From contig NZ_PVLQ01000012.1 of NCBI RefSeq assembly GCF_002980595.1, forward strand, positions 1-64,000: a stretch of DNA of 64,000 nt, written 5' to 3'. The position numbers and the translations under genes were made by a program. The notes beneath the pieces are model-generated. The model saw only the letters and a program-made list of their open reading frames with translations, did no database searches and was not told the DNA's origin. Shown piece after piece: positions 1 to 64,000 of the stretch (position 1 is the first letter of the stretch; each line of letters begins with the position of its first letter). The DNA is from Malikia granosa. Lineage in GTDB: Bacteria; Pseudomonadota; Gammaproteobacteria; Burkholderiales; Burkholderiaceae_C.

Positions 1-870
1 GGCCTTGGCGCCGATCGCGATTGCCAGCGGCAGGCCGATGGCCGACCAGACCGAGTAGCGCCCGCCGACCCAGTCCCAGAAGCCGAAGGTATGCGCCGCG
101 GCATAGCCCTGGGCGGCCGAGACCGCCGGCGAGGCGGTCACCGCGATCAGGTGCGGTGCCTGCTCCTCGGCCGTCTGCAGGCCATGGTCGGCCAGCCAGC
201 GCTGGGCCGATGCCGCAAGGGTCATGGTTTCCTGGGTCGTGAAGGTCTTGCTCTGGACGATGAACAGCGTGCTGTCGGGCTTGCACCAGCGCAGCAGCGA
301 ATGCAGCGCCCAGCAGTCGGGGTTGGAGACGAAGTGCACCCGCACCTCGCGCGTGGCGCAGGCGTCGAGCGCCTGCACCGCCATGCGCGGCCCCAGGTCG
401 GAGCCGCCGATGCCGATGTTGATCACGTTGGCGATGCGCTGGCCGCGGTGGCCCCGCCAGCGGCCGTCGCGGATGCGCTCGGCGGCGTCGAGGAAGCGGT
501 CGAGTTCCTGGCGTACCGCCTCCGATACCGCCGCGCCCCAGGGAGCGTCCGCCATGTCGGCGCCGCGCAGCGCCATGTGCAGCACGGCGCGGTTCTCGGT
601 CGCGTTGACGGGCAGGCCCTGGTGCTGGGCCTCGGCCTGCTCGAGCACGCGGGATTCGGCGGCCAGCTCGAGCAGGGCGGCCAGCACCTCGGGCGTGACC
701 TGCTGGCGTGCGGCATCGAGCTGCAGGCCGGCGACTTCGAGCTGCAGGCTGGCGTGGCGCTCGCTGGCCGGGTCGGCCAGCAGCTCACGCAGATGCGGCA
801 GGGGTTGATCGGCCAGTTGCTGCAGCCGCTTCCAGGCCGCTCGTTGTTGGGGGGGAGTGAAAGGGTTCAT
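1..870 (-). CDS. pgi: glucose-6-phosphate isomerase, 3' end missing
   Basis: Interconverts glucose 6-phosphate and fructose 6-phosphate in the cytoplasm. Reading leftwards from ATG at 870, 290 codons are open to the window edge, so roughly the last 45 percent of a ~540-residue enzyme is missing. The sugar-phosphate (SIS-type) motif INIGIGGSDLGPRM appears near residue 145, and the PGI signature VGGRYSVWSAIG near residue 270. Both are well kept. The gene is divergent from the enoyl-CoA hydratase relative, with about 120 bp between them. Identity is firm; only the missing C-terminus, with the last catalytic residues, is unseen. Confidence 0.95.
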   Translation of the reverse strand, partial: MNPFTPPQQRAAWKRLQQLADQPLPHLRELLADPASERHASLQLEVAGLQLDAARQQVTPEVLAALLELAAESRVLEQAEAQHQGLPVNATENRAVLHMALRGADMADAPWGAAVSEAVRQELDRFLDAAERIRDGRWRGHRGQRIANVINIGIGGSDLGPRMAVQALDACATREVRVHFVSNPDCWALHSLLRWCKPDSTLFIVQSKTFTTQETMTLAASAQRWLADHGLQTAEEQAPHLIAVTASPAVSAAQGYAAAHTFGFWDWVGGRYSVWSAIGLPLAIAIGAKA

Positions 871-990
871 GTGTGACAGCTAGCTTTGCCGGCAATCATG
901 CCAGATCGGCAAGAACAATCCGGGTCTGGCGCGGTGGGTCGAAGCGAATATCCCGGGCTGAAGGACGCTGGCAGCTGCGACAATGATTCC

Positions 991-1782
991 ATGAGCGCGC
1001 TTCATCAGAACCCTTCATCCCCCCCCGTGTTGACCCTGCACGGCGCGGTAGCCACCATCACGCTGAACCGGCCGGCACACCGCAATCGCCTGCAGGATTC
1101 CGATCTGGACATGCTGCTCGAGCAGTTCGCCCGCATCGATGCCGATCCGTCGATCCGGGTCTTGGTGCTGCGCGCCAACACCCAGGACCAGCCCCGGCCC
1201 GTGTTCTGTGCCGGCTATGACATTGGCGGCTTCGAGCAGGATGCCCAGGCCTCGAGCGCCTTCGAGCGGGTGCCCGACGCTCTGGCCGCGCTGCGCCCGG
1301 TGACGATCTGTGCCTTGAACGGCAGCCTGTACGGTGGCGCGACCGACCTGTTCCTGGCCTGCGACCTCAGGATTGCGCTGCAGGGGGTGGAATTCAGGAT
1401 GCCGGCCACGGCGCTGGGCCTGCATTTCTACCCGAGCGGGCTGCTGCGCTATGTCGAGCGCCTGGGCCTGGCGGCAGCCAAGCGGGCCTTCCTGACCGGG
1501 CGTCCGTTCAGCGCCGACCAGCTCTGGCAGACCGGCTGCCTGGAGGCGCTGGCTGCCCCCGAGCAGTTCGAGGCCGAACTGCAGTCCCTGGTCGAGGATG
1601 TGCTGGCCATGGCACCGCTCACGCTCGAGGCCATCAAGCGTTCGCTCAACGAGATCGCGGCCGGTTGCCACGATCCGGCCGAATTGCGCCGGCGCGAGCA
1701 CGCCAGCACGCGCAGCGCCGATTTCGCCGAGGGCCGCAAGGCCTTCGCCGAGCGGCGCCGGCCGGTCTTCACCGGCCGTTGA
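991..1782 (+). CDS. enoyl-CoA hydratase/isomerase family protein
   Basis: A 263-residue crotonase-fold protein, the normal family length. I chose ATG 991 because homology begins there; an in-frame start at 886 would add 35 residues of poor character. The CoA and oxyanion-hole segments are visible: FCAGYDIGGF (about residues 72-81) and LYGGATDLFLACDLRIA (about 112-128). The two glutamates used by classical hydratases are not where expected: the first position reads Asp (GGATD) and the second lies in RMPATALG, where family members usually have a PE pair. It may therefore be an isomerase, hydrolase or other crotonase activity. It stands alone, convergent with ilvD, and the substrate is unknown. 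Confidence 0.85.
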   Translation: MSALHQNPSSPPVLTLHGAVATITLNRPAHRNRLQDSDLDMLLEQFARIDADPSIRVLVLRANTQDQPRPVFCAGYDIGGFEQDAQASSAFERVPDALAALRPVTICALNGSLYGGATDLFLACDLRIALQGVEFRMPATALGLHFYPSGLLRYVERLGLAAAKRAFLTGRPFSADQLWQTGCLEALAAPEQFEAELQSLVEDVLAMAPLTLEAIKRSLNEIAAGCHDPAELRRREHASTRSADFAEGRKAFAERRRPVFTGR

Positions 1783-1806
1783 GCGCCGCTGCGACCGGGG
1801 TCGCGA

Positions 1807-3666
1807 TCAGTCGCCGAGCAGCGACAGGTCGCGCACCGCGCCCTTGTCGGCCGAGGTCGCGAGCATCGCGTAGGCCTTGAGCGCGGCCGAGACCTTGCGC
1901 GGACGCGGCTTGGCCGGCTTCCAGCCCAGCGCATCCTGTTCGGCACGGCGCCGGGCCAGTTCCTCGTCCGAAACCAGCACGTCGATGCTGCGGTTCGGGA
2001 TGTCGATGCGGATGCGGTCGCCGTTCCTGACCAGGCCGATCGCGCCGCCGGCGGCTGCCTCGGGCGAGCAGTGGCCGATCGACAGGCCGGAGGTGCCGCC
2101 CGAGAAGCGACCGTCGGTCAGCAGCGCACAGGCCTTGCCCAGACCCTTGGACTTGATGTAGCTGGTCGGGTACAGCATTTCCTGCATGCCCGGGCCGCCC
2201 TTGGGGCCTTCGTAGCGCACGATCACGATGTCGCCGGCCTTGACCTCATCAGCCAGGATCTTCTCGACCGCCTCGTCCTGCGACTCGGTCACGAAGGCCG
2301 AGCCTTCGAACACCAGGATCGACTCGTCCACGCCGGCGGTCTTGACCACGCAACCGTCGAGCGCGATGTTGCCGTGCAGGACGGCCAGGCCGCCTTCCTG
2401 CGAGAAGGCATGCTCGGCCGAGCGGATGCAACCCTCGGCGCGGTCCAGGTCCAGGTTGGGCCAGCGGGTGGCCTGGCTGAAGGCGACCTGGGTCGGGATG
2501 CCGGCCGGGCCGGCCAGGTAGAAGGTCTTGACCGCCTCGGACGGGTGGCGCGCGATGTCCCACTGGTCCAGCGCGTCCTTCATGGTCTTGGCGTGGATGG
2601 TCGGCACGTCGGTGTGCAGCTTGCCGGCGCGGTCGAGCTCGCCCAGGATGGCCATGATGCCGCCGGCGCGGTGCACATCCTCGATGTGGTACTTGTTGGT
2701 GTTGGGCGCGACCTTGCACAGCTGCGGCACGACGCGCGACAGGCGGTCGATGTCCTTCATCGTGAAGTCGATCTCGGCTTCCTGGGCGATCGCGAGCAGG
2801 TGCAGGATGGTGTTGGTCGAGCCGCCCATCGCGATGTCGAGCGTGATCGCGTTCTCGAACGCCTTCAGGCCGATCGAGCGCGGCAGCACCGATGCGTCGT
2901 CCTGCTCGTAGTAGCGCTGGCACAGCTCGACAGCCAGCCGGCCGGCACGCTTGAACAGTTGCTCGCGGTCCGCGTGGGTCGCGACCACGGTGCCGTTGCC
3001 CGGCAAGGACAGGCCGAGCGCCTCGGTCAGGCAGTTCATCGAGTTGGCGGTGAACATGCCCGAGCAGGAACCGCAGGTCGGGCAGGCCGAGCGCTCGACC
3101 TCGGCCAGGTCGGCGTCGCTGACCTTGTCGTCCACCGCCATCACCATCGCGTCGACCAGGTCGAGCTTCTTGAACTCGATGGTCTGGGTGGCCGGGTTGG
3201 CCAGGCGGACCTTGCCGGCTTCCATCGGGCCGCCCGAGACGAAGACGACCGGGATGTTCAGCCGCATCGCGGCCATCAGCATGCCGGGGGTGATCTTGTC
3301 GCAGTTCGAGATGCAGACCAGCGCGTCGGCGCAATGCGCGTTGACCATGTACTCGACCGAGTCGGCGATGATGTCGCGGCTCGGCAGCGAGTACAGCATG
3401 CCGTCATGGCCCATCGCGATGCCGTCATCGACCGCGATGGTGTTGAATTCCTTGGCGACGCCGCCAGCGGCCTCGATCTCGCGCGCGACCAGCTGGCCCA
3501 GGTCCTTCAGGTGCACATGGCCCGGAACGAACTGGGTGAAGCTGTTGGCGATCGCGATGATCGGCTTCTGGAAATCGTCGTCCTTCATGCCGGTGGCGCG
3601 CCAGAGCGAGCGCGCACCCGCCATGTTGCGGCCGGCGGTGGAGGTCTTGGAACGGTAGATGGGCAT
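1807..3666 (-). CDS. ilvD: dihydroxy-acid dehydratase
   Basis: Dehydrates 2,3-dihydroxy-isovalerate and -methylvalerate to the 2-oxo acids in valine and isoleucine synthesis. At 619 residues it matches the E. coli enzyme length. Iron-sulfur cluster cysteines are seen at C122 ([10 protein letters not shown]) and C195 ([11 protein letters not shown]). The second family signature [15 protein letters not shown] lies near the C-terminus. The start [15 protein letters not shown] is the usual IlvD beginning. It lies on the same strand as metX-metW but about 100 bp downstream of metW, so it is probably a separate unit. No leader peptide or attenuator was recognised. Confidence 0.97.
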
Positions 3667-3764
3667 GCTGAGGTCCTGGTTGTCTTGGGGTCAGTTTTCG
3701 ATTGTCGCCGAGCCGGGCGTGCGCAGGCGCAAGACCGTGGCGCTGGCCGGGTTTCTGGTGGGGC

Positions 3765-4349
3765 TCAGCCCCGGCTGAGCTTGAACACCGCGGTGCTGGC
3801 GCGCAGATTGGGCTGCCAGCGCAGCACCCGGCCGTCCTGCAGGCCGAAGCTGTCCTCGATCGCCAGGCCGTTGCGGCGTGCCAGCTGCTCGAAGTCGGCG
3901 TAGGTGCCGACCCGGATATTGGGCGTGTCGTACCACTGGTAGGGCATGCGGCGCGTGACCGGCATGCGACCGCGCAGCACGCTCAGGCGATTGGGCCAGT
4001 GCGCGAAGTTCGGGAAGGCGACGATACAGCGCTTGCCGACTCGCACGGTCTCGCGCAGCATGGTCTCGGCATTGCGCAGATGCTGCAGCGTGTCGATCTG
4101 CAGCACGACGTCGAAGCTGTCGTCGCCGAACAGGCTCAGGCCTTCCTCGAGGTTGAACTGCAGCACGTTGACGCCGCGCTGCAGGCAGGCCTGCACCTTG
4201 GCATCGTCGATCTCGACCCCATAGCCCTGGCAGCCGCGCTCGGCCTGCAGATAGGCCATCAGGGCGCCGTCGCCGCAGCCCAGGTCGAGCACCCGCGCGC
4301 CTTGCGGCACCATGCGGGCGATGCCTTCCATGATCGATGGGTCGCTCAT
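3765..4349 (-). CDS. metW: methionine biosynthesis protein MetW
   Basis: A 194-residue protein with a class I methyltransferase fold; the SAM-binding motif [15 protein letters not shown] is at about residues 19-33. In proteobacteria with the acetyl-homoserine route, MetW is encoded with MetX and is thought to support its acyltransferase activity; its own chemistry is not settled. The [20 protein letters not shown] segment is typical of MetW. Its ATG overlaps the metX stop in an ATGA (4349-4346), so the two are translationally coupled and share the SAM-II-like leader. Confidence 0.93.
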
Positions 4350-5539
4350 GCAGCTGCTCCCTTCAGGTCGGCGGCGATGGTGCGCTCGAAATAGGTCCGC
4401 ACGGCCGCCAGGTAGCGCGGGTCGTCGAGCAGGAAGGCGTCGTGGCCATGGGGGGCGTCGATCTCGGCATAGCTGACGTCGCGCCGGTTCTCGAGCAGGG
4501 CCTTGACCAGCTCGCGGCTGCGCGCCGGCGAGAAGCGCCAGTCGGTCGTGAAGCTGACCAGCAGGAACTTGGCACTGGCACGGGCCAGCGCCTGGCTCAG
4601 GCTGCCGCCGTAGCGGCGCGCCGGGTCGAAGTAGTCGAGCGCCCGCGTGATCAGCAGATAGGTGTTGGCGTCGAAGTACTCGCTGAACTTGTCGCCCTGG
4701 TAGCGCAGGTAGCTCTCGATCTGGAACTCGATCGCCTGCGTGCTGTACTGGTAGTCCAGGCGCTCGAGCGCTGCCGCATCCTGGGTCAGTGCGGCATCGA
4801 CCAGGGGCTTGAGCTGGCGGCCGAACTTCTCGTTCATGACGTCGTCGCTCAGGTAGGTGATGTGGCCGATCATGCGCGCGATGCGCAGGCCGCGCCGGGG
4901 CAGGGTGCCGGCGCGCAGGTAGTGGCCGTCGTGGAAATCGGGGTCGGTGACGATGGCGCGCCGTGCCACCTCGTTGAAGGCGATGTTCTCGGCGTTGAGG
5001 TTGGGTGCGCTCGCGATCACGACCGCATGGCGCACCCGCTCCGGGTATTGCAGCGTCCAGCTCAGCGTCTGCATGCCGCCCAGGCTGCCGCCCATGACGG
5101 CGGCCAGCTGCTGGATGCCCAGGGCGTCGATCAGCCGTGCCTGCGCATCGACCCAGTCCTCCACCGTCACCACGGGGAAGTCCGCGCCCCAAGGCTGGCC
5201 GGTGGCCGGGTTCAGGTGGGTCGGGCCGGTCGAGCCGAAGCAGGAGCCCAGGTTGTTGATGCCGATGACGAAGAAACGATCGGTGTCGACCGCCTTGCCG
5301 GGCCCGATCATGTTGTCCCACCAGCCTTCGCTCTTCGGGATCGCCTGGCCGTTGGCGTCGGCCTTCAGGCCCGCCACATGGTGCGAGGCGTTGAGCGCGT
5401 GGCAGATCAGCACCGCGTTGGAGCGCTCGGCGTTGAGCTGGCCGTAGGTTTCGTAGACCAGCTCGTAGCTGGGCAGTACCGCGCCGCTCTGCAGCGTGAG
5501 CGGCTGGTTGAATCGCATCGTTTGCGGCGTGACGATCAC
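4346..5539 (-). CDS. metX: homoserine O-acetyltransferase
   Basis: Acylates homoserine as the committed step of methionine synthesis. It is an alpha/beta hydrolase-fold enzyme with nucleophile serine in GGSLGGMQ, aspartate in [10 protein letters not shown] and histidine in [11 protein letters not shown] chose GTG 5539 (398 codons), giving [10 protein letters not shown], because MetX relatives begin at about this point. The frame stays open to GTG 5617, which would add 26 residues and lies 11 nt after the GAGGGG at the 3' end of the riboswitch; that start is mechanistically attractive. A further ATG at 5518 is possible. MetW follows with a 4-nt overlap. Confidence 0.94.
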
Positions 5540-5628
5540 TGGCTTGACCCCAGGGACTGGTGCGTCCCGAAACAAAAACCCGGCGCCGCGAACCGTCGGA
5601 TAAGCAGAGACGGGCACGAAACCGGGGT

Positions 5629-5682
5629 CCCCTCTTTAGCGGCATTTCTATCGCGCCCGCAATCCGGAAAGCAAATCGGCGC
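5629..5682 (-). promoter_or_regulatory. SAM-II-type riboswitch upstream of metX
   Basis: On the minus strand the leader shows the SAM-II layout. A P1 stem GCGCC (5682-5678) pairs with GGCGC (5657-5653). The first loop contains GATTT and then CCGGATTGC. After P1 come an A-rich linker with GAAATG and the 3' pseudoknot/ribosome-binding strand GCTAAAGAGGGG ending at 5629. These blocks match, in order and spacing, the published SAM-II aptamer as I remember it. A -10-like TATACT lies at 5696-5691, placing transcription start just before P1. High S-adenosylmethionine should hide the GAGGGG and lower metX-metW translation. The call rests on motif comparison by eye; no covariance search was run. Confidence 0.82.
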
Positions 5683-5735
5683 TGAGCCATAGTATAAGTT
5701 GATCGTCCGCGTCACTCGCGGCAGGGGGGATCTGC

Positions 5736-6563
5736 ATGTCCGAGATTTTTGGCTTCGATGCCTATGCGCCGCGCGAAATCGCGCAGCGGGTCGAGACCGT
5801 GGGCGTGGCCAAGGCCAGGCTGGCCTTGCTGCCGCTGGCCCTGCTCGGCGTGCTCGCGGGGGCCTTCATCGGCCTGGGCGCGCTCGGCTTCGTGATCGTC
5901 AAGTCCGATCCCGGCCTGGGCTATGCCGCCGGCCAGTGGCTGGGCGGACTGGTGTTCTCGCTCGGGTTGCTGCTGGTCGTGGTGGCCGGGGCCGAGCTGT
6001 TCACCGGCAACAACCTGCTGGCGATGGCCTGGGCCGACGGCAAGATCAGCGCGCGCGAGTTGCTGCGCAACTGGATCGTGGTCTGCCTGGCCAACCTGAT
6101 GGGGGCCGCCGGCCTGGCGCTGCTGGTCTTCCTGAGCGGCCACCCCCAGCTCAATGGCGGCGCGATCGCGCAGACGGTGTTCAAGATCGCGCTGGCCAAG
6201 CAAAACCTGCCCTGGCAGGAGGCGCTGTTTCGTGGCGTGCTGTGCAACCTGCTGGTCTGCATGGCGGTCTGGATGGCGATGGCAGGACGCAGCGTGGTCG
6301 ACAAGGCGGTCGCGATCGTGTTTCCGGTCAGTGCCTTCGTCGCCGCCGGCTTCGAGCACAGCATCGCCAACATGTACCTGATGCCGCTGGCCTGGCTGTT
6401 GCAGCAGTCCGGCGCGGTGCCGCCCGCACCCCTGATCACCGGCGCCGGCATGCTGGGCAACTGGCTACCCGTGATCGCGGGCAATCTGCTCGGCGGCAGC
6501 GTGCTGGTCGCCTTGACCTATCACCTCATCTATCGGCGCAATCCGGCGCATCCCGAGGCCTGA
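5736..6563 (+). CDS. formate/nitrite transporter (FNT) family channel
   Basis: A 275-residue inner-membrane protein with about six hydrophobic segments, as in FocA and NirC. The family signatures AELFTGNN (about residues 87-94) and AAGFEHSIANMY (about 206-217) are present; the histidine in the second is the conserved pore histidine of FNT channels. The start ATG 5736 follows GGCAGGGGGGA, a purine-rich binding site. It is divergent from the metX leader, with the two transcripts starting within about 50 bp of each other. No formate or nitrite enzyme gene is adjacent, so the carried anion (formate, nitrite or hydrosulfide) cannot be assigned. Confidence 0.9.
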   Translation: MSEIFGFDAYAPREIAQRVETVGVAKARLALLPLALLGVLAGAFIGLGALGFVIVKSDPGLGYAAGQWLGGLVFSLGLLLVVVAGAELFTGNNLLAMAWADGKISARELLRNWIVVCLANLMGAAGLALLVFLSGHPQLNGGAIAQTVFKIALAKQNLPWQEALFRGVLCNLLVCMAVWMAMAGRSVVDKAVAIVFPVSAFVAAGFEHSIANMYLMPLAWLLQQSGAVPPAPLITGAGMLGNWLPVIAGNLLGGSVLVALTYHLIYRRNPAHPEA

Positions 6564-6586
6564 CTTGTTGTGCCGCCACAACGAAA
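6564..6586 (+). terminator. hairpin after the FNT gene, possible weak terminator
   Basis: GTTGTG (6567-6572) pairs with CACAAC (6577-6582) around CCGC, directly after the FNT stop codon. There is no T-run, so it may protect the 3' end or act with Rho rather than terminate by itself. The remaining bases to 6825 are the leader of the RRM gene and include a run of seven A then six C near 6653-6666. I found no convincing promoter match in that stretch. Confidence 0.3.
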
Positions 6587-6825
6587 CCAGTGCCTGTCAA
6601 GGGTTAAACGGCTACAACTTGCACCAGATCGAGATTCCTGATCCGGGATGACAAAAAAACCCCCCGTTTTTCAAAGCCACAGCGCATAATGGGATACGTC
6701 TGTAAATGCAGGCGTGATTGGTGATAGGTCAGTTTCGTGCGCCACAGCGGCCAAGACATGCGGTTTCGTCGTGCTACCGGGGCTCCATCGCTACTTGTTT
6801 CGTGTTTTTTTTCGGGAGTCCCTTG

Positions 6826-7263
6826 ATGGGCAACAAACTGTACGTCGGCAACCTGCCTTACACGGTGCGCGACAACGATCTGCAACAGGCTTTCGGCGAG
6901 TTCGGTCTGGTGACCAGCGCCAAGGTCATGATGGAGCGTGACACTGGTCGTTCCAAGGGCTTCGGCTTCGTGGAAATGGGCAGCGACGCTGAAGCTCAAG
7001 CAGCAGTCGAAGGCATGAACGGCCAGTCGCTCGGCGGCCGTAGCCTGGTGGTCAACGAAGCCCGTCCGATGGAACCCCGTCCGCCCCGTAGCGGCGGCTT
7101 CGGCGGCGGCCGTGGCGATGGCGGCTTCGGCGGCGGCCGTGGCGAAGGCGGCTTTGGCGGCGGTCGTCGCGAAGGCGGCTTCGGTGGCGGTGGCGAAGGT
7201 GGCTTCCGTAGCCCCTACGGCAACCCCGGCCGTCGTGATGGCGGCAACCGCGGCGGTTACTGA
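6826..7263 (+). CDS. RRM RNA-binding protein with glycine-rich tail
   Basis: A 145-residue protein with one RNA-recognition motif: RNP2 is LYVGNL (residues 5-10) and RNP1 is KGFGFVEM (about 45-52). The C-terminal part is a repeat of GGFGGGR(G/R)(D/E)G units, an RGG-like tail. The start ATG 6826 follows GGGAGT at a normal distance, and the first RRM strand begins four residues in; an upstream in-frame start at 6718 is rejected. Related single-RRM proteins in cyanobacteria and betaproteobacteria are linked to cold or stress response, but nothing here proves that. A strong terminator follows, so the gene is monocistronic. Role inferred: general RNA chaperone. Confidence 0.93.
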   Translation: MGNKLYVGNLPYTVRDNDLQQAFGEFGLVTSAKVMMERDTGRSKGFGFVEMGSDAEAQAAVEGMNGQSLGGRSLVVNEARPMEPRPPRSGGFGGGRGDGGFGGGRGEGGFGGGRREGGFGGGGEGGFRSPYGNPGRRDGGNRGGY

Positions 7264-7320
7264 TCGCCTGGGCGCAGCGATGCGCCCCTGAATCCTGGTG
7301 CGCCTCGGTGCGCCGACAAG

Positions 7321-7356
7321 CAAACCCCGGCTCCGCAAGGTCCCGGGGTTTGTTTG
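7321..7356 (+). terminator. Rho-independent terminator of the RRM gene
   Basis: AAACCCCGG (7322-7330) pairs perfectly with CCGGGGTTT (7343-7351), followed by GTTTGTT. It lies between the convergent RRM gene and lptC. On the other strand the downstream sequence is less T-rich, so it works mainly rightwards. Confidence 0.85.
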
Positions 7357-7365
7357 TTCATGGCT

Positions 7366-7983
7366 TCAGCGCGCCGACAGCTGGGCCCGTACCCGGCCCT
7401 GCAGTTCGGCCACCCGGGTGCGGTTGTCGTAGCGCAGGGTTTGCGCCGTCGCCCGGTTGCCGTTGCGCGTGAGCTCGACCGGCAGCTCGGAGTCGATGCG
7501 TTGCCCGTCGCCCTGGACCCGCAGCTGTTCTCCGGCGAAGTGCATCGAGGTTTCCGGCCCGGCCTTGCCGGCCCCGCCGTGGCGCTCGACCGTGACCGCG
7601 CCTTCGAGCAGGTACTGGCTCTGGCGCGTGTCCGTGTTCAGGCGTCGGGCTTCGGCGCGGGTGTAGCCGCTGCTGTTGATCGAGAGCAGGCGCGCCTGGT
7701 CGATCTCGATCGCATCGTTGTCCGGGTAATGGCGGACCTCGCTGCCGGACAGCTCGCTCAGCAGCGTGCCGGCGGCGTCATGGCTGCGCACCGAGAAGCT
7801 GCGCATGAAATAGTCTGGCTCATGGCTGGCCGGACGCTGCGCGGCTGGCGCCTGCGGTTCGGGCGTGCTGCGCAGTATCCAGTAGCTGCCGAGCGCGAGC
7901 AGGCCCATCGTGAGTACCGGCAGGTAGACCGCCGCCCGGTCCCAGCCATGCCGCAGTTGCGCCAGGGGCAAGCCGGGTTTCAT
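7366..7983 (-). CDS. lptC: LPS export ABC transporter periplasmic protein LptC
   Basis: A 205-residue bitopic protein with one N-terminal membrane segment (about residues 19-36) and a periplasmic beta-jellyroll. LptC passes lipopolysaccharide from LptBFG to LptA in the envelope bridge. The start ATG 7983 overlaps the kdsC stop in an ATGA (7983-7980). The kdsD-kdsC-lptC order is the common one, but lptA, lptB and rpoN, which usually follow, are absent: the next gene is the unrelated RRM gene on the other strand. Identification rests on size, topology, context and the typical HFAGEQLRVQGDGQRIDSE region near the C-terminus. Confidence 0.9.
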   Translation of the reverse strand: MKPGLPLAQLRHGWDRAAVYLPVLTMGLLALGSYWILRSTPEPQAPAAQRPASHEPDYFMRSFSVRSHDAAGTLLSELSGSEVRHYPDNDAIEIDQARLLSINSSGYTRAEARRLNTDTRQSQYLLEGAVTVERHGGAGKAGPETSMHFAGEQLRVQGDGQRIDSELPVELTRNGNRATAQTLRYDNRTRVAELQGRVRAQLSAR

Positions 7984-8552
7984 GCCCCGGCTTCCTCGAG
8001 CAGGCTGGCGTAGCGGCCGCTCGCGACCAGGATCAGGTCGCAGAGTTCGCGCGCCGCGCCCATGCCGCCGCCAGCCCGGGTCACGTAGTGGGCCAGCGCC
8101 AGCAACTCGGCCTGTGCCGCTGGCGGGGCCACCGCCAGCGCGCAGCGCCGCAGCACCGGCAGGTCGGGCCAGTCGTCGCCCATCGCCGCCGCCTGGCTCC
8201 AGTCCAGGCCGAGTTCGGCCAGGATGCTTTCGGCCGCCGGCCGCTTGTCCTCGGTGCCGAAGCGGCAATGGGTCACGCCCAGGGCGGCCAGTCGCTGGCG
8301 CAGCGGCGCCGAATCGCGCCCGCTCACCACCGCCGGCGTCACGCCGATGCGCTGCAGCAGCTTGATGCCATGACCGTCCAGGGTGTGGAAGCGCTTGATC
8401 GTCTCGCCCGCCTCGGTCAGGTAGAGGCCGCCGTCGGTCAGCACGCCGTCGACATCGAAGAAGACCACCTTGATCGCTTGCGCGCGCAGCAGCAGCTCGG
8501 GCGGGAATTGCAGGACCGGTTTCAGGGGGGGCAGGGGGGCTGGCTGGTTCAT
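7980..8552 (-). CDS. kdsC: 3-deoxy-D-manno-octulosonate 8-phosphate phosphatase
   Basis: Removes phosphate from KDO 8-phosphate in lipopolysaccharide core synthesis. The 190-residue HAD-type protein has the nucleophile motif FFDVDGVLTDGGLYL with D33 and D35, and a late motif MGDDWPDLPVL, typical of the cap-less C0 KdsC group that works as a tetramer. It lies between kdsD and lptC, with a 4-nt overlap with lptC and a 26-bp gap after kdsD, consistent with one operon. Confidence 0.94.
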   Translation of the reverse strand: MNQPAPLPPLKPVLQFPPELLLRAQAIKVVFFDVDGVLTDGGLYLTEAGETIKRFHTLDGHGIKLLQRIGVTPAVVSGRDSAPLRQRLAALGVTHCRFGTEDKRPAAESILAELGLDWSQAAAMGDDWPDLPVLRRCALAVAPPAAQAELLALAHYVTRAGGGMGAARELCDLILVASGRYASLLEEAGA

Positions 8553-8578
8553 GGCTGGCTTGTCCGGTTGGGAGGAGT

Positions 8579-9568
8579 TCAGATGACCTTGGCGCGCATC
8601 AGATCGTGGCTGTTGAGCGCGCCGCAGAGCCCGCCCTGGGCGTCGATCACGAGCAGGCTGTTGATGCGGTGCTTTTCCATCAGCTCGGCGGCCTCGACCG
8701 CGAGCGCGTCGGGGCGGATGCTGCGCGGTGCGCGGTGCATGACCTGGCCCGCGCTGACCGCGCGCAGGTCGGTGCCGCCTTCTATCAGTCGGCGCAGGTC
8801 GCCATCGGTGAAGATGCCGACCGGCAGGCCGTCGGCGTCGACCACGGCGGTCGCGCCCAGGCCCTTGGCGCTGATCTCGCGCATCATCTCGCTCAAGGAC
8901 GCCTGCAGCCCGACGCGCGGTGCCTGCTCGGCCGGCCGCATCACGTCGCTGACCAGGGTCAGCAGCTTGCGCCCGAGCGCGCCGCCCGGGTGCGAGCGCG
9001 CGAAGTCGTCGGGGCGAAAGCCCCTGGCGCTCAGCAGCGCGACGGCGAAGGCATCGCCCATCGCGAGCTGGGCGGTGGTGCTGGCGGTCGGCGCCAGGTT
9101 GTGCGGGCAGGCTTCCTTTTCGACGCCGGTGTCGAGCACCACGTCGGCATGACGGCCCAGGCTGGAACCGGCCTTGCCGGTCATGGCCAGCAGCGGCACG
9201 CCCATGCGCTTGATCAGCGGCAGGATGGCGGTCAGCTCCTCGCTCTCGCCGCTGTTGCTGATCGCCAGCACCAGGTCCTCATGGGTGATCATGCCGAGGT
9301 CGCCATGGCTGGCTTCGGCCGGATGCACGAACATCGCGGGGGTGCCGGTCGAGGCCAGGGTGGCGGCGATCTTGCGTCCGACATGGCCGCTCTTGCCCAT
9401 GCCGGTCACGACCAGCCGGCCGCTGCAGCTAAGCGCGAGCTGCACCGCCTGCACGAAGCCGGCGTCGAGGCGGGCGGCCATGGCGCTGATGGCCTGGGCT
9501 TCGATCGCCAGGGTGTCGCGGGCCAGCGCCAGCGTGCTGGCGGAGTCGATGGGGGAGCTTGCAGTCAT
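8579..9568 (-). CDS. kdsD: arabinose-5-phosphate isomerase (KpsF/GutQ type)
   Basis: Converts ribulose 5-phosphate to arabinose 5-phosphate, the first step of KDO synthesis. From ATG 9568 it has 329 residues; a TTG at 9586 would add six residues and has no better binding site. An N-terminal SIS domain (VTGMGKSGHVGRKIA; HPAEASHGDLGMI; AISNSGESEEL) is followed by two CBS domains (about residues 205-325) ending in NSHDLMRAKVI. It starts the kdsD-kdsC-lptC run and is divergent, by 68 bp, from the cation antiporter gene, as in many proteobacteria. Confidence 0.94.
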   Translation of the reverse strand: MTASSPIDSASTLALARDTLAIEAQAISAMAARLDAGFVQAVQLALSCSGRLVVTGMGKSGHVGRKIAATLASTGTPAMFVHPAEASHGDLGMITHEDLVLAISNSGESEELTAILPLIKRMGVPLLAMTGKAGSSLGRHADVVLDTGVEKEACPHNLAPTASTTAQLAMGDAFAVALLSARGFRPDDFARSHPGGALGRKLLTLVSDVMRPAEQAPRVGLQASLSEMMREISAKGLGATAVVDADGLPVGIFTDGDLRRLIEGGTDLRAVSAGQVMHRAPRSIRPDALAVEAAELMEKHRINSLLVIDAQGGLCGALNSHDLMRAKVI

Positions 9569-9636
9569 GGGCGAATTATCGGACAAGGGCTGCCGTCCGG
9601 GCCGGACCCGGCCTTGCGCCCCGATAAGATCGGAGC

Positions 9637-11625
9637 ATGAATTCGCTCGATATTGCCTTGCTCTACCTGGTCGCTGCCGTGGCGGGCGTGGTGCTGTGCC
9701 GTCTGGCCAAGTTGCCGCCCATGCTGGGCTATCTCGCCGTCGGCGTGCTCATCGGTCCGAACGCGCTGGCGCTGGCGCAGGACTCGGCCGGGGTGCGCTA
9801 TCTGGCCGAGTTCGGCGTCGTGTTCCTGATGTTCGTGATCGGGCTCGAGTTCAGCCTGCCCAAGCTGCGCACCATGCGCCGGCATGTGTTCGGGCTCGGG
9901 CTGCTGCAGGTGGTGCTGACGATAGTCCTGACCGTGCTGGGCTCGCTGCTGCTCGACTGGCTGCTGCCGCGCTGGTGGAAGCTCGAGTGGTACCACGCGC
10001 TGGCGCTCGGCGGCGTGATGTCGATGAGTTCGACCGCCATCGTGGTCAAGCTGGTGGCCGACCGGCTCGAGCTCGAGTCCGAGCATGGCAAGCGGGTGGT
10101 CGGCATCCTGCTGTTCCAGGACCTGGCCGTGGTGCCGCTGCTGGTGCTGATCCCGGCCCTGGGTTCGCCGCCCGAGCAGTTGCTGACCGGACTCGGGCTG
10201 GCGCTGCTCAAGGCGGTGCTGCTGCTCGGCCTGCTGCTGACCGGCGGCCAGAAGGTGATGCGCTGGTGGCTCACGCTGGTGGTGCGGCGCAAGAGCGAGG
10301 AGCTGTTCATGCTCAACATCCTGCTGATCACGCTCGGCCTGGCCTGGCTGACCGAGCATGCCGGCCTGTCGCTGGCGCTCGGGGCCTTCGTCGCCGGCAT
10401 GCTGATCTCGGAGACCGAGTTCAAGCACCGGGTCGAGACCGACATCCGGCCGTTCCACGATGTGCTGCTGGGCCTGTTCTTCATCACGATCGGCATGCTG
10501 CTCGACTGGCATATCGTCTGGGATCGCTGGCCGCTGGTGCTGTTGCTGCTGGTCGTCTCGCTGCTGTTCAAGATGGTCCTGATCACGGGGCTTGCGCGCG
10601 CCTTCGGTGCCGCTTCCGGGGTCTCGCTGCGTGTCGGTCTCTACCTCGCGCAGGCAGGCGAGTTCGGCTTCGTGCTGCTGCAGCTGGCGGCGCAGCACCG
10701 ACTGATCCCGCCCGAGCTGTTCAACCCGGTGCTGGCGGCGATGGTGATCTCGATGCTGCTGGCGCCGTTCGTGATCATGTCCAGCAACACCCTGGTGAGC
10801 CGGCTGGTCGGCAGCGACTGGCTGATGCAGTCGGTCCAGATGACGCAGATCGCCACGCGCGCGATGGCGGCCGACAAGCATGTGATCATCTGCGGTTACG
10901 GCCGCTGCGGCCAGAACCTCGCGCGCATGCTCGAGCGCGAGCGCATTCCCTACATGGCGCTCGACCTGGACCCGGACCGGGTGCGCCAGGCGGCGGCGGC
11001 CGGCCATTCGGTGGTCTATGGCGATGCGGCACGGGTGCAGGCGCTCAAGGCGGCGGGACTCAAGCGCGCCAGCGCGGTGGTGGTGACCTACCTCGATACG
11101 CCGAGCGCGCTCAAGGTGCTTGCGCTGACGCACGAGCACGCGCCGACGGTGCCGGTCATGGTGCGCACCGTGGATGAGCAGGACATCGAGAAGCTGCGCC
11201 AGGCCGGTGCGACCGAGGTGGTGCCGGAGGCGATCGAGGCCAGCCTGATGCTGGCGGGCCATGCGCTGGCCCTGGTCGGCGTGCCGATGCGGCGCGTGAT
11301 CCGGGTGCTGCAGGAACAGCGCGAGCAGCGCTATGCCCTGCTGCGCGGCTATTTCCATGGCGCCGATGACAGCACGGCCGACGAGCAGCAGCAGGAACGG
11401 CTGGTCACGGTCACGCTGCCGCCGGCGGGCAAGACCCTGGGGCGCCCGCTGGGCGAGATGTTGTTGCAGCTGCTCGACGTCCGGGTGGTCAGCCTGCGGC
11501 GCGCCAGCGGCAAGAACATGCCGGTGCAGGACGAGCTGCTGCTGCAGGGCGGTGACTCGCTGGTGTTGTCGGGCAGGCCCGAGGCGCTGGCGCTGGCCGA
11601 AAGCCGGCTGGTCAGCGGAAAATGA
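9637..11625 (+). CDS. CPA2 monovalent cation:proton antiporter with RCK domain
   Basis: A 662-residue Kef/YbaL-type protein. The N-terminal 390 residues hold about 12 membrane segments. A Rossmann TrkA-N (RCK) domain starts near residue 414 with VIICGYGRCGQNLARML. A TrkA-C domain occupies about residues 570-655. Family members exchange K+ or Na+ for H+ and are gated by nucleotide or glutathione adducts bound to the RCK domain. Which ligand or ion applies here cannot be told; the kefB or kefC symbol is avoided for that reason. The divergent kdsD partner is the usual neighbour. Confidence 0.9.
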   Translation: MNSLDIALLYLVAAVAGVVLCRLAKLPPMLGYLAVGVLIGPNALALAQDSAGVRYLAEFGVVFLMFVIGLEFSLPKLRTMRRHVFGLGLLQVVLTIVLTVLGSLLLDWLLPRWWKLEWYHALALGGVMSMSSTAIVVKLVADRLELESEHGKRVVGILLFQDLAVVPLLVLIPALGSPPEQLLTGLGLALLKAVLLLGLLLTGGQKVMRWWLTLVVRRKSEELFMLNILLITLGLAWLTEHAGLSLALGAFVAGMLISETEFKHRVETDIRPFHDVLLGLFFITIGMLLDWHIVWDRWPLVLLLLVVSLLFKMVLITGLARAFGAASGVSLRVGLYLAQAGEFGFVLLQLAAQHRLIPPELFNPVLAAMVISMLLAPFVIMSSNTLVSRLVGSDWLMQSVQMTQIATRAMAADKHVIICGYGRCGQNLARMLERERIPYMALDLDPDRVRQAAAAGHSVVYGDAARVQALKAAGLKRASAVVVTYLDTPSALKVLALTHEHAPTVPVMVRTVDEQDIEKLRQAGATEVVPEAIEASLMLAGHALALVGVPMRRVIRVLQEQREQRYALLRGYFHGADDSTADEQQQERLVTVTLPPAGKTLGRPLGEMLLQLLDVRVVSLRRASGKNMPVQDELLLQGGDSLVLSGRPEALALAESRLVSGK

Positions 11626-11648
11626 TGCACGCATGGGAGAATGAAACG

Positions 11649-13139
11649 ATGAACGCCAGAATTCCCGCACTCGATTCCCAGGCTGTCGGCGCGCTCGTCG
11701 ACGAGCGCTGGCGCACCAGCATCGTGCCCGAGCTGCAGCGCTACATCGCGGTGCCGGCCAAGTCGCCGGCCTTCGATCCGGCCTGGGCCGATCACGGCTA
11801 CCTGGACGCGGTGCTGCGCCAGGCTGCCGACTGGGTGCAGGCGCAGCGCATTCCCGGCCTGCAGCTCGAGATCCTGCGCCTGCAGCAGGCCGACGGCCAG
11901 CCGCGCACGCCGGTGCTGTTCTTCGAGATCCCGGCCAGCGCGGGGCGCGACGGCAGCCCGGCGCCGGCCAGCGGCGAGACGGTGCTGATGTACGGCCATC
12001 TCGACAAGCAGCCCGAGTTCAATGGCTGGCGCAGCGACCTCGGGCCCTGGACGCCGAAGATCGTCGATGACAGGCTCTATGGCCGCGGTGGCGCCGACGA
12101 CGGCTATGCGGTCTATGCCAGCATCACGGCGGTGCAGGCGCTCAAGGCCCAGGGCGCGGCGCATCCGCGCATCGTCGGCCTGATCGAGACCTGCTAGGAG
12201 AGCGGCTCCCACGACCTGCTGCCCTATGTCGATGCGCTGAAATCCCGGCTGGGCCAGGTCGGCCTGGTGATCTGCCTCGACAGCGGTGCCGGCAACTACG
12301 ACCAGCTCTGGCTCACCACCAGCCTGCGCGGCGTCGCCAGCGGCGTGCTCAAGGTCGAGGTGCTGACCGAGGGCATCCATTCGGGCGATGCGTCCGGCCT
12401 GGTGCCGTCGAGCTTTCGCATCATGCGCCAGCTGTTCGACCGGCTCGAGGACAGCGCCAGCGGCGAACTGCTGCCGCGCGCCTTCCATGCCGAGATCCCG
12501 CCGCTGCGCCTCGAGCAGGCGCGCGCGACCGCTGCCATCCTGGGTCCGGAGGTCTACCGGCGCTTTCCCTGGGCGCATCACGACTGCGGCGGCGCGACCC
12601 TGTTCGCCCTGCCGACCACGACCGATCCGGTCGAGGCCCTGCTGCGCCGCACCTGGCGCCCGACCCTGAGCGTGACCGGCGCCGATGGCTTTCCGGCCTT
12701 GGCCAATGCCGGCAACGTGCTGCGGCCCTGGAGCGCCTTCAAGCTCAGCCTGCGCCTGCCGCCCACCGTCGATGCGGCGCAGGCCGTGCAGCAGCTGAAA
12801 ACCCTGCTCGAGGACAACGCGCCCTACCAAGCCAAGGTGACCTTCGAGCCCGAGGGCGCCGCCACCGGCTGGGATGCCCCCGCGACCCGGCCCTGGTTCG
12901 AGCAGGCACTCCAGGCTGCCAGCCAGGCCCATTACGGCGCGCCCTGCGCGACCATCGGCCAGGGCGGCACGATTCCGCTCATGAACCTGCTGAGCCAGGG
13001 TTTCCCGAAGGCGCAGATGATGGTCTGCGGCGTGCTGGGCCCCCAGAGCAATGCCCACGGGCCCAACGAGTTCCTGCACCTGCCCTATGCGCAGCGCCTG
13101 ACGGCTGCCGTGGCCGAGGTGATCGCGCGCATGCCCTGA
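11649..13139 (+). pseudogene. M20 family metallopeptidase interrupted by an amber codon
   Basis: Read as one frame of 496 codons from ATG 11649 (behind GGGAGA), this is a full-length M20 dipeptidase/deacetylase relative. Metal-site segments are MYGHLDKQPE (about residues 116-125) and RGGADDGYA (about 148-156). Codon 183, at 12195-12197, is TAG in the context ETC-stop-ESGS; relatives have EESGS there. The frame is intact on both sides, so a single G-to-T change explains it. The lost residue is the expected catalytic glutamate, next to the metal-binding glutamate. The product would be a 182-residue fragment, unless this is a sequencing error or the codon is suppressed. Downstream homology (HSGDASGLVPSSFRIM, PEGAATGWDAP) shows no other damage. 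Confidence 0.85.
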
Positions 13140-13289
13140 GGCGGCACGCCGAGCCGGGGGCCATGCCCCCGCTGCTGCCATGCCACCCGGTCCCGCCGGC
13201 TACAAGGCACGGATCCTGCTTGACTGCCACTGACTCATGCCGGCCCGGCTGCACGCCGGGCCGGATTGATCTTTGCAAGGAAAGTCAGT

Positions 13290-15263
13290 ATGCGGAATCC
13301 CACGAAGCCCAAGCTCACCCTGCGCCTGCGACAACAGTTGCTGGTGGTACTGGTGGTCCTGATCGGCTTTTCGCTCACCGTGGCCGTTCTGGTCGGCCAG
13401 GTCGAGAGCGCACAAAGGCAGTTGTCCTTGCGCTATGCCAGCGAGCTGGCGAATCACGAGAGCCGGCAGGTCTCGAGCGTGCTGGACCAGGCACTCGATG
13501 CCGCGCGCACGCTGGCGCAGGCGATGGCCGGCATGAAGGCGCAGGGCCGCATCGACCGCACGAGCGCCGATGCCATGCTCAAGGGCGTGCTGGCGGGCAA
13601 TCCGGGTTTCCTGGGCGTCTGGTCCGGCTGGGAGCCCGATGCCCTGGATGGCCAGGATGCCAAGTACATCAACCAGCCCGGCCATGACGGCAGCGGCCGC
13701 TACATTCCCTACTGGAACCGTGGCTCGGGCCAGGTCGTGCTTGAGCCGCTGCTCGACTACGACAAGCCCGGCGCCGGCGACTACTACCTGCTCCCCAAGC
13801 AGACGGGCCAGGAGACGCTGATCGAGCCCTATCCCTATGTCGTCGCTGGCAAGGAGCTGCAGATCACCAGTGTGGCGGTGCCGGTCATGGTCGACGGCCA
13901 GTTCCTCGGCGTCGTCGGGGTCGATATCGCCCTGTCCAGCCTGCAGGACAGCATAGGCAAGATCCGCATCTTCGACAGTGGCTATGCCAGCCTGCTGTCG
14001 AACCAGGCCGTCCATGTCGCCGATCGTGACCCGGCCCGGATCGGCAAGGGCCTGGGGCCTGAGCCCGAGCTCGCTGCCGTGCGGGCCGCGATCCAGGCTG
14101 GCCAGCGCCATGAGTTGACCACCGAGGATGAACGCCTCGGCGAGGTGATCCGCCTCCATGTGCCGGTCAGGGTCGGGCTGACCCAGAAGCCCTGGTCGTT
14201 CGTGGCCACCATTCCGAGCCGCGAAATGCTGGCCGAGGTTCACCGGCTGCGCAACTGGGCCCTGGGCCTGGGGCTGCTCAGCATCGTCGGGGTGTCGCTG
14301 GTGCTGGGCTGGTCGCTCGATCGCATGGTGCTGCGGCCGATTGGCGGCGAGCCGGCCGACGCGGTGGCCGTTGCCCAGCGCATCGCCGCCGGCGACCTGA
14401 GCCAGCCGGCCGCAGCGCGCCAGCCGGGCGTGGACAGCCTGCTGACCCAGCTGCAGACGATGCAGGCCAGCCTGGTCACGGTGGTGGCCCGGGTGCGCGA
14501 GGGCGCGCAGGCAGTGGCCTCGGCCAGTGCCCAGATCTCGATGGGCAACCGCGACCTGTCGGGCCGCACCGAAAACCAGGCGCTGGCCCTGCAGCAGACC
14601 GCCACCTCGATGGATGAACTGGGCACGGCCGTCCAGCACAATGCGCAGCATGCCCGCCAGGCAACCGAGCTGGCGCAGACGGCCTCGCAGGTGGCGCTGG
14701 CGGGCGGCGAGGTGGTGGGCCGCGTCGTCGCCACCATGCGCTCGATCAACGAAAGCTCGAACCGGATCGCCGACATCATCGGCGTCATCGATGGGATCGC
14801 CTTCCAGACCAATATCCTGGCGCTGAACGCGGCCGTGGAGGCTGCGCGTGCGGGCGAGCAGGGCCGTGGCTTCGCGGTGGTGGCATCCGAGGTCCGCAGC
14901 CTGGCGAGCCGGTCAGCGGCCGCCGCCAAGGAGATCAAGGGCCTGATCGGGATCAGCGTCGAGCGGGTCGAGCAGGGTTCCCAGCTGGTGGACCAGGCCG
15001 GCAGCACCATGTCCCAAGTCGTCGACGCGATCCAGCGCGTCACCCGCATCATGGCCGAGATCAGCGTCGCGAGTGCCCAGCAAAGCGCCGGCGTGACCCA
15101 GGTCGGCCAGGCGGTCGCGCAGATGGACCAGGCGACGCAGGAGAACGCGGCCATGGTCGAGCAGATGGCCGCCGCCGCCACCAGCCTCAGCGCGCAGGCC
15201 GACGAGCTGGTGCAGCTGGTGTCGGTGTTCCGGCTCGAGCCAGACCCGATCCACCAGGGCTGA
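13290..15263 (+). CDS. methyl-accepting chemotaxis protein with double-cache sensor
   Basis: A 657-residue chemoreceptor. A first membrane segment (about residues 15-36) and a second (about 322-345) flank a periplasmic dCache-like domain. That domain contains the typical [19 protein letters not shown] and [21 protein letters not shown] stretches. A HAMP segment follows, then a long cytoplasmic coiled coil. The signalling tip reads [20 protein letters not shown] and continues into [18 protein letters not shown]. The start ATG 13290 lies behind AAGGAAAG. There is no CheB/CheR pentapeptide at the C-terminus. dCache domains often bind amino acids or organic acids; the ligand here is unknown. Confidence 0.94.
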
Positions 15264-15298
15264 GCGCGACTGGCGCGCTGCCTGGCGCCGTCCCGGTG

Positions 15299-16483
15299 TC
15301 AGGCCCGGGGCTGGCTGTTGGCGGCGGCACGCCGCTGGGCGGCCAGCCAGAGCAGGGCCAGTCCGCTCAGGCCGACCGGCAGCAGCGAGCCCCAGTTCAG
15401 CAGCGTCCAGCCCTGGGTCGTGACCAGCGCGCCCGAGGCAAACGAGGTCAGCGCCATGGTCGCGAAGACGCAGAAGTTGATCGCCGCCTGGGCCTTGTCC
15501 TTTTCCTCCGGACGGTAGGCCTGCATCGCCAGCGTGGTGCTGCCGGTGAACAGGAAGTTCCAGCCCATGCCGAGCAGGAACAGCGCGACCAGGAACTGCT
15601 GCAGGTCCTGGCCCGAGAGCGCGATCGCGATGCACAGCGCGTTGAGCAGCACACCGGCGCCCATCATGGGCAGCACGCCGAAGCGCTTGATCAGGTGGCC
15701 GGTGAAGAAGCCGGGCGCGAACATGCCGATCACATGCCACTCGAGCACCAGTGCCGCGTCCGAGAACGGCATGCCGCAGACCTGCATCGCCAGCGGCGTG
15801 GCGGCCATCAGCAGGTTCATGACCCCATAGCCCAGCGCCGAGCAGGCCGCCGCGACGATGAAGACCGGCTGGCGCGCGATCTCGCCCAGGGGCCGGCCGC
15901 TGCTGGCGCCGGCTGCCTTGGGCGCCTGGGCCGGAAAGCGGATCAGTCCGATCACGGCCATCGCCAGCAGCGCCACCAGCGCCAGCGCCAGGTAGGCCGC
16001 CAGGAAGGGGGTGCCGAGCGAATCGCGTGTCTGCTGCGCCAGGTTGGGGCCGGCGATGGCGCCGATCAGGCCACCGGCCAGCACCAGCGAGACCGCCTTT
16101 TCCCGGAACGCGGGTGCGGCCAGCTCGCCGGCGGCAAAGCGGTAGAGCTGGCCGTTGGCGCTGTAGTAGCCCGCCACCAGCGTGGAGGCGACCAGCAGCC
16201 AGAAGCTGTGCCAGTGCAGCGCGGCGGCGCAGGCCAGTGCCGACAGCAGCGCCACCCCCAGTCCGAGCTGGAACGAGACCTTGCGGCCCCAGCGCGCCTG
16301 GCTGCGCGCGACCAGTCCGGTCGAGAGCGCGCCGCCGACCACATAGCCCATGACCGGCAGCGTCGCCATCCAGCCGGCGGGCGCCAGGCTCAGGCCGACC
16401 AGGCCGTTGACCGCGATGAAGACCACGTTATTGGTCAGGAACAGGCCTTGCGCGGCGGCCAGCAGCCAGAGGTTCGGGTTCAT
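15299..16483 (-). CDS. MFS transporter
   Basis: A 394-residue major facilitator with about 12 hydrophobic segments and a loop motif resembling motif A after segment 2 (ARSQARWGRKVSF, about residues 60-72). It ends in a short basic tail. No specific subfamily was recognised, and the neighbours (chemoreceptor, gshA) give no substrate. It is convergent with the chemoreceptor and divergent from gshA. Confidence 0.85.
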   Translation of the reverse strand: MNPNLWLLAAAQGLFLTNNVVFIAVNGLVGLSLAPAGWMATLPVMGYVVGGALSTGLVARSQARWGRKVSFQLGLGVALLSALACAAALHWHSFWLLVASTLVAGYYSANGQLYRFAAGELAAPAFREKAVSLVLAGGLIGAIAGPNLAQQTRDSLGTPFLAAYLALALVALLAMAVIGLIRFPAQAPKAAGASSGRPLGEIARQPVFIVAAACSALGYGVMNLLMAATPLAMQVCGMPFSDAALVLEWHVIGMFAPGFFTGHLIKRFGVLPMMGAGVLLNALCIAIALSGQDLQQFLVALFLLGMGWNFLFTGSTTLAMQAYRPEEKDKAQAAINFCVFATMALTSFASGALVTTQGWTLLNWGSLLPVGLSGLALLWLAAQRRAAANSQPRA

Positions 16484-16680
16484 GGAAGATGCCGATCGGA
16501 TCGAGTGAGGAGGGCGGTGAGCCTGAAGTATATGGGGGGTGGGGTATTTTAGGGTCGCTCGCCAGCCAGACCAGGGCCGCGGGGTCTTGCAATAGCTTCT
16601 GCCGTCCCCAGTCTCTAGAATGACGCACCAGAACGATGCCTACCCAGGCGCCACCCAGAACATCACACAAGGGCCTCACC

Positions 16681-17976
16681 ATGGTTCCCCATCTCGTCAC
16701 CGCACTCACCGGTCCGATCAACGAACTCGAACAGCGCATCCTCGAATCCACCCCGGTGATCGAGCGCTGGTTCCGCCTGGAGTGGATGGAGCACACGCCG
16801 CCCTTCTACAGCTCGGTCGACATCCGCAATGCCGGCTTCAAGCTCGCGCCGGTCGACACCAACCTCTATCCGGGCGGCTGGAACAACCTGACGCCCGAGA
16901 TGCTGCCGCTGGCGGTGCAGGCCGCGATGGCCGCGATCGAGAAGATCTGTCCCGAGGCCAAGAACCTGCTGCTGGTGCCCGAGAACCACACGCGCAACAT
17001 GTTCTACCTGATGAACGTGGCGCAGCTGCAGAAGATCTTCTACCAGGCCGGCCTGAACGTGCGGCTGGGTTCGATGAACCCCGAGATCAAGGAGGCCACC
17101 ACCTTCGACCTGCCCAACGGCGAGCAGGTCACGCTCGAGCCGCTGATCCGCCACAACCGGCGCATCGGCCTGAAGGACTTCGATCCCTGCACCATCCTGC
17201 TCAACAACGACCTGAGCGCGGGCGTGCCGGGCATCCTGGAGGACCTGCACGAGCAGTTCCTGCTGCCGCCGCTGCACGCGGGCTGGCATGTGCGCAAGAA
17301 GAGCCAGCATTTCAAGGCCTACGAGGAGGTCGCCAAGCGCTTCGGCAAGCTGCTCGGCATGGACCCCTGGCTGATCAATCCGCTGTTCAACAGCTGCGGC
17401 GAGGTCAACTTCGCCGAGGGCACCGGCATGGAATGCCTGCAGACCAATGTCGATGCGCTGCTCGGCAAGATCCGGCGCAAGTACAAGGAGTACGGCATCA
17501 ACGAGAAGCCCTTCGTCGTGGTTAAGGCCGACAACGGCACCTATGGCATGGGCATCATGACGGTGCGCGACGCCAAGGAGCTCGACAGCCTGAACCGCCG
17601 CACCAAGAACAAGATGAACGTGATCAAGGACGGCCAGGTCGTCAACGACGTGATCATCCAGGAAGGCGTGCTGACCAACGAGCGCGTCAACGACGCGGTG
17701 GCCGAGCCGGTGGTCTACATGCTCGACCGCTATGTGGTCGGCGGCTTCTACCGCGTGCATGCCGACCGCGGCGTCGACGAGAACCTCAACGCGCCGGGTG
17801 CCAGCTTCGTGCCGCTGGCGTTCGAGAAGGGCGCGCAGCAGCCGCAGCCGGGCTACAAGCCGGGCGCGAGCGTGCCGAACCGCTTCTACATGTATGGCGT
17901 GATCGGCCGCCTGGCCATGCTGGCGGCGAGCTACGAGCTCGAGGCGACCGATCCCAACGCCGAGGTCTACGACTGA
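16681..17976 (+). CDS. gshA: glutamate--cysteine ligase (betaproteobacterial type)
   Basis: Makes gamma-glutamylcysteine, the first step of glutathione synthesis. The 431-residue length and motifs such as ADNGTYGMGIMTV, NPLFNSCGEVNFAEG and LVPENHTRNMFYL fit the proteobacterial GshA family distinct from the E. coli type. The start ATG 16681 follows AAGGG; an in-frame start at 16636 is less likely. It is followed by kup and then gshB, so the two glutathione enzymes flank a potassium transporter. The C-terminus ends in EATDPNAEVYD. Confidence 0.93.
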   Translation: MVPHLVTALTGPINELEQRILESTPVIERWFRLEWMEHTPPFYSSVDIRNAGFKLAPVDTNLYPGGWNNLTPEMLPLAVQAAMAAIEKICPEAKNLLLVPENHTRNMFYLMNVAQLQKIFYQAGLNVRLGSMNPEIKEATTFDLPNGEQVTLEPLIRHNRRIGLKDFDPCTILLNNDLSAGVPGILEDLHEQFLLPPLHAGWHVRKKSQHFKAYEEVAKRFGKLLGMDPWLINPLFNSCGEVNFAEGTGMECLQTNVDALLGKIRRKYKEYGINEKPFVVVKADNGTYGMGIMTVRDAKELDSLNRRTKNKMNVIKDGQVVNDVIIQEGVLTNERVNDAVAEPVVYMLDRYVVGGFYRVHADRGVDENLNAPGASFVPLAFEKGAQQPQPGYKPGASVPNRFYMYGVIGRLAMLAASYELEATDPNAEVYD

Positions 17977-18094
17977 GCCTCCAAAGGTTTGCTGCCAGCG
18001 GGACGTTGCTGCCAGCCGACAGGCCGGCAGCGCTCAGCCTGTCTGTAAGGGTTGGTAACGTTTCGGGCGCACAATAGCGGCAACTGAACCCATC

Positions 18095-18114
18095 CGGGCG
18101 GTTCTTGCCGCCCG
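18095..18114 (+). repeat. short hairpin in the kup leader
   Basis: CGGGCGG (18095-18101) pairs with CCGCCCG (18108-18114) around TTCTTG, ending 8 nt before the chosen kup start. It would bury the alternative TTG start at 18105. No T-run follows, so any role would be in translation or RNA stability. Confidence 0.4.
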
Positions 18115-18122
18115 CATTCCGA

Positions 18123-19991
18123 GTGTCTGCTTCCAAATCTTCACTAGGTGCGCTCACCCTGAGTGCGATCGGCGTCGTCTACGGCGACATCGGGACCAGC
18201 GTGCTGTACGCGGTCAAGGAGGTGTTCCACTCCGGCCATGTCGAGTTCACGCCCGACAACATCTACGGCGTGCTGTCGATCTTCGTCTGGACGCTGACCG
18301 TCATCATCTCGCTCAAGTACGTGACGCTGGTGCTGCGCGCCGACAACAACGGCGAGGGCGGCCTGGTCGCGATGCTGGCGCTGGCATCGGAGTCGATCAA
18401 GCACAAGCCCCAGCTGCGGCGCTGGATGCTGCTGATCGGGGTCTTCGGCACCTGCCTGTTCTATGGCGACGGCGTGATCACGCCGGCGATCTCGGTGCTG
18501 TCGGCGGTCGAGGGTCTCGAGGTCATCTCGCCGACCTTCAAGAAGGCGGTGATCCCGCTCACGCTGGTGATCCTGTTCTGCCTGTTCGCGGTGCAGCGGC
18601 ATGGCACGGCCGGCATCGGCAAGCTGTTCGGCCCGATCACGCTGCTGTGGTTCATCGGCATCGCGGCGCTGGCGCTGCCGCATATCGCCGACCACCCCGA
18701 GATCCTGGGCGCCTTGAGCCCGCACCATGCGCTGCGCTTCATCTGGGCCTATCCCGGCACCACCTTCATCATCCTGGGCGCGGTGGTGCTGTGCGTGACC
18801 GGGGGCGAGGCGCTCTATGCCGACATGGGCCATTTCGGCAAGAAGCCGATCCGCCTGGCCTGGTTCAGCGTGGTCATGCCCTGCCTGATCCTGAACTACT
18901 TCGGCCAGGGCGCGCTGCTGCTGGCCGACCCGAGCGCGGTCAAGAACCCCTTCTTCAACCTGGCACCCGACTGGCTGCTGCTGCCGACGGTGGTGATGGC
19001 GACCCTGGCGACCGTGATCGCCTCGCAGGCGCTGATCTCGGGCGCCTTCAGCGTGACCAAGCAGGTGATCCAGATGGGCTATCTGCCGCGGCTGCAGATC
19101 CAGCACACCAGCATCAAGGACACCGGCCAGATCTACATCCCCTTCGTCAACTGGGGGCTGTTCGTCGCCATCGTGCTGGCGGTCGCGCTGTTCAAGTCGT
19201 CGAGCAACCTGGCCGCCGCCTACGGCATCGCGGTCACGCTCGACATGCTGATCACGACCGTGCTGACCTTCTTCGTGATCCGCTATGGCTGGGGCTACAA
19301 CTGGCTGCTGTGCGTCGGCGCGACCGGCTTCTTCTTCGTGATCGACCTGGCCTTCTTCAGCTCCAACCTGCTCAAGCTGACCGACGGCGGCTGGTTCCCG
19401 CTGCTGATCGGCGCCGCGATCTTCCTGCTGATGATCACCTGGCACGAGGGCCGGCGCCTGCTCAACGAGTCGCTCAAGAGCGACGCGCTGCCCTTGTCCG
19501 GTTTCCTCGATGCGGTCTTCATCAGTCCGCCGGCGCGGGTGCAGGGCACGGCGGTGTTCCTGACCGCGCAGCCGGGCGTGGTGCCCAATGCGCTGCTGCA
19601 CAACCTCAAGCACAACAAGGTGCTGCACGAGCACAATCTGTTCGTGACGGTCTGCAACCATCCGGTGCCCTGGATCGGGATGGACAAGCGGCTCGAGATC
19701 GAGTCGCTGGGCCATGACTGCTGGCAGGTGAACGTCAGCTACGGCTTCAAGAACGACCCCGACCTGCCCAAGGCGCTCGAGCAACTCAAGGGCCGCGGCG
19801 TCGCGCTCGACCCGATGACGACCAGCTACTTCCTGTCGCGCGACATCGTGATCCCGACCATAGGCGGCGGCATGGCGCAGTGGCGCGAGAAGCTGTTCGC
19901 TTCCATGCACCACAACGCCAGCGCGGCGGCCCAGTTCCTCAACCTGCCCAACAACGCGGTGGTCGAGCTCGGCTCCAAGATCGAAATCTAA
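18123..19991 (+). CDS. kup: low-affinity potassium uptake protein Kup
   Basis: An integral-membrane K+:H+ symporter of the HAK/KUP/KT family. From GTG 18123 it has 622 residues; TTG 18105 would add six. The family opening [20 protein letters not shown] is at residues 6-25, then about 12 membrane segments (to about residue 450) and a cytoplasmic C-terminal domain. Motifs [19 protein letters not shown] and [13 protein letters not shown] are typical. It lies between gshA and gshB on the same strand, 146 bp after gshA and 57 bp before gshB. Confidence 0.95.
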
Positions 19992-20006
19992 CTTCAAACA
20001 ATGTCG

Positions 20007-20039
20007 GGGACAGAGCATCGCCAGGCGATGGTCTGTCCC
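20007..20039. repeat. 33-nt inverted repeat between kup and gshB
   Basis: GGGACAGAGCATCGCC (20007-20022) is the reverse complement of GGCGATGGTCTGTCCC (20024-20039) except for one G/G mismatch. No T-run follows, so it is not a classical terminator. It fits a REP-like palindromic element or an RNA hairpin controlling gshB, whose ATG begins 10 nt later. Only one copy was seen in this window. Confidence 0.7.
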
Positions 20040-20048
20040 GCAAAGCGT

Positions 20049-21005
20049 ATGAATATTCTCTTCATTGCCGACCCGCTCGAATCGTTCAAGACCTACAAGG
20101 ACAGCACCTTCGCGATGATGCGCGAGGCGCAGCGGCGTGGCCACCAGCTGATGGCCTGCGAGCCCAAGGACCTGATGTGGCAGCGCGGCGGTCGCGTGAC
20201 GGCCTATGTGCGCGACATCACCCTGACCGGCGATGCCGACGACTGGTTCGTCGCGGCGCAGCAGGCACCCGACGAGCGGCCCCAGGCGCTGGCCGAGGTC
20301 GACGCGGTGCTGATGCGCAAGGACCCGCCCTTCGACAGCGAGTATTTCTACGCCACCCACCTGCTGGGCCAGGCCCAGCGCGAGGGCGCGCGCGTCTTCA
20401 ACGACCCGGCCGCGCTGCGCAACCACCCGGAAAAGCTCGCCATCATGGAGTTCCCGGAGCTGATCGCGCCGACGCTGGTCACGCGCGACGCCGCCGACGT
20501 GCGCCGCTTCCACGAGGAGCATGGCGACATCATCCTGAAACCGCTCGACGGCATGGGCGGCATGGGCATCTTCCGCGTCGGCGCGGACGGCCTGAATCTG
20601 GGCAGCATCACCGAGACCTTGAACCGCCATGGCGCGCAGAGCCTGATGGTGCAGAAGTTCCTGCCCTCGATCGCCCAGGGCGACAAGCGGGTGCTGTTGA
20701 TCGGTGGCAAGCCGGTGCCCTACAGCCTGGCGCGCATCCCGCAGGGCAGCGAGATCCGCGGCAACCTGGCCGCCGGCGGCAAGGGCGTGGCGCAGCCGCT
20801 CTCGGCGCGCGATCGCGAGATCGCCGAGGCGCTCGGTCCCGTCCTGCTGGCGCGCGGCCTGCTGCTGGTCGGGCTCGACATCATCGGCGAGCACCTGACC
20901 GAGATCAACGTCACCAGTCCGACCTGCTTCCAGGAGATCTTCGACCAGACCGGCTGCGATGTCGCGGCGCTCTACCTCGAAGCGCTCGAGGCGGCGCTGG
21001 CCTGA
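20049..21005 (+). CDS. gshB: glutathione synthase
   Basis: Joins gamma-glutamylcysteine and glycine with ATP. The 318-residue ATP-grasp protein has the GshB opening MNILFIADPLESFKTYKDST, the ATP-binding loop LKPLDGMGGMGIFRV (about residues 167-181) and the late VGLDIIGEHLTEINVTSPTC segment. The true start is ATG 20049; an in-frame start at 20001 would read through the inverted repeat. It is downstream of gshA-kup and convergent with the amidotransferase gene. Confidence 0.96.
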   Translation: MNILFIADPLESFKTYKDSTFAMMREAQRRGHQLMACEPKDLMWQRGGRVTAYVRDITLTGDADDWFVAAQQAPDERPQALAEVDAVLMRKDPPFDSEYFYATHLLGQAQREGARVFNDPAALRNHPEKLAIMEFPELIAPTLVTRDAADVRRFHEEHGDIILKPLDGMGGMGIFRVGADGLNLGSITETLNRHGAQSLMVQKFLPSIAQGDKRVLLIGGKPVPYSLARIPQGSEIRGNLAAGGKGVAQPLSARDREIAEALGPVLLARGLLLVGLDIIGEHLTEINVTSPTCFQEIFDQTGCDVAALYLEALEAALA

Positions 21006-21018
21006 TCCGGTTTGCTGG

Positions 21019-21040
21019 CTGCGCTGCGGCTGCAGCGCAG
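21019..21040. terminator. GC-rich hairpin between convergent gshB and amidotransferase genes
   Basis: CTGCGCTGC (21019-21027) pairs with GCAGCGCAG (21032-21040) around GGCT, in the 40-bp gap between the two stop codons. It could end both transcripts, but there is no good T-run on either side. Confidence 0.45.
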
Positions 21041-21045
21041 CAGTC

Positions 21046-21807
21046 TTACTGTGGCAGGCCGTCGACGAAGACCTTGAGTTCGTTGGGCTCGAAGGCGATC
21101 CACTGCTCGTCCTTGGTCAGCGGCTGGGTCACGATGACGGCAGCGCGGTCGCCGGGCTGGTTGACCTGGGCGAAGTCCACCGTCCAGTCCTGGTCCATCA
21201 GCGTGGCCTGGTGGAAGGGATGCTGGCGCACCAGGTAGTACAGCTTGGTGCTGCAATGGGCCCAGAGCGCCTCGCCGTTCGAGAGCAGGAAGTTGAAGCT
21301 GCCGAACTGCCGGATCTGCGGCACCAGTTCGCGCAGCGTCAGCGTGAGTTCGGCCACGCTCGGCACGCCGGCATGCGATTTGGAGAGTTCCTGCATGATC
21401 CAGCAGAAGGCGCGCTCGCTGTCGGTGCTGCCGACCGGCTGGAAATGGCTGTGCAGGCGCGGCTGGTAGTCCTTCAGGTCGCCGTTGTGCGCGAACACCC
21501 AGTGCCGGCCCCACAGCTCGCGCGCGAACGGGTGGGCGTTTTCCAGGCTGACCTGGCCCACCGTGGCCTTGCGCACATGGGCGATGATGTTGGTGCTCTT
21601 GAGCGGGTAGTGGCGCAGGAAGTCCGCCATCGGCGAGGCCGCCGCGCTGTGGTGGTCGACGAACAGGCGCAGGCCCTTGCCCTCGAAGAAGGCGATGCCC
21701 CAGCCGTCGGCATGCTGGTCGGTGGCGCCGCCGCGCTGGCAAAAGCCGGTGAAGCTGAAGGTGGCGTCAGTCGGGGTGGCGCAGTTGAGTCCGAGCAGTT
21801 GGCACAT
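21046..21807 (-). CDS. class II glutamine amidotransferase (YafJ-like)
   Basis: A 253-residue stand-alone Ntn-hydrolase glutaminase domain. The start at 21807 gives MCQLLGLN, exposing Cys2, the N-terminal nucleophile after methionine removal; a longer frame from 21870 is rejected for that reason. Other class II motifs are HADGWGIAFF (about 30-39), HVRKATVG and FAHNGDLKDY (asparagine/glycine oxyanion site). E. coli YafJ is similar and of uncertain role, so the acceptor of the ammonia or the true substrate is unknown. It is divergent from pyrF by 119 bp. Confidence 0.88.
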   Translation of the reverse strand: MCQLLGLNCATPTDATFSFTGFCQRGGATDQHADGWGIAFFEGKGLRLFVDHHSAAASPMADFLRHYPLKSTNIIAHVRKATVGQVSLENAHPFARELWGRHWVFAHNGDLKDYQPRLHSHFQPVGSTDSERAFCWIMQELSKSHAGVPSVAELTLTLRELVPQIRQFGSFNFLLSNGEALWAHCSTKLYYLVRQHPFHQATLMDQDWTVDFAQVNQPGDRAAVIVTQPLTKDEQWIAFEPNELKVFVDGLPQ

Positions 21808-21926
21808 GGGAGGACGGGCAAGGTGGGGCAGATGCTGCAGTTTAGCGCCTGCGCACGGGGCGGCCGCCATGCCATCCCGGTCTGGTCCGCTTCCTGGCCG
21901 CGACCGGCCTCTCTACAATCGGGCGC

Positions 21927-22763
21927 ATGAACTTCATCGACATGCTGGGCGCGGCCGAGCGCCAGAACCAGTCCATGCTCTGCGTGGGCCTGGACCCCGA
22001 ACCGGCCAAATTCCCCCACCACTGGCGCAACGACGTCTCGAAGATCTACGACTTCTGCGCGGCCATCGTCGACGCGACCGCCGATCTCGTGATCGCGTTC
22101 AAGCCGCAGATCGCCTACTTCGCCGCGCACCGCGCCGAGGAGCAGCTCGAGCGCCTGATGGCGCACATGCGGGTGCGCGCGCCGCAGGTGCCGATCATCC
22201 TCGATGCCAAGCGCGGCGACATCGGCAGCACCGCCGAGCAATATGCCAAGGAAGCCTTCGAGCGCTATGGCGCCGACGCGGTCACCCTGTCGCCCTTCAT
22301 GGGCTTCGACACGGTCCAGCCCTATCTGCGCTACCCCGGCAAGGGCGTGTTCCTGCTCTGCCGCACCTCCAACCCGGGCGGCGACGACTTCCAGTTCCAG
22401 CGCCTGGCCGATGTCGAGGGCCAGCCGCGCCTGTTCGAGCATCTCGCCAGCCTGGCGCAAGGGCCCTGGAACCTCAACGGCCAGCTCGGCCTGGTGGTCG
22501 GTGCGACCTATCCGGAAGAGATCCGCCGCGTACGCGAGCTTGCCCCGACCCTGCCGCTGCTGATCCCGGGCGTCGGCGCCCAGGGCGGCGACGCCAAGGC
22601 GACGGTGCAGGCCGGCTGGCGTGGCCAGGCAGGCAGGACGACCGGCTCCGTGATCGTCAACTCCTCGCGCGCCGTGCTGTATGCCAGCGCCGGCCCGGAT
22701 TTCGCCCAGGCTGCTCGCGCCGAGGCGATCCGCACCCGCGACCTGCTCAACGCTGGCCGCTGA
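21927..22763 (+). CDS. pyrF: orotidine-5'-phosphate decarboxylase (long type)
   Basis: Converts OMP to UMP in pyrimidine synthesis. The 278-residue length and the catalytic segment [17 protein letters not shown] (about residues 92-108) mark the longer subfamily also found in actinobacteria and Myxococcus. An early CVGLDPEP and late GVGAQGGD phosphate-binding motif are present. It stands alone upstream of argJ, 153 bp away. Confidence 0.95.
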
Positions 22764-22916
22764 GCCGGCTGGCGGCCGATCCGGACTCCGGCGCCTGGCG
22801 CTGGCGGGTCCGCAGCGGGCCGCCATCCCCAGACCCTAGAATCGCAGTTTCGGTCCACGCGTGCCGCCGTCCGGCGCCGTGGGCGCAAGTCCATCCCCCT
22901 ATCCGGAGAGTCAAGC

Positions 22917-24146
22917 ATGGCAGTCAACTGGACCGCACCCGAGGCCGCTAGCCTCCTGCCCATCGCGGGCGTCAAGATCGGCGTGGCCGAAGCCGGCGTG
23001 CGCAAGGCCAATCGCAAGGATCTGACCGTCTTCCTGCTGGATGCGGGCTCGGCAGTGGCGGGCGTCTTCACGCAGAACCGCTACTGCGCCGCACCGGTGC
23101 AGGTCTGCCGCGAGCACCTGGGCGCCAAGCATGGCATCCGCGCGCTGGTGATCAACACCGGCAATGCCAATGCCGGCACCGGCGCGCCGGGCCTGGTCGA
23201 TGCGCGCGCCACCTGCATCGCGCTGGCGCGCCAGCTCAGCGTCTCGCCCGAGCAGATCCTGCCGTTCTCGACCGGCGTCATCATGGAGCCGCTGCCGGTG
23301 GATCGCATCGTGGCCGGCCTGCCGGCTGCGCTGGCCGACGCCCAGGCCGACCACTGGCTCAAGGCTGCCGAAGGCATCATGACCACCGACACCGTGCCCA
23401 AGGCCGCCAGCCGCCAGGCCCAGCTCGGCGGCAAGACCGTCAGCATCACCGGCATCTCCAAGGGTGCCGGCATGATCCGCCCGAACATGGCGACCATGCT
23501 GGGCTTCCTGGCCACCGATGCCGCCGTCGATGCCGCGCTGCTGCCCGAGCTGGCCAAGCGGCTGGCCGACGCCTCGTTCAACCGCGTCACGGTCGATGGC
23601 GACACCTCGACCAATGACAGCTTCGTCGTGATCGCCACCGGCCAGGCCGGCAATGCGCCGGTCACCGACCTGGCCAGCGCCGACGGCCAGGCCCTGCTCG
23701 CCGCCATGACCGAGGTCGCGCGCACGCTGGCCCATGCGATCGTGCGCGACGGCGAGGGCGCGACCAAGTTCATCGCGGTGCGCGTCGAGGGCGGCAAGAG
23801 TACCGACGAATGCCTGAAGGTGGCGTACGCGATCGCGCATTCGCCGCTGGTCAAGACCGCCTTCTTCGCCAGCGACCCGAACCTGGGCCGCATCCTGGCG
23901 GCGGTCGGCTATGCCGGCATCACCGACCTCGACCAGGGCCTGATCGAGCTGCACCTCGACGACGTGCATGTGGTCAGCCAGGGTGGCCGCCGCCCCGAGT
24001 ACCGCGAGGAAGACGGCGCGCGCGTGATGGCGCAGACCGAGATCACGATCCGCGTCGGCCTGGGCCGTGGCGAGGTGTCCGACACGGTCTGGACCTGCGA
24101 CTTCAGCCACGACTACGTGACCATCAACGCCGACTACCGCAGCTGA
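22917..24146 (+). CDS. argJ: bifunctional glutamate N-acetyltransferase / ornithine acetyltransferase
   Basis: Carries out the cyclic arginine route by moving acetyl from acetylornithine to glutamate. The 409-residue precursor is expected to self-cleave before Thr193 in the motif [14 protein letters not shown], giving alpha and beta chains. Further conserved segments are [18 protein letters not shown] and [18 protein letters not shown] strong GGAGAG lies before ATG 22917. The DUF815 ATPase gene follows after only 4 bp, so co-transcription is likely. Confidence 0.96.
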
Positions 24147-24150
24147 TCCC

Positions 24151-25050
24151 ATGAACGAAGCCTTCGAGCGCCTGCTGCAGCGGGCCGAATCCCTGATCGA
24201 GCGCATCGAGGCGGTGCTGCCGCAACCGCTGAGCGAGCCCGACTGGCAGGCCTCGGTGGCGTTCCGCTACCGCAAGCGTGGCGGCCATGGCCGGCTCGAG
24301 CCGGTGCGCCATGTCGCGACCATCGCGCTGGCCGACCTGCAGGAGATCGAGCAGCAGAAGGAGAGGATCGAGCGCAACACCGAGCATTTCGTGCGCGGCC
24401 TGCCGGCCAACAACGTGTTGCTGACCGGCGCGCGCGGTACCGGGAAAAGCTCGCTGATCAAGGCCTGCCTGAACACCTATGCGCCCCAGGGGCTGCGCCT
24501 GATCGAGGTCGACAAGGAGGAGCTGATCGACCTGCCCGACATCGTCGAGCTGGTGGCGGACCGGCCCGAGAAGTTCATCGTCTTTGCCGACGACCTGAGC
24601 TTCGAGAGCGGCGAGCCCGGCTACAAGGCGCTCAAGTCCATCCTCGACGGCAGCGTCTCGGCCGCCAGCGACAACCTGCTGATCTACGCGACCAGCAACC
24701 GGCGCCACCTGCTGCCCGAGACCATGAAGGACAACCTCGGCGCCCGCCACGGCGAGGACGGCGAGCTGCACCCGGGCGAGGCGGTCGAGGAGAAGATCTC
24801 GCTGTCCGAGCGCTTCGGGCTCTGGGTCAGCTTCTATCCCTTCAGCCAGGACGAGTACCTGAGCGTGGTCTGGCAATGGCTGGCGTCCTACGGCGTGCCG
24901 CAATCCGAGTTCGAGGCGGCGCGGCCGCAGGCCCTGCTCTGGGCGCTCGAGCGCGGCTCGCGCAGTGGCCGGGTGGCCTACCAGTTCGCGCGCCACTACG
25001 CCGGCAACCGCGACGCCAATCCAATGGCCGATGCCGAGGCCGACGCATGA
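24151..25050 (+). CDS. DUF815 AAA+ ATPase
   Basis: A 299-residue P-loop ATPase: Walker A is LTGARGTGKSSLIKA (about residues 91-105) and Walker B-like FIVFADDLSFE lies at about 142-152. A sensor-like IYATSNRRHL follows. This matches the DUF815 family, found beside argJ or mutT in many proteobacteria; its function is not established. It overlaps mutT in an ATGA at 25047-25050. Confidence 0.88.
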   Translation: MNEAFERLLQRAESLIERIEAVLPQPLSEPDWQASVAFRYRKRGGHGRLEPVRHVATIALADLQEIEQQKERIERNTEHFVRGLPANNVLLTGARGTGKSSLIKACLNTYAPQGLRLIEVDKEELIDLPDIVELVADRPEKFIVFADDLSFESGEPGYKALKSILDGSVSAASDNLLIYATSNRRHLLPETMKDNLGARHGEDGELHPGEAVEEKISLSERFGLWVSFYPFSQDEYLSVVWQWLASYGVPQSEFEAARPQALLWALERGSRSGRVAYQFARHYAGNRDANPMADAEADA

Positions 25051-25517
25051 GCGGACTGCTGGTGGCCGACGGCGAGCGCCCGCGCGAGGGCGGGGCTGAC
25101 CGCCCGATCACCGAGGTCGCGGTCGGCGTGCTGATAGACCCCCAGGGCCGCTTCCTGCTGACGACCCGCCCGCCCGGCAAGGTCTATGCGGGCTACTGGG
25201 AATTTCCGGGTGGCAAGCTCGAGGCCGGCGAGAGCGTCGAGCAGGCGCTGCGACGCGAGCTGCAGGAGGAGATCGGTGTCACCATAGGCCAGGCCCATCC
25301 TTGGCAGGAGCAGCTGGTCGACTACCCGCACGCGCTGGTGCGGCTGAACTTCTGCAAGGTCTACGACTGGAGCGGCGAGCTGCAGATGCACGAAGGCCAG
25401 GCATTTGCCTGGCAGACCCTGCCGGTGACGGTCGAGCCGGTGCTGCCCGGCACGCTGCCGGTGCTCGACTGGCTGCAGCAGGAGGCCGACCAGGCCGCAG
25501 CGTCCGCCCGCGGCTGA
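25047..25517 (+). CDS. mutT: Nudix hydrolase, MutT/8-oxo-dGTP diphosphatase type
   Basis: A 156-residue Nudix enzyme with the full box: GGKLEAGESVEQALRREL then QEEIGV (about residues 55-78), fitting GX5EX7REUXEEXGU. It should remove oxidised guanine nucleotides; family members of this type are usually called MutT. The ATG overlaps the DUF815 stop, and it is convergent with yacG. The first 22 residues are a variable extension before the beta strand TEVAVGVLIDPQ. Confidence 0.9.
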   Translation: MSGLLVADGERPREGGADRPITEVAVGVLIDPQGRFLLTTRPPGKVYAGYWEFPGGKLEAGESVEQALRRELQEEIGVTIGQAHPWQEQLVDYPHALVRLNFCKVYDWSGELQMHEGQAFAWQTLPVTVEPVLPGTLPVLDWLQQEADQAAASARG

Positions 25518-25560
25518 CCGCGCTGGGCTTGCCTGGCCGAGGCGGCCGGATCTGCTGGTT

Positions 25561-25779
25561 TCAGTGGCGCCAGCTGTCCTCGGGTGGCGCGGGCTCGAGC
25601 GGCGGCGCGGTCGGGACGCGGAATTCCTCGCTGGCCCAGGCGCCCAGGTCCAGGTTCTTGCAGCGCTCGCAGCAGAAGGGCCGGTAGCGGTTGTCGGGCG
25701 CGTAGCGGCTCGGGCCGCCGCAGGCCGGGCATTTGACGATCCGGGCCTCGAAGGCCGGGCTTTCCTTGGCGGGCTTCAT
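25561..25779 (-). CDS. yacG: DNA gyrase inhibitor YacG
   Basis: A 72-residue zinc-binding protein with the four cysteines as CPACGG and CCERCK (residues about 18-41), in the CX2C-X15-CX3C layout of YacG. E. coli YacG binds GyrB and inhibits gyrase. Position next to zapD and coaE is the standard YacG context, and it follows zapD by 12 bp. Confidence 0.9.
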   Translation of the reverse strand: MKPAKESPAFEARIVKCPACGGPSRYAPDNRYRPFCCERCKNLDLGAWASEEFRVPTAPPLEPAPPEDSWRH

Positions 25780-25791
25780 CGGGTCCTCCGT

Positions 25792-26547
25792 TCAGGCGCA
25801 GAGTGTCACTTCGAGCGGCGCGTTGGCCTGCGCCGGCTGCAGGCGGCCGTCAACGCCGCGCTGCATCAGCCGCACCGAGAACAGCAGCCGGTTGCCGCTG
25901 ATCTCGGGTACCAGGCCCTGCGCGGGGTCGAGCCGCAGCCGCAGCAGCTGGAAGCCGCGTCCGGCCGGCAGATGCTGCTGGAACTGTCCCTCCATCGCCA
26001 CGACCTTGTGCGGCATGCCGCTGTCGCGCAGCAGTTTCATGAGCAGGGACAAGGCGCGGTTCAGGCCCTCGAACTCGGCCGACCATTGCGCGAGGTCGCG
26101 CTGGCGCACTTCTACCGGCCGGTGCAGCCAGTCATGGTAGACCGGCAGGTCGAATTCGCAGGTGCCGCCCGGAATCGCCATCCGGTTGCGCACCGACATC
26201 AGCCAATCATTGCCAGTCAGGCTGTAGCCGACCCGGCCCGAGTCGCTGTTGAGCGCAGCGAAGCAGGCATCGAACTGTTCGATGCAGCTGTCGAGCGCCT
26301 GCTGCGAGATCGACGGGCTGTCGCGGTAGCCGTTGAGCACCTGCTTGTGGCGCTCGATGTCCTTCATGACCTCGGACTTGAGGTCCGAGCGCGAGCTGAC
26401 ATCCATCAGTTCGAACAGGGTCTGGATCGCGTAGTGGTGGTCGACCGCTTGCGTGCGCGCCACCAGTTCACCGAGCCGGCGCAGCAGATGTTCCAGCCGC
26501 AGATAGGTGCGAATGCGTTCGTTGAAAGGGTACTCGTAGAGGATCAC
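25792..26547 (-). CDS. zapD: cell division protein ZapD
   Basis: A 251-residue cytoplasmic protein that cross-links FtsZ filaments. The start MILYEYPFNERIRTYLRLEH is the family hallmark, and the coaE-zapD-yacG order confirms it. An alpha-helical N-terminal domain is followed by a beta domain, judged from composition only. No membrane segment is present. Confidence 0.94.
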   Translation of the reverse strand: MILYEYPFNERIRTYLRLEHLLRRLGELVARTQAVDHHYAIQTLFELMDVSSRSDLKSEVMKDIERHKQVLNGYRDSPSISQQALDSCIEQFDACFAALNSDSGRVGYSLTGNDWLMSVRNRMAIPGGTCEFDLPVYHDWLHRPVEVRQRDLAQWSAEFEGLNRALSLLMKLLRDSGMPHKVVAMEGQFQQHLPAGRGFQLLRLRLDPAQGLVPEISGNRLLFSVRLMQRGVDGRLQPAQANAPLEVTLCA

Positions 26548-26582
26548 AGGACACGCATCGGGATTTCAGGCTTAACTGGCCA

Positions 26583-27197
26583 TCATAGCCCGAATCGATG
26601 ACCGAGCTGAGCCCATTGCGCCCGGACCTGCTGCTCGAGTTCGGCCAGCGTCTGGCCTTCGTTGTCGATCACGCAATCGGCGATGGCCAGCCTTTGCTCG
26701 CGGCTGGCCTGTGCCGCCAGCACGGCCTGTACCTGGTCGCGCGTCCAGCCGTTGCGCTGCATCACGCGCCGGATCTGGGTTTCGGCTGTGCAGTCGACGA
26801 CCCAGACCAGGTCGCAGCGTTCGCGCCAGGCGCTCGACTCGGCCAGCAGCGGCAGGTCCAGCACCGCGACGCCGCCGGGCAAGGCCGCCAGCCGGCGGTC
26901 GATCTCGGTGCGCACGAGCGGATGGATGATGGCCTCGAGCCGGGCCCGTGCCGTCGGGTCGGCAAAGATGCACGCGCGCATGCGGTCGCGGTCCATCGCC
27001 CGATCAGGCGTGATGAATTCGTCGCCGAAGGCAGCGCGCACCGCCTCGATCGCGCTGCCGCCTGGGGCCGTGCTGGCGCGCGAGATCGCATCGGCGTCGA
27101 TCAGCTCAGCGCCGAGTTGCACCAGCAGGGTTGCGACCGTGCTCTTGCCGCTGCCGATGCCACCCGTCAGGCCCAGCCGCACACATGAGTGTTCCAT
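26583..27197 (-). CDS. coaE: dephospho-CoA kinase
   Basis: Last step of coenzyme A synthesis. From ATG 27197 it has 204 residues, opening MEHSCVRLGLTGGIGSGKST with the P-loop at residues 11-19. The later DADAISRA and HPLVR segments are CoaE features. An in-frame start at 27212 is possible but would extend into pilD. The pilD stop and coaE start share one base in TGATG (27199-27195), so translation is coupled. Confidence 0.95.
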   Translation of the reverse strand: MEHSCVRLGLTGGIGSGKSTVATLLVQLGAELIDADAISRASTAPGGSAIEAVRAAFGDEFITPDRAMDRDRMRACIFADPTARARLEAIIHPLVRTEIDRRLAALPGGVAVLDLPLLAESSAWRERCDLVWVVDCTAETQIRRVMQRNGWTRDQVQAVLAAQASREQRLAIADCVIDNEGQTLAELEQQVRAQWAQLGHRFGL

Positions 27198-28045
27198 CAG
27201 ATTCCTATCCATTGCAGAAAACGTTCAGGGCCGAACAGCAGGGCCCAGAGCCCGCCGAGCGCCAGGAAGGGGCCGAACGGCACATAGCCGCCCTCGCGCA
27301 GGCCGGGTCCGAGCTTGAGTGCGATTCCCACCGCAGCCCCGCTCAGCGAGGCCAGCAGGATGATGGGAATCAGCGCCGGCCAGCCGAACCAGGCGCCCAA
27401 GGCGGCAAACAGCTTGAAGTCGCCGTAGCCCATGCCTTCCTTGCCGGTCGCGAGCTTGAAGGCCCAGTAGATCAGCCAGAGCGAGAGATAGCCCGCGACC
27501 GCGCCCCAGAGCGACTCGCTCAGGCTGCTCGCGCTCCAGCCCAGTGCCGCCGCGATCAGCCCGGCCCAGAGCAGCGGCAGCGTGATGTCGTCGGGCAGCA
27601 GCGTGGTATCCCAGTCGATGAAGGCCAGCGCGACCAGCGCCGCGGCCAGGCCGCAGCCAGCCAGACCGGCCATGCCGTTGCCATGCACGGCCACCACCCC
27701 GGCGAACAGGAGGGCGGTCAGCGCCTCGACCAGCGGATAGCGCCAGCTGATCGGTGCCTGGCAGCTGGCGCAGCGCCCGCGCAGCAGCAGGTAGCTCAGC
27801 AGCGGGATGTTCTGCTGCCAGCGGATCAGGGCGCCGCAGCCGGGACAGCGCGATCTAGGCTGTGCCAGGCTCAGTGGCGCCTGGTCCGGGGCTGGCTGGC
27901 CGGCCAGTTCGGCACATTCGCGCGCCCAGCGCTGCTCGAGCATCAGCGGCAGGCGGTGGATCACCACATTGAGGAAGCTGCCGACCAGCAGGCCGAGCAG
28001 ACCTGCCAGCCACCAGTTCCATATTCCGAGCGGGAGGTCAGACAA
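27197..28045 (-). CDS. pilD: type IV prepilin peptidase / N-methyltransferase
   Basis: An inner-membrane aspartic peptidase that trims and methylates type IV pilins. I chose TTG 28045, giving MSDLPLGIWNWW, because AAAGG (28058-28054) sits 8 nt before it; no ATG or GTG is well placed and the frame runs open further upstream. The product has 282 residues. Two CXXC pairs (CPGCG, CASCQ, about residues 60-90) and the catalytic aspartates in FIDWDTTLLPDD and GMGYGDFKL are present, with about seven membrane segments. Unusually, pilC is not adjacent but 8 kb away. Confidence 0.93.
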   Translation of the reverse strand: MSDLPLGIWNWWLAGLLGLLVGSFLNVVIHRLPLMLEQRWARECAELAGQPAPDQAPLSLAQPRSRCPGCGALIRWQQNIPLLSYLLLRGRCASCQAPISWRYPLVEALTALLFAGVVAVHGNGMAGLAGCGLAAALVALAFIDWDTTLLPDDITLPLLWAGLIAAALGWSASSLSESLWGAVAGYLSLWLIYWAFKLATGKEGMGYGDFKLFAALGAWFGWPALIPIILLASLSGAAVGIALKLGPGLREGGYVPFGPFLALGGLWALLFGPERFLQWIGI

Positions 28046-28192
28046 TCGGTTTACCTTTGGGTTAACATCTCTAGCATAGTTTGGCACGACTGCTGGCCGG
28101 ACAGCTGCCCCGGCGTCGGCAGCCGGTCCTGACGATTTCCGATCGTAACGCAGCGGATCGCTGCACATGGGTATGGATATGGAGACTGGCGC

Positions 28193-29083
28193 GTGATGGA
28201 AGAAGCCCGAGCCGCGGCGGCTGCGGGCGATGCGGTCCGGCTGCATGAACTGCGTCGCTCGCTGATCCGGCTGTGCTGGCGCCTGGTGCTGTTGAGTCTG
28301 TCGCTGCTCTTGCTTGCGGCTGCGGGCCTGTATGCCGCCTTGGTCATGGATCGCTTGCCGTCCGGCAATGCCGAGTGGCTCGTGCTGTGCGGCCTGCTCA
28401 TGTTGCTGTTTTCCTGCCTGCCCTGGCTGCTGCTACTGCGCCTGATGATCGGTCGCGAGCTGCTCGATGCCTTCAGCGCCGCCGAGGCCAGCTTGCGCAG
28501 CGCCGAAGCCGAATCCAGGCGGCGTGCCTGCCTGGTCGAACTGTCGACCCTGCTGCAGCAGGCCCGCAGCCCCGCTGAACTGGCCCGCCTGCTGCTGTCC
28601 GGCCTGGCGCACCGGTTGCCGGTGCACCAGGGCCTGTGCTGCTATTGGGACGAAGGTACCCAGTCCCTGCAGGCGGCAGCGCGCTATGGTGCCGATGGCG
28701 CCGACGAGGCCCAGGTGCTGCTGCGCCAGCCCGAGCTCGCGCCGCTCCTGCTCCAGGTCGCGCGTTCGCGTCGCCCCGTCACCCTGGTCCGTCCGGGCGC
28801 CCGCTACCTGCGCATCAGCTCGGGCCTGGGCGATGCCGAGCCGGCCGAGCTGCTGATTCACCCGATCGAGCACCGCGGCCGTCTGCTGGGCTTGCTCGAA
28901 CTCGCCAGCCTGCAGCCCTTCGGCGACGAGGCCAGCCGGCTGCTGCAGGAGATCGCACCGGTTCTTGCCATCTGTCTCGACAGCCTGCAGCGGGCCGAGC
29001 GCAGCGAGCGGCTGCTCGAGCAGGTCCAGGGGGCCAACGCGGCGGGCCAGCAGACCCTCGAGCCCGGCGGAGGGGTGGCATGA
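28193..29083 (+). CDS. two-helix membrane protein with a GAF domain, no output domain
   Basis: A 296-residue protein (GTG 28193 behind GGAGA; ATG 28196 is equally possible). Two strongly hydrophobic segments (about residues 28-53 and 62-85) are joined by a very short loop, then a GAF domain fills about residues 105-280. No kinase, receiver, cyclase or DNA-binding part is seen. Its GAF is visibly paralogous to those in the next two genes (shared VHQG, SSGLG or SGLG, and LLELAS or IELAA patterns). It overlaps the kinase gene in an ATGA (29080-29083). Inferred to be an accessory sensor of that kinase. Confidence 0.8.
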   Translation: MMEEARAAAAAGDAVRLHELRRSLIRLCWRLVLLSLSLLLLAAAGLYAALVMDRLPSGNAEWLVLCGLLMLLFSCLPWLLLLRLMIGRELLDAFSAAEASLRSAEAESRRRACLVELSTLLQQARSPAELARLLLSGLAHRLPVHQGLCCYWDEGTQSLQAAARYGADGADEAQVLLRQPELAPLLLQVARSRRPVTLVRPGARYLRISSGLGDAEPAELLIHPIEHRGRLLGLLELASLQPFGDEASRLLQEIAPVLAICLDSLQRAERSERLLEQVQGANAAGQQTLEPGGGVA

Positions 29084-32000
29084 AGCTGCGCCGCATCAAT
29101 GCCAGCGCGATCGCGCTCTACCTCGCGCTCGCGCTGCTCAATGCCGGGGCGCTGCTCCTGCTCGACCGCCTCGCGCAGCGCCAGCAGGTGGTGCAGGAGC
29201 GCCAGTACCTGGTCAGCCGGCAGGCCGAGCGCTTCCTGGAGGCGGACCGCTACCTGACCAACCAGGTCCGGGCCTTCGTCGTTACCGGCGATCCGGTCCA
29301 TGAACGGAACTACTGGCAGGAAGTCCAGGTCACGCGCCGCTTCGAGCAGGCGCAGTTCGCCCTCGAAAGCCTGGACCTGAACCATGACGAGATCGCGCTG
29401 ATCGAGCTGGCCAAGTCCCGCTCCGACGCCCTGGTGCGGATCGAGGCGCTGGCGATGGACGAGCGCCAGGCCGGCCGGATCGAGCAGGCGACCGGCCTTG
29501 TCTTCGGTGCCGCCTACGAGGCCGAGCTCGAAGCCATCCATGAGCCGGTGCAGCGCCTGCTGCTCAAGGTCGATCAGCGCCTGGACGATGAGTTCCGCCA
29601 GGCCGAGCGCCAACTCCGCCTGGCCTGGCATGCCAGCCTGGCACTGACCCTGCTCAGCACCCTGGCCGTGATGGTCATGCTGGGCTACTACTACAGCCGG
29701 CGCGTGCTGCAGCCGCTGTCGGCGATGAACGCGCAGGTGCTCGCGATGAAGGCCGGCCAGGCCTTCGCGCCGCTGGACTGCATGCGGGAGCGCAGCGAGG
29801 TTGGCGAACTCGCGCGTTCGCTGGCGCAATACAGCGCCACGCGCGAACAGATGGCGCAGGAGCAGTGGGCGAAGTCGCACCAGGCCCGCATCGCGACCTT
29901 GCTGCAGGCCTGCAACAGCTTCAGCGAGCTGGCGCAGCGCTTCCTGTCCGAGGTCTGCCCGCTGCTGCAGGTCGGGCATGGCGTGTTCTACGTGCTCGAC
30001 GCCGAACACCACCAGCTGCGCCTGATCGCGCAATATGCCCATTCCGAGCGCAAGGGACTGGCGCAGCGCTTCGACCTCGGCGAGAGCCTGGTCGGCCAAT
30101 GCGCGCTCGAGAAGGCGCCGATCCAGATCACCCGTCCGCCGCCCGACTATGTGCGGATCGTGAGCAGCCTGGGCGAGGCACCGCCCGAGGCCATCCTGGC
30201 GCTGCCCGTGCTCAGCGGGGGCAAGGTGCTGGCGGTGATCGAGCTGGCCGCGCTGCGCCTGTTCGGGCCGCGCGAGGAGGGCCTGCTCGAGGGCCTGTTG
30301 CCGATGCTCGCGATGGGGCTCGAGATCCTCGAGCGCAATGTCAGGACCCAGCGCCTGCTCGAGGCCACGCAGCAGCAGGCGCAGGAGCTCGAGCGCCAGA
30401 AGGAGGAGATCGAGGCCCAGCGCCGTTCCATCTCCGCCATCCTCGACGAGCAGAACGCGATCTTCGAGTCGGTCACCAGCGGCATCGTCGTGCTGCGCCG
30501 CCAGCAGGTCGTCAAGTGCAACCAGCACCTGGGCTGGCTGCTGGGCCGGCCCAGCGCGGAGCTGGTCGGCCACAGCATGCTGGGCTGGTTTGCCGATGCC
30601 GACAGCCGCGAGCGTATCGAGCGCAGCAGCGAGCAGATCGGCCGCGGCGAGCCGGTGCGGCTCGAGGCGGCGATGCTGCGCCAGGACGGCAGCCAGCTCT
30701 GGGTCCGGCTCAACGGCCATGCGATCGACCTCAAGGACCTGGCGCAGGGCGTGGTCTGGACGCTCGACGATGTGTCCGAGGAGCGCCATGTCGCCGACGA
30801 GATGCGTCGCGCGCGCGAGCTGGCCGAGGATGCCGCGCGCACCAAGAGCAGCTTCCTGGCCAATATGAGCCACGAGATCCGCACCCCGATGAACGCGATC
30901 ATCGGCATGGCGCACCTGCTGCACAAGTCGGGACTCAATCCGCGCCAGCAGGACTACCTCGGCAAGATCCAGCGCTCGAGCCAGCACCTGCTCGGCATCA
31001 TCAACGACATCCTGGACTTCTCGAAGATCGAGGCCGGCAAGCTCACCATCGAGTCGACCGACTTCGAGCTCGACGCGGTGCTCGAGAACGTCGCCAACCT
31101 GGTCGGCGAGAAGGCCGGCAGCAAGGGGCTGGAACTGGTGTTCGAGCTCGAGCCCGGCCTGACCCAGGCCCTGGTCGGCGACCCGCTGCGGCTGGGCCAG
31201 ATCCTGGTCAACTACTGCAACAACGCGGTCAAGTTCACCGAGCAGGGCGAGATCCGGGTCAAGGTGTCGCAGCGCGAGGTCGGCGAGCACGATGTCCTGC
31301 TGCATTTCGCGGTCCAGGACACCGGCATCGGCCTGAGTGAGGAGCAGCGCGGCCGCCTGTTCCAGAGCTTCAGCCAGGCCGACCGCTCGACCTCGCGCCG
31401 CTACGGCGGCACCGGACTCGGGCTGGCGATCTCCAAGAGCCTGGCCCAGCTCATGGGCGGCGAGGTCGGGGTCGAATCCGAACTGGGCCGGGGCTCGACC
31501 TTCTGGTTCACCGCCCGCCTGGGCCGGGGCGAGCAGCAGCCGCAGGCCCGCCTGCCGCGACTCGACCTGCGCGGCTGCCGGGTGCTGGTGATCGAGGACA
31601 ACGAATATGCCCGCACCGCATTGACCGAGATGCTGGTCGCCATGAGCTTCCGGGTCGCGGCCGTGGCCAGCGGCGAGGCCGGCGTGGAGGCGGTGCGCAG
31701 CGCCGCGGCCGCCGACCAGCCTTTCAGCGTCATCTTCACCGACTGGCAGATGCCCGGCGTCGACGGACTCGAGGCCGGGCGCCGCATCCTGGCCCTGGGC
31801 CTGTCGTCGCCGCCGCACCTGGTCATGGTCACCGCCTACGGTCGCGACGAGGTCGAAGCCGCAGCCGAGGCCGCCGGCTTCGACAGCGTGCTGACCAAGC
31901 CGGTCAATCCCTCGCAGCTGTTCGACGCCGTCATGCGGGCCTTGGGCGAGCCGCTGGCAGCGGAGCCGGTGCCGGGCGGAACCGGCAGCGCCGAGCCCGA

Positions 32001-33132
32001 GCTCGCGTCCATCGCCGGCGCGCGGCTGCTGCTGGCGGAGGACAACGAGCTCAACCAGGAGGTGGCGGTCGAGCTGCTCCACGACGTCGGCTTGCAAGTC
32101 GAGGTGGCCGGCGACGGCCGCGAGGCGCTCGACCGGCTGCTGCAACACGAGGCCGGCTACTACGACGCGGTGCTGATGGACATGCAGATGCCGGTGCTCG
32201 ACGGAATCGGCAGCACGCTCGAGCTCCGCAAGCTGCCGCAGTTCGCCCGCCTGCCCATCATCGCGATGACGGCCAACGCGATGCAGGGCGATCGCGAGCG
32301 CTGCCTGGAGGCCGGCATGAACGACTATGTGGTCAAGCCGATCGAGCCCGACGAGCTCTGGCGCGCCCTGCTGCGCTGGATTCCGGCGCGCGCGGCGCAG
32401 GCTGCGACCGCCTCCATCCCGCCCGAGGCCGCGGCAGCCAGGCCGCAGGCCATCCCCGCGCCCGGCCCGGAAACCGTCGCCGTGGGCGCCGATGATCGCC
32501 TGGCGCCGGACGACGCTTGCCTGCCGCTGCACATCGCGGGCCTGGATGCCCGGCTGGGCCTGGGCCGCACCGCCGGCAAGCTGGCCCTCTACCGTCGCCT
32601 GCTGCAGAAATTCGTGACGCTGGAGGCAGCGGCCATCGGCCAGGTGCGGGCCGCGCTCGCGGCCGGCGATGCCGTCACCGCCGAACGCGCGGCGCACACG
32701 CTCAAGAGCACGGCCGGCAGCATCGGTGCCACCGCCCTGCAGGCCCAGGCTGCGGCGCTCGAGCAGGCCCTGCACGAGCGCTTGCCGCCAGCGGCGCTCG
32801 AGCCTCTGCTGCAAGCCTGCTCGGTCCAGCTCGAGCCGCTGGTCGCGGCGCTGGCCGCCTGGCTGGCAGCCGCCCCGAGTGAAGAGCCGCAGGCCGGCGA
32901 TGGCGCCGCACCCGATGCGCAGGCGCAGCAGGCCGCGTTGCAGCGCATCGAGCGCCTGCTGGCGGACTCAGACTCCGCTGCCGAGCAGGCCTGGGAGCAG
33001 GACGGGGCGCTGTTGCGCCCGCTGCTGGGCGTGCGCTGGAGCGAGGTGGATGCGGCGCTGCGCGGTTTCGACTACGAGCAGGCGCTGCATGTCTTGCGCC
33101 AGGTGGCCAGCGCCAGCGGGAGTCGCCCATGA
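29080..33132 (+). CDS. hybrid sensor histidine kinase (CHASE-like, HAMP, GAF, PAS, HK, two REC, HPt)
   Basis: A 1350-residue phosphorelay kinase. In order: membrane segment (about 10-28), helical periplasmic sensor resembling CHASE3, second membrane segment (about 185-207), HAMP, GAF (about 268-410), coiled coil, PAS (about 455-570). The dimerisation domain has H598 in NMSHEIRTPMNAI, and the ATPase domain shows NYCNNAVKF, DTGIGL and GGTGLGLAI. Two receivers follow, with D888 (FTDWQMPG) and D1034 (LMDMQMPV), then an HPt domain with H1206 (AAHTLKSTAGS). All phosphotransfer residues are intact. The ATG overlaps the upstream gene, and the stop overlaps the downstream one, so all are coupled. The HPt suggests onward transfer to the HD-GYP regulator. 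Confidence 0.93.
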   Translation: MKLRRINASAIALYLALALLNAGALLLLDRLAQRQQVVQERQYLVSRQAERFLEADRYLTNQVRAFVVTGDPVHERNYWQEVQVTRRFEQAQFALESLDLNHDEIALIELAKSRSDALVRIEALAMDERQAGRIEQATGLVFGAAYEAELEAIHEPVQRLLLKVDQRLDDEFRQAERQLRLAWHASLALTLLSTLAVMVMLGYYYSRRVLQPLSAMNAQVLAMKAGQAFAPLDCMRERSEVGELARSLAQYSATREQMAQEQWAKSHQARIATLLQACNSFSELAQRFLSEVCPLLQVGHGVFYVLDAEHHQLRLIAQYAHSERKGLAQRFDLGESLVGQCALEKAPIQITRPPPDYVRIVSSLGEAPPEAILALPVLSGGKVLAVIELAALRLFGPREEGLLEGLLPMLAMGLEILERNVRTQRLLEATQQQAQELERQKEEIEAQRRSISAILDEQNAIFESVTSGIVVLRRQQVVKCNQHLGWLLGRPSAELVGHSMLGWFADADSRERIERSSEQIGRGEPVRLEAAMLRQDGSQLWVRLNGHAIDLKDLAQGVVWTLDDVSEERHVADEMRRARELAEDAARTKSSFLANMSHEIRTPMNAIIGMAHLLHKSGLNPRQQDYLGKIQRSSQHLLGIINDILDFSKIEAGKLTIESTDFELDAVLENVANLVGEKAGSKGLELVFELEPGLTQALVGDPLRLGQILVNYCNNAVKFTEQGEIRVKVSQREVGEHDVLLHFAVQDTGIGLSEEQRGRLFQSFSQADRSTSRRYGGTGLGLAISKSLAQLMGGEVGVESELGRGSTFWFTARLGRGEQQPQARLPRLDLRGCRVLVIEDNEYARTALTEMLVAMSFRVAAVASGEAGVEAVRSAAAADQPFSVIFTDWQMPGVDGLEAGRRILALGLSSPPHLVMVTAYGRDEVEAAAEAAGFDSVLTKPVNPSQLFDAVMRALGEPLAAEPVPGGTGSAEPELASIAGARLLLAEDNELNQEVAVELLHDVGLQVEVAGDGREALDRLLQHEAGYYDAVLMDMQMPVLDGIGSTLELRKLPQFARLPIIAMTANAMQGDRERCLEAGMNDYVVKPIEPDELWRALLRWIPARAAQAATASIPPEAAAARPQAIPAPGPETVAVGADDRLAPDDACLPLHIAGLDARLGLGRTAGKLALYRRLLQKFVTLEAAAIGQVRAALAAGDAVTAERAAHTLKSTAGSIGATALQAQAAALEQALHERLPPAALEPLLQACSVQLEPLVAALAAWLAAAPSEEPQAGDGAAPDAQAQQAALQRIERLLADSDSAAEQAWEQDGALLRPLLGVRWSEVDAALRGFDYEQALHVLRQVASASGSRP

Positions 33133-34808
33133 AGCGGTCCAGGCCAGACTTCCTGCCGGGGCTGCTGCTGCATGCCCCGGTCTACCGGCTGTTCGCCCTT
33201 GGCCTGTCCTTGTTGCTCGGCTGGCTGACGGCCAGCTTCTATCAGCGCTCCGACGAGACCGAGCTCAACCACCTGCTCGAGACCCAAGCGCAGCGCCATG
33301 CGGTACAGCTGTCCGAGGAGGTCCTGCGCGGCCGGGCGATGGGCGCCGCGGCGATGCTCGGCATCAACGAACCGGTGCTCAAGGCCCTGGTCCAGGGCCG
33401 GCTGGAGCCCGATGCGCCGCAAGTGCTCGAGCGCCTGGAGCCGGTGCGGCGGGCGCTCGATGCCGAGAGCATCTCGGTCATCGATGCCAGCGGTCGCTTG
33501 CTGGCCCAGGCGGCCGACCAGCCCGCCAGCCTCGGGCAGCAGCTGCAGGACATGCCCTACTGGCAACAGGCCTTCGCCGGCCAGGAGAACGTCTATCCCA
33601 TCGCCGAGGGCGAGCGCCTGCCCCGGCGCAGCTTCCTGCTGGCGGCCCCGATCTATGCCGAGGCTCAGCGCACTGGCCTGGTGGTCGGCGTGCTCGTGAT
33701 CAAGCTCTCGGCCGATGGCCTGGATTCCAGCCTGCGCCGGCTCGGCGAGCATGCCCTGCTGCTGTCGCCCCAGGGTCTGGTCTATGCGAGCAGCGACAGC
33801 GACTGGAACCTCAAGCTGGCGCACGAGATGAGCCAGGAGCAGCAGGCGGGCCTGGTGGCGCAGTTCGGACCGGCCTTTGCGGCCGGCGTCCAGCCCGGCC
33901 GCCTGCCTTTCGACCCGGCGCAGGACCGGGTCGAGCTGCTCGGCCAACGCCACCTGCGGGTGCGCGCCAGCCTGCAATGGCCCGATGCCACCGGCCGCTG
34001 GCAGCTGGTGCTGCTCGCCTCGCCAACGCTCCAGGCGTCGCGGCTCGGACAGATCGTGGCCGGCGTCACGGCCGGGCTGCTCGTGCTGGCCCTGCTGTTG
34101 TCGCTGCTGCGCGCGGCGCACAACCAGGTGGCCAGGCGTGCGGCGCTGGCACGCAGCGAGGCGGCTTCGCGCGAACTCATGCAGCTGGCGCAGTTCAAGG
34201 AGCGCCAGTCCGAGCTGTCGCTGCAGCTGCAGCGCGCCCGCGAGTTGCCCGCGCTGACCCAGGCCCTGTTCACCGAGATCGGCCGCTTCCTGCCCGTGCA
34301 CCAGGGCAGCCTGTACTGCATCGAGCCCGGCCCGGACGGCCAGCCGGAGCTGCACCTGGCGGGCAGCTTTGCCACGGCGTCTGCCCCCGAGCGCGTGGCC
34401 ATCGGCGACGGCCTGCTGGGTCAGTGCGCGCGCGAGCGGCGCAGCCTGGTCTTCACCGAGGTGCCAGCGGGCTTCTGGCGGCTGGAGTCCGGCCTTGGAC
34501 AGGCGCTGCCGCGTGCGCTGCTGTTGCTGCCCGTCATGCGCAACGAGCTGCTGATCGGCGTGCTCGAGCTGGCCTCGATCGAGCCCGACAGCGGGCATAT
34601 CACCACCCTGCTCGAAGGCCTGCTGCCGGTGCTGGCGACCAATCTCGAGGTCCTGCTGGCCGAGCGCCGCCTCGAGCGCCTGCTGGCCGAGGCACGCGCG
34701 CAGGCCAGCGTCGGCCGGGACCCCATCGACGGCGCTGGCGGCTTGGAGTACGCTGGCGCTGACAAGCCGGGCGCCGCCGCCGCCACCCAGGCCCCCGGCG
34801 CTGAATGA
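33129..34808 (+). CDS. membrane sensor with cache-like periplasmic domain and GAF domain, no output domain
   Basis: A 559-residue protein with membrane segments at about residues 19-36 and 303-328. The large periplasmic part between them resembles a double-cache sensor (IDASGRLLAQAAD, DMPYWQQAFAGQ, SFLLAAPIYAE). A short linker leads to a GAF domain (about 370-525) paralogous to those of the two preceding genes. The last 30 residues are low-complexity alanine and glycine. It has no kinase, HAMP or receiver. It starts inside the stop codon of the kinase gene. Inferred to be a second input module for the same kinase. Confidence 0.82.
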   Translation: MKRSRPDFLPGLLLHAPVYRLFALGLSLLLGWLTASFYQRSDETELNHLLETQAQRHAVQLSEEVLRGRAMGAAAMLGINEPVLKALVQGRLEPDAPQVLERLEPVRRALDAESISVIDASGRLLAQAADQPASLGQQLQDMPYWQQAFAGQENVYPIAEGERLPRRSFLLAAPIYAEAQRTGLVVGVLVIKLSADGLDSSLRRLGEHALLLSPQGLVYASSDSDWNLKLAHEMSQEQQAGLVAQFGPAFAAGVQPGRLPFDPAQDRVELLGQRHLRVRASLQWPDATGRWQLVLLASPTLQASRLGQIVAGVTAGLLVLALLLSLLRAAHNQVARRAALARSEAASRELMQLAQFKERQSELSLQLQRARELPALTQALFTEIGRFLPVHQGSLYCIEPGPDGQPELHLAGSFATASAPERVAIGDGLLGQCARERRSLVFTEVPAGFWRLESGLGQALPRALLLLPVMRNELLIGVLELASIEPDSGHITTLLEGLLPVLATNLEVLLAERRLERLLAEARAQASVGRDPIDGAGGLEYAGADKPGAAAATQAPGAE

Positions 34809-34824
34809 ACCTCTTTTTCCGAGC

Positions 34825-35985
34825 ATGCCGATGGACACCGACACCAAGCACCCCGAGCCTGCCACCATCCTGGTGGTCGACGACACCCCGGCCAACCTCT
34901 CGCTGATGACCGGCCTGCTGCGCGACGAATACAAGGTCAAGGCAGCGATCGATGGCGAGAAGGCGCTGCGCATCGCCCAGGCCACCCCGCCGCCCGACTT
35001 GATCCTGCTCGACATCATGATGCCGGGCATGGACGGCTACGAGGTCTGCCGCCGGCTCAAGGCCGATCCCGCCACGCGCGACATCCCGGTCATCTTCCTG
35101 ACCGCCAAGAGCGGGGTCGAGGACGAGAAGCAGGGCCTGGACCTGGGCGCGGTCGACTACATCACCAAGCCGATCAGCCCGCCGATCGTGATGGCCCGGG
35201 TTCGCAACCACCTGGTACTCAAGGCCAGCGCCGACTTCCTGCGCGACAAGGCCGACTACCTCGAGCACGAGGTCGGCAAGCGCACCGCCGAGGTGATCGC
35301 GATCCAGGACGTGACCATCCTGGCGATGGCCTCGCTGGCCGAGACGCGCGACTCCGACACCGGCAACCACATCCGCCGCACCCAGCACTATGTCAAGGCG
35401 CTGGCGCTGAAACTGCGCGAGCAGCCCCACCTGGCCGCGCTGCTCGACGACCGCTACATCCTGATGCTGTTCAAGTCGGCGCCGCTGCACGACATCGGCA
35501 AGGTCGGCATCCCGGACCGCATCCTGCTCAAGCCCGGCAAGCTCACGCCCGAGGAGTTCGAGCTCATGAAGACGCACACCACGCTCGGGCGCGACGCCAT
35601 CCATTCCGCCGAGCGCCAGCTCGGCATGCCGGTCGAGTTCCTCAAGCTGGCCAAGGAGATCGCCTACAGCCACCAGGAGAAATGGGACGGCTCCGGCTAC
35701 CCCGAGGGGCTCAAGGGCGAGGCCATTCCGCTGTCGGCGCGGCTGATGGCGCTGGCCGATGTCTACGACGCGCTGATCAGCCGCCGGGTCTACAAGGAAG
35801 GCATGCCGCACGAGCAGGCGGTGGCCCTGATCAGCGCCGGCCGCGGCCAGCATTTCGATCCCGACATGGTCGATGCCTTCCTGGCCATCCACGAGGAGTT
35901 CCACGCCATCGCGCAGCGCTACATCGACACCGACAGCGAAATCGAGGCCAAGCGCCAGCACCTGGCCCGGGTGCACAACCTCTGA
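34825..35985 (+). CDS. response regulator with HD-GYP domain (RpfG type)
   Basis: A 386-residue regulator. The receiver (about residues 10-130) has its phospho-acceptor at D63 in LLDIMMPGMDGYE. The HD-GYP phosphodiesterase domain (about 165-360) carries HD at 222-223 (PLHDIGKVGIP) and GYP at 291-293 (KWDGSGYPEGLKGE). HD-GYP proteins degrade cyclic di-GMP. The starts at 34825 and 34831 are both possible, with weak binding sites. It lies 16 bp after the second GAF membrane protein, ending the four-gene operon. Inferred output: lower c-di-GMP when the kinase is active, affecting motility or biofilm. Confidence 0.93.
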   Translation: MPMDTDTKHPEPATILVVDDTPANLSLMTGLLRDEYKVKAAIDGEKALRIAQATPPPDLILLDIMMPGMDGYEVCRRLKADPATRDIPVIFLTAKSGVEDEKQGLDLGAVDYITKPISPPIVMARVRNHLVLKASADFLRDKADYLEHEVGKRTAEVIAIQDVTILAMASLAETRDSDTGNHIRRTQHYVKALALKLREQPHLAALLDDRYILMLFKSAPLHDIGKVGIPDRILLKPGKLTPEEFELMKTHTTLGRDAIHSAERQLGMPVEFLKLAKEIAYSHQEKWDGSGYPEGLKGEAIPLSARLMALADVYDALISRRVYKEGMPHEQAVALISAGRGQHFDPDMVDAFLAIHEEFHAIAQRYIDTDSEIEAKRQHLARVHNL

Positions 35986-36037
35986 GCCGGAGCCCAGGCG
36001 CGGCAGTCGCGCCAGCCCCTGGAGCGCCGGCGCTGGC

Positions 36038-37252
36038 TCAGACCACCTGGCCGAGCTTGAAGATCGGCAGGTACATCGCGACCACGATGCCACCGATGAT
36101 GGTGCCCAGCAGCACGATGATGATGGGCTCCATCAGGCTCGACAGACCGGCCACCATGTCGTCGACCTCCTGCTCGTAGAAGTCGGCCGCCTTGCCCAGC
36201 ATGTGGTCGATCGAGCCCGATTCCTCGCCGATCGCGCACATCTGCAGCACCATCGACGGGAAGATCCGGGTATTGGTCATGGCCTGGGTCAGGCTGGTGC
36301 CGGTCGAGACCTCCTGCTGGATCTTGACCGTGGCATCGGCATAGAGCGAGTTGCCCGCTGCGCCGCCGACCGAGTCCAGCGCCTCGACCAGCGGCACGCC
36401 GGCCGCGAACATGGTCGAGAGCGTGCGGGTCCAGCGCGCCACCACCGACTTCTCGACCAGCAGGCCGAAGATCGGCAGCTTGAGCAGCACGCGGTCCATC
36501 AGTCGCTGCACCTTCTCGTTGCGGCGCCAGGCCTGCCGCAGGAAGTAGAAGCCCGCACCCAGCACGATGAAGAGCAGCCACCACCAGGCGACGAAGAACT
36601 CGCTCATGCCGATCACGACCAGCGTCGGGGCCGGCAGGTCGGCGCCGAAGGAGGAGAACACTTCCTTGAAGGCCGGGATCACGAAGATCATGATCACCGT
36701 GATCACGACGACCGCGACCGTGATCACCGCCGCCGGATACATCAGGGCCGACCTGACCTTGCTTTTCAGCGCCTCCGACTTCTCGAGATAGACCGCCAGC
36801 CGCTCGAGGATGCCTTCCAGGATGCCGGCGGTCTCGCCAGCCTCGACCAGGTTGCAGTAGAGGCTGCTGAAATACAGCGGATGCTTGCGGAAGGCGGCGC
36901 TCAGCGAGGTGCCGGTCTCGACCTCGGTGCGGACCTCGTTGAGCAGGCGGGTCACATTGGGATTGGGGTTGCCGCGTCCGACGATGTCGAAGGCCTGCAG
37001 CAGGGGCACGCCCGCCTTCATCATGGTCGCGAGCTGGCGCGTGAAGATCGAGATGTCCTTGGGGCGGATCGAACGGCTGCCCGACATCCGGCGCTTCCTG
37101 ACCTTGAGCGGGACTATGCCCTGGCGCCGCAGGGCCGTCAGCACCAGGTTGTCGCTGGCAGCGCGGGTCTCGCCGCGCACGGGCTTGCCGCCGCGATCCT
37201 TGCCCTCCCACTCGAAGACATACTCCTTGACCTTGCGTACCGCTGTGGCCAT
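36038..37252 (-). CDS. pilC: type IV pilus inner-membrane assembly protein PilC
   Basis: A 404-residue inner-membrane platform protein for pilus assembly and retraction. It begins [20 protein letters not shown] (ATG 37252 behind GGGGGA); an in-frame start at 37285 is rejected. Two T2SSF domains are seen: the first with [19 protein letters not shown] (about residues 69-87), the second with [19 protein letters not shown], each followed by membrane segments. Usually it lies between pilB and pilD; here pilD is beyond the signalling operon and pilB is not in the window. Confidence 0.95.
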
Positions 37253-37592
37253 GGCTTCCCCCGTTCTGATTATTGGTCTGCCCACCCTCCGCCCGAGGCG
37301 GCTGTGCCAAGCAGTTTACCCCTGCAAGGGCCGGCTGGGGCAATCCCGATCGGCCCGGCTTGCAGCTTGGCGCGCCGAGTGCCGGCCAGGGTGCCGAAGT
37401 TGCTGGCAAGGGGCACGAAATGGTGGCGTTTTGATGATTTTTTGCGGTTATTTTTCGCAATTGCACGCAAAAGTCAGCGCTCGTAGCACAACTTCGATAC
37501 GCCAGGCTTGCAGCACATCGTGTATATTCGGGCGCAATTCCACGTCGTTGTGGAAACTTCGGTGCGTTTTGGCTGCACCTCCTGGAGGAATT
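37253..37592. promoter_or_regulatory. divergent promoter region of pilC and accB
   Basis: A 340-bp gap without a believable gene. An A/T-rich patch lies at about 37431-37470. Toward accB, TATATT at 37523-37528, preceded by TG, is a candidate extended -10, with a leader of about 55 nt that includes a small hairpin CCAC/GTGG (37540-37553). The accB binding site TGGAGG (37583-37588) is strong. No clear -35 or pilC promoter could be assigned by eye. Confidence 0.45.
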
Positions 37593-38042
37593 ATGGATCT
37601 GCGCAAACTCAAGACCCTGATCGACCTGGTGTCGGAATCCAATGTCTCGGAACTGGAGATCACCGAGGCCGAAGGCAAGGTCCGAATCGTCAAGAGCGCG
37701 CCCGTCGGCACCCTGCCGATGGTGGCTGCCGCCCCGGCAGCCGTGGTGGCCGCGCCTGCGGCCGTTGTCGCCGCACCGGTCGTGGCCGCCGAGCCCGAGG
37801 CCGTCAAGGGCCATGTCGTCAAGTCCCCGATGGTCGGGACTTTCTATCGCTCGGCCAGCCCGGGCGCCAAGGCCTTCGTCGAGGTCGGCAGCCCGATCAA
37901 GGAAGGCGAGCCGATCTGCATCGTCGAAGCCATGAAGATCATGAACGAGATCGAGGCCGACAAGACCGGCGTCGTCACCCAGATCCTGGTCGAGAACGGC
38001 CACGCTGTCGAATACGGTCAGCCCTTGTTCGTGATCGAATAA
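37593..38042 (+). CDS. accB: acetyl-CoA carboxylase biotin carboxyl carrier protein
   Basis: The 149-residue biotin carrier of acetyl-CoA carboxylase, first step of fatty acid synthesis. ATG 37593 follows TGGAGG. The N-terminal helix region ([13 protein letters not shown]) is joined by an alanine/valine/proline linker (about residues 44-68) to the biotinyl domain, where Lys115 in EAMKIMNE is the biotinylation site. accC starts 10 bp later, the usual accBC operon. Confidence 0.97.
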
Positions 38043-38052
38043 GGGGGCTCCC

Positions 38053-39402
38053 ATGTTCAAGAAAATCCTGATCGCCAACCGCGGCGAGATCGCCCTGCGC
38101 GTGCAGCGCGCCTGCCGTGAGATGGGCATCAAGTCGGTGGTGGTCTACTCCGAAGCCGACCGCGAGGCCAAGTATGTCAAGCTCGCCGACGAGGCGGTCT
38201 GCATCGGTCCGGCCGCTTCGGCGCAGAGCTACCTCAGCATGCCGGCCATCATCTCGGCGGCCGAGGTCACCGACGCCGAGGCCATCCACCCGGGCTACGG
38301 CTTCCTGTCCGAGAACGCCGACTTCGCCGAGCGGGTCGAGCAGAGCGGCTTCACCTTCATCGGCCCGACGCCCGAGTCGATCCGCATCATGGGCGACAAG
38401 GTCTCGGCCAAGCAGGCCATGATCAAGGCCGGCGTGCCCTGCGTGCCGGGCTCGGAGGGCGAGTTGCCCGATGATCCGGTCGAGGTCAAGCGCATCGCCA
38501 AGGCGATCGGCTATCCGGTCATCATCAAGGCGGCCGGTGGCGGCGGCGGGCGCGGCATGCGCGTGGTGCACACCGAGGCGGCGCTGCTGCACGCGGTCCA
38601 GACCACCAAGACCGAAGCCGGCGCGGCGTTCAACAACCCGGCCGTCTACATGGAGAAGTTCCTCCAGAACCCGCGTCACATCGAGATCCAGGTGCTGGCC
38701 GACCAGCACCGCAACGCGGTCTTCCTGGGCGAGCGCGACTGCTCGATGCAGCGTCGGCACCAGAAGGTGATCGAGGAAGCGCCGGCGCCCGGCATCCCGC
38801 GCCGCCTGATCGACAAGATCGGCGAGCGTTGCGCGGCGGCCTGCAAGAAGATCGGCTACCGCGGTGCCGGCACCTTCGAGTTCCTGTACGAGAACGGCGA
38901 GTTCTACTTCATCGAGATGAACACCCGGGTCCAGGTCGAGCATCCGGTGACCGAGGCCATCTCCGGCATCGACATCGTGCGCACCCAGATCCTGGTTGCC
39001 GCGGGCGAGAAGCTGCCGTTCACGCAGCGCCAGATCGAGCTGCGCGGCCACGCGATCGAGTGCCGCATCAACGCCGAGGACCCGTACAACTTCGTCCCTT
39101 CGCCGGGCCGGGTCACGACCTGGCACATGCCGGGCGGGCCGGGGGTGCGAGTCGATTCGCATGTCTACGCCAACTACCTGGTGCCGCCGAACTACGACTC
39201 GATGATCGGCAAGATCATCGTCCATGGCGACACCCGCGAGCAGGCGCTGGCGCGCATGCGCACGGCGCTGTCCGAGGTGGCGATCGAGGGCATCAAGACC
39301 AACGTCCCGCTGCACCGCGACCTGATGGTGGACGCCAGCTTCGAGGCCGGCGGCACCAATATCCACTACCTCGAGCACTGGCTCGAGCAGCGCAAGCGCT
39401 AA
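38053..39402 (+). CDS. accC: acetyl-CoA carboxylase biotin carboxylase subunit
   Basis: Carboxylates biotin on AccB using ATP and bicarbonate. The 449-residue protein matches E. coli AccC in length. Visible parts are the N-terminal [20 protein letters not shown], the ATP-grasp glycine loop [11 protein letters not shown] (about residues 160-170), and the active-site [16 protein letters not shown] (about 287-302). It follows accB and precedes prmA by 4 bp. Confidence 0.97.
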
Positions 39403-39406
39403 GCCG

Positions 39407-40294
39407 ATGTTCGAACTCGTATTGATGGCGCCCGAGTCGCGCATCGAGGACCTCGGCGACGCGCTCGAGGCGCTGGACGCGCTGAGCGTGTCGGTCGAGG
39501 ACGCCGATGCAGCGACCGATGCCGAGCAGGCCCTGTTCGGCGAGCCCGGCATGCCGGCGCCCAAGGGAGGCTGGAACCGCTCCCGCGTCGTCGCGCTGTT
39601 CCAGCAGGAGCAGCAGGCGCGCGAGGCGGCCGAGTTGCTGCCGCCGCAGGACTTCTTCGCCGGCTGCGAGGTGATCGGGGTGCGCCCGGTGGCCGACCAG
39701 GACTGGGTGCGGCTGACGCAATCGCAGTTCGCGCCGGTCGAGATCACGCCGACCTTCTGGATCGTGCCGAGCTGGCACGAGCCGCCAGCCGAGGCCGAGC
39801 GGGTGATCCGGCTCGATCCTGGCCTGGCGTTTGGCACCGGCACCCATCCGACCACGCGCATGTGCCTGCGCTGGATCGCGCAGCGTGACCTGTCGGGTCA
39901 GCGCGTGCTCGACTATGGCTGCGGTTCCGGCATCCTGGCGATCGGTGCGGCCAAGCATGGCGCGGCCGAGATCGTCGCGGTCGACATCGATCCGGCCGCG
40001 GTCGAATCGACCCAGATCAATGCCGCGAACAACCATGTGTCGTTGCTGACCGGCTTGCCGGAAGCGGCCACGGGGCTGTTCAATGTCGTGCTGGCCAATA
40101 TCCTGGCGACGCCGCTCAAGGTGCTGGCGCCGCTGCTGTGCGCCCATGTCCAGGCCGGTGGCCATCTGGTGCTGGCCGGCATCCTGGAGCGCCAGGCCGA
40201 CGAGCTCAAGGCCGCCTACGCGCCCTGGCTGGCGCTCGAGGTGAGCGACAGCGAGGACGGCTGGATCCTGATGACGGCCAGCGCCGCTGGCTGA
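39407..40294 (+). CDS. prmA: ribosomal protein L11 methyltransferase
   Basis: Methylates ribosomal protein L11 in the cytoplasm. The 295-residue protein has the substrate-recognition N-terminus and a SAM-binding core: RLDPGLAFGTGTHPTTRMCL (about 139-158), VLDYGCGSGILAIGA (about 167-181) and the NVVLANILATPL motif. The accB-accC-prmA order is standard in betaproteobacteria. A strong terminator follows. Confidence 0.95.
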   Translation: MFELVLMAPESRIEDLGDALEALDALSVSVEDADAATDAEQALFGEPGMPAPKGGWNRSRVVALFQQEQQAREAAELLPPQDFFAGCEVIGVRPVADQDWVRLTQSQFAPVEITPTFWIVPSWHEPPAEAERVIRLDPGLAFGTGTHPTTRMCLRWIAQRDLSGQRVLDYGCGSGILAIGAAKHGAAEIVAVDIDPAAVESTQINAANNHVSLLTGLPEAATGLFNVVLANILATPLKVLAPLLCAHVQAGGHLVLAGILERQADELKAAYAPWLALEVSDSEDGWILMTASAAG

Positions 40295-40321
40295 TCAGGG
40301 CCGACCGCATCGGCATGGCAG

Positions 40322-40356
40322 AAGGCCTGGCAAGGAGATTTCCTGCCAGGCCTTTG
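40322..40356 (+). terminator. terminator of the accB-accC-prmA operon
   Basis: AAGGCCTGGCA (40322-40332) pairs with TGCCAGGCCTT (40344-40354); AGGA and TCCT extend the stem inward with one bulge. TTTGTCATT follows. It lies between convergent prmA and the histone-like gene and probably serves both. Confidence 0.8.
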
Positions 40357-40360
40357 TCAT

Positions 40361-40633
40361 TCAGGGCCGGTTGCCGGTCGGAAAGGGCCAGGCCGCCGTC
40401 GGCGCGATCCGGGTCCTGGCGGCGGGTTCGGCCGGCGGCAGGGCCTTGGCCGGGGCAGCCCTCTTGGCAGCCGCTTTCTTGGCGGCGGGTTTTTTCGCCG
40501 CGGCCTTGCGGGCGACGACCTTCTTGGCCGGCGCAGCCAGGGCTGCGCCCAGCGGCTGTGCCACTTCGACGGGCTCGGACGCTGGTTGTGCCGCAGCCTT
40601 CTTGGCCGCAGCGGCCTTCTTCGCAGTCGCCAT
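40361..40633 (-). CDS. histone H1-like, lysine/alanine-rich DNA-binding protein
   Basis: A 90-residue basic protein opening MATAKKAAAAKKAAA, with AAAKKPAAKKAAAKR repeats in the middle and a proline-rich C-terminus. The composition resembles AlgP and other bacterial histone H1-like proteins that bind DNA without sequence preference. The binding site before ATG 40633 includes AGGAG. Such repeats vary in length between strains. The function is inferred from composition only. Confidence 0.75.
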   Translation of the reverse strand: MATAKKAAAAKKAAAQPASEPVEVAQPLGAALAAPAKKVVARKAAAKKPAAKKAAAKRAAPAKALPPAEPAARTRIAPTAAWPFPTGNRP

Positions 40634-40819
40634 CTTGCATCTTCTCCTGAAACAACTTGCACGTTGCGCATGAGGCCGGACTATTCCGGCTCAGCGAGTC
40701 AGCACAATGGCTTCGGGGAACAGTGAAACCAAGGCGTGGAAAGTGGAGATCCGCTCTGGCCGGGCAGGCTGGCCCGGCCGAGTTAGGGAAATCCCACAAA
40801 CATGAACTCTGACTTTTAT

Positions 40820-40847
40820 ATTATGAAAGTGTCACGGCGAAATGCAA
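40820..40847 (-). promoter_or_regulatory. sigma-70-like promoter for the histone-like gene
   Basis: TTGCAT (40847-40842) and CATAAT (40825-40820) are separated by 16 bp on the minus strand, in a locally A/T-rich patch followed by ATAAAAG. It would give a leader of about 180 nt before the ATG at 40633. The rest of the gap to ampD shows nothing more that I recognise. Confidence 0.55.
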
Positions 40848-40873
40848 GCCCCGTGGGCCATGAAGCGGACACT

Positions 40874-41542
40874 TTATTGCATGGCGGCAGCGCTGCCAGC
40901 CCCTTGTGGCACGCTTTGGCCCGGATCGCTGCCGTCGACGGCAGGATTCCGCTGTTCCAGGGTGGCTGAGGGGAAGCATTCCTGCGGCCACCTGAGCGCC
41001 TCGCGCAGTCGCGCCCAGTCGAAGCCCGGTCCGGGATCTGCCTTGCGGCCGGGGGCGACATGTTCATGGCCGGCCACATGGGCGATCGCGTAGCGCCGGG
41101 CCAGGGCCTGGCAGAGCAGGGCCAGCGCCTGGTACTGGGCCGGCGCGAAGCTCCAGCCCTCGAGGCCTTCGAGCTCGATGCCGATCGAGTCGTCATTGCA
41201 GTTGTCGCGCCCGCGCCAGCAGGAGCGCCCGGCATGCCAGGCGCGGTCGTCGCAGGAGACGAACTGCAGCAGCGCGCCGTCGCGCCGGATCAGGAAATGG
41301 CTCGAGACTTCCAGCCCGCGCAGGCCCGCGAAATAGGGATGGGCGTCCCAGTCGAGCTGGTTGCAGAACAGCTGTTCGATCTCGGGGCCGCCGTAGCGGC
41401 CCGGCGGCAGGCTGATCGAGTGCAGCACCAGCAGGTCGATCCGGGCGTCTTTCGGCCTTGGCCCGTGGTTGGGCGAGGGCACGGCGCGCGCACTCTTGAG
41501 CCAGCCGTCCTGCCAGGCGGCGGCCGGGGTTTCAGCCGGCAT
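40874..41542 (-). CDS. ampD: 1,6-anhydro-N-acetylmuramyl-L-alanine amidase AmpD
   Basis: A cytoplasmic zinc amidase that cleaves anhydro-muropeptides during cell-wall recycling; its loss commonly raises AmpC beta-lactamase where ampR-ampC exist. From ATG 41542 it has 222 residues with WQDGWLKSARAVPSPNHGPR at the start, zinc-site histidine in LLVLHSISLPPG, the VSSHFLIRRDG strand and GHEHVAPGRKADPGPGFDW with further ligands. The C-terminal 40 residues are longer than usual. Its start overlaps the PP0621-type gene by 11 nt. Confidence 0.9.
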   Translation of the reverse strand: MPAETPAAAWQDGWLKSARAVPSPNHGPRPKDARIDLLVLHSISLPPGRYGGPEIEQLFCNQLDWDAHPYFAGLRGLEVSSHFLIRRDGALLQFVSCDDRAWHAGRSCWRGRDNCNDDSIGIELEGLEGWSFAPAQYQALALLCQALARRYAIAHVAGHEHVAPGRKADPGPGFDWARLREALRWPQECFPSATLEQRNPAVDGSDPGQSVPQGAGSAAAMQ

Positions 41543-41789
41543 CGCGGGTAGGGCTGCGGGACTTGCCAGGTCCGAGGCGCTGGTGTTCGGCGCTGCAGTA
41601 GGGGCCGCCTGGGCCGTCGACCGCGTCGCTGGCCGGCAGATGCAGGCCGCAGTGGCGGCAGGCGACCATGGCGCTCGGTGTCGGCGCGGCCGGGCGTGGC
41701 GGTGGCGCAGGCGGCCTTTGGGTGACACGCCGGCTGCGCCAGATCCAGACTCCGGCCAGGACGACCATCAGTACCAGCAGGTATTTCAT
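41532..41789 (-). CDS. PP0621 family protein
   Basis: An 85-residue protein with an N-terminal membrane segment (MKYLLVLMVVLAGVWIWRSR), a proline-rich stretch and a zinc-ribbon-like end with CRHCGLHLP and YCSAEHQR. This layout matches the PP0621 family, whose function is unknown. It lies between the CcsA-like gene (4-nt ATGA overlap at 41789-41786) and ampD. Confidence 0.8.
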   Translation of the reverse strand: MKYLLVLMVVLAGVWIWRSRRVTQRPPAPPPRPAAPTPSAMVACRHCGLHLPASDAVDGPGGPYCSAEHQRLGPGKSRSPTRDAG

Positions 41790-42583
41790 GCGCGCGACAG
41801 GATGACTTCAAGCACGAAGTGCGAACCGACATAGCCCAGCAGCAGCAGGGTGGCGGCGGCGTAGAGCATGCGGATGGCGAAGCGACCGCGCCAGCCCTGG
41901 GTCAGCCGGCCCCAGAGCAGCAGGGCCAGCACCAGCCAGGACAGCAGGGTGAACAGGGTCTTGTGGTTCCAGATCCAGCCCTGGGTCAGTCCCTGTTCGC
42001 TGAACCACCAGCCGGCGAGCAGGGTGGCGCTCAGCATGATGAAGGCGGCCCAGACCAGGCGGAAGGTCAGGCGCTCGAGCGCGAGCAGGGGCAGGGTGAT
42101 CTCGCCCGCGCGGGCCTGGCGGATTGAGGCTTCGGCGCGCTGCGCGAGCCAGCCGTGCAGCACCGCGGCGGCCAGCAGGCCGTAGGAGACCATGCCCAGC
42201 CAGCCATGCAGCGGCAGCCAGCGCGAGGCATGGGCCGGATGCGGCAGGCCCGGGAACAGCAGCGCGAGCAGCACGGTCGCAGCGCCCAGGCCGACCAGCG
42301 AGGCGCGCGCGCGCAGCTGCGGGTAGAGCCGGGTTTCGATCGCATAGAGGGTGAAGACCATCCAGGCCGTGAACGACAGCGCGGGTGCGAAGCCGAAGCG
42401 CATCGCCCCGGTGCCGAACTGGTTGGTCGCCAGCGCGACGCCGTGCAGCAGCCAGACCGTGGCCATCAGCAGGTTGAGCTTGCCGGCTGCCAGCCGGACC
42501 GGGTGCAGCGCCAGCAGGGCATAACCCAGCGCTGCGCCCAGCGACGGGATGCTGCTCCACCAGGGGCTCGGGGATAGAATCAT
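41786..42583 (-). CDS. CcsA/YpjD-like cytochrome c assembly membrane protein
   Basis: A 265-residue protein with about eight membrane segments. The C-terminal half holds the haem-handling features of the family: HGWLGMVSYGLLAAAVLHGW (about residues 124-143) and WIWNHKTLFTLLSWLVLALLLWGR, with conserved histidines and tryptophans. In betaproteobacteria such genes lie opposite ffh, as here. The exact role (cytochrome c maturation or an unproved activity) is not certain. Confidence 0.85.
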   Translation of the reverse strand: MILSPSPWWSSIPSLGAALGYALLALHPVRLAAGKLNLLMATVWLLHGVALATNQFGTGAMRFGFAPALSFTAWMVFTLYAIETRLYPQLRARASLVGLGAATVLLALLFPGLPHPAHASRWLPLHGWLGMVSYGLLAAAVLHGWLAQRAEASIRQARAGEITLPLLALERLTFRLVWAAFIMLSATLLAGWWFSEQGLTQGWIWNHKTLFTLLSWLVLALLLWGRLTQGWRGRFAIRMLYAAATLLLLGYVGSHFVLEVILSRA

Positions 42584-42692
42584 GCCCAGAGTTTAACGGC
42601 CCGCGCGGCCGGCCAAGTCTCCTTTTGTCCCTATCCCCCTGCCCGGGGCCGCCCTTTGGGTGGCCGCCGTCGGCGCTCACACCGCATTGATC

Positions 42693-44078
42693 ATGGCCTC
42701 AGCCCTCACCGAAAAACTGTCACGACTGGTCAAGGAGGTGCGTGGCCAGGCCCGCATCACCGAAAGCAACGTCAGCGACATGCTGCGCGAGGTGCGCATG
42801 GCCCTGCTCGAGGCCGACGTCGCGCTGCCGGTGGTGCGCGACTTCATCGCGCGCGTCAAGGAGAAGGCGCTCGGTGCCGAGGTGGTCGGCTCGCTGACCC
42901 CGGGCCAGGTGCTGGTCAGCGTGATCCAGCGCGAGCTCGCCGCGACGATGGGCGAGGGCGTCAGCGACCTGAACCTGGCGGCCCAGCCGCCGGCGGTGAT
43001 CCTGATGGCCGGCCTGCAGGGTGCCGGCAAGACCACCACCACCGCCAAGCTGGCCAAGCACCTGATCGAGCGGCGCAAGAAGAAGGTGCTGACGGTCTCG
43101 GGCGACGTCTATCGCCCGGCCGCGATCGAGCAGCTCAAGACCGTGACCAAGCAGGCGGGCGCCGAATGGTTCCCGAGCAGCCCCGAGCAGAAGCCGCTCG
43201 AGATCGCGCGCGCCGCGCTCGACTACGCGAAGAAGCATTACTTCGACGTGCTGCTGGTCGATACCGCCGGCCGGCTGGCGATCGACGAAGCGCTGATGGC
43301 CGAGATCAAGCAGCTGCACGCGGCGCTCAATCCGGTCGAGACCCTGTTCGTGGTCGACGCGATGCAGGGCCAGGATGCGATCAACACCGCCAGGGCCTTC
43401 AAGGAGGCGCTGCCGCTGACCGGCATCGTGCTGACCAAGCTCGACGGCGACTCGCGCGGCGGTGCCGCGCTGTCGGTGCGCACGGTCACCGGCGCGCCGA
43501 TCAAGTTCGCCGGCGTGTCCGAGAAGATCGACGGCCTCGAGGTGTTCGATGCCGAGCGCCATGCCGGCCGCGTGCTCGGCATGGGCGACATCGTCGCGCT
43601 GGTCGAGCAGGTCACGGCTGGCGTCGACATGGCGGCGGCGCAGAAGCTGGCCGCCAAGGTCAAGAGCGGTGACGGCTTCGACCTCGAGGACTTCCTCGAC
43701 CAGCTGCGCCAGATGAAGAAGATGGGCGGCCTGTCCACCCTGATGGACAAGCTGCCGAGCCAGATGTCGGCCAAGGCCAGCGAGGCCGACCTGGGCCGGG
43801 CCGAGAAGGAGATGAAGCGCAAGGAAGGCATCATCTGCAGCATGACGCCGCAGGAGCGGCGCAAGCCCGAGCTGCTCAAGGCCACGCGCAAGCGCCGCAT
43901 CGCCGCCGGCGCCGGCGTGCAGGTGCAGGAGGTCAACCGCCTGCTCAAGGAGTTCGAGCAGATGCAGGGCGTCATGAAGAAGATGAAGGGCGGCGGCCTG
44001 ATGAAGATGATGAAGAAGCTCGGCGGCATGAAGGGCCTGGGCGGCATGCCTGGCATGCCCAAGCTGCCGGGCATGTAA
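42693..44078 (+). CDS. ffh: signal recognition particle protein Ffh
   Basis: The SRP GTPase that carries inner-membrane proteins to FtsY with 4.5S RNA. From ATG 42693 it has 461 residues: N domain (1-90), G domain with GLQGAGKTTTTAKLA (about 106-120), DVYRPAAIEQL, DTAGRL and TKLDGDSRGGA, and a methionine-rich M domain ending in GGMPGMPKLPGM. An in-frame start at 42660 is rejected because the N domain begins at MASALTEKL. No 4.5S RNA gene was seen nearby. Confidence 0.97.
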   Translation: MASALTEKLSRLVKEVRGQARITESNVSDMLREVRMALLEADVALPVVRDFIARVKEKALGAEVVGSLTPGQVLVSVIQRELAATMGEGVSDLNLAAQPPAVILMAGLQGAGKTTTTAKLAKHLIERRKKKVLTVSGDVYRPAAIEQLKTVTKQAGAEWFPSSPEQKPLEIARAALDYAKKHYFDVLLVDTAGRLAIDEALMAEIKQLHAALNPVETLFVVDAMQGQDAINTARAFKEALPLTGIVLTKLDGDSRGGAALSVRTVTGAPIKFAGVSEKIDGLEVFDAERHAGRVLGMGDIVALVEQVTAGVDMAAAQKLAAKVKSGDGFDLEDFLDQLRQMKKMGGLSTLMDKLPSQMSAKASEADLGRAEKEMKRKEGIICSMTPQERRKPELLKATRKRRIAAGAGVQVQEVNRLLKEFEQMQGVMKKMKGGGLMKMMKKLGGMKGLGGMPGMPKLPGM

Positions 44079-44093
44079 GCGCGAGCACTGTCG

Positions 44094-44732
44094 ATGGACG
44101 GCGAGGCCCTGCTCTGGCTCGAACTGGCGCTCGGGCTGCCGGCGCTGTTCGCCGCGCTCGCGCTCAAGCCCTGGCGCATGCTGTGCGGCCCGCTGCTGAC
44201 GCCGACGCTGGCGGCGCTGGCCTTGCTGCCCTGGTTCTGGTTGCTGCCGCAGCAGTTGCCCCAGGGTCTGCAGATCCAGCTTTCGGGTGCCAGCCTGCTG
44301 GCCCTGATGCTGGGTTGGCCGCTGGCGGTGCCGGTGCTGGTGCTGGTGGCGCTGCAGGTCTGGGCCTTCGGCCTGCATGATGCCGAGGCCGTGCTGGCGC
44401 AATGGGTCTGGCTTGGCCTGGCTCCCGCGACGCTGGCGCTGGGCATCGGCGCCCTGTTGCGGCGCTTCGTGCCAGCCCATCCCTTCGTCTACACGCTGGG
44501 GCGCGGCTTTCTCGGCACGGCGCTGTCGGTGTTCGGCGCTGGCTTGCTGCAGGAGTTCGCGCAGCGCTGGCTGACGGGGGCGAGCCTGCAGGATGCGCTG
44601 GTGGCGCACTGGCTGATGGCCTGGGGCGATGCCTTCCTGACCGGCATGTTCTGCGCAATCTTCGTGGCTTTCGCGCCACAGTGGCTGGCGACCTGGTCCG
44701 ACCGGCGCTACCTGAAGCCGCCGGCCGACTGA
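44094..44732 (+). CDS. COG3235/CbiM-like multi-pass membrane protein
   Basis: A 212-residue protein with about six or seven hydrophobic segments. The C-terminal part (VYTLGRGFLGTALSVFG, then AWGDAFLTGMFCAIFVAFAP and QWLATWSDRRYL) resembles predicted membrane proteins of COG3235, distant relatives of energy-coupling-factor permeases of the CbiM type. The metal-binding MHIPDG start of true CbiM proteins is absent. It begins 15 bp after ffh on the same strand. Substrate unknown. Confidence 0.6.
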   Translation: MDGEALLWLELALGLPALFAALALKPWRMLCGPLLTPTLAALALLPWFWLLPQQLPQGLQIQLSGASLLALMLGWPLAVPVLVLVALQVWAFGLHDAEAVLAQWVWLGLAPATLALGIGALLRRFVPAHPFVYTLGRGFLGTALSVFGAGLLQEFAQRWLTGASLQDALVAHWLMAWGDAFLTGMFCAIFVAFAPQWLATWSDRRYLKPPAD

Positions 44733-44755
44733 GCCCGGTGGCCGGGCGACACCGG

Positions 44756-45019
44756 CTAGAGGTGGCTGTGGCGGGCCCAGGTGTCCTTGATCTCCTGCGG
44801 GTCTGGCGCGGTGCCGGTCAAGGACAGATGCTGGCTCTGGATGTTCACGAGCGCGGCCATCACCTGGAACGGGAAGCCGCGCCGCGAGCCGTCGCGGGTG
44901 TCCTGCAGCAGTTGCTCGATGTAGGTCACGATATCCTTCGTCCCCCATTTCTCGCTGAGCACCTTGCCGATATGCGGGTAGCTGGCGTTGATCGTGTCTA
45001 GATCTGATTGGGTTGTCAT
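44756..45019 (-). CDS. conserved hypothetical protein, 87 residues
   Basis: A small soluble acidic to neutral protein without membrane segments, cysteine motifs or repeats that I recognise; the middle (KWGTKDIVTYIEQLLQDT, residues 24-41) looks helical. Codon use and composition match the neighbours, and it fills a gap where no other frame is convincing. It is convergent with the COG3235-like gene. I do not know its function. Confidence 0.6.
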   Translation of the reverse strand: MTTQSDLDTINASYPHIGKVLSEKWGTKDIVTYIEQLLQDTRDGSRRGFPFQVMAALVNIQSQHLSLTGTAPDPQEIKDTWARHSHL

Positions 45020-45136
45020 GACCAGGAAGCTCCTCGCGGTGTTGCAGTCCGATTCGATCCGATGCGCTGTGCCGAATCGCGCAAGGCACCATGCCGTACG
45101 CTGGCGAACATAGCAGATTCTGGACCCGCTGTGGCG

Positions 45137-45916
45137 TTACAGCAAGGGCCGCATGCTGCGTGCCGTGTCCTGCAGCACTGGCAGCACGCGCCGGGCGGCG
45201 TCCTCGCTGCTCTCGCTCTGCATCGGCATGGTGACGCTCATGGCGGCGACCAGATGGTCCTTGTGGTCGTACAGGGGCACGGCAATGCCGCGGTAGTTCA
45301 TCTCGAGCTGCTGCTCCGAGATGGCCCAGCCCTGGTGCTGGATCTGCTGCAGCCGCCGGCGCAGCTCGTCCCGGTCGACCACGGTGTGCGAGGTGTAGGC
45401 GCGCAGTTCCTGCCGGGCCAGCCAGGGCTCGTAGACCTCGGCGCCCGACATGGCCAGTATCACCAGGCCGGCCGCGGTCACCTGGGCCTGGACGCGCGAG
45501 CCCAGCATGTAGCCGGTGTTGAGCTGGCGGTGGCTGCCGCTGCGCGCGACATAGACCAGTTCGTCCTGCTCGAGCACGCCGGCATAGGCGACCTCGCCGG
45601 TGCCTGCGGTGACGCGCTGCAGATAGGGCTGGACCGCGCGTGGCAGCCGCGCCGACTCGAGGTAGGCCTGGCCCAGGCGCAGCACGCGCGGCGTCAGCGA
45701 GAACAGCTTGCCGTCGGTCGCGACATAGCCCAGGTGCACCAGCGTGAGCAGGTGGCGGCGCGCGGCCGTGCGGGTCAGGCCGCAGCGCTGGCCGGCCTGG
45801 CTGGCGGTCAGGCGCGGGTGTTCGGCGTCGAAGGCCTCGATCACGGCCAAGCCTTTCTCGAGCCCGGCGATCCAGTCGCGGCGCTCGAGCGCGAAGGGGG
45901 GATCTTGCTCGCTCAT
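45137..45916 (-). CDS. IclR family transcriptional regulator (PcaR/PobR/PcaU type)
   Basis: A 259-residue regulator with an N-terminal winged helix (GLAVIEAFD, TASQAGQRCGLTRTAARRHL, about residues 22-58) and a C-terminal effector domain (about 80-255). It is closest in appearance to the beta-ketoadipate-pathway group, which senses protocatechuate or 4-hydroxybenzoate. The start ATG 45916 faces the split quiC genes across 129 bp that contain a 12-bp direct repeat. It probably regulates them; effector inferred, perhaps dehydroshikimate or protocatechuate. Confidence 0.88.
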   Translation of the reverse strand: MSEQDPPFALERRDWIAGLEKGLAVIEAFDAEHPRLTASQAGQRCGLTRTAARRHLLTLVHLGYVATDGKLFSLTPRVLRLGQAYLESARLPRAVQPYLQRVTAGTGEVAYAGVLEQDELVYVARSGSHRQLNTGYMLGSRVQAQVTAAGLVILAMSGAEVYEPWLARQELRAYTSHTVVDRDELRRRLQQIQHQGWAISEQQLEMNYRGIAVPLYDHKDHLVAAMSVTMPMQSESSEDAARRVLPVLQDTARSMRPLL

Positions 45917-45937
45917 GGCAGTCAAATGGCGGTTTCT

Positions 45938-45970
45938 GTTCGATAGTCGATTTGCTTCGTTCGATTGTCG
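45938..45970. promoter_or_regulatory. direct repeat, probable IclR-family operator
   Basis: GTTCGATAGTCG (45938-45949) and GTTCGATTGTCG (45959-45970) are the same in 11 of 12 bases and start exactly 21 bp apart, two helical turns. They sit in the only gap between the divergent regulator and the dehydroshikimate dehydratase genes. IclR proteins of the PcaU/PobR type bind repeated sites of this kind. Confidence 0.6.
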
Positions 45971-46045
45971 CTCATCGCAAGCAGGCCGGGATGCAAAAAA
46001 ACGCCCGGACTCGCTTACAGTGCAGGCTGAATCTGGAGATATCTC

Positions 46046-46960
46046 ATGAGTGACCTTCTGCTCAAGTCGGCCGGCGAGCGCGAGCCGCTGCAAGCCTCTT
46101 TCAGCGATGCGGCCAACCCGATCGGCCTGGATGGCATCGAGTTCATCGAGTTCGCCACGGCCAAGCCGCAGGCGCTGGGCCAGGTGCTCGAGACCATGGG
46201 CTTCAAGCCGGTCGCGCGCCACCGTTCGCGCGAGGTGCTGCTGTACCGTCAGGGCGAGCTCAATGTCGTGGTCAACGCGCACGCGCCGGTGGCCCAGGGC
46301 AGCGGCCGCCGCAGCGACGCGCCGAGCATCTCGGCGATCGCGCTGCGCGTGCGCGACGCGCGCGCCGCCTACGAGTATGTGCTCGAGCGCGGCGCCTGGG
46401 AGGTGACGACCCATCCCGAGGTGATGGAGCTCAACATTCCCGCCATCCATGGCGCCGGCGGCAGCCGGATCTACTTCGTCGACCGCTACAAGGAATTCTC
46501 GATCTACGACGTCGATTTCGTGCCGATTCCGTCGGTCGAGCAGCGCCCGGCGGCGACCGCCGGCATCCATTTCTTCGGCATCGTGCAGTACATCGGCCCG
46601 GAGCGCAGCTACGACTGGATCGAGTTCTACCGCGAGCTGATCGGCGCCGAGCTGATTCCTGACGAGCAGCGCTTCGGCATCATGCCCAAGGGCAAGCTGC
46701 TGCGCACGCCGGCGCTCGATCCCGACAAGCGCTTCATGATCCAGCTGATCGAGCCCGACCTCAATGTGCTCGATGCCGACGAGCGGCTGCAGCGCATCGG
46801 CCTGGGCGTGCCCGACGTGCCGGCGGCGGTGCAGGCGCTGCGCGCGCTCGGCGTCGAGTTCGTCGAGACCCAGGCCGCGCACACCGAGTCGCGCGGCGCG
46901 ATCAGCAAGACCTATCTCGGCTCGGTGGTGTTCGAGCTGGTGCACGACGAGAAGGCCTGA
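46046..46960 (+). CDS. HPPD-like dioxygenase-fold protein, detached C-terminal domain of QuiC
   Basis: A 304-residue vicinal-oxygen-chelate protein resembling 4-hydroxyphenylpyruvate dioxygenase. Segments DGIEFIEFATAKP (about 29-41), GIHFFGIVQYIGPE (about 172-185) and SVVFELVHDE near the end place the possible metal ligands. In Pseudomonas the dehydroshikimate dehydratase QuiC1 joins a TIM barrel to such a domain. Here it is a separate gene, 3 bp upstream of the TIM-barrel gene. True HPPD is usually about 350 residues; a real dioxygenase role is the alternative. Confidence 0.78.
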   Translation: MSDLLLKSAGEREPLQASFSDAANPIGLDGIEFIEFATAKPQALGQVLETMGFKPVARHRSREVLLYRQGELNVVVNAHAPVAQGSGRRSDAPSISAIALRVRDARAAYEYVLERGAWEVTTHPEVMELNIPAIHGAGGSRIYFVDRYKEFSIYDVDFVPIPSVEQRPAATAGIHFFGIVQYIGPERSYDWIEFYRELIGAELIPDEQRFGIMPKGKLLRTPALDPDKRFMIQLIEPDLNVLDADERLQRIGLGVPDVPAAVQALRALGVEFVETQAAHTESRGAISKTYLGSVVFELVHDEKA

Positions 46961-46963
46961 ACC

Positions 46964-47872
46964 ATGACGCTCCAGCGCAGCACAGCCCAGGCCATCGCCG
47001 GCTTCGGCATGGATACCATCACGCTGGCCGGTCCGCTCGAGGCCAAGCTGGCCGCGATGAAGGAGGCCGGCTTTTCCCAGGTCATGCTCAAGGCGAACGA
47101 CCTGGTCGGCCATCCGCAAGGCTGGCAGGCCGCGGTGCAGGCCGTGCACGACAGTGGCCTGCGCGGCACCGGCTTCCAGGTCCTGCGCGACTTCGAGGGC
47201 CTGAGCGGGCATCTGCACCACTACAAGATCGACATCGCGAAGATGATGCTCGAGATGTGCGCCGCGCTCGGCTGCAAGGTGCTGCTGGCCTGTTCGTCGA
47301 CCTCGGCCCATGCGAGCCCGGACCTCGACCATATCGCGCGCGACCTGCGCAAGCTCGCGATGCTGGCGGTGCCGCATGGCATCAGGATCGCCTACGAGGG
47401 CCTGTCCTGGGGCCGCACCATCAACGAGTTCACCACTGCCTGGGACGTGGTGCAGCGCGCCGACTGTCCGAACCTCGGCATCGGCATCGACTCCTACCAT
47501 ATCTTCGCCGCCAAGACCCCGCTCGACGAGATCGACTACCTCGATCCGGGCAAGATCTTCCTGGTCCAGCTGGCCGACTTCATGTGGCAGGAGACCAAGA
47601 CCTTCGAGGAGCGCATGACGACCGCGCGCACCTTCCGCGTCTTCCCGGGCGAGGGCGTGCACAGCGAGCAGCTGGTCGACCTGGTGCTGCGGCTCGACCG
47701 CCTGGGCTACCGCGGCGACTACAGCTTCGAGGTCTTCAACGACGACTATGTGCAGATGCCGCTGCCCTTCGTGGCCGGGCGCGCGCGCCAGTCCGCGCTC
47801 TGGCTGGCCGAGGAGGTGCTGCGCTGCTCGGTGCCGCTGCCGAACCAGATGCGGCTGAAGCAGCCGGGTTGA
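46964..47872 (+). CDS. 3-dehydroshikimate dehydratase-like TIM barrel
   Basis: A 302-residue xylose-isomerase-like TIM barrel. The four expected metal ligands are present: E145 (RIAYEGLSWG), D176 (GIGIDSYHIF), Q202 (VQLADFMW) and E256 (YSFEVFND). With the partner gene upstream and aroQ, aroE and a TRAP importer opposite, it most likely turns 3-dehydroshikimate into protocatechuate. A different sugar-phosphate isomerase is possible on fold alone. Protocatechuate-cleaving genes (pcaGH or ligAB) are not in the window. Confidence 0.82.
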   Translation: MTLQRSTAQAIAGFGMDTITLAGPLEAKLAAMKEAGFSQVMLKANDLVGHPQGWQAAVQAVHDSGLRGTGFQVLRDFEGLSGHLHHYKIDIAKMMLEMCAALGCKVLLACSSTSAHASPDLDHIARDLRKLAMLAVPHGIRIAYEGLSWGRTINEFTTAWDVVQRADCPNLGIGIDSYHIFAAKTPLDEIDYLDPGKIFLVQLADFMWQETKTFEERMTTARTFRVFPGEGVHSEQLVDLVLRLDRLGYRGDYSFEVFNDDYVQMPLPFVAGRARQSALWLAEEVLRCSVPLPNQMRLKQPG

Positions 47873-47896
47873 GCCCGCCCTGAGTCCCCACACCTG

Positions 47897-47919
47897 CGCC
47901 GGCTCCTGCCGGCGTTTGT
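47897..47919. terminator. terminator between the quiC-like pair and the EamA gene
   Basis: CGCCGGC (47897-47903) pairs with GCCGGCG (47908-47914) around TCCT, followed on the plus strand by TTTGT. It lies in the 57-bp gap between two convergent units and may end both. Confidence 0.65.
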
Positions 47920-47929
47920 CATGCTGGCT

Positions 47930-48796
47930 TCAGCTGCGCTTGAGCCGGGCGCCGGCCAGGCCGCAGAGCGCGATCACGGCGATGCCCAGCAGCGCCAGCG
48001 CGTCGGGCGCATGGCCGAAGGCGGCCCAGCCGGCCAGGGTCGCGAAGCCGATCTGGGCGTACAGATAGGGCGCGACGCGCGAGGCCGGTGTCTGCTGGAA
48101 GGCCTTGATCAGCAGGAAATGGCCGATCGAGCCGAACAGCCCCATCAGCGCGATCGCGGCCCATTGGCGCCAGTCGGCCAGCCATTGCCAGCCCAGCGGC
48201 ACCACCAGCGAGGTGCAGGCCAGTCCGGTCAGTCCGGTGTAGAAATGCGTGACGCCCGGGTCCTCGGTCCTGACCATGCGGCTGGTCAGCACCTGGAGCA
48301 GGGCGTTGATCAGCACCGACAGCAGGGGCAGCAGCATGCCGAGGTGGAAGTCGCTGCCATGGGGGCGGATCACGATCAGCGCACCGCTGAAGCCGCCAGC
48401 CACCAGCAGCCAGCCCAGCGGGCTGACGCGCTCGCGCAGGATCAGGCTGGCCAGCAGCGTGACGGCGAGCGGGATCAGCATCATGATCGCGGTGAACTCG
48501 CCGACCGGCAGGAAGCGCAGGCTCAGGAAGCTGAAGCCGAAGGAGCCGACCATCAGCAGGCCGCGCGCGAGTTGCGCGCGCGGGGCCTGGGTCTGGAACA
48601 GGCGGCGGCGGTACTGCGGCCACAGCAGCGCCGTCGTCATCAGGGTCTGGATCGCGAAGCGAAACCAGATCGCCATCAGCACCGGCACCGCCAGCCGGCC
48701 CGCGTACTGGGAGGCGGTGTCGAGCAGCGCGAAGCACAGCGTCGCGAGGATGGCCAGCAGGATGCCCAGGCCGGGGCGGCGTGCGGTGGCGTTCAT
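47930..48796 (-). CDS. EamA/DMT family transporter
   Basis: A 288-residue drug/metabolite transporter with ten hydrophobic segments in two EamA repeats (about residues 10-140 and 150-285). Start ATG 48796 is 5 bp from the AEC stop; an overlapping start at 48814 is less likely. Such proteins usually export metabolites. It is last in the leftward run from aroQ-aroE and AEC, so a role with hydroaromatic or aromatic acids is a guess from position. Confidence 0.83.
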   Translation of the reverse strand: MNATARRPGLGILLAILATLCFALLDTASQYAGRLAVPVLMAIWFRFAIQTLMTTALLWPQYRRRLFQTQAPRAQLARGLLMVGSFGFSFLSLRFLPVGEFTAIMMLIPLAVTLLASLILRERVSPLGWLLVAGGFSGALIVIRPHGSDFHLGMLLPLLSVLINALLQVLTSRMVRTEDPGVTHFYTGLTGLACTSLVVPLGWQWLADWRQWAAIALMGLFGSIGHFLLIKAFQQTPASRVAPYLYAQIGFATLAGWAAFGHAPDALALLGIAVIALCGLAGARLKRS

Positions 48797-48800
48797 CGCT

Positions 48801-49733
48801 TCAGCCCAGCCCATGCATCACGACCCAGATCCAGGCGTTGACGCTGAAGAAGGCTGCCACGGTCGAGGCGACCAGCAGGGTGGCGGCAAAGCCGCCATGG
48901 CCCAGGCGCTGGGCCAGGGCCGAGAACAGCGCCGGCATCGGCATGCAGGCGTAGAGGATGGCGGCCTGCTGCAGCTCGGACGGCAGCGCGGGCAGCAGGG
49001 CCAGCGCGGCCAGCACGCACAGCGGGTGCAGCAGCAGCTTGCCGGCGAGCACCATCGGCAGGTCCAGCTTGACGTCCTGCAGGCGCTGGCCGACCAGTAC
49101 GCCGCCGATCATGATCAGCGCCACCCCGGGTGCGGCCGAGCCGACGATCTGCAGGCTGCGGTCGAACACATAGGGTAGCTTGAGCTCGAGTGCCGAGCCC
49201 GTCACGCCGGCGACGATGGCCCAGATGATCGGGTTGCGCGCCAGCGTGCGCAGGGACTGCAGCAGCGAGCGCTGCCAGGGCAGGTCGGCGTCGCGCCCGG
49301 CCAGCAGCAGCACGACGGGGACCACCAGCAGGTTCTCGACCAGCACGCCGAGCGTCATCGCGATCGCCGCGCCCGGACCGATCAGCTCGCCGACGATGGG
49401 AAAGCCGACGAAGACGGTGTTGGAGGCCGACATGCCCATGCCGGTCAGCGCCGCCTGCGGCCAGGGCATGCCGCGCCAGCGGCCGTAGAGCACGCCGGCC
49501 AGCAAGGCCAGGGCCGAGCCGGCGCCGTAGACCGCCAGATAGCGCAGGTTGAGCACCTCCTGCAGCGGGAACTGTAGGATGGCGCGGCAGACCAGCGCCG
49601 GCAGCAGGAAGTCGATCAGCAGCTTGCCCAGCACCAGCATGTCCTCGCGCTTGAAGACGCCGCGCCAGACGGACAGGTAGCCGACCGCGATCAGCAGGAA
49701 GATGGGCGAGGTGATCGAGAGGATGTGCAGCAT
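48801..49733 (-). CDS. AEC (auxin efflux carrier) family transporter
   Basis: A 310-residue membrane protein with about ten segments, opening MLHILSITSPIFLLIAVGYL and with conserved GMSASNTVFVGFPI (about residues 98-111), typical of AEC proteins; bacterial members include malonate and other carboxylate carriers. The ATG at 49733 is only a few bases after the aroE terminator T-run and has no visible ribosome-binding site. It may be translated from read-through transcripts. Confidence 0.85.
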   Translation of the reverse strand: MLHILSITSPIFLLIAVGYLSVWRGVFKREDMLVLGKLLIDFLLPALVCRAILQFPLQEVLNLRYLAVYGAGSALALLAGVLYGRWRGMPWPQAALTGMGMSASNTVFVGFPIVGELIGPGAAIAMTLGVLVENLLVVPVVLLLAGRDADLPWQRSLLQSLRTLARNPIIWAIVAGVTGSALELKLPYVFDRSLQIVGSAAPGVALIMIGGVLVGQRLQDVKLDLPMVLAGKLLLHPLCVLAALALLPALPSELQQAAILYACMPMPALFSALAQRLGHGGFAATLLVASTVAAFFSVNAWIWVVMHGLG

Positions 49734-49737
49734 GCGG

Positions 49738-49760
49738 AAAAAAGCCCGCCGGTGGCGGGC
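49738..49760 (-). terminator. terminator downstream of aroQ-aroE
   Basis: On the minus strand GCCCGCC (49750-49744 complement) and GGCGGGC form a 7-bp stem around a 3-base loop, followed by six T (49743-49738). It separates aroE from the AEC gene. Confidence 0.85.
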
Positions 49761-49799
49761 TGGCTGGTGGACGGTGGCGCGATAGACGTCAGGCAGCCG

Positions 49800-50633
49800 T
49801 CAGTATGACAGACGGGCGACCGACCTGAGGTGCTCGGCGGTCGTGCTCGGCAGGCCGAAGTACTCGAGGTAGGCCGGGATCTGCTCGAACAGCATGTCGG
49901 AGCCGACCTGGGTGCGGCAGCCACGCTCGCGCGCCGCGGCCAGGAAGGCGGTCACCTCGGAGGCCATCACGACTTCGCCGACGAAGGTCTCGGGCGCGAG
50001 GCGGCTGACATCGAGCGGCAGCGGGTCGCCGGCCTTCATGCCCATCGGCGTGGCGTTGACGACCAGGTCATGGCCGGCCGGGTCATTCGAGCCAGTGCGG
50101 ACCTCGATCTGCGGGTAGTTGGCCTGGATGCGCTGGCCCAGGGCCTCGGCTGCAGCCTGGTTGACGTCGAACAGGCTGATCGAGGCGATGCCGGCACCGG
50201 CCAGCGACGCCGCGATCGCCGAGCCGACGCCGCCGCTGCCGACCACCAGCACCCGCTTGTCCTGCAACTCCAGGCCCTTGCGCTGCACGCCGCGCACGAA
50301 GCCGGCGCCATCGAACATGTCGCCGACCAGGCGGCCGTCGGCCAGGCGCTTGACCGCGTTGCAGGCGCCGGCGACCTTGACGGTGGCCGTGACCTCGTCG
50401 AGCAGGCCGACGGTGGTGACCTTGTGCGGCATCGTGATCAGCGCGCCTCGGATGTTGGTCAGTGCGAATACCGACTTGAGGAAGGCCGGGTAGTCCGGTG
50501 CCTGGCAGCCCATCGGCACGACCACGCAGTCGATGCCGGCCTGCTCGAAATAGGGGTTGTAGATCATCGGCGACTTGAAGCTGAAGGTCGGGTAGCCGAT
50601 GTGGGCGATGATTTCGGTGTTGCCGGTGATCAT
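49800..50633 (-). CDS. aroE: shikimate dehydrogenase family protein, probably catabolic
   Basis: A 277-residue NAD(P)-dependent shikimate or quinate dehydrogenase. Catalytic Lys is in ITMPHKVT (about residue 71) and Asp in MFDGAGF (about 107); the nucleotide loop is VVGSGGVGSAIA. The usual GDNTDG reads GDMFDG and the serine-rich shikimate pocket near the N-terminus is SFKSPMIYN. These departures, and company with aroQ and a TRAP importer, suggest oxidation of shikimate/quinate rather than synthesis. It begins 16 bp after aroQ. Confidence 0.88.
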   Translation of the reverse strand: MITGNTEIIAHIGYPTFSFKSPMIYNPYFEQAGIDCVVVPMGCQAPDYPAFLKSVFALTNIRGALITMPHKVTTVGLLDEVTATVKVAGACNAVKRLADGRLVGDMFDGAGFVRGVQRKGLELQDKRVLVVGSGGVGSAIAASLAGAGIASISLFDVNQAAAEALGQRIQANYPQIEVRTGSNDPAGHDLVVNATPMGMKAGDPLPLDVSRLAPETFVGEVVMASEVTAFLAAARERGCRTQVGSDMLFEQIPAYLEYFGLPSTTAEHLRSVARLSY

Positions 50634-50649
50634 GGTGTGAGGTCGGGGC

Positions 50650-51123
50650 TCAGGCCTTGCGGGCGGCGGAATTGACGAACTTGCGCACCAGGCCGTCGAT
50701 CGCGACCAGGTAGCCGTCGACGCCGAAGCCGACCACGATGCCGGCGGCTGCCGGCGAAACCCAGCTGTGGTGGCGGAATTCCTCGCGCGCGTGCACGTTG
50801 GAGATATGGCATTCGATCACCGGCAGCGGCTCGACGCCCTTGATCGCGTCATGCAGCGCGATCGAGGTATGGGTGAAGGCGCCCGGGTTGAAGACGATGC
50901 CGAGCGCCTCGCCGGCCTTGTAGAGCCGGCCGTACTCGTGGATCTTGTCGAGCAGCGCGCCTTCCCAGTTGCTCTGGAAGCACTCGACCTCGTAGCCGAT
51001 CTGCTTGCCGTGGGCCTGGCAGAAGGCCTCGACGTCGGCCAGCGTGGTGTGGCCGTACTGGACCGGTTCGCGCGTGCCGAGCAGGTTCAGGTTGGGGCCG
51101 TTGAGGATCAGGATCTTCTTCAT
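50650..51123 (-). CDS. aroQ: type II 3-dehydroquinate dehydratase
   Basis: A 157-residue dodecameric-type dehydroquinase that interconverts 3-dehydroquinate and 3-dehydroshikimate. Start ATG 51123 gives MKKILILNGPNLNLLGTREP; the catalytic tyrosine follows in VQYG, and the NPGAFTHTSIALHDAI and ECHISNVHAREEFRHHS segments carry the substrate and catalytic histidine sites. A longer frame from 51156 would cross the operator. The TetR-type palindrome ends 6 bp before the ATG and no Shine-Dalgarno is visible, so the mRNA may be nearly leaderless. Confidence 0.94.
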   Translation of the reverse strand: MKKILILNGPNLNLLGTREPVQYGHTTLADVEAFCQAHGKQIGYEVECFQSNWEGALLDKIHEYGRLYKAGEALGIVFNPGAFTHTSIALHDAIKGVEPLPVIECHISNVHAREEFRHHSWVSPAAAGIVVGFGVDGYLVAIDGLVRKFVNSAARKA

Positions 51124-51128
51124 TTTGT

Positions 51129-51142
51129 ACGAACTGGTTAGT
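51129..51142. promoter_or_regulatory. palindromic operator in front of aroQ
   Basis: ACGAAC-TG-GTTAGT, an inverted repeat of ACKAAC around 2 bp, immediately before the aroQ start. The same palindrome with the same surrounding GT and T-rich flank occurs before dctQ at 54163. It is the expected kind of site for the TetR regulator at 54223-54906. Confidence 0.7.
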
Positions 51143-51154
51143 TTGTGATGGGTC

Positions 51155-51187
51155 AAAAAAGGGACGCCGGCAGCCCGGCGCCCTTCC
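51155..51187 (-). terminator. terminator of the dctQ-dctM-dctP operon
   Basis: On the minus strand AAGGG plus CGCCGG pairs with CCGGCG plus CCCTT, with one bulged T and a GCTG loop, followed by six T (51160-51155). It stands right after dctP and before the aroQ operator, so aroQ-aroE needs its own promoter. Confidence 0.85.
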
Positions 51188-51192
51188 TCGAC

Positions 51193-52194
51193 TTACTTGC
51201 GGACCTTGGCCAGTTCGGCCTGCAGTTCCTGCACGGTTTCCTGGCCGACGTTGACCGCGTACTTGGCGGTCACCGGGCGCAGCTTGTCGCGCAGCTTGCC
51301 GAGCTCGGCGGCCGGCAGCTCGGTGACCTGCATGCCACCCTTCTTGAGGTTGGCCAATGCGCCGGCGGTCTGGCTGCGGTTGAACTCGCGCTGGTACTTG
51401 GCCGATTCCTTGGCGGCGTCGGACACGATCTTCTGCTCGCTGGCGTCGAGCTTTTCCCAGAACTTCTTGCTGATCAGCACCGATTGCGGGTTGTACTGGT
51501 GGTTGCTCAGCACCAGGTGCTTCTGCACCTCGTAGAACTTGTTGGCGTTGATGACCGAGATCGGGTTTTCCTGGGCATCGATCGCGCCTTGCTCGAGCGC
51601 ACCGTAGACCTCGGGGAAGGGCAGCGGGGTCGGGTTGGCGCCCAGCGCCTTGACCCAGTCGACGTTGATCGGGTTCGGGATCACGCGCAGCTTGAGGCCG
51701 GCCAGGTCATCGACCTTGGTGATCGGGCGCTTGCCGTTGGTGATCTGGCGGAAGCCCAGCTCGTAGTAGGCCAGGCCGACCAGGCCCTTGCTGTCGAGCT
51801 TGGCGTGCATTTTCTGGCCGAAGGCGCCGTCCATGATGGCGTCGGCTTCCTTCTCGTTGCCGAACATGAAGGGGAAGTCCCAGATCGCGAATTCCTTGAC
51901 CTGGTTCGACAGGATGCCGGAGTTCATCGTCACCATCTCGAGCGTGCCGCCCTGCAGCGCCGAGACGTTGGCCTGGTCGCTGCCCAGGGTGCCGCCCGGG
52001 AACAGGTTGACCTTGAGCTTGCCGCCGGACTTGGCCTCGACGATCTCCTTGAACTTCTCCATGCCGACCACCAGCGGATGGCCCTTGGGGTTCTGGGTCG
52101 CGAACTTGATGGTCTTGCTGCTCTGCGCCGCAGCCATGCCGCAGGCGGCCAGCGTGACGGTGGCGAGGACGGTCTTGATGAACAGGCGTTTCAT
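51193..52194 (-). CDS. dctP: TRAP transporter solute-binding protein DctP
   Basis: A 333-residue periplasmic protein with a Sec signal peptide (MKRLFIKTVLATVTLAACGM, cleaved near AAAQ). The binding-site region has GLKLRVIPNPINVDWVKALG with the arginine that usually grips the ligand carboxylate (about residue 172), and PFPEVYGALEQGAIDAQENP. It follows dctM by 92 bp. The neighbouring aroQ and aroE suggest quinate or shikimate as cargo; this is inference. Confidence 0.92.
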   Translation of the reverse strand: MKRLFIKTVLATVTLAACGMAAAQSSKTIKFATQNPKGHPLVVGMEKFKEIVEAKSGGKLKVNLFPGGTLGSDQANVSALQGGTLEMVTMNSGILSNQVKEFAIWDFPFMFGNEKEADAIMDGAFGQKMHAKLDSKGLVGLAYYELGFRQITNGKRPITKVDDLAGLKLRVIPNPINVDWVKALGANPTPLPFPEVYGALEQGAIDAQENPISVINANKFYEVQKHLVLSNHQYNPQSVLISKKFWEKLDASEQKIVSDAAKESAKYQREFNRSQTAGALANLKKGGMQVTELPAAELGKLRDKLRPVTAKYAVNVGQETVQELQAELAKVRK

Positions 52195-52286
52195 GTGGAT
52201 GCTCCAGTCTACAGAGGAATGGTCGTACGCTCGATTATTGCGCCTGGCCTGGCGTACCCGTTCAGGCCAGGCGCTTGTTGCCAGGG

Positions 52287-53567
52287 TCAGCCGTAGAACC
52301 AGCGTGCCGGCACCATGACCAGTTGCGGGAACAGCACCATCAGGAACAGCAGCGCGAACTGCGCGATCATGAAGGGCCAGACCCCCTTGGTCACGTCGTC
52401 CATGCTGATCTTGCCGACGCCGGCCACGGTAGAGAGCACGGTGCCCACCGGCGGCGTGATCAGGCCGATCGCGTTGTTGATCATGAACAGCACGCCGAAG
52501 TAGATCGGGTCGATGCCGGCGGCCTTGACGATCGGCATCAGCACCGGGGTCAGGATCAGGATGGTCGGCGTCATGTCCATCGCGGTGCCGACCAGGATCA
52601 CCACGCCCATGATCGCGAACATCAGGATGGTCGGGTTGTCGAGCAGCGGCTCGAGCAGGGCGACCAGTTCGGCCGGCAGGTTGGCCACCGTGATCATCCA
52701 GGCCGAGACCATGGCGGCGGCGACCAGGAACATGATGACCGAGGTGGTCTTGGCGGCGGCCAGGAACAGGCCGTAGAGCTGGTTGAGCTTGAGTTCCTTG
52801 TAGACCAGCACCGAGATCAGCAGCGCATAGACCGCGGCGACCACGGCGGCCTCGGTCGGCGTGAAGACGCCGAACTTCAGGCCCACGACCACGATCACCG
52901 GCAGCACCAGCGCGAAGGTCGCGTCCTTGAAGGCGGCCAGCACCTGGGCCTTGCTCGCGCGCGGCGCGGCCTCGATCTTCTCCTTGCGCACCAGCCACCA
53001 CCAGGTCAGCCAGAGCGCGGCGCCCAGCATGATGCCCGGCGCGATGCCGGCCATGAACAGCTTGGAGACCGAGACGTTGGCGGCGACGCCGAACACCACG
53101 AAGCCGATCGAGGGCGGGATGATGGGCGCGATGATGCTCGACGCCGACAGCAGGCCGGCCGAGCGCGCCGGGTCGTAGCCGGCGCGGTTCATCATCGGCA
53201 GCAGCAGCGCGGCCAGCGCGGCGGCGTCGGCCACCGCCGAGCCCGACAGCGCGGCCATGATGATGGCGGCCATGATGCCGACATAGCCCAGGCCGCCCTT
53301 GACATGGCCGACCAGGGTCATCGCGAAGTTCACGATGCGCTTGGACAGGCCGCCGGCGTTCATGATCTCGCCGGCCAGCATGAAGAAGGGCACGGCCAGC
53401 AGCGGGAAGCTGTTGCTGCCCTCGATCACGTTCTGCGCCAGGATCTGCGCGTCGAACATGTCCAGGTGCCACATCAGCGCCGCGCCCGACAGCAGCAGCG
53501 AGAACGCGATCGGCACGCCCAGCATCATCGCGCCGAGCAGCGCGCCGAGGAAGATGGTTATCGTCAT
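52287..53567 (-). CDS. dctM: TRAP transporter large permease DctM
   Basis: A 426-residue membrane subunit with about 12-13 hydrophobic segments. Family motifs are seen in PLLAVPFFMLAGEIMNAGGL (about 54-73), ALSGSAVADAAA, IIAPIIPPSIGFVVFG and NNAIGLITPPVG. Together with DctQ it drives sodium-linked import of the DctP-bound acid. It lies 31 bp after dctQ. Confidence 0.94.
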   Translation of the reverse strand: MTITIFLGALLGAMMLGVPIAFSLLLSGAALMWHLDMFDAQILAQNVIEGSNSFPLLAVPFFMLAGEIMNAGGLSKRIVNFAMTLVGHVKGGLGYVGIMAAIIMAALSGSAVADAAALAALLLPMMNRAGYDPARSAGLLSASSIIAPIIPPSIGFVVFGVAANVSVSKLFMAGIAPGIMLGAALWLTWWWLVRKEKIEAAPRASKAQVLAAFKDATFALVLPVIVVVGLKFGVFTPTEAAVVAAVYALLISVLVYKELKLNQLYGLFLAAAKTTSVIMFLVAAAMVSAWMITVANLPAELVALLEPLLDNPTILMFAIMGVVILVGTAMDMTPTILILTPVLMPIVKAAGIDPIYFGVLFMINNAIGLITPPVGTVLSTVAGVGKISMDDVTKGVWPFMIAQFALLFLMVLFPQLVMVPARWFYG

Positions 53568-53598
53568 TGGATTCTCCTAGGGGGTTCGGCGGGCGGCT

Positions 53599-54132
53599 TC
53601 AGGGATGCGGGTCGCCATGCGGCATGTCGTCGGACTCGCGCACGCCGATCAGCTCGCCCTCGCTCAGGCGGCCGGTCAGCAGCTTGAACAGGTCATGGCT
53701 CAGGATCAGGCCGGCGAGCACCGAGAACAGCAGGCCTGACGAATAGAACAGCGCCATCGAGACTTCCATCACCGGGCTGGTGGTCTCGTAGTTGATCACG
53801 ACCTGGTCCCAGCTGCCGCGGAAGATCAGCCAGGCGCAGAACAGCATCAGCACATGGGCCAGGAAGAAGCAGGCCTTCTTGCCCGCGACCGGCAGCTTGG
53901 CGATCAGGCTGTCGGTGCCCAGGTGGCCCTTGTCGTGCAGGCCGACGAAGGCGCCCAGGAAGGTCATCCAGACGAACAGCCAGCGCGACAGTTCCTCCGA
54001 CACCGTGAGTCCGGAGTTGAAGGCGTAGCGCAGCACCACGTTGGTGAACACCAGCACCACCATCAGTGCCAGCGATACCACCATCAGCAGCGACAGCAGC
54101 CGGGAGATCTGGTCTATCAGTTTTTGAAGCAT
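53599..54132 (-). CDS. dctQ: TRAP transporter small permease DctQ
   Basis: A 177-residue four-helix membrane subunit, with the conserved VVLRYAFNSGLTVSEELSRW stretch (about residues 32-51) and HLGTDSL. AAGGAG precedes ATG 54132. The palindromic operator lies 31 bp upstream, so this gene heads the QMP unit. Confidence 0.9.
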   Translation of the reverse strand: MLQKLIDQISRLLSLLMVVSLALMVVLVFTNVVLRYAFNSGLTVSEELSRWLFVWMTFLGAFVGLHDKGHLGTDSLIAKLPVAGKKACFFLAHVLMLFCAWLIFRGSWDQVVINYETTSPVMEVSMALFYSSGLLFSVLAGLILSHDLFKLLTGRLSEGELIGVRESDDMPHGDPHP

Positions 54133-54162
54133 GGGGAATTTCTCCTTGAAGCGGCGAATTGT

Positions 54163-54176
54163 ACGAACCAGTTAGT
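54163..54176. promoter_or_regulatory. palindromic operator in front of dctQ
   Basis: ACGAAC-CA-GTTAGT, matching the aroQ site in both half-sites and the 2-bp spacing, preceded by TTGT and followed by a T-run. It lies between tetR and dctQ. Confidence 0.7.
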
Positions 54177-54222
54177 TTTTTAATCCTGGGGGAAACCCTA
54201 GGAATCCTGGTCTGGACCGGCC

Positions 54223-54906
54223 TTACTGGCGCAGATAGCGCCAGACCATGTCGATCACGCGCTCGCGCCGGTGCTCGAGATAGCCGGGGTCCTGGGTGTC
54301 CTGCTTGAAGATCAGGCCGAAGGTGTGGCGGTTCGAGACGTTGAAGAAGGACAGTGCCGAGATCGAGGCGTGGATGTCGACCGGGTCCAGCCCCGGTCGG
54401 AACACGCCGCTGGCCACGCCGCGCTGGTAGAGCTCGCGGATGGCGTCGATCGCCGGTACGTTGAGGTCCTGGATATACTGGCTCTGGCGCAGGAACTGGC
54501 CGCGGTGGATGTTTTCCGACATCACGATGCGGACATAGCTCTCGTTGCGCAGGTGGCGGTCGAAGGTGAAGCCGACCAGGCGCTTGAGCGCTGCCTCGGG
54601 TTCCAGGTCCTCGAGGTGCAGGTCGGTTTCCTCCTGGCGGATCTTGCGGTAGGACTCCTCGAGCACGGCCAGGTAGAGCCCTTCCTTGCTGCCGAAGTAG
54701 TAGTAGATCATGCGCTTGCTGGTCTGGGTCGCGGCGGCGATTTCGTCGATGCGCGCGCCGGCCAGGCCCTTCTCGCCGAACTCCTGCTCGGCCACGGCCA
54801 GGATGTTGGCCTTGGTGCGCTCGGGGTCGTTGGTGCGCGTCGTTTCTCGTCCCGGGGCGCGCTCGGTCCGCGCCGTCGTCTGCAATGAATGTACTGGTTC
54901 GTTCAT
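54223..54906 (-). CDS. TetR family transcriptional regulator
   Basis: A 227-residue repressor type. The DNA-binding helix-turn-helix is at about residues 29-72 (AVAEQEFGEKGLAGARIDEI, then TQTSKRMIYYYFGSKEGLYL); the ligand domain follows. The chosen ATG 54906 begins MNEPVHSLQTT; an earlier in-frame start at 54951 would run toward the AraC gene. The first codons themselves contain a degenerate copy of the operator. It heads the leftward run to dctQMP and aroQ-aroE and most likely represses them until the substrate or a product appears. Confidence 0.9.
   Translation of the reverse strand: MNEPVHSLQTTARTERAPGRETTRTNDPERTKANILAVAEQEFGEKGLAGARIDEIAAATQTSKRMIYYYFGSKEGLYLAVLEESYRKIRQEETDLHLEDLEPEAALKRLVGFTFDRHLRNESYVRIVMSENIHRGQFLRQSQYIQDLNVPAIDAIRELYQRGVASGVFRPGLDPVDIHASISALSFFNVSNRHTFGLIFKQDTQDPGYLEHRRERVIDMVWRYLRQ
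54889..54902. promoter_or_regulatory. degenerate operator copy at the tetR start
   Basis: On the minus strand ACGAAC-CA-GTACAT covers tetR codons 2-6. The first half-site and the spacer equal the dctQ site; the second half matches 4 of 6 bases. It could allow autoregulation, but it is coding sequence and could be chance. Confidence 0.4.
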
Positions 54907-54955
54907 TCTCGCGAGTATAGGAAGGGGCAGCGGCCCTGACCATGCTCGCAAACCC

Positions 54956-55891
54956 TCAGTGGGCGGGGGGTGTCGACTGGTGCTGGCGGTGCAGCTGGGC
55001 CAGTGCCTGGGCCCGGAAGGCGCTCGGGCTCAAGCCGGTGTGCTTGCGGAAGAAGCGGCTGAAATAGGCGTCGTCGCCGTAGCCGAGTTCGGCCGCCAGC
55101 TGCTTGATCGGCATGTGGGTGTAGACCAGTTCGCGCTGGGCCTCGTGCAGCACCCGCGCGTTGATCACGTCGAGCCCGGACATGTCGAGCGCCTCGCGGC
55201 ACAGGCGCGAGAGCTGGCCCGGCGTCATGCCCATCTGGCTGGCATAGGCCTGCAGCGATTTCTGCTGCCGGTAATGCCGGTCGACCAGCGAGCGGAACTT
55301 CTCGATCTGGCGCGCCTGGCGCGAGATCGGCTGGTGCGGGGCGTTGCCGCCGGCGTCGAGCACCTCGACGATGCGGTGCACCTGCACCATCAGCGCCAGC
55401 AGCAGCGAGGTGCTGACCGCCACATGGCCCGGTGCATGGGCGCGCGATTCCTGCTCCAGCGTCTGGAACAGCGGCATCAGCTGGTCCACATAGCGCATGT
55501 CGTCCTGCCAGCTGATCAGGCGCGGCTTGCGTATCGTCGGCAGCAGCTCGGGCATCGCCACGCCGGCCACCGACTCGAGCATGCGCTGCGAGGCCGTGAC
55601 CACCGGGCCGTTGACGTCATGGCTGAAGCGAAAGCCGTGCACATGGCCACAGGGCACGACTATCAGGCAGGGCGCCAGGCCCTGCCAGTGCGCGTCGTCG
55701 AGCAAGAAGTCGACCTGGCCCGTGCTCAGGTAGAGCAGCTGCAGGAAGGTGTCGTGCCGGTGCGGATGGATGACCCAGTTGTAGGGCTGGGAGCGCTGCG
55801 GAATCCACTCGAAGTTGAACGAGTCCGACCACTCGGGCGAGGCCTGGTCGCCATAGAGGTCGTAGTTCGGAATCACCCTGGGGTAGGCCAT
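54956..55891 (-). CDS. AraC family regulator, PobR-like
   Basis: A 311-residue protein with an N-terminal cupin-like effector domain (HPHRHDTFLQLLYLSTGQVD, about residues 42-61) and two C-terminal AraC helix-turn-helices (SLQAYASQMGMTPGQLSRLC and IKQLAAELGYGDDAYFSRFF). Opening residues IPNYDLYGD and overall layout recall PobR of Pseudomonas and Azotobacter, which senses 4-hydroxybenzoate. It lies 72 bp after the second dctM, same strand, and may control that TRAP system and the divergent oxidoreductase genes. Confidence 0.87.
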   Translation of the reverse strand: MAYPRVIPNYDLYGDQASPEWSDSFNFEWIPQRSQPYNWVIHPHRHDTFLQLLYLSTGQVDFLLDDAHWQGLAPCLIVVPCGHVHGFRFSHDVNGPVVTASQRMLESVAGVAMPELLPTIRKPRLISWQDDMRYVDQLMPLFQTLEQESRAHAPGHVAVSTSLLLALMVQVHRIVEVLDAGGNAPHQPISRQARQIEKFRSLVDRHYRQQKSLQAYASQMGMTPGQLSRLCREALDMSGLDVINARVLHEAQRELVYTHMPIKQLAAELGYGDDAYFSRFFRKHTGLSPSAFRAQALAQLHRQHQSTPPAH

Positions 55892-55963
55892 CGAATGCTT
55901 TCATGGGAGCGGGTTGCCTGGAGCCGGATCATAAGGCGAGGGCTCCAGGGCCAGGGCCGACGC

Positions 55964-57289
55964 TTACTGGAAGAACAGGTCCACCAGCCCCAGGGTCAGC
56001 GTCGGGAACAGCAGCAGCACGATGACGCGCAGCACGTCCCAGGCCAGGAAGGGGAATACGCCCTTGTAGGTTTCGCCCATCGAGGTGTCGCCGGCCAGGT
56101 TGTTGACCACATAGACGTTGAGCCCGACCGGCGGCGCGATCAGGCCGATGCCCACGGTCATCAGCACCAGGATGCCGAACCAGATCGCCTTCATCTCGGG
56201 CGCCAGTCCCCACAGGTCCAGGCCCATGATGGCCGGGAAGATCACCGGGATGGTCAGCAGCAGCATCGACATCTCGTCCATCACGCAGCCCAGGATGACG
56301 TAGAACACCAGCACGCTGACGACGATCCAGAGCGGCGCGATCCCGAGATGCGTGACCCAGTCGGCCAGCTGGGCCGGCAGCTGGGTCAGCGACAGCGAGG
56401 CGTTCATCATGTCGGCGCCCAGGAAGATCAGGAACACCATGGCGCTGGTCTCGGCCGAGGCGATGAAGCTGTTGCAGATCGCCTTCAGGTTGAGCTCGCG
56501 GCTGGCCAGGCCGGCGAACAGCGTCAGCGTGGCGCCGACGGCCGCGCCCTCGGTCGGCGAGAAGATGCCGCCGTAGATGCCGCCGAACACGACCAGGAAG
56601 ATCGACAGGATGGGCCAGACCCCGAACAGGGCCTTCCAGCGCGCGGCCCAGGGCACGGGCGCATGCGGCGGTGCCAACTCGGGCCTGACCATGCAGTAGA
56701 GCGCGATCACGACCAGGTAGCCCAGCATGGCCAGCACGCCCGGCAGCATGGCCGCGGCGAACAGCTTGCCCACGCTTTGCTCGGTCAGGATGGCGTAGAC
56801 CACCAGCGGGACCGAGGGCGGGATCAGGATGCCCAGGGTGCCGCCGCTGGCCAGCGCCGCGGTCGAGAGCCGGCCCTGGTAGCCGTAGCGCCGCATCTCG
56901 GGGTAGGCCACCTGGGTGATGGTGGCCGAGGTCGCGACCGAGGAGCCGCAGACGGCACCGAAGGCGCCGGCCGACAGCACGGCAGCCATCGCCAGTCCGC
57001 CGCGCACATGGCCGACGAAGGCGGCGGCGGCGCGGAACAGGGCCCGGCTCAGGCCGCCCTGGGTCGCGAACTGGCCCATCAGCAGGAACAGCGGGATCAC
57101 GCTCAGGTCGTACAGGGTCAGGCGCGCGACCGCGCTGCCCTTGAGCATGTTGAACAGCGCGACCTCGTTGCTCATCGCGAGGTAGCCCAGCGCGCCCGGA
57201 ATGAACATGGCGGCGGCAATCGGTATGCGCAGCACCATCAGCGCCAGCATGCCGGCGAACATGACCAGGCCTATCGTCATCGGACTCAT
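55964..57289 (-). CDS. TRAP transporter large permease DctM (second system)
   Basis: A 441-residue permease with about 12-13 membrane segments and the family motifs SVIPLFLLMGQFATQGGLS (about 69-87), AVCGSSVATSATI, GILIPPSVPLVVYAIL and GLIAPPVGLNVYVVNN. ATG 57289 overlaps the dctQ stop in an ATGA. It is only moderately similar by eye to the first DctM, so the two systems are not a recent duplication. Confidence 0.93.
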   Translation of the reverse strand: MSPMTIGLVMFAGMLALMVLRIPIAAAMFIPGALGYLAMSNEVALFNMLKGSAVARLTLYDLSVIPLFLLMGQFATQGGLSRALFRAAAAFVGHVRGGLAMAAVLSAGAFGAVCGSSVATSATITQVAYPEMRRYGYQGRLSTAALASGGTLGILIPPSVPLVVYAILTEQSVGKLFAAAMLPGVLAMLGYLVVIALYCMVRPELAPPHAPVPWAARWKALFGVWPILSIFLVVFGGIYGGIFSPTEGAAVGATLTLFAGLASRELNLKAICNSFIASAETSAMVFLIFLGADMMNASLSLTQLPAQLADWVTHLGIAPLWIVVSVLVFYVILGCVMDEMSMLLLTIPVIFPAIMGLDLWGLAPEMKAIWFGILVLMTVGIGLIAPPVGLNVYVVNNLAGDTSMGETYKGVFPFLAWDVLRVIVLLLFPTLTLGLVDLFFQ

Positions 57290-57798
57290 GCGAATTCTCC
57301 TTGTCGCTCGCCCTGCAGGGTCTGCAGGTCCTGGCCGGTGAAATGCAGCCAGGCCTGCACCAGCGCCACCAGGGCGGCCAGCATCAGGCCGGGCGCCAGC
57401 GAGGCGTAGGCCCACCACATCGGCAGCTCCAGTGTCATGGTGGTCTCGTTGACCTCGTGCACCGCGAAGGCGCCGATCGTGGTGCGCCAGGCCAGCAGGC
57501 CGTACATCACGGCGATCAGCACGCAGCCCAGGCCATCGAGCCAGCGGGTGGTGCGGGCGCTGGCGTTCTGGGTGAAGAAGTCGACGATGATGTTGGCGCC
57601 GCGCAACTGGCACCAGGCGATGCAGAGCGAAATCGCCACCGCCACCCCCATCTGCACCATTTCCACGTCGCCCTGGATCGGTTGCGTGGTGAAGAAACGC
57701 AGGGACACGCTGGCCACGGTCATCACGCCGACCGCCAGCGCGACCAGGCCGCCCAGGACGGCGAACAGCCAGGTGATTTTTCTCAGTAACAGCCTCAT
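57286..57798 (-). CDS. TRAP transporter small permease DctQ (second system)
   Basis: A 170-residue protein with four hydrophobic segments and the typical VSLRFFTTQPIQGDVEMVQM and ANIIVDFF stretches. It is separated from the upstream dctP by a strong terminator hairpin, and its frame continues upstream only through that hairpin, so ATG 57798 is the sensible start. Confidence 0.88.
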   Translation of the reverse strand: MRLLLRKITWLFAVLGGLVALAVGVMTVASVSLRFFTTQPIQGDVEMVQMGVAVAISLCIAWCQLRGANIIVDFFTQNASARTTRWLDGLGCVLIAVMYGLLAWRTTIGAFAVHEVNETTMTLELPMWWAYASLAPGLMLAALVALVQAWLHFTGQDLQTLQGERQGEFA

Positions 57799-57827
57799 GG
57801 CTTGCCTTCTTTCAGATCGAGAGCCGT

Positions 57828-57854
57828 AAAAAAGCCGGTGCGCGCGGCACCGGC
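57828..57854 (-). terminator. terminator between dctP and dctQ of the second TRAP system
   Basis: GCCGGTGC pairs with GCACCGGC (8 bp, 5-base loop) on the minus strand, followed by six T (57833-57828). It is inside the operon, 22 bp after dctP, and should let only part of the transcripts reach dctQ-dctM. Confidence 0.88.
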
Positions 57855-57876
57855 TGCGGGACCGATGCGCCCGCAA

Positions 57877-58908
57877 TTACTTCTTGCTGTATTTCTGCAC
57901 CAGCTCGCGCGCCTCCTGCACCATGGCCTTGCCCGGCAGGCCCTTCTTCTCGACGTCGGCGACCCAGCTGTCGTAGATCGGTGCCGAGGCCTTGATCCAG
58001 TTGTCGGTCTCGGCTTCAGGCAGCACGTAGACCTCGTTCTTGCGCTCCTCGGCCACCTTGCGCGCGGGGGCCTGGCTCTCGTCGTAGGTCCGGCCGAGCT
58101 GGGCCGACAGCGCGGCGCCGCTGTTGCGGTCGATGATGGCCTTGAGGTCGGCCGGCAGGCTGTCGTACTTGGCCTGGTTCATGCCCCACATCAGCACCGC
58201 GGTGTAGAGGCCGGGACGCGACTGCGGGGTCTCGGTGTGGTACTTGACGTTCTCGGTGATGCGGAAGCTCGGCAGCGTCTCCCAGGGCACCACGGCGCCG
58301 TCGAGCGTGCCCTTGGAGATGGCGTCGGCCACGCCGGTGATCGGCATGCCGATGGCCGAGGCGCCCATCAGCGTCAGCAGCTTGGTGGTCTGGCGCGTCG
58401 GCGCGCGCAGCTTGAGTCCCTTGAGGTCGGCCAGGGTCTTGATCGGGTGCTTGGCGTTGTGGATATAGCCTTCGTCGTGGGTCCAGATCGCCAGCAGCTT
58501 GGTGCCGACGAATTCCTTCATGCCGTATTTCTGCGTGTAGTCCCAGATCGCGCGCGAGGTGGACTCGGCGTTGTAGGACATGAAGGGCAGCTCGAACACC
58601 TCGGTCGACGGGAAGCGGCCGGGGGTGTAGCCGGGCAGGGTCAGGACCATGTCGTCGACGCCGTCCTTGACGCGGTCGACCAGCTGGGCCGCCGTGCCGC
58701 CACCCGACATCGCGGGCATCAGCTGGCACTTGATGCGGTTCTTGGACTCGAGCGCGATCTTGTCGCACCAGGGGTTGAGCACCTTGCTCGGCACGATCGC
58801 GGTGTTGGGCCAGATGTGATGCACCTTGAGCGTGACTTCCTGCGCGTGGGCGCCCCAGGCGCTCAACGCCGCCAGGGCGATCAGGGAATGGTTAAGCAAG
58901 CGTTTCAT
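57877..58908 (-). CDS. TRAP transporter solute-binding protein DctP (second system)
   Basis: A 343-residue periplasmic protein with a signal peptide (MKRLLNHSLIALAALSAWGA, cleavage near AHAQ). Ligand-site region LKGLKLRAPTRQTTKLLTLM carries the expected arginine, and GTLDGAVVPWETLPSF matches the later conserved block. It belongs to the DctP subgroup often linked to aromatic or alicyclic carboxylates in Comamonadaceae, but the ligand is not proved. It heads the dctP-dctQ-dctM-araC run. Confidence 0.92.
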   Translation of the reverse strand: MKRLLNHSLIALAALSAWGAHAQEVTLKVHHIWPNTAIVPSKVLNPWCDKIALESKNRIKCQLMPAMSGGGTAAQLVDRVKDGVDDMVLTLPGYTPGRFPSTEVFELPFMSYNAESTSRAIWDYTQKYGMKEFVGTKLLAIWTHDEGYIHNAKHPIKTLADLKGLKLRAPTRQTTKLLTLMGASAIGMPITGVADAISKGTLDGAVVPWETLPSFRITENVKYHTETPQSRPGLYTAVLMWGMNQAKYDSLPADLKAIIDRNSGAALSAQLGRTYDESQAPARKVAEERKNEVYVLPEAETDNWIKASAPIYDSWVADVEKKGLPGKAMVQEARELVQKYSKK

Positions 58909-59780
58909 GGAATGACTCCTGGGCTGTTGTTTGCGGGGTGCGGGTCACGCGCTGGCGGGCGGCATCGGGGGCTAGGTTTTTGCAATCTGTCCTGCTGGTA
59001 GCCCTGCTCGATATCGACCGATGGCTGTGCCCTTGCGCAAGCGGTTTGGACTGGCCGATTGTTAGAGGGGATGCGATCCGCGATTGGGACGATTCGGCTT
59101 TTAGCTTGGACAAATCGTGCGGATTGGTATTTTTTCGCAGAACCCGAGGGTTTACCCGGGGATGTTTCTTGCTGTCATATATGGCATTAATATCATCAAA
59201 TTATCGAATATGGAATTTGATTCCAGATTTCCTGCCTGGCGCTTGCTGCATCCGCGGCGGCTGCGGGTTCAAGCCTCGTTAAGGCTGGTTCAGCATGAAA
59301 ATTCACGCCTTACTGTTGTTATTGGCGTTGAAAAGATAATTTTTGATAATTATTTTCTTGTTTATCGCATTTTCATCCGGCTCTTTCCTTGGCCGGACAG
59401 GCGGCTGCCGAGCTGCAGCAGCGGGGTTGCGGCGGCGACGGGTGGGTGGGCTGGACGCCTGGCGGATCGGCCGCCTAGCTCCTGAATCCAGGCCCTGGGT
59501 GGTTGGCCGGCCGGCTTGGGAAGCTGGACGAATTTGTCCTTTCGGGCCGGATTTTTCGCTGCAGCAAGCGGCCTGGATGGGGTTTCTTTGACCCGGAGTG
59601 GGCGCGCTGATCGGGGTCCTGGCTGGATTTTTCGGACGGAGGATCAGCCAGGCCAGGCACCGCAATGGGGCATGGAACCGGAATTGATGCACGAATCGTC
59701 CTGTCGTTGGCAGGAATCGTCAAGCTTGGAGCGGGCGCCGGACTCAACAATCACTGCCATTCAAGTAGGAGTTGTTTCTC
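58909..59780. other. AT-rich divergent intergenic region
   Basis: An 870-bp gap between dctP (left) and the SDR gene (right), by far the longest in the window. From about 59120 to 59385 it is markedly A/T-rich in an otherwise about two-thirds GC sequence, with TATATGGCATTAATATCATC-like stretches and a 10-bp-spaced direct repeat GATAATT (59335 and 59345). No frame here has gene-like composition. It probably holds the promoters and regulator sites of both units. The ribosome-binding site of the SDR gene is AGGAG at 59767-59771. Confidence 0.6.
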
Positions 59781-60593
59781 ATGAGCAGTAGTCAGGATTG
59801 GTTGGGCTTGCAGGGCAAGGTCTGTGTGGTGACCGGTGCCGCCAGCGGCATCGGTGCCGCGGTGGCCAGCGGCCTGGCAGCCGTCGGGGCCCGGGTGGCC
59901 TTGCTGGACCGCGATGCCGAAGGCGCCGAGCGCGTCGCCGCCGCGCTGCGCGCCCAGGGGGCGCAGGCACTGGCGGTCAATTGCGACATTTCGCAGGAGG
60001 CCAGCGTGCTGGCCGCCGCGCAGCGGGTGCAGGCCGAACTCGGCGCTGCCTACGCGCTGATCAACAATGCCGGCCTGTTGCGCTCGGGCAGCCTGGACGA
60101 GGTCAGCCTGGACGACTGGAACGCGGTGCTCTCGGTCAACCTGAGCGGCTACCTGCTGTGCGCGCGCGCCTTCTCCGAGCCGATGCGCCGGGCCGGCCAG
60201 GGCAGCATCGTCAACATCGCGTCGATCGCGGGCCTGTTCCCGCAGACCGGCAGCGGCGCCTACAGCGCGAGCAAGGCCGGCGTGCTGCTGCTGTCGCGCC
60301 AGATGGCGGTCGAGTGGGGCCCGCTGGGCCTGCGCAGCAACGCGATCTGCCCCGGCATGATCCGCACCGCGCTGTCGGCCAAGTTCTACGAGGAGCCGGG
60401 CTTCGAGGCCAAGCGCGCCGCCGTGACCGCGAGCCGTCGCGTCGGCGAGCCGCAGGACATCGCCGATGTGGCGCTGTTCCTGGCCAGCCCGCGCGCGGCC
60501 TATGTGAATGCCGCCGAATTCCTGGTCGATGGCGGCATGGGCGCGATGCTGATGGATATGGTGCCGCGCCCTGGCTACAACAAGACCACCTGA
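59781..60593 (+). CDS. short-chain dehydrogenase/reductase
   Basis: A 270-residue classical SDR. The nucleotide motif TGAASGIG is at about residues 18-25 with an aspartate after the second strand (LLDRD), favouring NAD. NNAG, the catalytic serine in IVNIASIAG, Tyr161 and Lys165 (YSASK) are all present. ATG 59781 is 9 nt after AGGAG. It begins the unit with the KstD-like flavoprotein 13 bp downstream, so it probably oxidises a ring alcohol to the ketone used by that enzyme. Substrate unknown. Confidence 0.88.
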   Translation: MSSSQDWLGLQGKVCVVTGAASGIGAAVASGLAAVGARVALLDRDAEGAERVAAALRAQGAQALAVNCDISQEASVLAAAQRVQAELGAAYALINNAGLLRSGSLDEVSLDDWNAVLSVNLSGYLLCARAFSEPMRRAGQGSIVNIASIAGLFPQTGSGAYSASKAGVLLLSRQMAVEWGPLGLRSNAICPGMIRTALSAKFYEEPGFEAKRAAVTASRRVGEPQDIADVALFLASPRAAYVNAAEFLVDGGMGAMLMDMVPRPGYNKTT

Positions 60594-60606
60594 ACCGGAG
60601 AAGTCC

Positions 60607-62313
60607 ATGTCAAACGCTAGCGAATGTGATCTGATCGTCGTCGGCTCCGGTGCCGCCGGCCTGGCCACCGCCATCACCGCCAGGAAGCGCGGTCTCGACG
60701 TGATCGTGCTCGAGAAGGAGCCGGTCTTCGGTGGCACCACCGCGCTGTCGGGCGGGGTGCTCTGGATTCCGATGAACCCGCATGGCCGCAAGCAGAACCC
60801 GGCCGACAGCGCCGAGGCCGTGCGCCGCTACATGATGGAGGAGACCGGCAAGTTCTATGACGAGGCCACGGTCAATGCCTTCATCGAGAACGGCCCCAGG
60901 ATGGTCGAGTTCTTCGAGCGCGAGACCGAGATGCAGTTCATCCCGACGCTCTATCCCGACTACCACCCGAACCTGCCGGGCGGCGTCGATATCGGCCGCT
61001 CGATCCTGGCCGCGCCCTACGACATCCGCGGCCTGGGCAAGGACATGGCGCGCCTGAAGCTGCCGCTCAAGACCATCACCTTCATCGGGATGATGTTCAA
61101 CTCGTCGAATGCCGACCTCAAGCATTTCTTCAACGTCACCAAGTCGCTGACCTCCTTCGTCTATGTCGCCAAGCGGCTGGCGAACCACCTCAAGGAGCTG
61201 GCGCTGTACCGGCGCGCCATCAACGTGACCAGCGGCAACGCGCTGGCCGCGCGGCTGGCCAAGTCGGCGCTGGACCTGGGCATCCCGATCCTGACCGGCA
61301 CGCCGGCCCGGCAGGTCCTGATCGAGGATGGCCGCGCGGTGGGCGTGCTCGCCGGTGGCGCGGACGGCGAGCGCCGCATCCGCGCGCGCCACGGCGTGGT
61401 GCTGGCCGCCGGCGGCTTCCCGCACGATGTCAAGCGCATCGCGCAGGCCTATCCGCACCTGGCGCGCGGCGGCGAGCACCTGTCGCCGACGCCCAAGAGC
61501 AACACCGGCGACGGCGTCAACATGGCCGAGGCCGCCGGCGCGGTGGTCGACATCCGCTTCCAGGAGACCTCGGCCTGGATGCCGGTCACCAAGGTCGATT
61601 TCGGCAATGGCGAGATCGGTGTCTTCCCGCACCTGCTGGACCGCTACAAGCCCGGCATCATCGGCGTGCTGAAGAACGGCAAGCGCTTCACCAACGAGTC
61701 CAATTCCTACCACGATGTCGGCGCCGCCCTGGTCGAGGCGTGCAAGGGCCAGCAGGAGACGGCGATGTGGCTGATCTGCGACAAGACCGCGCTGGGCAAG
61801 TACGGCCTGGGCTATGTCAAGCCGGCGCCGATGCCGATCGGCCGCTTCATCAAGAACGGCTACCTGACCGAGGGCAGGACGCTCAAGGAGCTGGCGCAAA
61901 AGACCGGCATCAACGCCGCTGCGCTGGAAAAGACCGTGCGCGACTACAACGTCGGCGCGGTCAAGGGCGAGGACCGCCAGTTCGGCCGCGGCACGACCAG
62001 CTTCAACCGCTACCTGGCCGATCCGGCCAACCAGCCCAACCCCTGCGTGGCGCCGGTGCAGACCGGTCCGTTCTACGCGGTCAAGGTCATCATGGGCGAC
62101 CTCGGGACCTTCGACGGCATCAAGACCAGCGTGGTCGGCGAGGTGCTCAAGCGCGACGGCAGCAAGATCGACGGCCTGTACGCGGTGGGCAACGACCGTG
62201 CCAGCATGATGGGCGGCAACTACCCCGGCGCCGGCATCACGCACGGCCCGAACATGACCTTCGGCTTCGTGACGGCGAACCATATCGCCGACCTGGCCGG
62301 AGCCCGGGCATGA
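60607..62313 (+). CDS. KstD-like FAD-dependent ketone dehydrogenase
   Basis: A 568-residue flavoprotein of the fumarate reductase / 3-ketosteroid 1-dehydrogenase family. The FAD motif DLIVVGSGAAGLATAITA is at residues 8-25, followed by E36 (VLEKE) and GGTTALSGGVLWIP. Near the C-terminus NYPGAGITHGPNMTFGF contains Tyr539 and the PGxG turn that correspond to the catalytic Tyr and Gly of KstD. Such enzymes introduce a double bond next to a ring ketone. True steroid degradation genes are absent; a smaller alicyclic keto acid, as in 4-oxocyclohexanecarboxylate aromatisation, is a reasonable alternative. Confidence 0.87.
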   Translation: MSNASECDLIVVGSGAAGLATAITARKRGLDVIVLEKEPVFGGTTALSGGVLWIPMNPHGRKQNPADSAEAVRRYMMEETGKFYDEATVNAFIENGPRMVEFFERETEMQFIPTLYPDYHPNLPGGVDIGRSILAAPYDIRGLGKDMARLKLPLKTITFIGMMFNSSNADLKHFFNVTKSLTSFVYVAKRLANHLKELALYRRAINVTSGNALAARLAKSALDLGIPILTGTPARQVLIEDGRAVGVLAGGADGERRIRARHGVVLAAGGFPHDVKRIAQAYPHLARGGEHLSPTPKSNTGDGVNMAEAAGAVVDIRFQETSAWMPVTKVDFGNGEIGVFPHLLDRYKPGIIGVLKNGKRFTNESNSYHDVGAALVEACKGQQETAMWLICDKTALGKYGLGYVKPAPMPIGRFIKNGYLTEGRTLKELAQKTGINAAALEKTVRDYNVGAVKGEDRQFGRGTTSFNRYLADPANQPNPCVAPVQTGPFYAVKVIMGDLGTFDGIKTSVVGEVLKRDGSKIDGLYAVGNDRASMMGGNYPGAGITHGPNMTFGFVTANHIADLAGARA

Positions 62314-62678
62314 GCGCGCTGACCCCGGCATTGAGCCAGTCGCTCGTCAAGCCGCTGGTCGATCACCGCATCTACACCATCGCGCTGCGCAAGATGCCCG
62401 AGTTCCTCGAGGTCTTCAACCGCCTCGCGATGCCGGTGCTGATGCAGACGCTGGGCCATCCGGTCGGCTGCTACACCAGCCTGGTCGGGCCGCAGAACCA
62501 GTTCGTCCACCTGTGGGCCTACGACGACCTGGCCGACTACGAGCGCCGCTGCCGCGCGCGCGACACGCACCCGGACTTCCCGGCCTATCTGGCGGCCTCG
62601 GGCCACCTGATCACGGCGCAGGAAACTCGCCTGATCAAGGCCTGCGCGATGCCGGGCTGGGTGGTGTCGGGCGGCTGA
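62310..62678 (+). CDS. NIPSNAP family protein
   Basis: A 122-residue ferredoxin-like alpha/beta-barrel protein. HRIYTIALRKMPEFLEVFN (about residues 18-36) and HLWAYDDLADYERR are typical of NIPSNAP domains, whose bacterial members accompany catabolic enzymes without a proved activity. Its ATG overlaps the flavoprotein stop (ATGA at 62310-62313), showing a coupled role in the same pathway. Confidence 0.82.
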   Translation: MSALTPALSQSLVKPLVDHRIYTIALRKMPEFLEVFNRLAMPVLMQTLGHPVGCYTSLVGPQNQFVHLWAYDDLADYERRCRARDTHPDFPAYLAASGHLITAQETRLIKACAMPGWVVSGG

Positions 62679-62717
62679 GCGGGCGGCGATCGAGCCAGCG
62701 CGGCGCCAGCCCGATCG

Positions 62718-62743
62718 GCGGCGGCCTGTTGCCAGGCCGCCGC
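62718..62743. terminator. hairpin between the NIPSNAP gene and the convergent SDR gene
   Basis: GCGGCGGCCTG (62718-62728) pairs perfectly with CAGGCCGCCGC (62733-62743) around TTGC. The 11-bp stem lies in the 67-bp gap between two stop codons. There is no long T-run; it may still end both transcripts. Confidence 0.6.
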
Positions 62744-62745
62744 TC

Positions 62746-63567
62746 TCAGGACCGCGCCGGCTTGCCCGGGCGGCCCGGAATCATGGCCAGCATATGGTCG
62801 GCTACGCCGCCGTCCACCACCAGGTTCTGCCCCGTGACATAGGCCGCGCTGGCGCTGCTCAGGTAGGCGACCGCAGCGCCCACGTCCTCGGGCCGGCCGA
62901 TGCGGCCCAGCGGTACCAGTGCCTCGCGCCGCGCCAGCGTCTCGGCGTCCTGGTAGACGGCCTCGGTCAGCGGCGTGCGCGTCATGCCGGGGCAGACCGT
63001 GTTGACGCGGATGCCGTCGGTCGCCCATTCCTGCGCCAGCTGGCGGCACAGCATGATCAGCGCCGCCTTGGCGGCCGAGTAGGCGCCGTAGCCCGGGTGC
63101 GGATGCAGGCCCGACATCGAGGCGATCGCGGTGATGCTGCCGCGCGTGCGCGCCAATTGCTCACGCGCCGCCTGCGCCAGCAGCCAGGCCGAGCGGGTGT
63201 TGAGGTTGAAGGTCAGGTCCCACTGCGCGAGCGGCAGGTCGGCCAGCTGGCCCGGGCCGGAAGCGCCGGCGTTGCAGACCAGGGCCGTCAGGTCGCCGCC
63301 ATCGGCCTGGGCCCGGGCGACCAGCGCCGCGCATTGCGCCGGATCGGTGATGTCGCCGCCGAGGCCGGTCGCGCTCGCGCCGGCCGCGCGCAGCTCGTCG
63401 AGCAGGCGCTCGAGTCGCTCGCCCGGCTGCGAGCCTGCCGCCGAGACATGGATGGCCTGGCCGTCGCGCCTGGCCTGTTCGACCAGCGCGAAGCAGATGC
63501 CGCGACCGATGCCACCGGTGGCGCCGGTGACCAGCGCGTGGACCCGGGATGGAACGGGAGTTGCCAT
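62746..63567 (-). CDS. short-chain dehydrogenase/reductase (second)
   Basis: A 273-residue SDR with TGATGGIGRG (about residues 15-24), CNAGASG, the serine in SITAIASMSG and YSAAK as active site. The C-terminal AYVTGQNLVVDGGVADHM is typical of 3-oxoacyl-reductase-like members. It follows the CoA-transferase by 29 bp, same strand, and faces the KstD-like unit. It is not a copy of the first SDR. It may act on a CoA-ester or free hydroxy acid of the same pathway. Confidence 0.85.
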   Translation of the reverse strand: MATPVPSRVHALVTGATGGIGRGICFALVEQARRDGQAIHVSAAGSQPGERLERLLDELRAAGASATGLGGDITDPAQCAALVARAQADGGDLTALVCNAGASGPGQLADLPLAQWDLTFNLNTRSAWLLAQAAREQLARTRGSITAIASMSGLHPHPGYGAYSAAKAALIMLCRQLAQEWATDGIRVNTVCPGMTRTPLTEAVYQDAETLARREALVPLGRIGRPEDVGAAVAYLSSASAAYVTGQNLVVDGGVADHMLAMIPGRPGKPARS

Positions 63568-63596
63568 GAGATCGGGCTCCTTCTGCCGCGCGTCGA

Positions 63597-64000
63597 TCAG
63601 AGCGCCGCGTTGAAGAACTCGCCCGCCATGACCTGGAGGTCGGCGGCGATGCGCGGCTGGAATTCCATCTGGTCGAGCACGTCGCGCTGCAGGTCGATGC
63701 CGGGGGCAAGCTCGAACAGCTCGACGCCCTCGGGGGTCAGGCGGAAGCTGGCGCGCTCGGTCAGGTACAGCACCTGCTGGCCGCGCACCAGGCCCTGCGG
63801 GCCGCTGAAGGTGATCTGGTCGACCTGCTTGACCAGCTTCCTGACGCCGCCCTGCTGCAGCACGCGCATCTGGCCGTCGCCGGTCGCGAGCTTGACGCCC
63901 TTGGCGGCAAAAGTGCCGCAGAACACCACCTTCTTCGCATTCTGCGCGATGTCGATGAAGCCGCCGGGGCCGACCGTGATGCCGCCCAGGCGCGAGACGT
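63597..64000 (-). CDS. acyl-CoA:carboxylate CoA-transferase, C-terminal part
   Basis: The last 134 codons of a gene that continues past the window end. The text LGGITVGPGGFIDIAQNAKK, then VVFCGTFAAKG, and TPEGVELFELAPGIDLQRDV match the C-terminal half of the propionate/acetate CoA-transferase (Pct, YdiF) family. The catalytic glutamate region lies outside. It is probably the CoA activation step of the adjacent pathway. Confidence 0.85.
   Translation of the reverse strand, partial: VSRLGGITVGPGGFIDIAQNAKKVVFCGTFAAKGVKLATGDGQMRVLQQGGVRKLVKQVDQITFSGPQGLVRGQQVLYLTERASFRLTPEGVELFELAPGIDLQRDVLDQMEFQPRIAADLQVMAGEFFNAAL

Follow-up and report, generated by a model that had tools for sequence, protein, structure and literature searches.

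A conserved SDR–flavoprotein–NIPSNAP operon in Malikia granosa, predicted to aromatise hydroxylated cyclohexane-carboxylic acids

Gene content of the locus

The window analysed here is a 64,000-nucleotide stretch of a Malikia granosa contig. Near its end, three forward-strand genes encode an SDR (SDR-A, 59781-60593, +; adh_short_C2, 204 bits), a KstD-type flavoprotein (F1, 60607-62313, +; FAD_binding_2, 306 bits) and a NIPSNAP-family protein (62310-62678, +; PF07978, 74 bits) whose gene shares 4 bases with that of F1. SDR-A is a candidate hydroxy-acid to ketone dehydrogenase (184.8 against the ChcB2 equivalog model, below the cut-off of 350) and F1 a candidate ring-ketone desaturase. An initial annotation had described such a trio, with an NYPGAG motif in the flavoprotein, facing a second SDR and a CoA-transferase, and all of these genes are present: the trio spans 59781-62678 (+), SDR-B, an accessory dehydrogenase, occupies 62746-63567 (-; adh_short_C2, 204 bits), and the CoA-transferase begins at 63597 (-). 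SDR-B was found near F1 in 16 of 80 named loci that we compared, which are the best 80 of 238 relatives.

An AraC-type regulator gene lies at 54956-55891 (-). Its product was previously called PobR-like; it appears to be HpaA/PobR-like, and its identity as PobR is unproven since its score against HpaA TIGR02297 (162.6 bits) is below the cut-off of 274.65. The TRAP importer noted with it is indeed there. This TRAP-2 set (55964-58908, -) consists of the large permease DctM (55964-57289, -; 97% orthologue in locus L112), the small permease DctQ (57286-57798, -; 97% orthologue in L041) and the solute-binding protein DctP (57877-58908, -; PF03480, 144.5 bits). DctP was identified by Pfam and both permeases, open reading frames with starts chosen by hand, by position and by eye. 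The best PDB relatives of this DctP, a candidate ring-acid importer component, are 5im2, 5i5p, 5iga and 7nr2, which we take to be aromatic-acid binding proteins. The TRAP-2 genes stand between the AraC gene and SDR-A in the window, whereas in relatives the AraC gene is usually directly divergent from SDR-A. Farther out are a TetR-type regulator (54223-54951, -; TetR_N and TetR_C_29) and the open reading frames of a second importer, TRAP-1 (51193-54132, -), made up of DctP (51193-52212; 369 bits against PDB 4p47), DctM (52287-53567) and DctQ (53599-54132), with permeases recognised by eye; its DctP was near F1 in 6 of the best 80 loci.

By gene content the surroundings make up a larger hydroaromatic island, not foreseen in the initial annotation, which holds three KstD-type flavoproteins as well as AroE-, AroQ- and QuiC-like genes. 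A tentative split QuiC-type dehydroshikimate dehydratase comprises an HPPD-like half (46046-46960, +; 4HPPD 85/277 bits, QuiC 80/1200, model positions 290-465) and a TIM-barrel half (46964-47872, +; QuiC 156/1200 bits, model positions 6-267). These are followed by an AroE-like shikimate/quinate-type dehydrogenase (49800-50633, -; TIGR00507 145.6/200.2 bits, Shikimate_dh_N 53.9 bits) and the type II dehydroquinase AroQ (50650-51126, -; TIGR01088 178.7, above the cut-off of 169.85). Beyond 64 kb the contig carries, at 66-77 kb, AroE2, the flavoproteins F2 and F3 (6 and 10 kb from F1), a TTT importer and a TIM barrel that resembles QuiC weakly (23 bits). The CoA-transferase, of which the window holds the C-terminal part (63597-64000, -), extends to contig position 65171; its full gene scores 82.7 bits for CoA_trans and 349 against the FadX model (cut-off 750). 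It had been assigned to the ring-oxidation pathway; judging by the order conserved in relatives, IclR-F2-NIPSNAP2-TIM-ACAD-CoAT, it is instead the last gene of a separate F2 operon.

The F1 flavoprotein and its structural relatives

The N-Y-P-G-A-G motif corresponds to F1 residues 538-543. Across 80 aligned F1 rows, one from the window and 79 from named loci, Y119, Y368, Y539 and G543 are invariant, and the same KSTD catalytic tetrad (Tyr, Tyr, Tyr, Gly) is present in all four KSTD-type rows; these positions were mapped through alignment to 4c3x with the KstD1 catalytic-residue numbering. Two further positions distinguish the groups. Every one of the 80 F1 rows has R531, where the four KSTD-type rows have S, T or A and 24 of the 28 F2/F3 rows have M. 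At position 405 (K405), F1, F2 and F3 carry K or R, and the four KSTD-type rows carry neither. Both basic residues fit what a carboxylate substrate would want.

In the phylogenetic tree the 80 F1 rows form their own clade (support 100), which excludes the four KSTD-type rows, and F2 and F3 form clades separate from F1. Together with a ChcC2 score of 539, against 358 and 334 for two KSTDs, the split from the KSTD-type rows supports the earlier suggestion of a non-steroid role. That score is below the ChcC2 cut-off of 900, which was exceeded in none of 20 genomes with F1, and F1 is likewise below the cut-offs for ChcC1 (316/1000) and for the KSTD models PRK12844 (440/789) and PRK07843 (410/788).

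A moderately confident structure model of F1 (pLDDT 79, with residues 156-180, 535-538 and 540-543 below 50) retrieved KSTDs first by Foldseek and cyclohexanone dehydrogenase next; urocanate and fumarate reductases were among both the sequence and the Foldseek matches. F1 has its fold, FAD site and catalytic tetrad in common with the KSTDs AcmB of Sterolibacterium (7p18) and KstD1 of Rhodococcus erythropolis (4c3x), but its identity to them is 32% and 29% (Foldseek), its clade is apart from the four KSTD-type rows in a tree from which AcmB and KstD1 were left out, those rows lack R531 and K405, and no steroid genes were recognised near F1. Cyclohexanone dehydrogenase from Alicycliphilus denitrificans K601 (8am3, 8am6, 8am8) has the same fold and desaturates a monocyclic ketone. 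Its catalytic set, given as Tyr, Tyr, Tyr and Gly in PMC10966990, was matched to F1 by residue order, with no direct alignment. The two differ in sequence (24% identity in the Foldseek alignment), and whereas the substrates assayed with that enzyme were cyclic ketones, lactones and lactams, the F1 neighbourhood points to a carboxylate.

Conservation and genomic linkage

Among the best 80 of 238 relatives, SDR-A lies directly upstream of F1 in 59 loci, a divergent AraC gene is located at most 1.7 kb from F1 in 56, and a NIPSNAP gene follows F1 directly in 72, being undetected in 6. Since SDR-A, F1 and NIPSNAP co-occur in dozens of genomes, the arrangement is no chance event; AraC-SDR-F1-NIPSNAP is, by gene order, a recurring conserved unit, and the three-gene operon is conserved in freshwater and soil bacteria. 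About 19-20 of these best 80 loci have F1 and NIPSNAP but neither SDR-A nor AraC; in many of these the neighbours are thiolase, CoA-transferase and acyl-CoA dehydrogenase genes, so F1 is not bound to a single pathway.

At least one of PobA, a PcaK-like protein, a P450 domain, AliA, AliB and BadI was found nearby by tblastn in 21 of 60 SDR-bearing loci and in 0 of 20 loci without a detected SDR, a control that rests on a threshold set after seeing locus L139; moving L139, which has PobA and AraC, to the SDR-less side gives 20/59 versus 1/21 (P 0.009). Some lineages have PobA, a PcaK-like transporter or a P450 near the unit and others AliA, AliB, BadH or BadI. Loci L099 and L108 share the order P450, AraC, SDR, F1, NIPSNAP, PobA (PobA of L108 scoring 688, cut-off 538.7), and L057 has PobA-AraC-SDR-F1-NIPSNAP. 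In L108 the P450 next to the unit is fused to a reductase, and a fusion of this kind is also found past AraC on plasmid L154; in L099 the reductase and P450 parts are split over two overlapping frames. L045, L047 and L051 carry ali/bad genes next to the unit, and AliA, AliB, BadH and BadI all adjoin it in 8 of the best 80 loci, with scores and cut-offs in L079 of 931/792.3, 678/575.35, 459/431.2 and 529/467.6, respectively.

In a survey of 200 family genomes, F1, called at an identity of at least 67% (our own threshold; the next matches are at 53%), was present in 18. PobA exceeded its cut-off in all 18, versus 134 of 200 overall (P 0.0005), and BadI in 11 of 18, versus 30 of 200 (P 2e-6). Leaving out one genome that has F1 without SDR-A gave 17/17 (P 0.0007) and 10/17 (P 9e-6). 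Kinship was handled by genus counts alone, at 13 of 13 F1 genera for PobA (P 0.014) and 8 of 13 for BadI (P 0.0005); since PobA is common in the family, its complete co-occurrence is weak by genus. F1 is the only match at E 1e-80 in Thauera propionica. Neither a hydroxylase nor PobA was found in the window's cluster, and both are on other contigs of the M. granosa genome: PobA (686 bits) is the basis on which 4-hydroxybenzoate use was called, and the sole P450 match lies on contig C90, accompanied by genes for a ferredoxin and a reductase. AliA, AliB, BadH and BadI were not called in the window's cluster either; their homologues are on contig C95, with BadI at 532 bits, over its cut-off.

Predicted pathway and alternatives

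The genes present, their conserved order and catalytic residues, the phylogeny and the genomic linkage make it somewhat probable that SDR-A, F1 and NIPSNAP constitute a catabolic operon aromatising hydroxylated cyclohexane-carboxylic acids, probably controlled by the HpaA/PobR-like AraC protein. The best reading is conversion of 4-hydroxy- through 4-oxo-cyclohexanecarboxylate to 4-hydroxybenzoate, possibly with a single flavoprotein. The ring carboxylate would enter through a TRAP importer, and SDR-A would oxidise the ring hydroxyl, in the simplest case yielding 4-oxo-cyclohexanecarboxylate. By KSTD chemistry F1 would then take hydrogens from beside the ketone, with the Y539/G543 pair gripping the carbonyl, Y368 with Y119 accepting the proton and FAD the hydride. 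A second F1 round would give a dienone tautomerising to 4-hydroxybenzoate, which PobA, encoded elsewhere in the genome, would convert to protocatechuate; the NIPSNAP protein may, at a guess, help in tautomerisation or dienone handling. Alicyclic-acid oxidation was already put forward in the initial annotation, which pointed to an actinobacterial route to 4-hydroxybenzoate; such oxidation ending at 4-hydroxybenzoate gains support from the PobA/PcaK-like/P450 or ali/bad linkage, the ChcC2 score, and the PobA and badHI-aliBA homologues in the genome.

The known chc pathway, as described in PMC9795900 (citing Yamamoto 2021), runs through a P450, a dehydrogenase and two desaturases to 4-hydroxybenzoate; in Sinomonas (Corynebacterium) cyclohexanicum, PMC9795900 and the NCBIfam model names give a P450, the 4-hydroxycyclohexanecarboxylate dehydrogenase ChcB and the desaturases ChcC1 and ChcC2. 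As far as that account goes, the predicted reaction order, an SDR followed by a KstD-type flavoprotein, the end product and, in some relatives, the neighbouring P450 and PobA are alike. The F1 unit differs in having one flavoprotein where chc has two, in F1 and SDR-A scoring below the Chc equivalog cut-offs, in a hydroxylase outside the window's cluster and in its setting within a hydroaromatic island; its NIPSNAP partner and AraC regulator may be further differences. The known pathway needs two desaturases, but the core unit has one and Thauera propionica has F1 as its sole match at the limit used, so F1 would have to carry out both desaturations unless the end product is non-aromatic. The bad-ali cyclohexanecarboxylate-CoA pathway of Rhodopseudomonas and Aromatoleum shares the starting compound class, and in loci of Limnohabitans and Curvibacter its genes sit next to the F1 unit, but it proceeds by CoA-thioester beta-oxidation and ring hydrolysis, without aromatisation.

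The AroE-, AroQ- and QuiC-like genes and the two further KstD-type flavoproteins make a shikimate-type substrate a live rival, if a doubtful one. The F1 unit would then be an arm of a shikimate/quinate-type pathway for polyhydroxylated hydroaromatics. AroE-like enzymes and SDRs would turn saturated analogues, for instance dihydroshikimate or 3,4-dihydroxycyclohexanecarboxylate, into ring ketones; F1, F2 and F3 would desaturate these, and dehydratases of the QuiC and TIM-barrel types would complete the aromatisation to protocatechuate. Such genes flank F1 on the same contig at 46-51 kb and 66-77 kb; NIPSNAP2 or the TIM barrel is near F1 in 17 of 60 SDR-bearing loci and AroQ in 6 of 60; in Paracoccus sp. 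MA a QuiC-like gene of full length (641/1200 bits) lies two genes past the AraC of the F1 unit; and in Rhodococcus koreensis an F2-like gene occurs together with a TIM barrel and a gene resembling a shikimate transporter (459/538 bits). However, in several lineages PobA, PcaK-like, P450 or ali/bad genes, rather than shikimate genes, are closest to the unit, R531 of F1 is mostly M in F2 and F3, and the separate F2 and F3 clades mean that the shikimate-type genes may serve those enzymes and not F1.

We give very little credence to a steroid or terpene pathway in which F1 would act as a 1-dehydrogenase of 3-ketosteroids or terpenoids. Its fold and catalytic residues match KSTDs, and some SDR-less loci combine F1 relatives with SCP2-like thiolase and OB-fold genes, gene types from steroid side-chain degradation; but F1 is below the KSTD model cut-offs, lies outside the four KSTD-type rows and is linked to PobA and ali/bad genes, and no steroid genes were recognised among the open reading frames of the window and the contig up to 97 kb, most of which were judged by eye. 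It is just as improbable that F1 hydrogenates an unsaturated ring acid at low oxygen: its superfamily does include reductases, such as the urocanate and fumarate reductases among its matches, but its tetrad is that of the dehydrogenase branch, and the linked PobA and P450 belong to aerobic degradation.

Returning to the proposed aromatising operon, a broader and rather speculative possibility is that the contig carries a general catabolic island whose substrates are ring acids, both saturated and partly saturated. The NIPSNAP-coupled F1 alone would perform both desaturations of 4-oxocyclohexanecarboxylate, replacing ChcC1 and ChcC2, while F2 (with NIPSNAP2 and the TIM barrel) and F3 (with an AroE-like dehydrogenase) would desaturate ring ketones derived from saturated shikimate/quinate analogues and feed QuiC-type dehydratases. 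If so, reduced hydroaromatics would be re-aromatised to 4-hydroxybenzoate and protocatechuate by enzymes that, in the records compared, have so far been named by general family only.

Gene layout and conservation of the F1 unit

All genes reported in the initial annotation are present in the sequence, which belongs to a contig of 279.8 kb in a genome of 3.83 Mb. SDR-A (59781-60593, forward strand) is followed by the KstD-type flavoprotein F1 (60607-62313, forward; NYPGAG at residues 538-543) and by a NIPSNAP gene (62310-62678, forward) that overlaps F1 by four bases. Facing them on the reverse strand are the dehydrogenase SDR-B (62746-63567) and a CoA-transferase that runs from 63597 past the window to contig position 65171. 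The upstream side holds genes for TRAP importers and for a regulator of the AraC type whose scores are HpaA-like. The CoA-transferase had been assigned to the same pathway as F1; we rejected this assignment because its conserved neighbours are instead an acyl-CoA dehydrogenase, a TIM barrel, NIPSNAP2 and F2, a second KstD-type flavoprotein of the contig.

F1 is present at an identity of at least 67% in 18 of the 200 family genomes, and the next matches stand at 53%; the match in G018 spans residues 6-382 only, and of the two F1 genes in G177, one lacks SDR-A. Cupriavidus metallidurans CH34 also has an F1 homologue (73%). Scanning named genomes gave 238 relatives, of which we kept the best 80, a mostly proteobacterial set that leans to Comamonadaceae and includes one record labelled Chitinophaga. 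Among these best 80 of 238, SDR-A immediately precedes F1 in 59 loci, a divergent AraC gene is found in 56, and NIPSNAP lies directly downstream of F1 in 72, elsewhere in 2 and is not detectable in 6. The closest named relative found within that set is Malikia spinosa, whose F1 is 96% identical.

The initial annotation had named a place of the flavoprotein inside an unrelated clade as evidence against its reading. In a tree of 114 rows, F1 forms a clade of its own with 80 rows (the window and 79 loci; support 100), apart from F2 (16 rows; 98), a third flavoprotein group, F3 (12 rows; 100), and four KSTD-type (3-ketosteroid 1-dehydrogenase) rows. The order of the outer rows is unsure because the tree program warned of long branches there; L061 gave no row, and L163 was left out because its start motif was not found. 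No true ChcC1 or ChcC2 sequence (Sinomonas cyclohexanecarboxylate-aromatisation enzymes) was found for the tree, the ChcC2 searches giving no match above 900 bits; a Rhodococcus koreensis plasmid match, tried as a ChcC candidate, was an F2 relative instead.

About 19-20 of the best 80 of 238 loci hold F1 and NIPSNAP without SDR-A and AraC (L107, L111, L113, L117, L119-L121, L125, L127, L130-L132, L134 and others), and many of these carry genes for an SCP2-like thiolase, an OB-fold protein, CaiB or an acyl-CoA dehydrogenase. With many such pairs lying among thiolase and CoA genes, the F1 enzyme has been reused. The pairs nest at two distinct points within the F1 clade, so that F1 and NIPSNAP were apparently recruited twice into another pathway. 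L070 is SDR-bearing in the tree count and SDR-less in the locus count because its record starts inside the unit.

Catalytic residues and family assignment of F1

Among solved structures, the steroid dehydrogenases 7p18 and 4c3x are closest to F1 in both sequence and fold; next in the fold search, for which alone the F1 structure model was used, comes the cyclohexanone dehydrogenase of Alicycliphilus. Residues Y119, Y368, Y539 and G543 of F1 align with the catalytic tetrad of KstD1. All F1 rows (80 of 80) and all KSTD-type rows (4 of 4) keep this tetrad, and its first tyrosine is absent from 16 of 16 F2 rows, so that the chemistry of F2 may differ; these counts omit two distant rows, L117_F2_25 and L127_F1n_23. 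A report on the Alicycliphilus enzyme names Tyr195, Tyr376, Tyr570 and Gly574 as catalytic (PMC10966990), and residue order, rather than a direct alignment, suggests that these four correspond to the F1 tetrad. R531, just before the YPG turn, is invariant in F1 and is S, T or A in the four KSTD-type rows, while the K405 position is basic in F1, F2 and F3 and not basic in those four; judged from the alignment, both residues are likely to be carboxylate contacts. F1 itself fits ring-ketone desaturation.

Against the ChcC2 model, with its cut-off of 900, F1 scores 539, F2 477 and F3 415; two steroid dehydrogenases reach 358 and 334. F1, at 539 against 900, was therefore not filed as ChcC2, ChcC1 or KSTD; its model score places it outside ChcC, whereas its mechanism is most likely like that of ChcC. 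A steroid or terpene role is unlikely from family models, tree and neighbourhood, in keeping with the doubt about a steroid role already voiced in the initial annotation.

Linked genes and the proposed pathway

The genes beside the unit AraC-SDR-A-F1-NIPSNAP are the main evidence for function, and our functional claims all rest on gene context and homology. An ali/bad set (cyclohexanecarboxylate-CoA pathway) adjoins the unit in Limnohabitans and Curvibacter-type loci, and ali/bad genes lie beside it in three family members (L045, L047 and L051). All four genes were found in 8 of the best 80 of 238 loci, and in L079 AliA, AliB, BadH and BadI are all above curated cut-offs. ORF clustering puts PobA near the unit in 8 of the 80 loci, and tblastn, with limits of 50% for identity and 80% for coverage, in 6; the PobA proteins of L063 and L135, dropped under tblastn, are 48% and 50% identical to that of L108. 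One strain contributed both L129 and L133, as separate contigs. A PcaK-like transporter occurs near the unit in 6 of the 80 (471 of 770 bits in L128). The order P450, AraC, SDR, F1, NIPSNAP, PobA is found in Cupriavidus sp. UYMMa02A (L099) and Paraburkholderia atlantica (L108), and the order PobA, AraC, SDR, F1, NIPSNAP in a family member (L057). At least one of these markers is nearby in 21 of 60 SDR-bearing loci versus 0 of 20 loci in which the SDR was undetected (Fisher P 0.001, with related loci not independent). The borderline, PobA-bearing L139 is SDR-less under a 55% rule and SDR-bearing under the 54% rule, chosen after L139 was seen; with L139 moved to the SDR-less side the counts are 20/59 versus 1/21 (P 0.009).

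Co-occurrence at the genome level agrees with this locus linkage. PobA is above cut-off in 18/18 F1 genomes versus 134/200 overall (P 0.0005; by genus 13/13, P 0.014), and BadI in 11/18 versus 30/200 (P 2e-6; by genus 8/13 versus 27/141 at E 1e-100, P 0.0005). Dropping G122, which has F1 without SDR-A, alters these figures little. The M. granosa genome itself carries PobA on contig C92 and badHI-aliBA homologues on contig C95.

F1 most likely acts like ChcC, in a route in which SDR-A would make a 4-oxo acid and F1 would desaturate it, with 4-hydroxybenzoate as the product. In Thauera propionica (L124; genome of unstated completeness) F1 is the only match at E 1e-80, which suggests that F1 may be able to introduce both double bonds by itself, or that a single one is enough.

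A P450, a ferredoxin and a ferredoxin reductase gene lie divergent from an HpaA-like AraC gene on contig C90 of the same genome (L160:2390-6299), the 2Fe-2S ferredoxin being identified by eye. This P450, the only P450 match in the genome, is a candidate ring hydroxylase and no more. In relatives, a P450 follows a BenC-type reductase within one fused protein in L108 (5544-8117) and, beyond AraC, on a plasmid of Paraburkholderia sp. FT54 (L154:4252-7041; PGAP name benC), and in L099 (5220-8041) the reductase and P450 parts occupy two overlapping reading frames. These are natural reductase-first fusions, with N-terminal BenC-type ferredoxin/FAD/NAD domains and a C-terminal P450. An FCD (GntR-type ligand) domain separates the two in L154, has no match in L108 and belongs with the P450 part in L099, where the reductase is in the other frame. 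In the accessible portions of the literature we recognised no account of this architecture and, for self-sufficient P450s with a BenC-type reductase, nothing that settles function.

PDB searches with both window importers (TRAP-1 and TRAP-2), the TIM barrel and TctC found relatives, and the only ligands named among them are terephthalate, sialate and isethionate, for a few binding proteins. Ligands of relatives of the TRAP-2 binding protein are presumably aromatic acids. Relatives at 50% identity or more lie near F1 in only 1 of the best 80 of 238 named loci, that of Malikia spinosa, and import by TRAP-2 may therefore be particular to Malikia; weaker relatives (42-46%) occur in L107, L114, L124 and L136. 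TarP binds coumarate and relatives, with cyclohexane unmentioned in the accessible part of the source (PMC3610893). The accessible literature on NIPSNAP likewise gave nothing that settles function.

The wider island and the shikimate-type alternative

The region beyond 64 kb, which the initial annotation had proposed to check, holds two further KstD-type flavoproteins. F2 (contig 68469-70208) is part of a run IclR-F2-NIPSNAP2-TIM barrel-acyl-CoA dehydrogenase-CoA-transferase, and F3 (contig 72162-73910) comes after an AroE-like gene, with genes that we read as a tripartite tricarboxylate importer behind it; F1, F2 and F3 are the only ChcC2-model matches in the genome at E 1e-20. The stretch L009:10470-15911 (contig 68469-73910) combines F2 and F3 with an AroE-like dehydrogenase, a TIM barrel and tandem NIPSNAP. 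At 46.0-51.1 kb of the window, adjoining TRAP-1, are an apparently split QuiC-type dehydratase, two transporter genes, an AroE-like gene and AroQ, and the region as a whole is, in our reading, a hydroaromatic-acid island. The two adjacent genes of this dehydroshikimate dehydratase (46046-47872) encode the HPPD-like half ahead of the TIM-barrel half, the reverse of the model's fused order. Both AroE-like proteins (window 49800-50633 and L009:13269-14162) are under the aroE cut-off, have a DMFDG motif in common and depart from E. coli AroE at a serine that presumably binds the carboxylate; an altered specificity is possible.

The chief rival explanation, that the unit serves shikimate-type hydroaromatics, draws on gene sets elsewhere. 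A Paracoccus sp. MA plasmid (L166:7845-31137) carries TIM, NIPSNAP2, F2, IclR, Gfo/Idh/MocA and AroE genes and an ABC importer, followed by two SDRs, F1, AraC, NIPSNAP, and QuiC-like (641 of 1200 bits), F3-like, transporter and AroE-like genes; a Rhizobium sp. ACO-34A plasmid (L167) has much of this set, and Rhodococcus koreensis has an F2-like gene beside a TIM barrel and a shikimate-transporter-like gene. We keep this explanation without adopting it, and AroQ, AroE and QuiC do not, in our view, prove that shikimate is the substrate of F1; in several lineages ali/bad or PobA genes lie closest to the F1 unit. We tentatively assign shikimate-type compounds to F2 and F3, and simpler cyclohexane-carboxylates to the F1 unit. 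The hydroaromatic-catabolism literature, as far as accessible, gave nothing that settles function. A large share of the island (F1, F2, AroE and ABC importer in both; QuiC-like and F3-like in L166) sits on alphaproteobacterial plasmids, a location that suggests horizontal spread.

The known genes for aerobic cyclohexanecarboxylate aromatisation are those of the actinobacterium Sinomonas. In proteobacteria the process has long been reported, for Alcaligenes, Acinetobacter, Pseudomonas and others, according to PMC9795900; we recognised no proteobacterial gene set in literature whose coverage left subscription journals mostly outside. In the plasmid records compared, the unit bears the annotations FAD-dependent oxidoreductase, SDR and NIPSNAP, and this proteobacterial set would, if our reading is true, gain a function. 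It would then be relevant to naphthenic-acid clean-up and the turnover of hydrogenated plant acids, and would offer a flavoprotein for phenols from cyclohexanones and a biochemical lead for a bacterial NIPSNAP protein.
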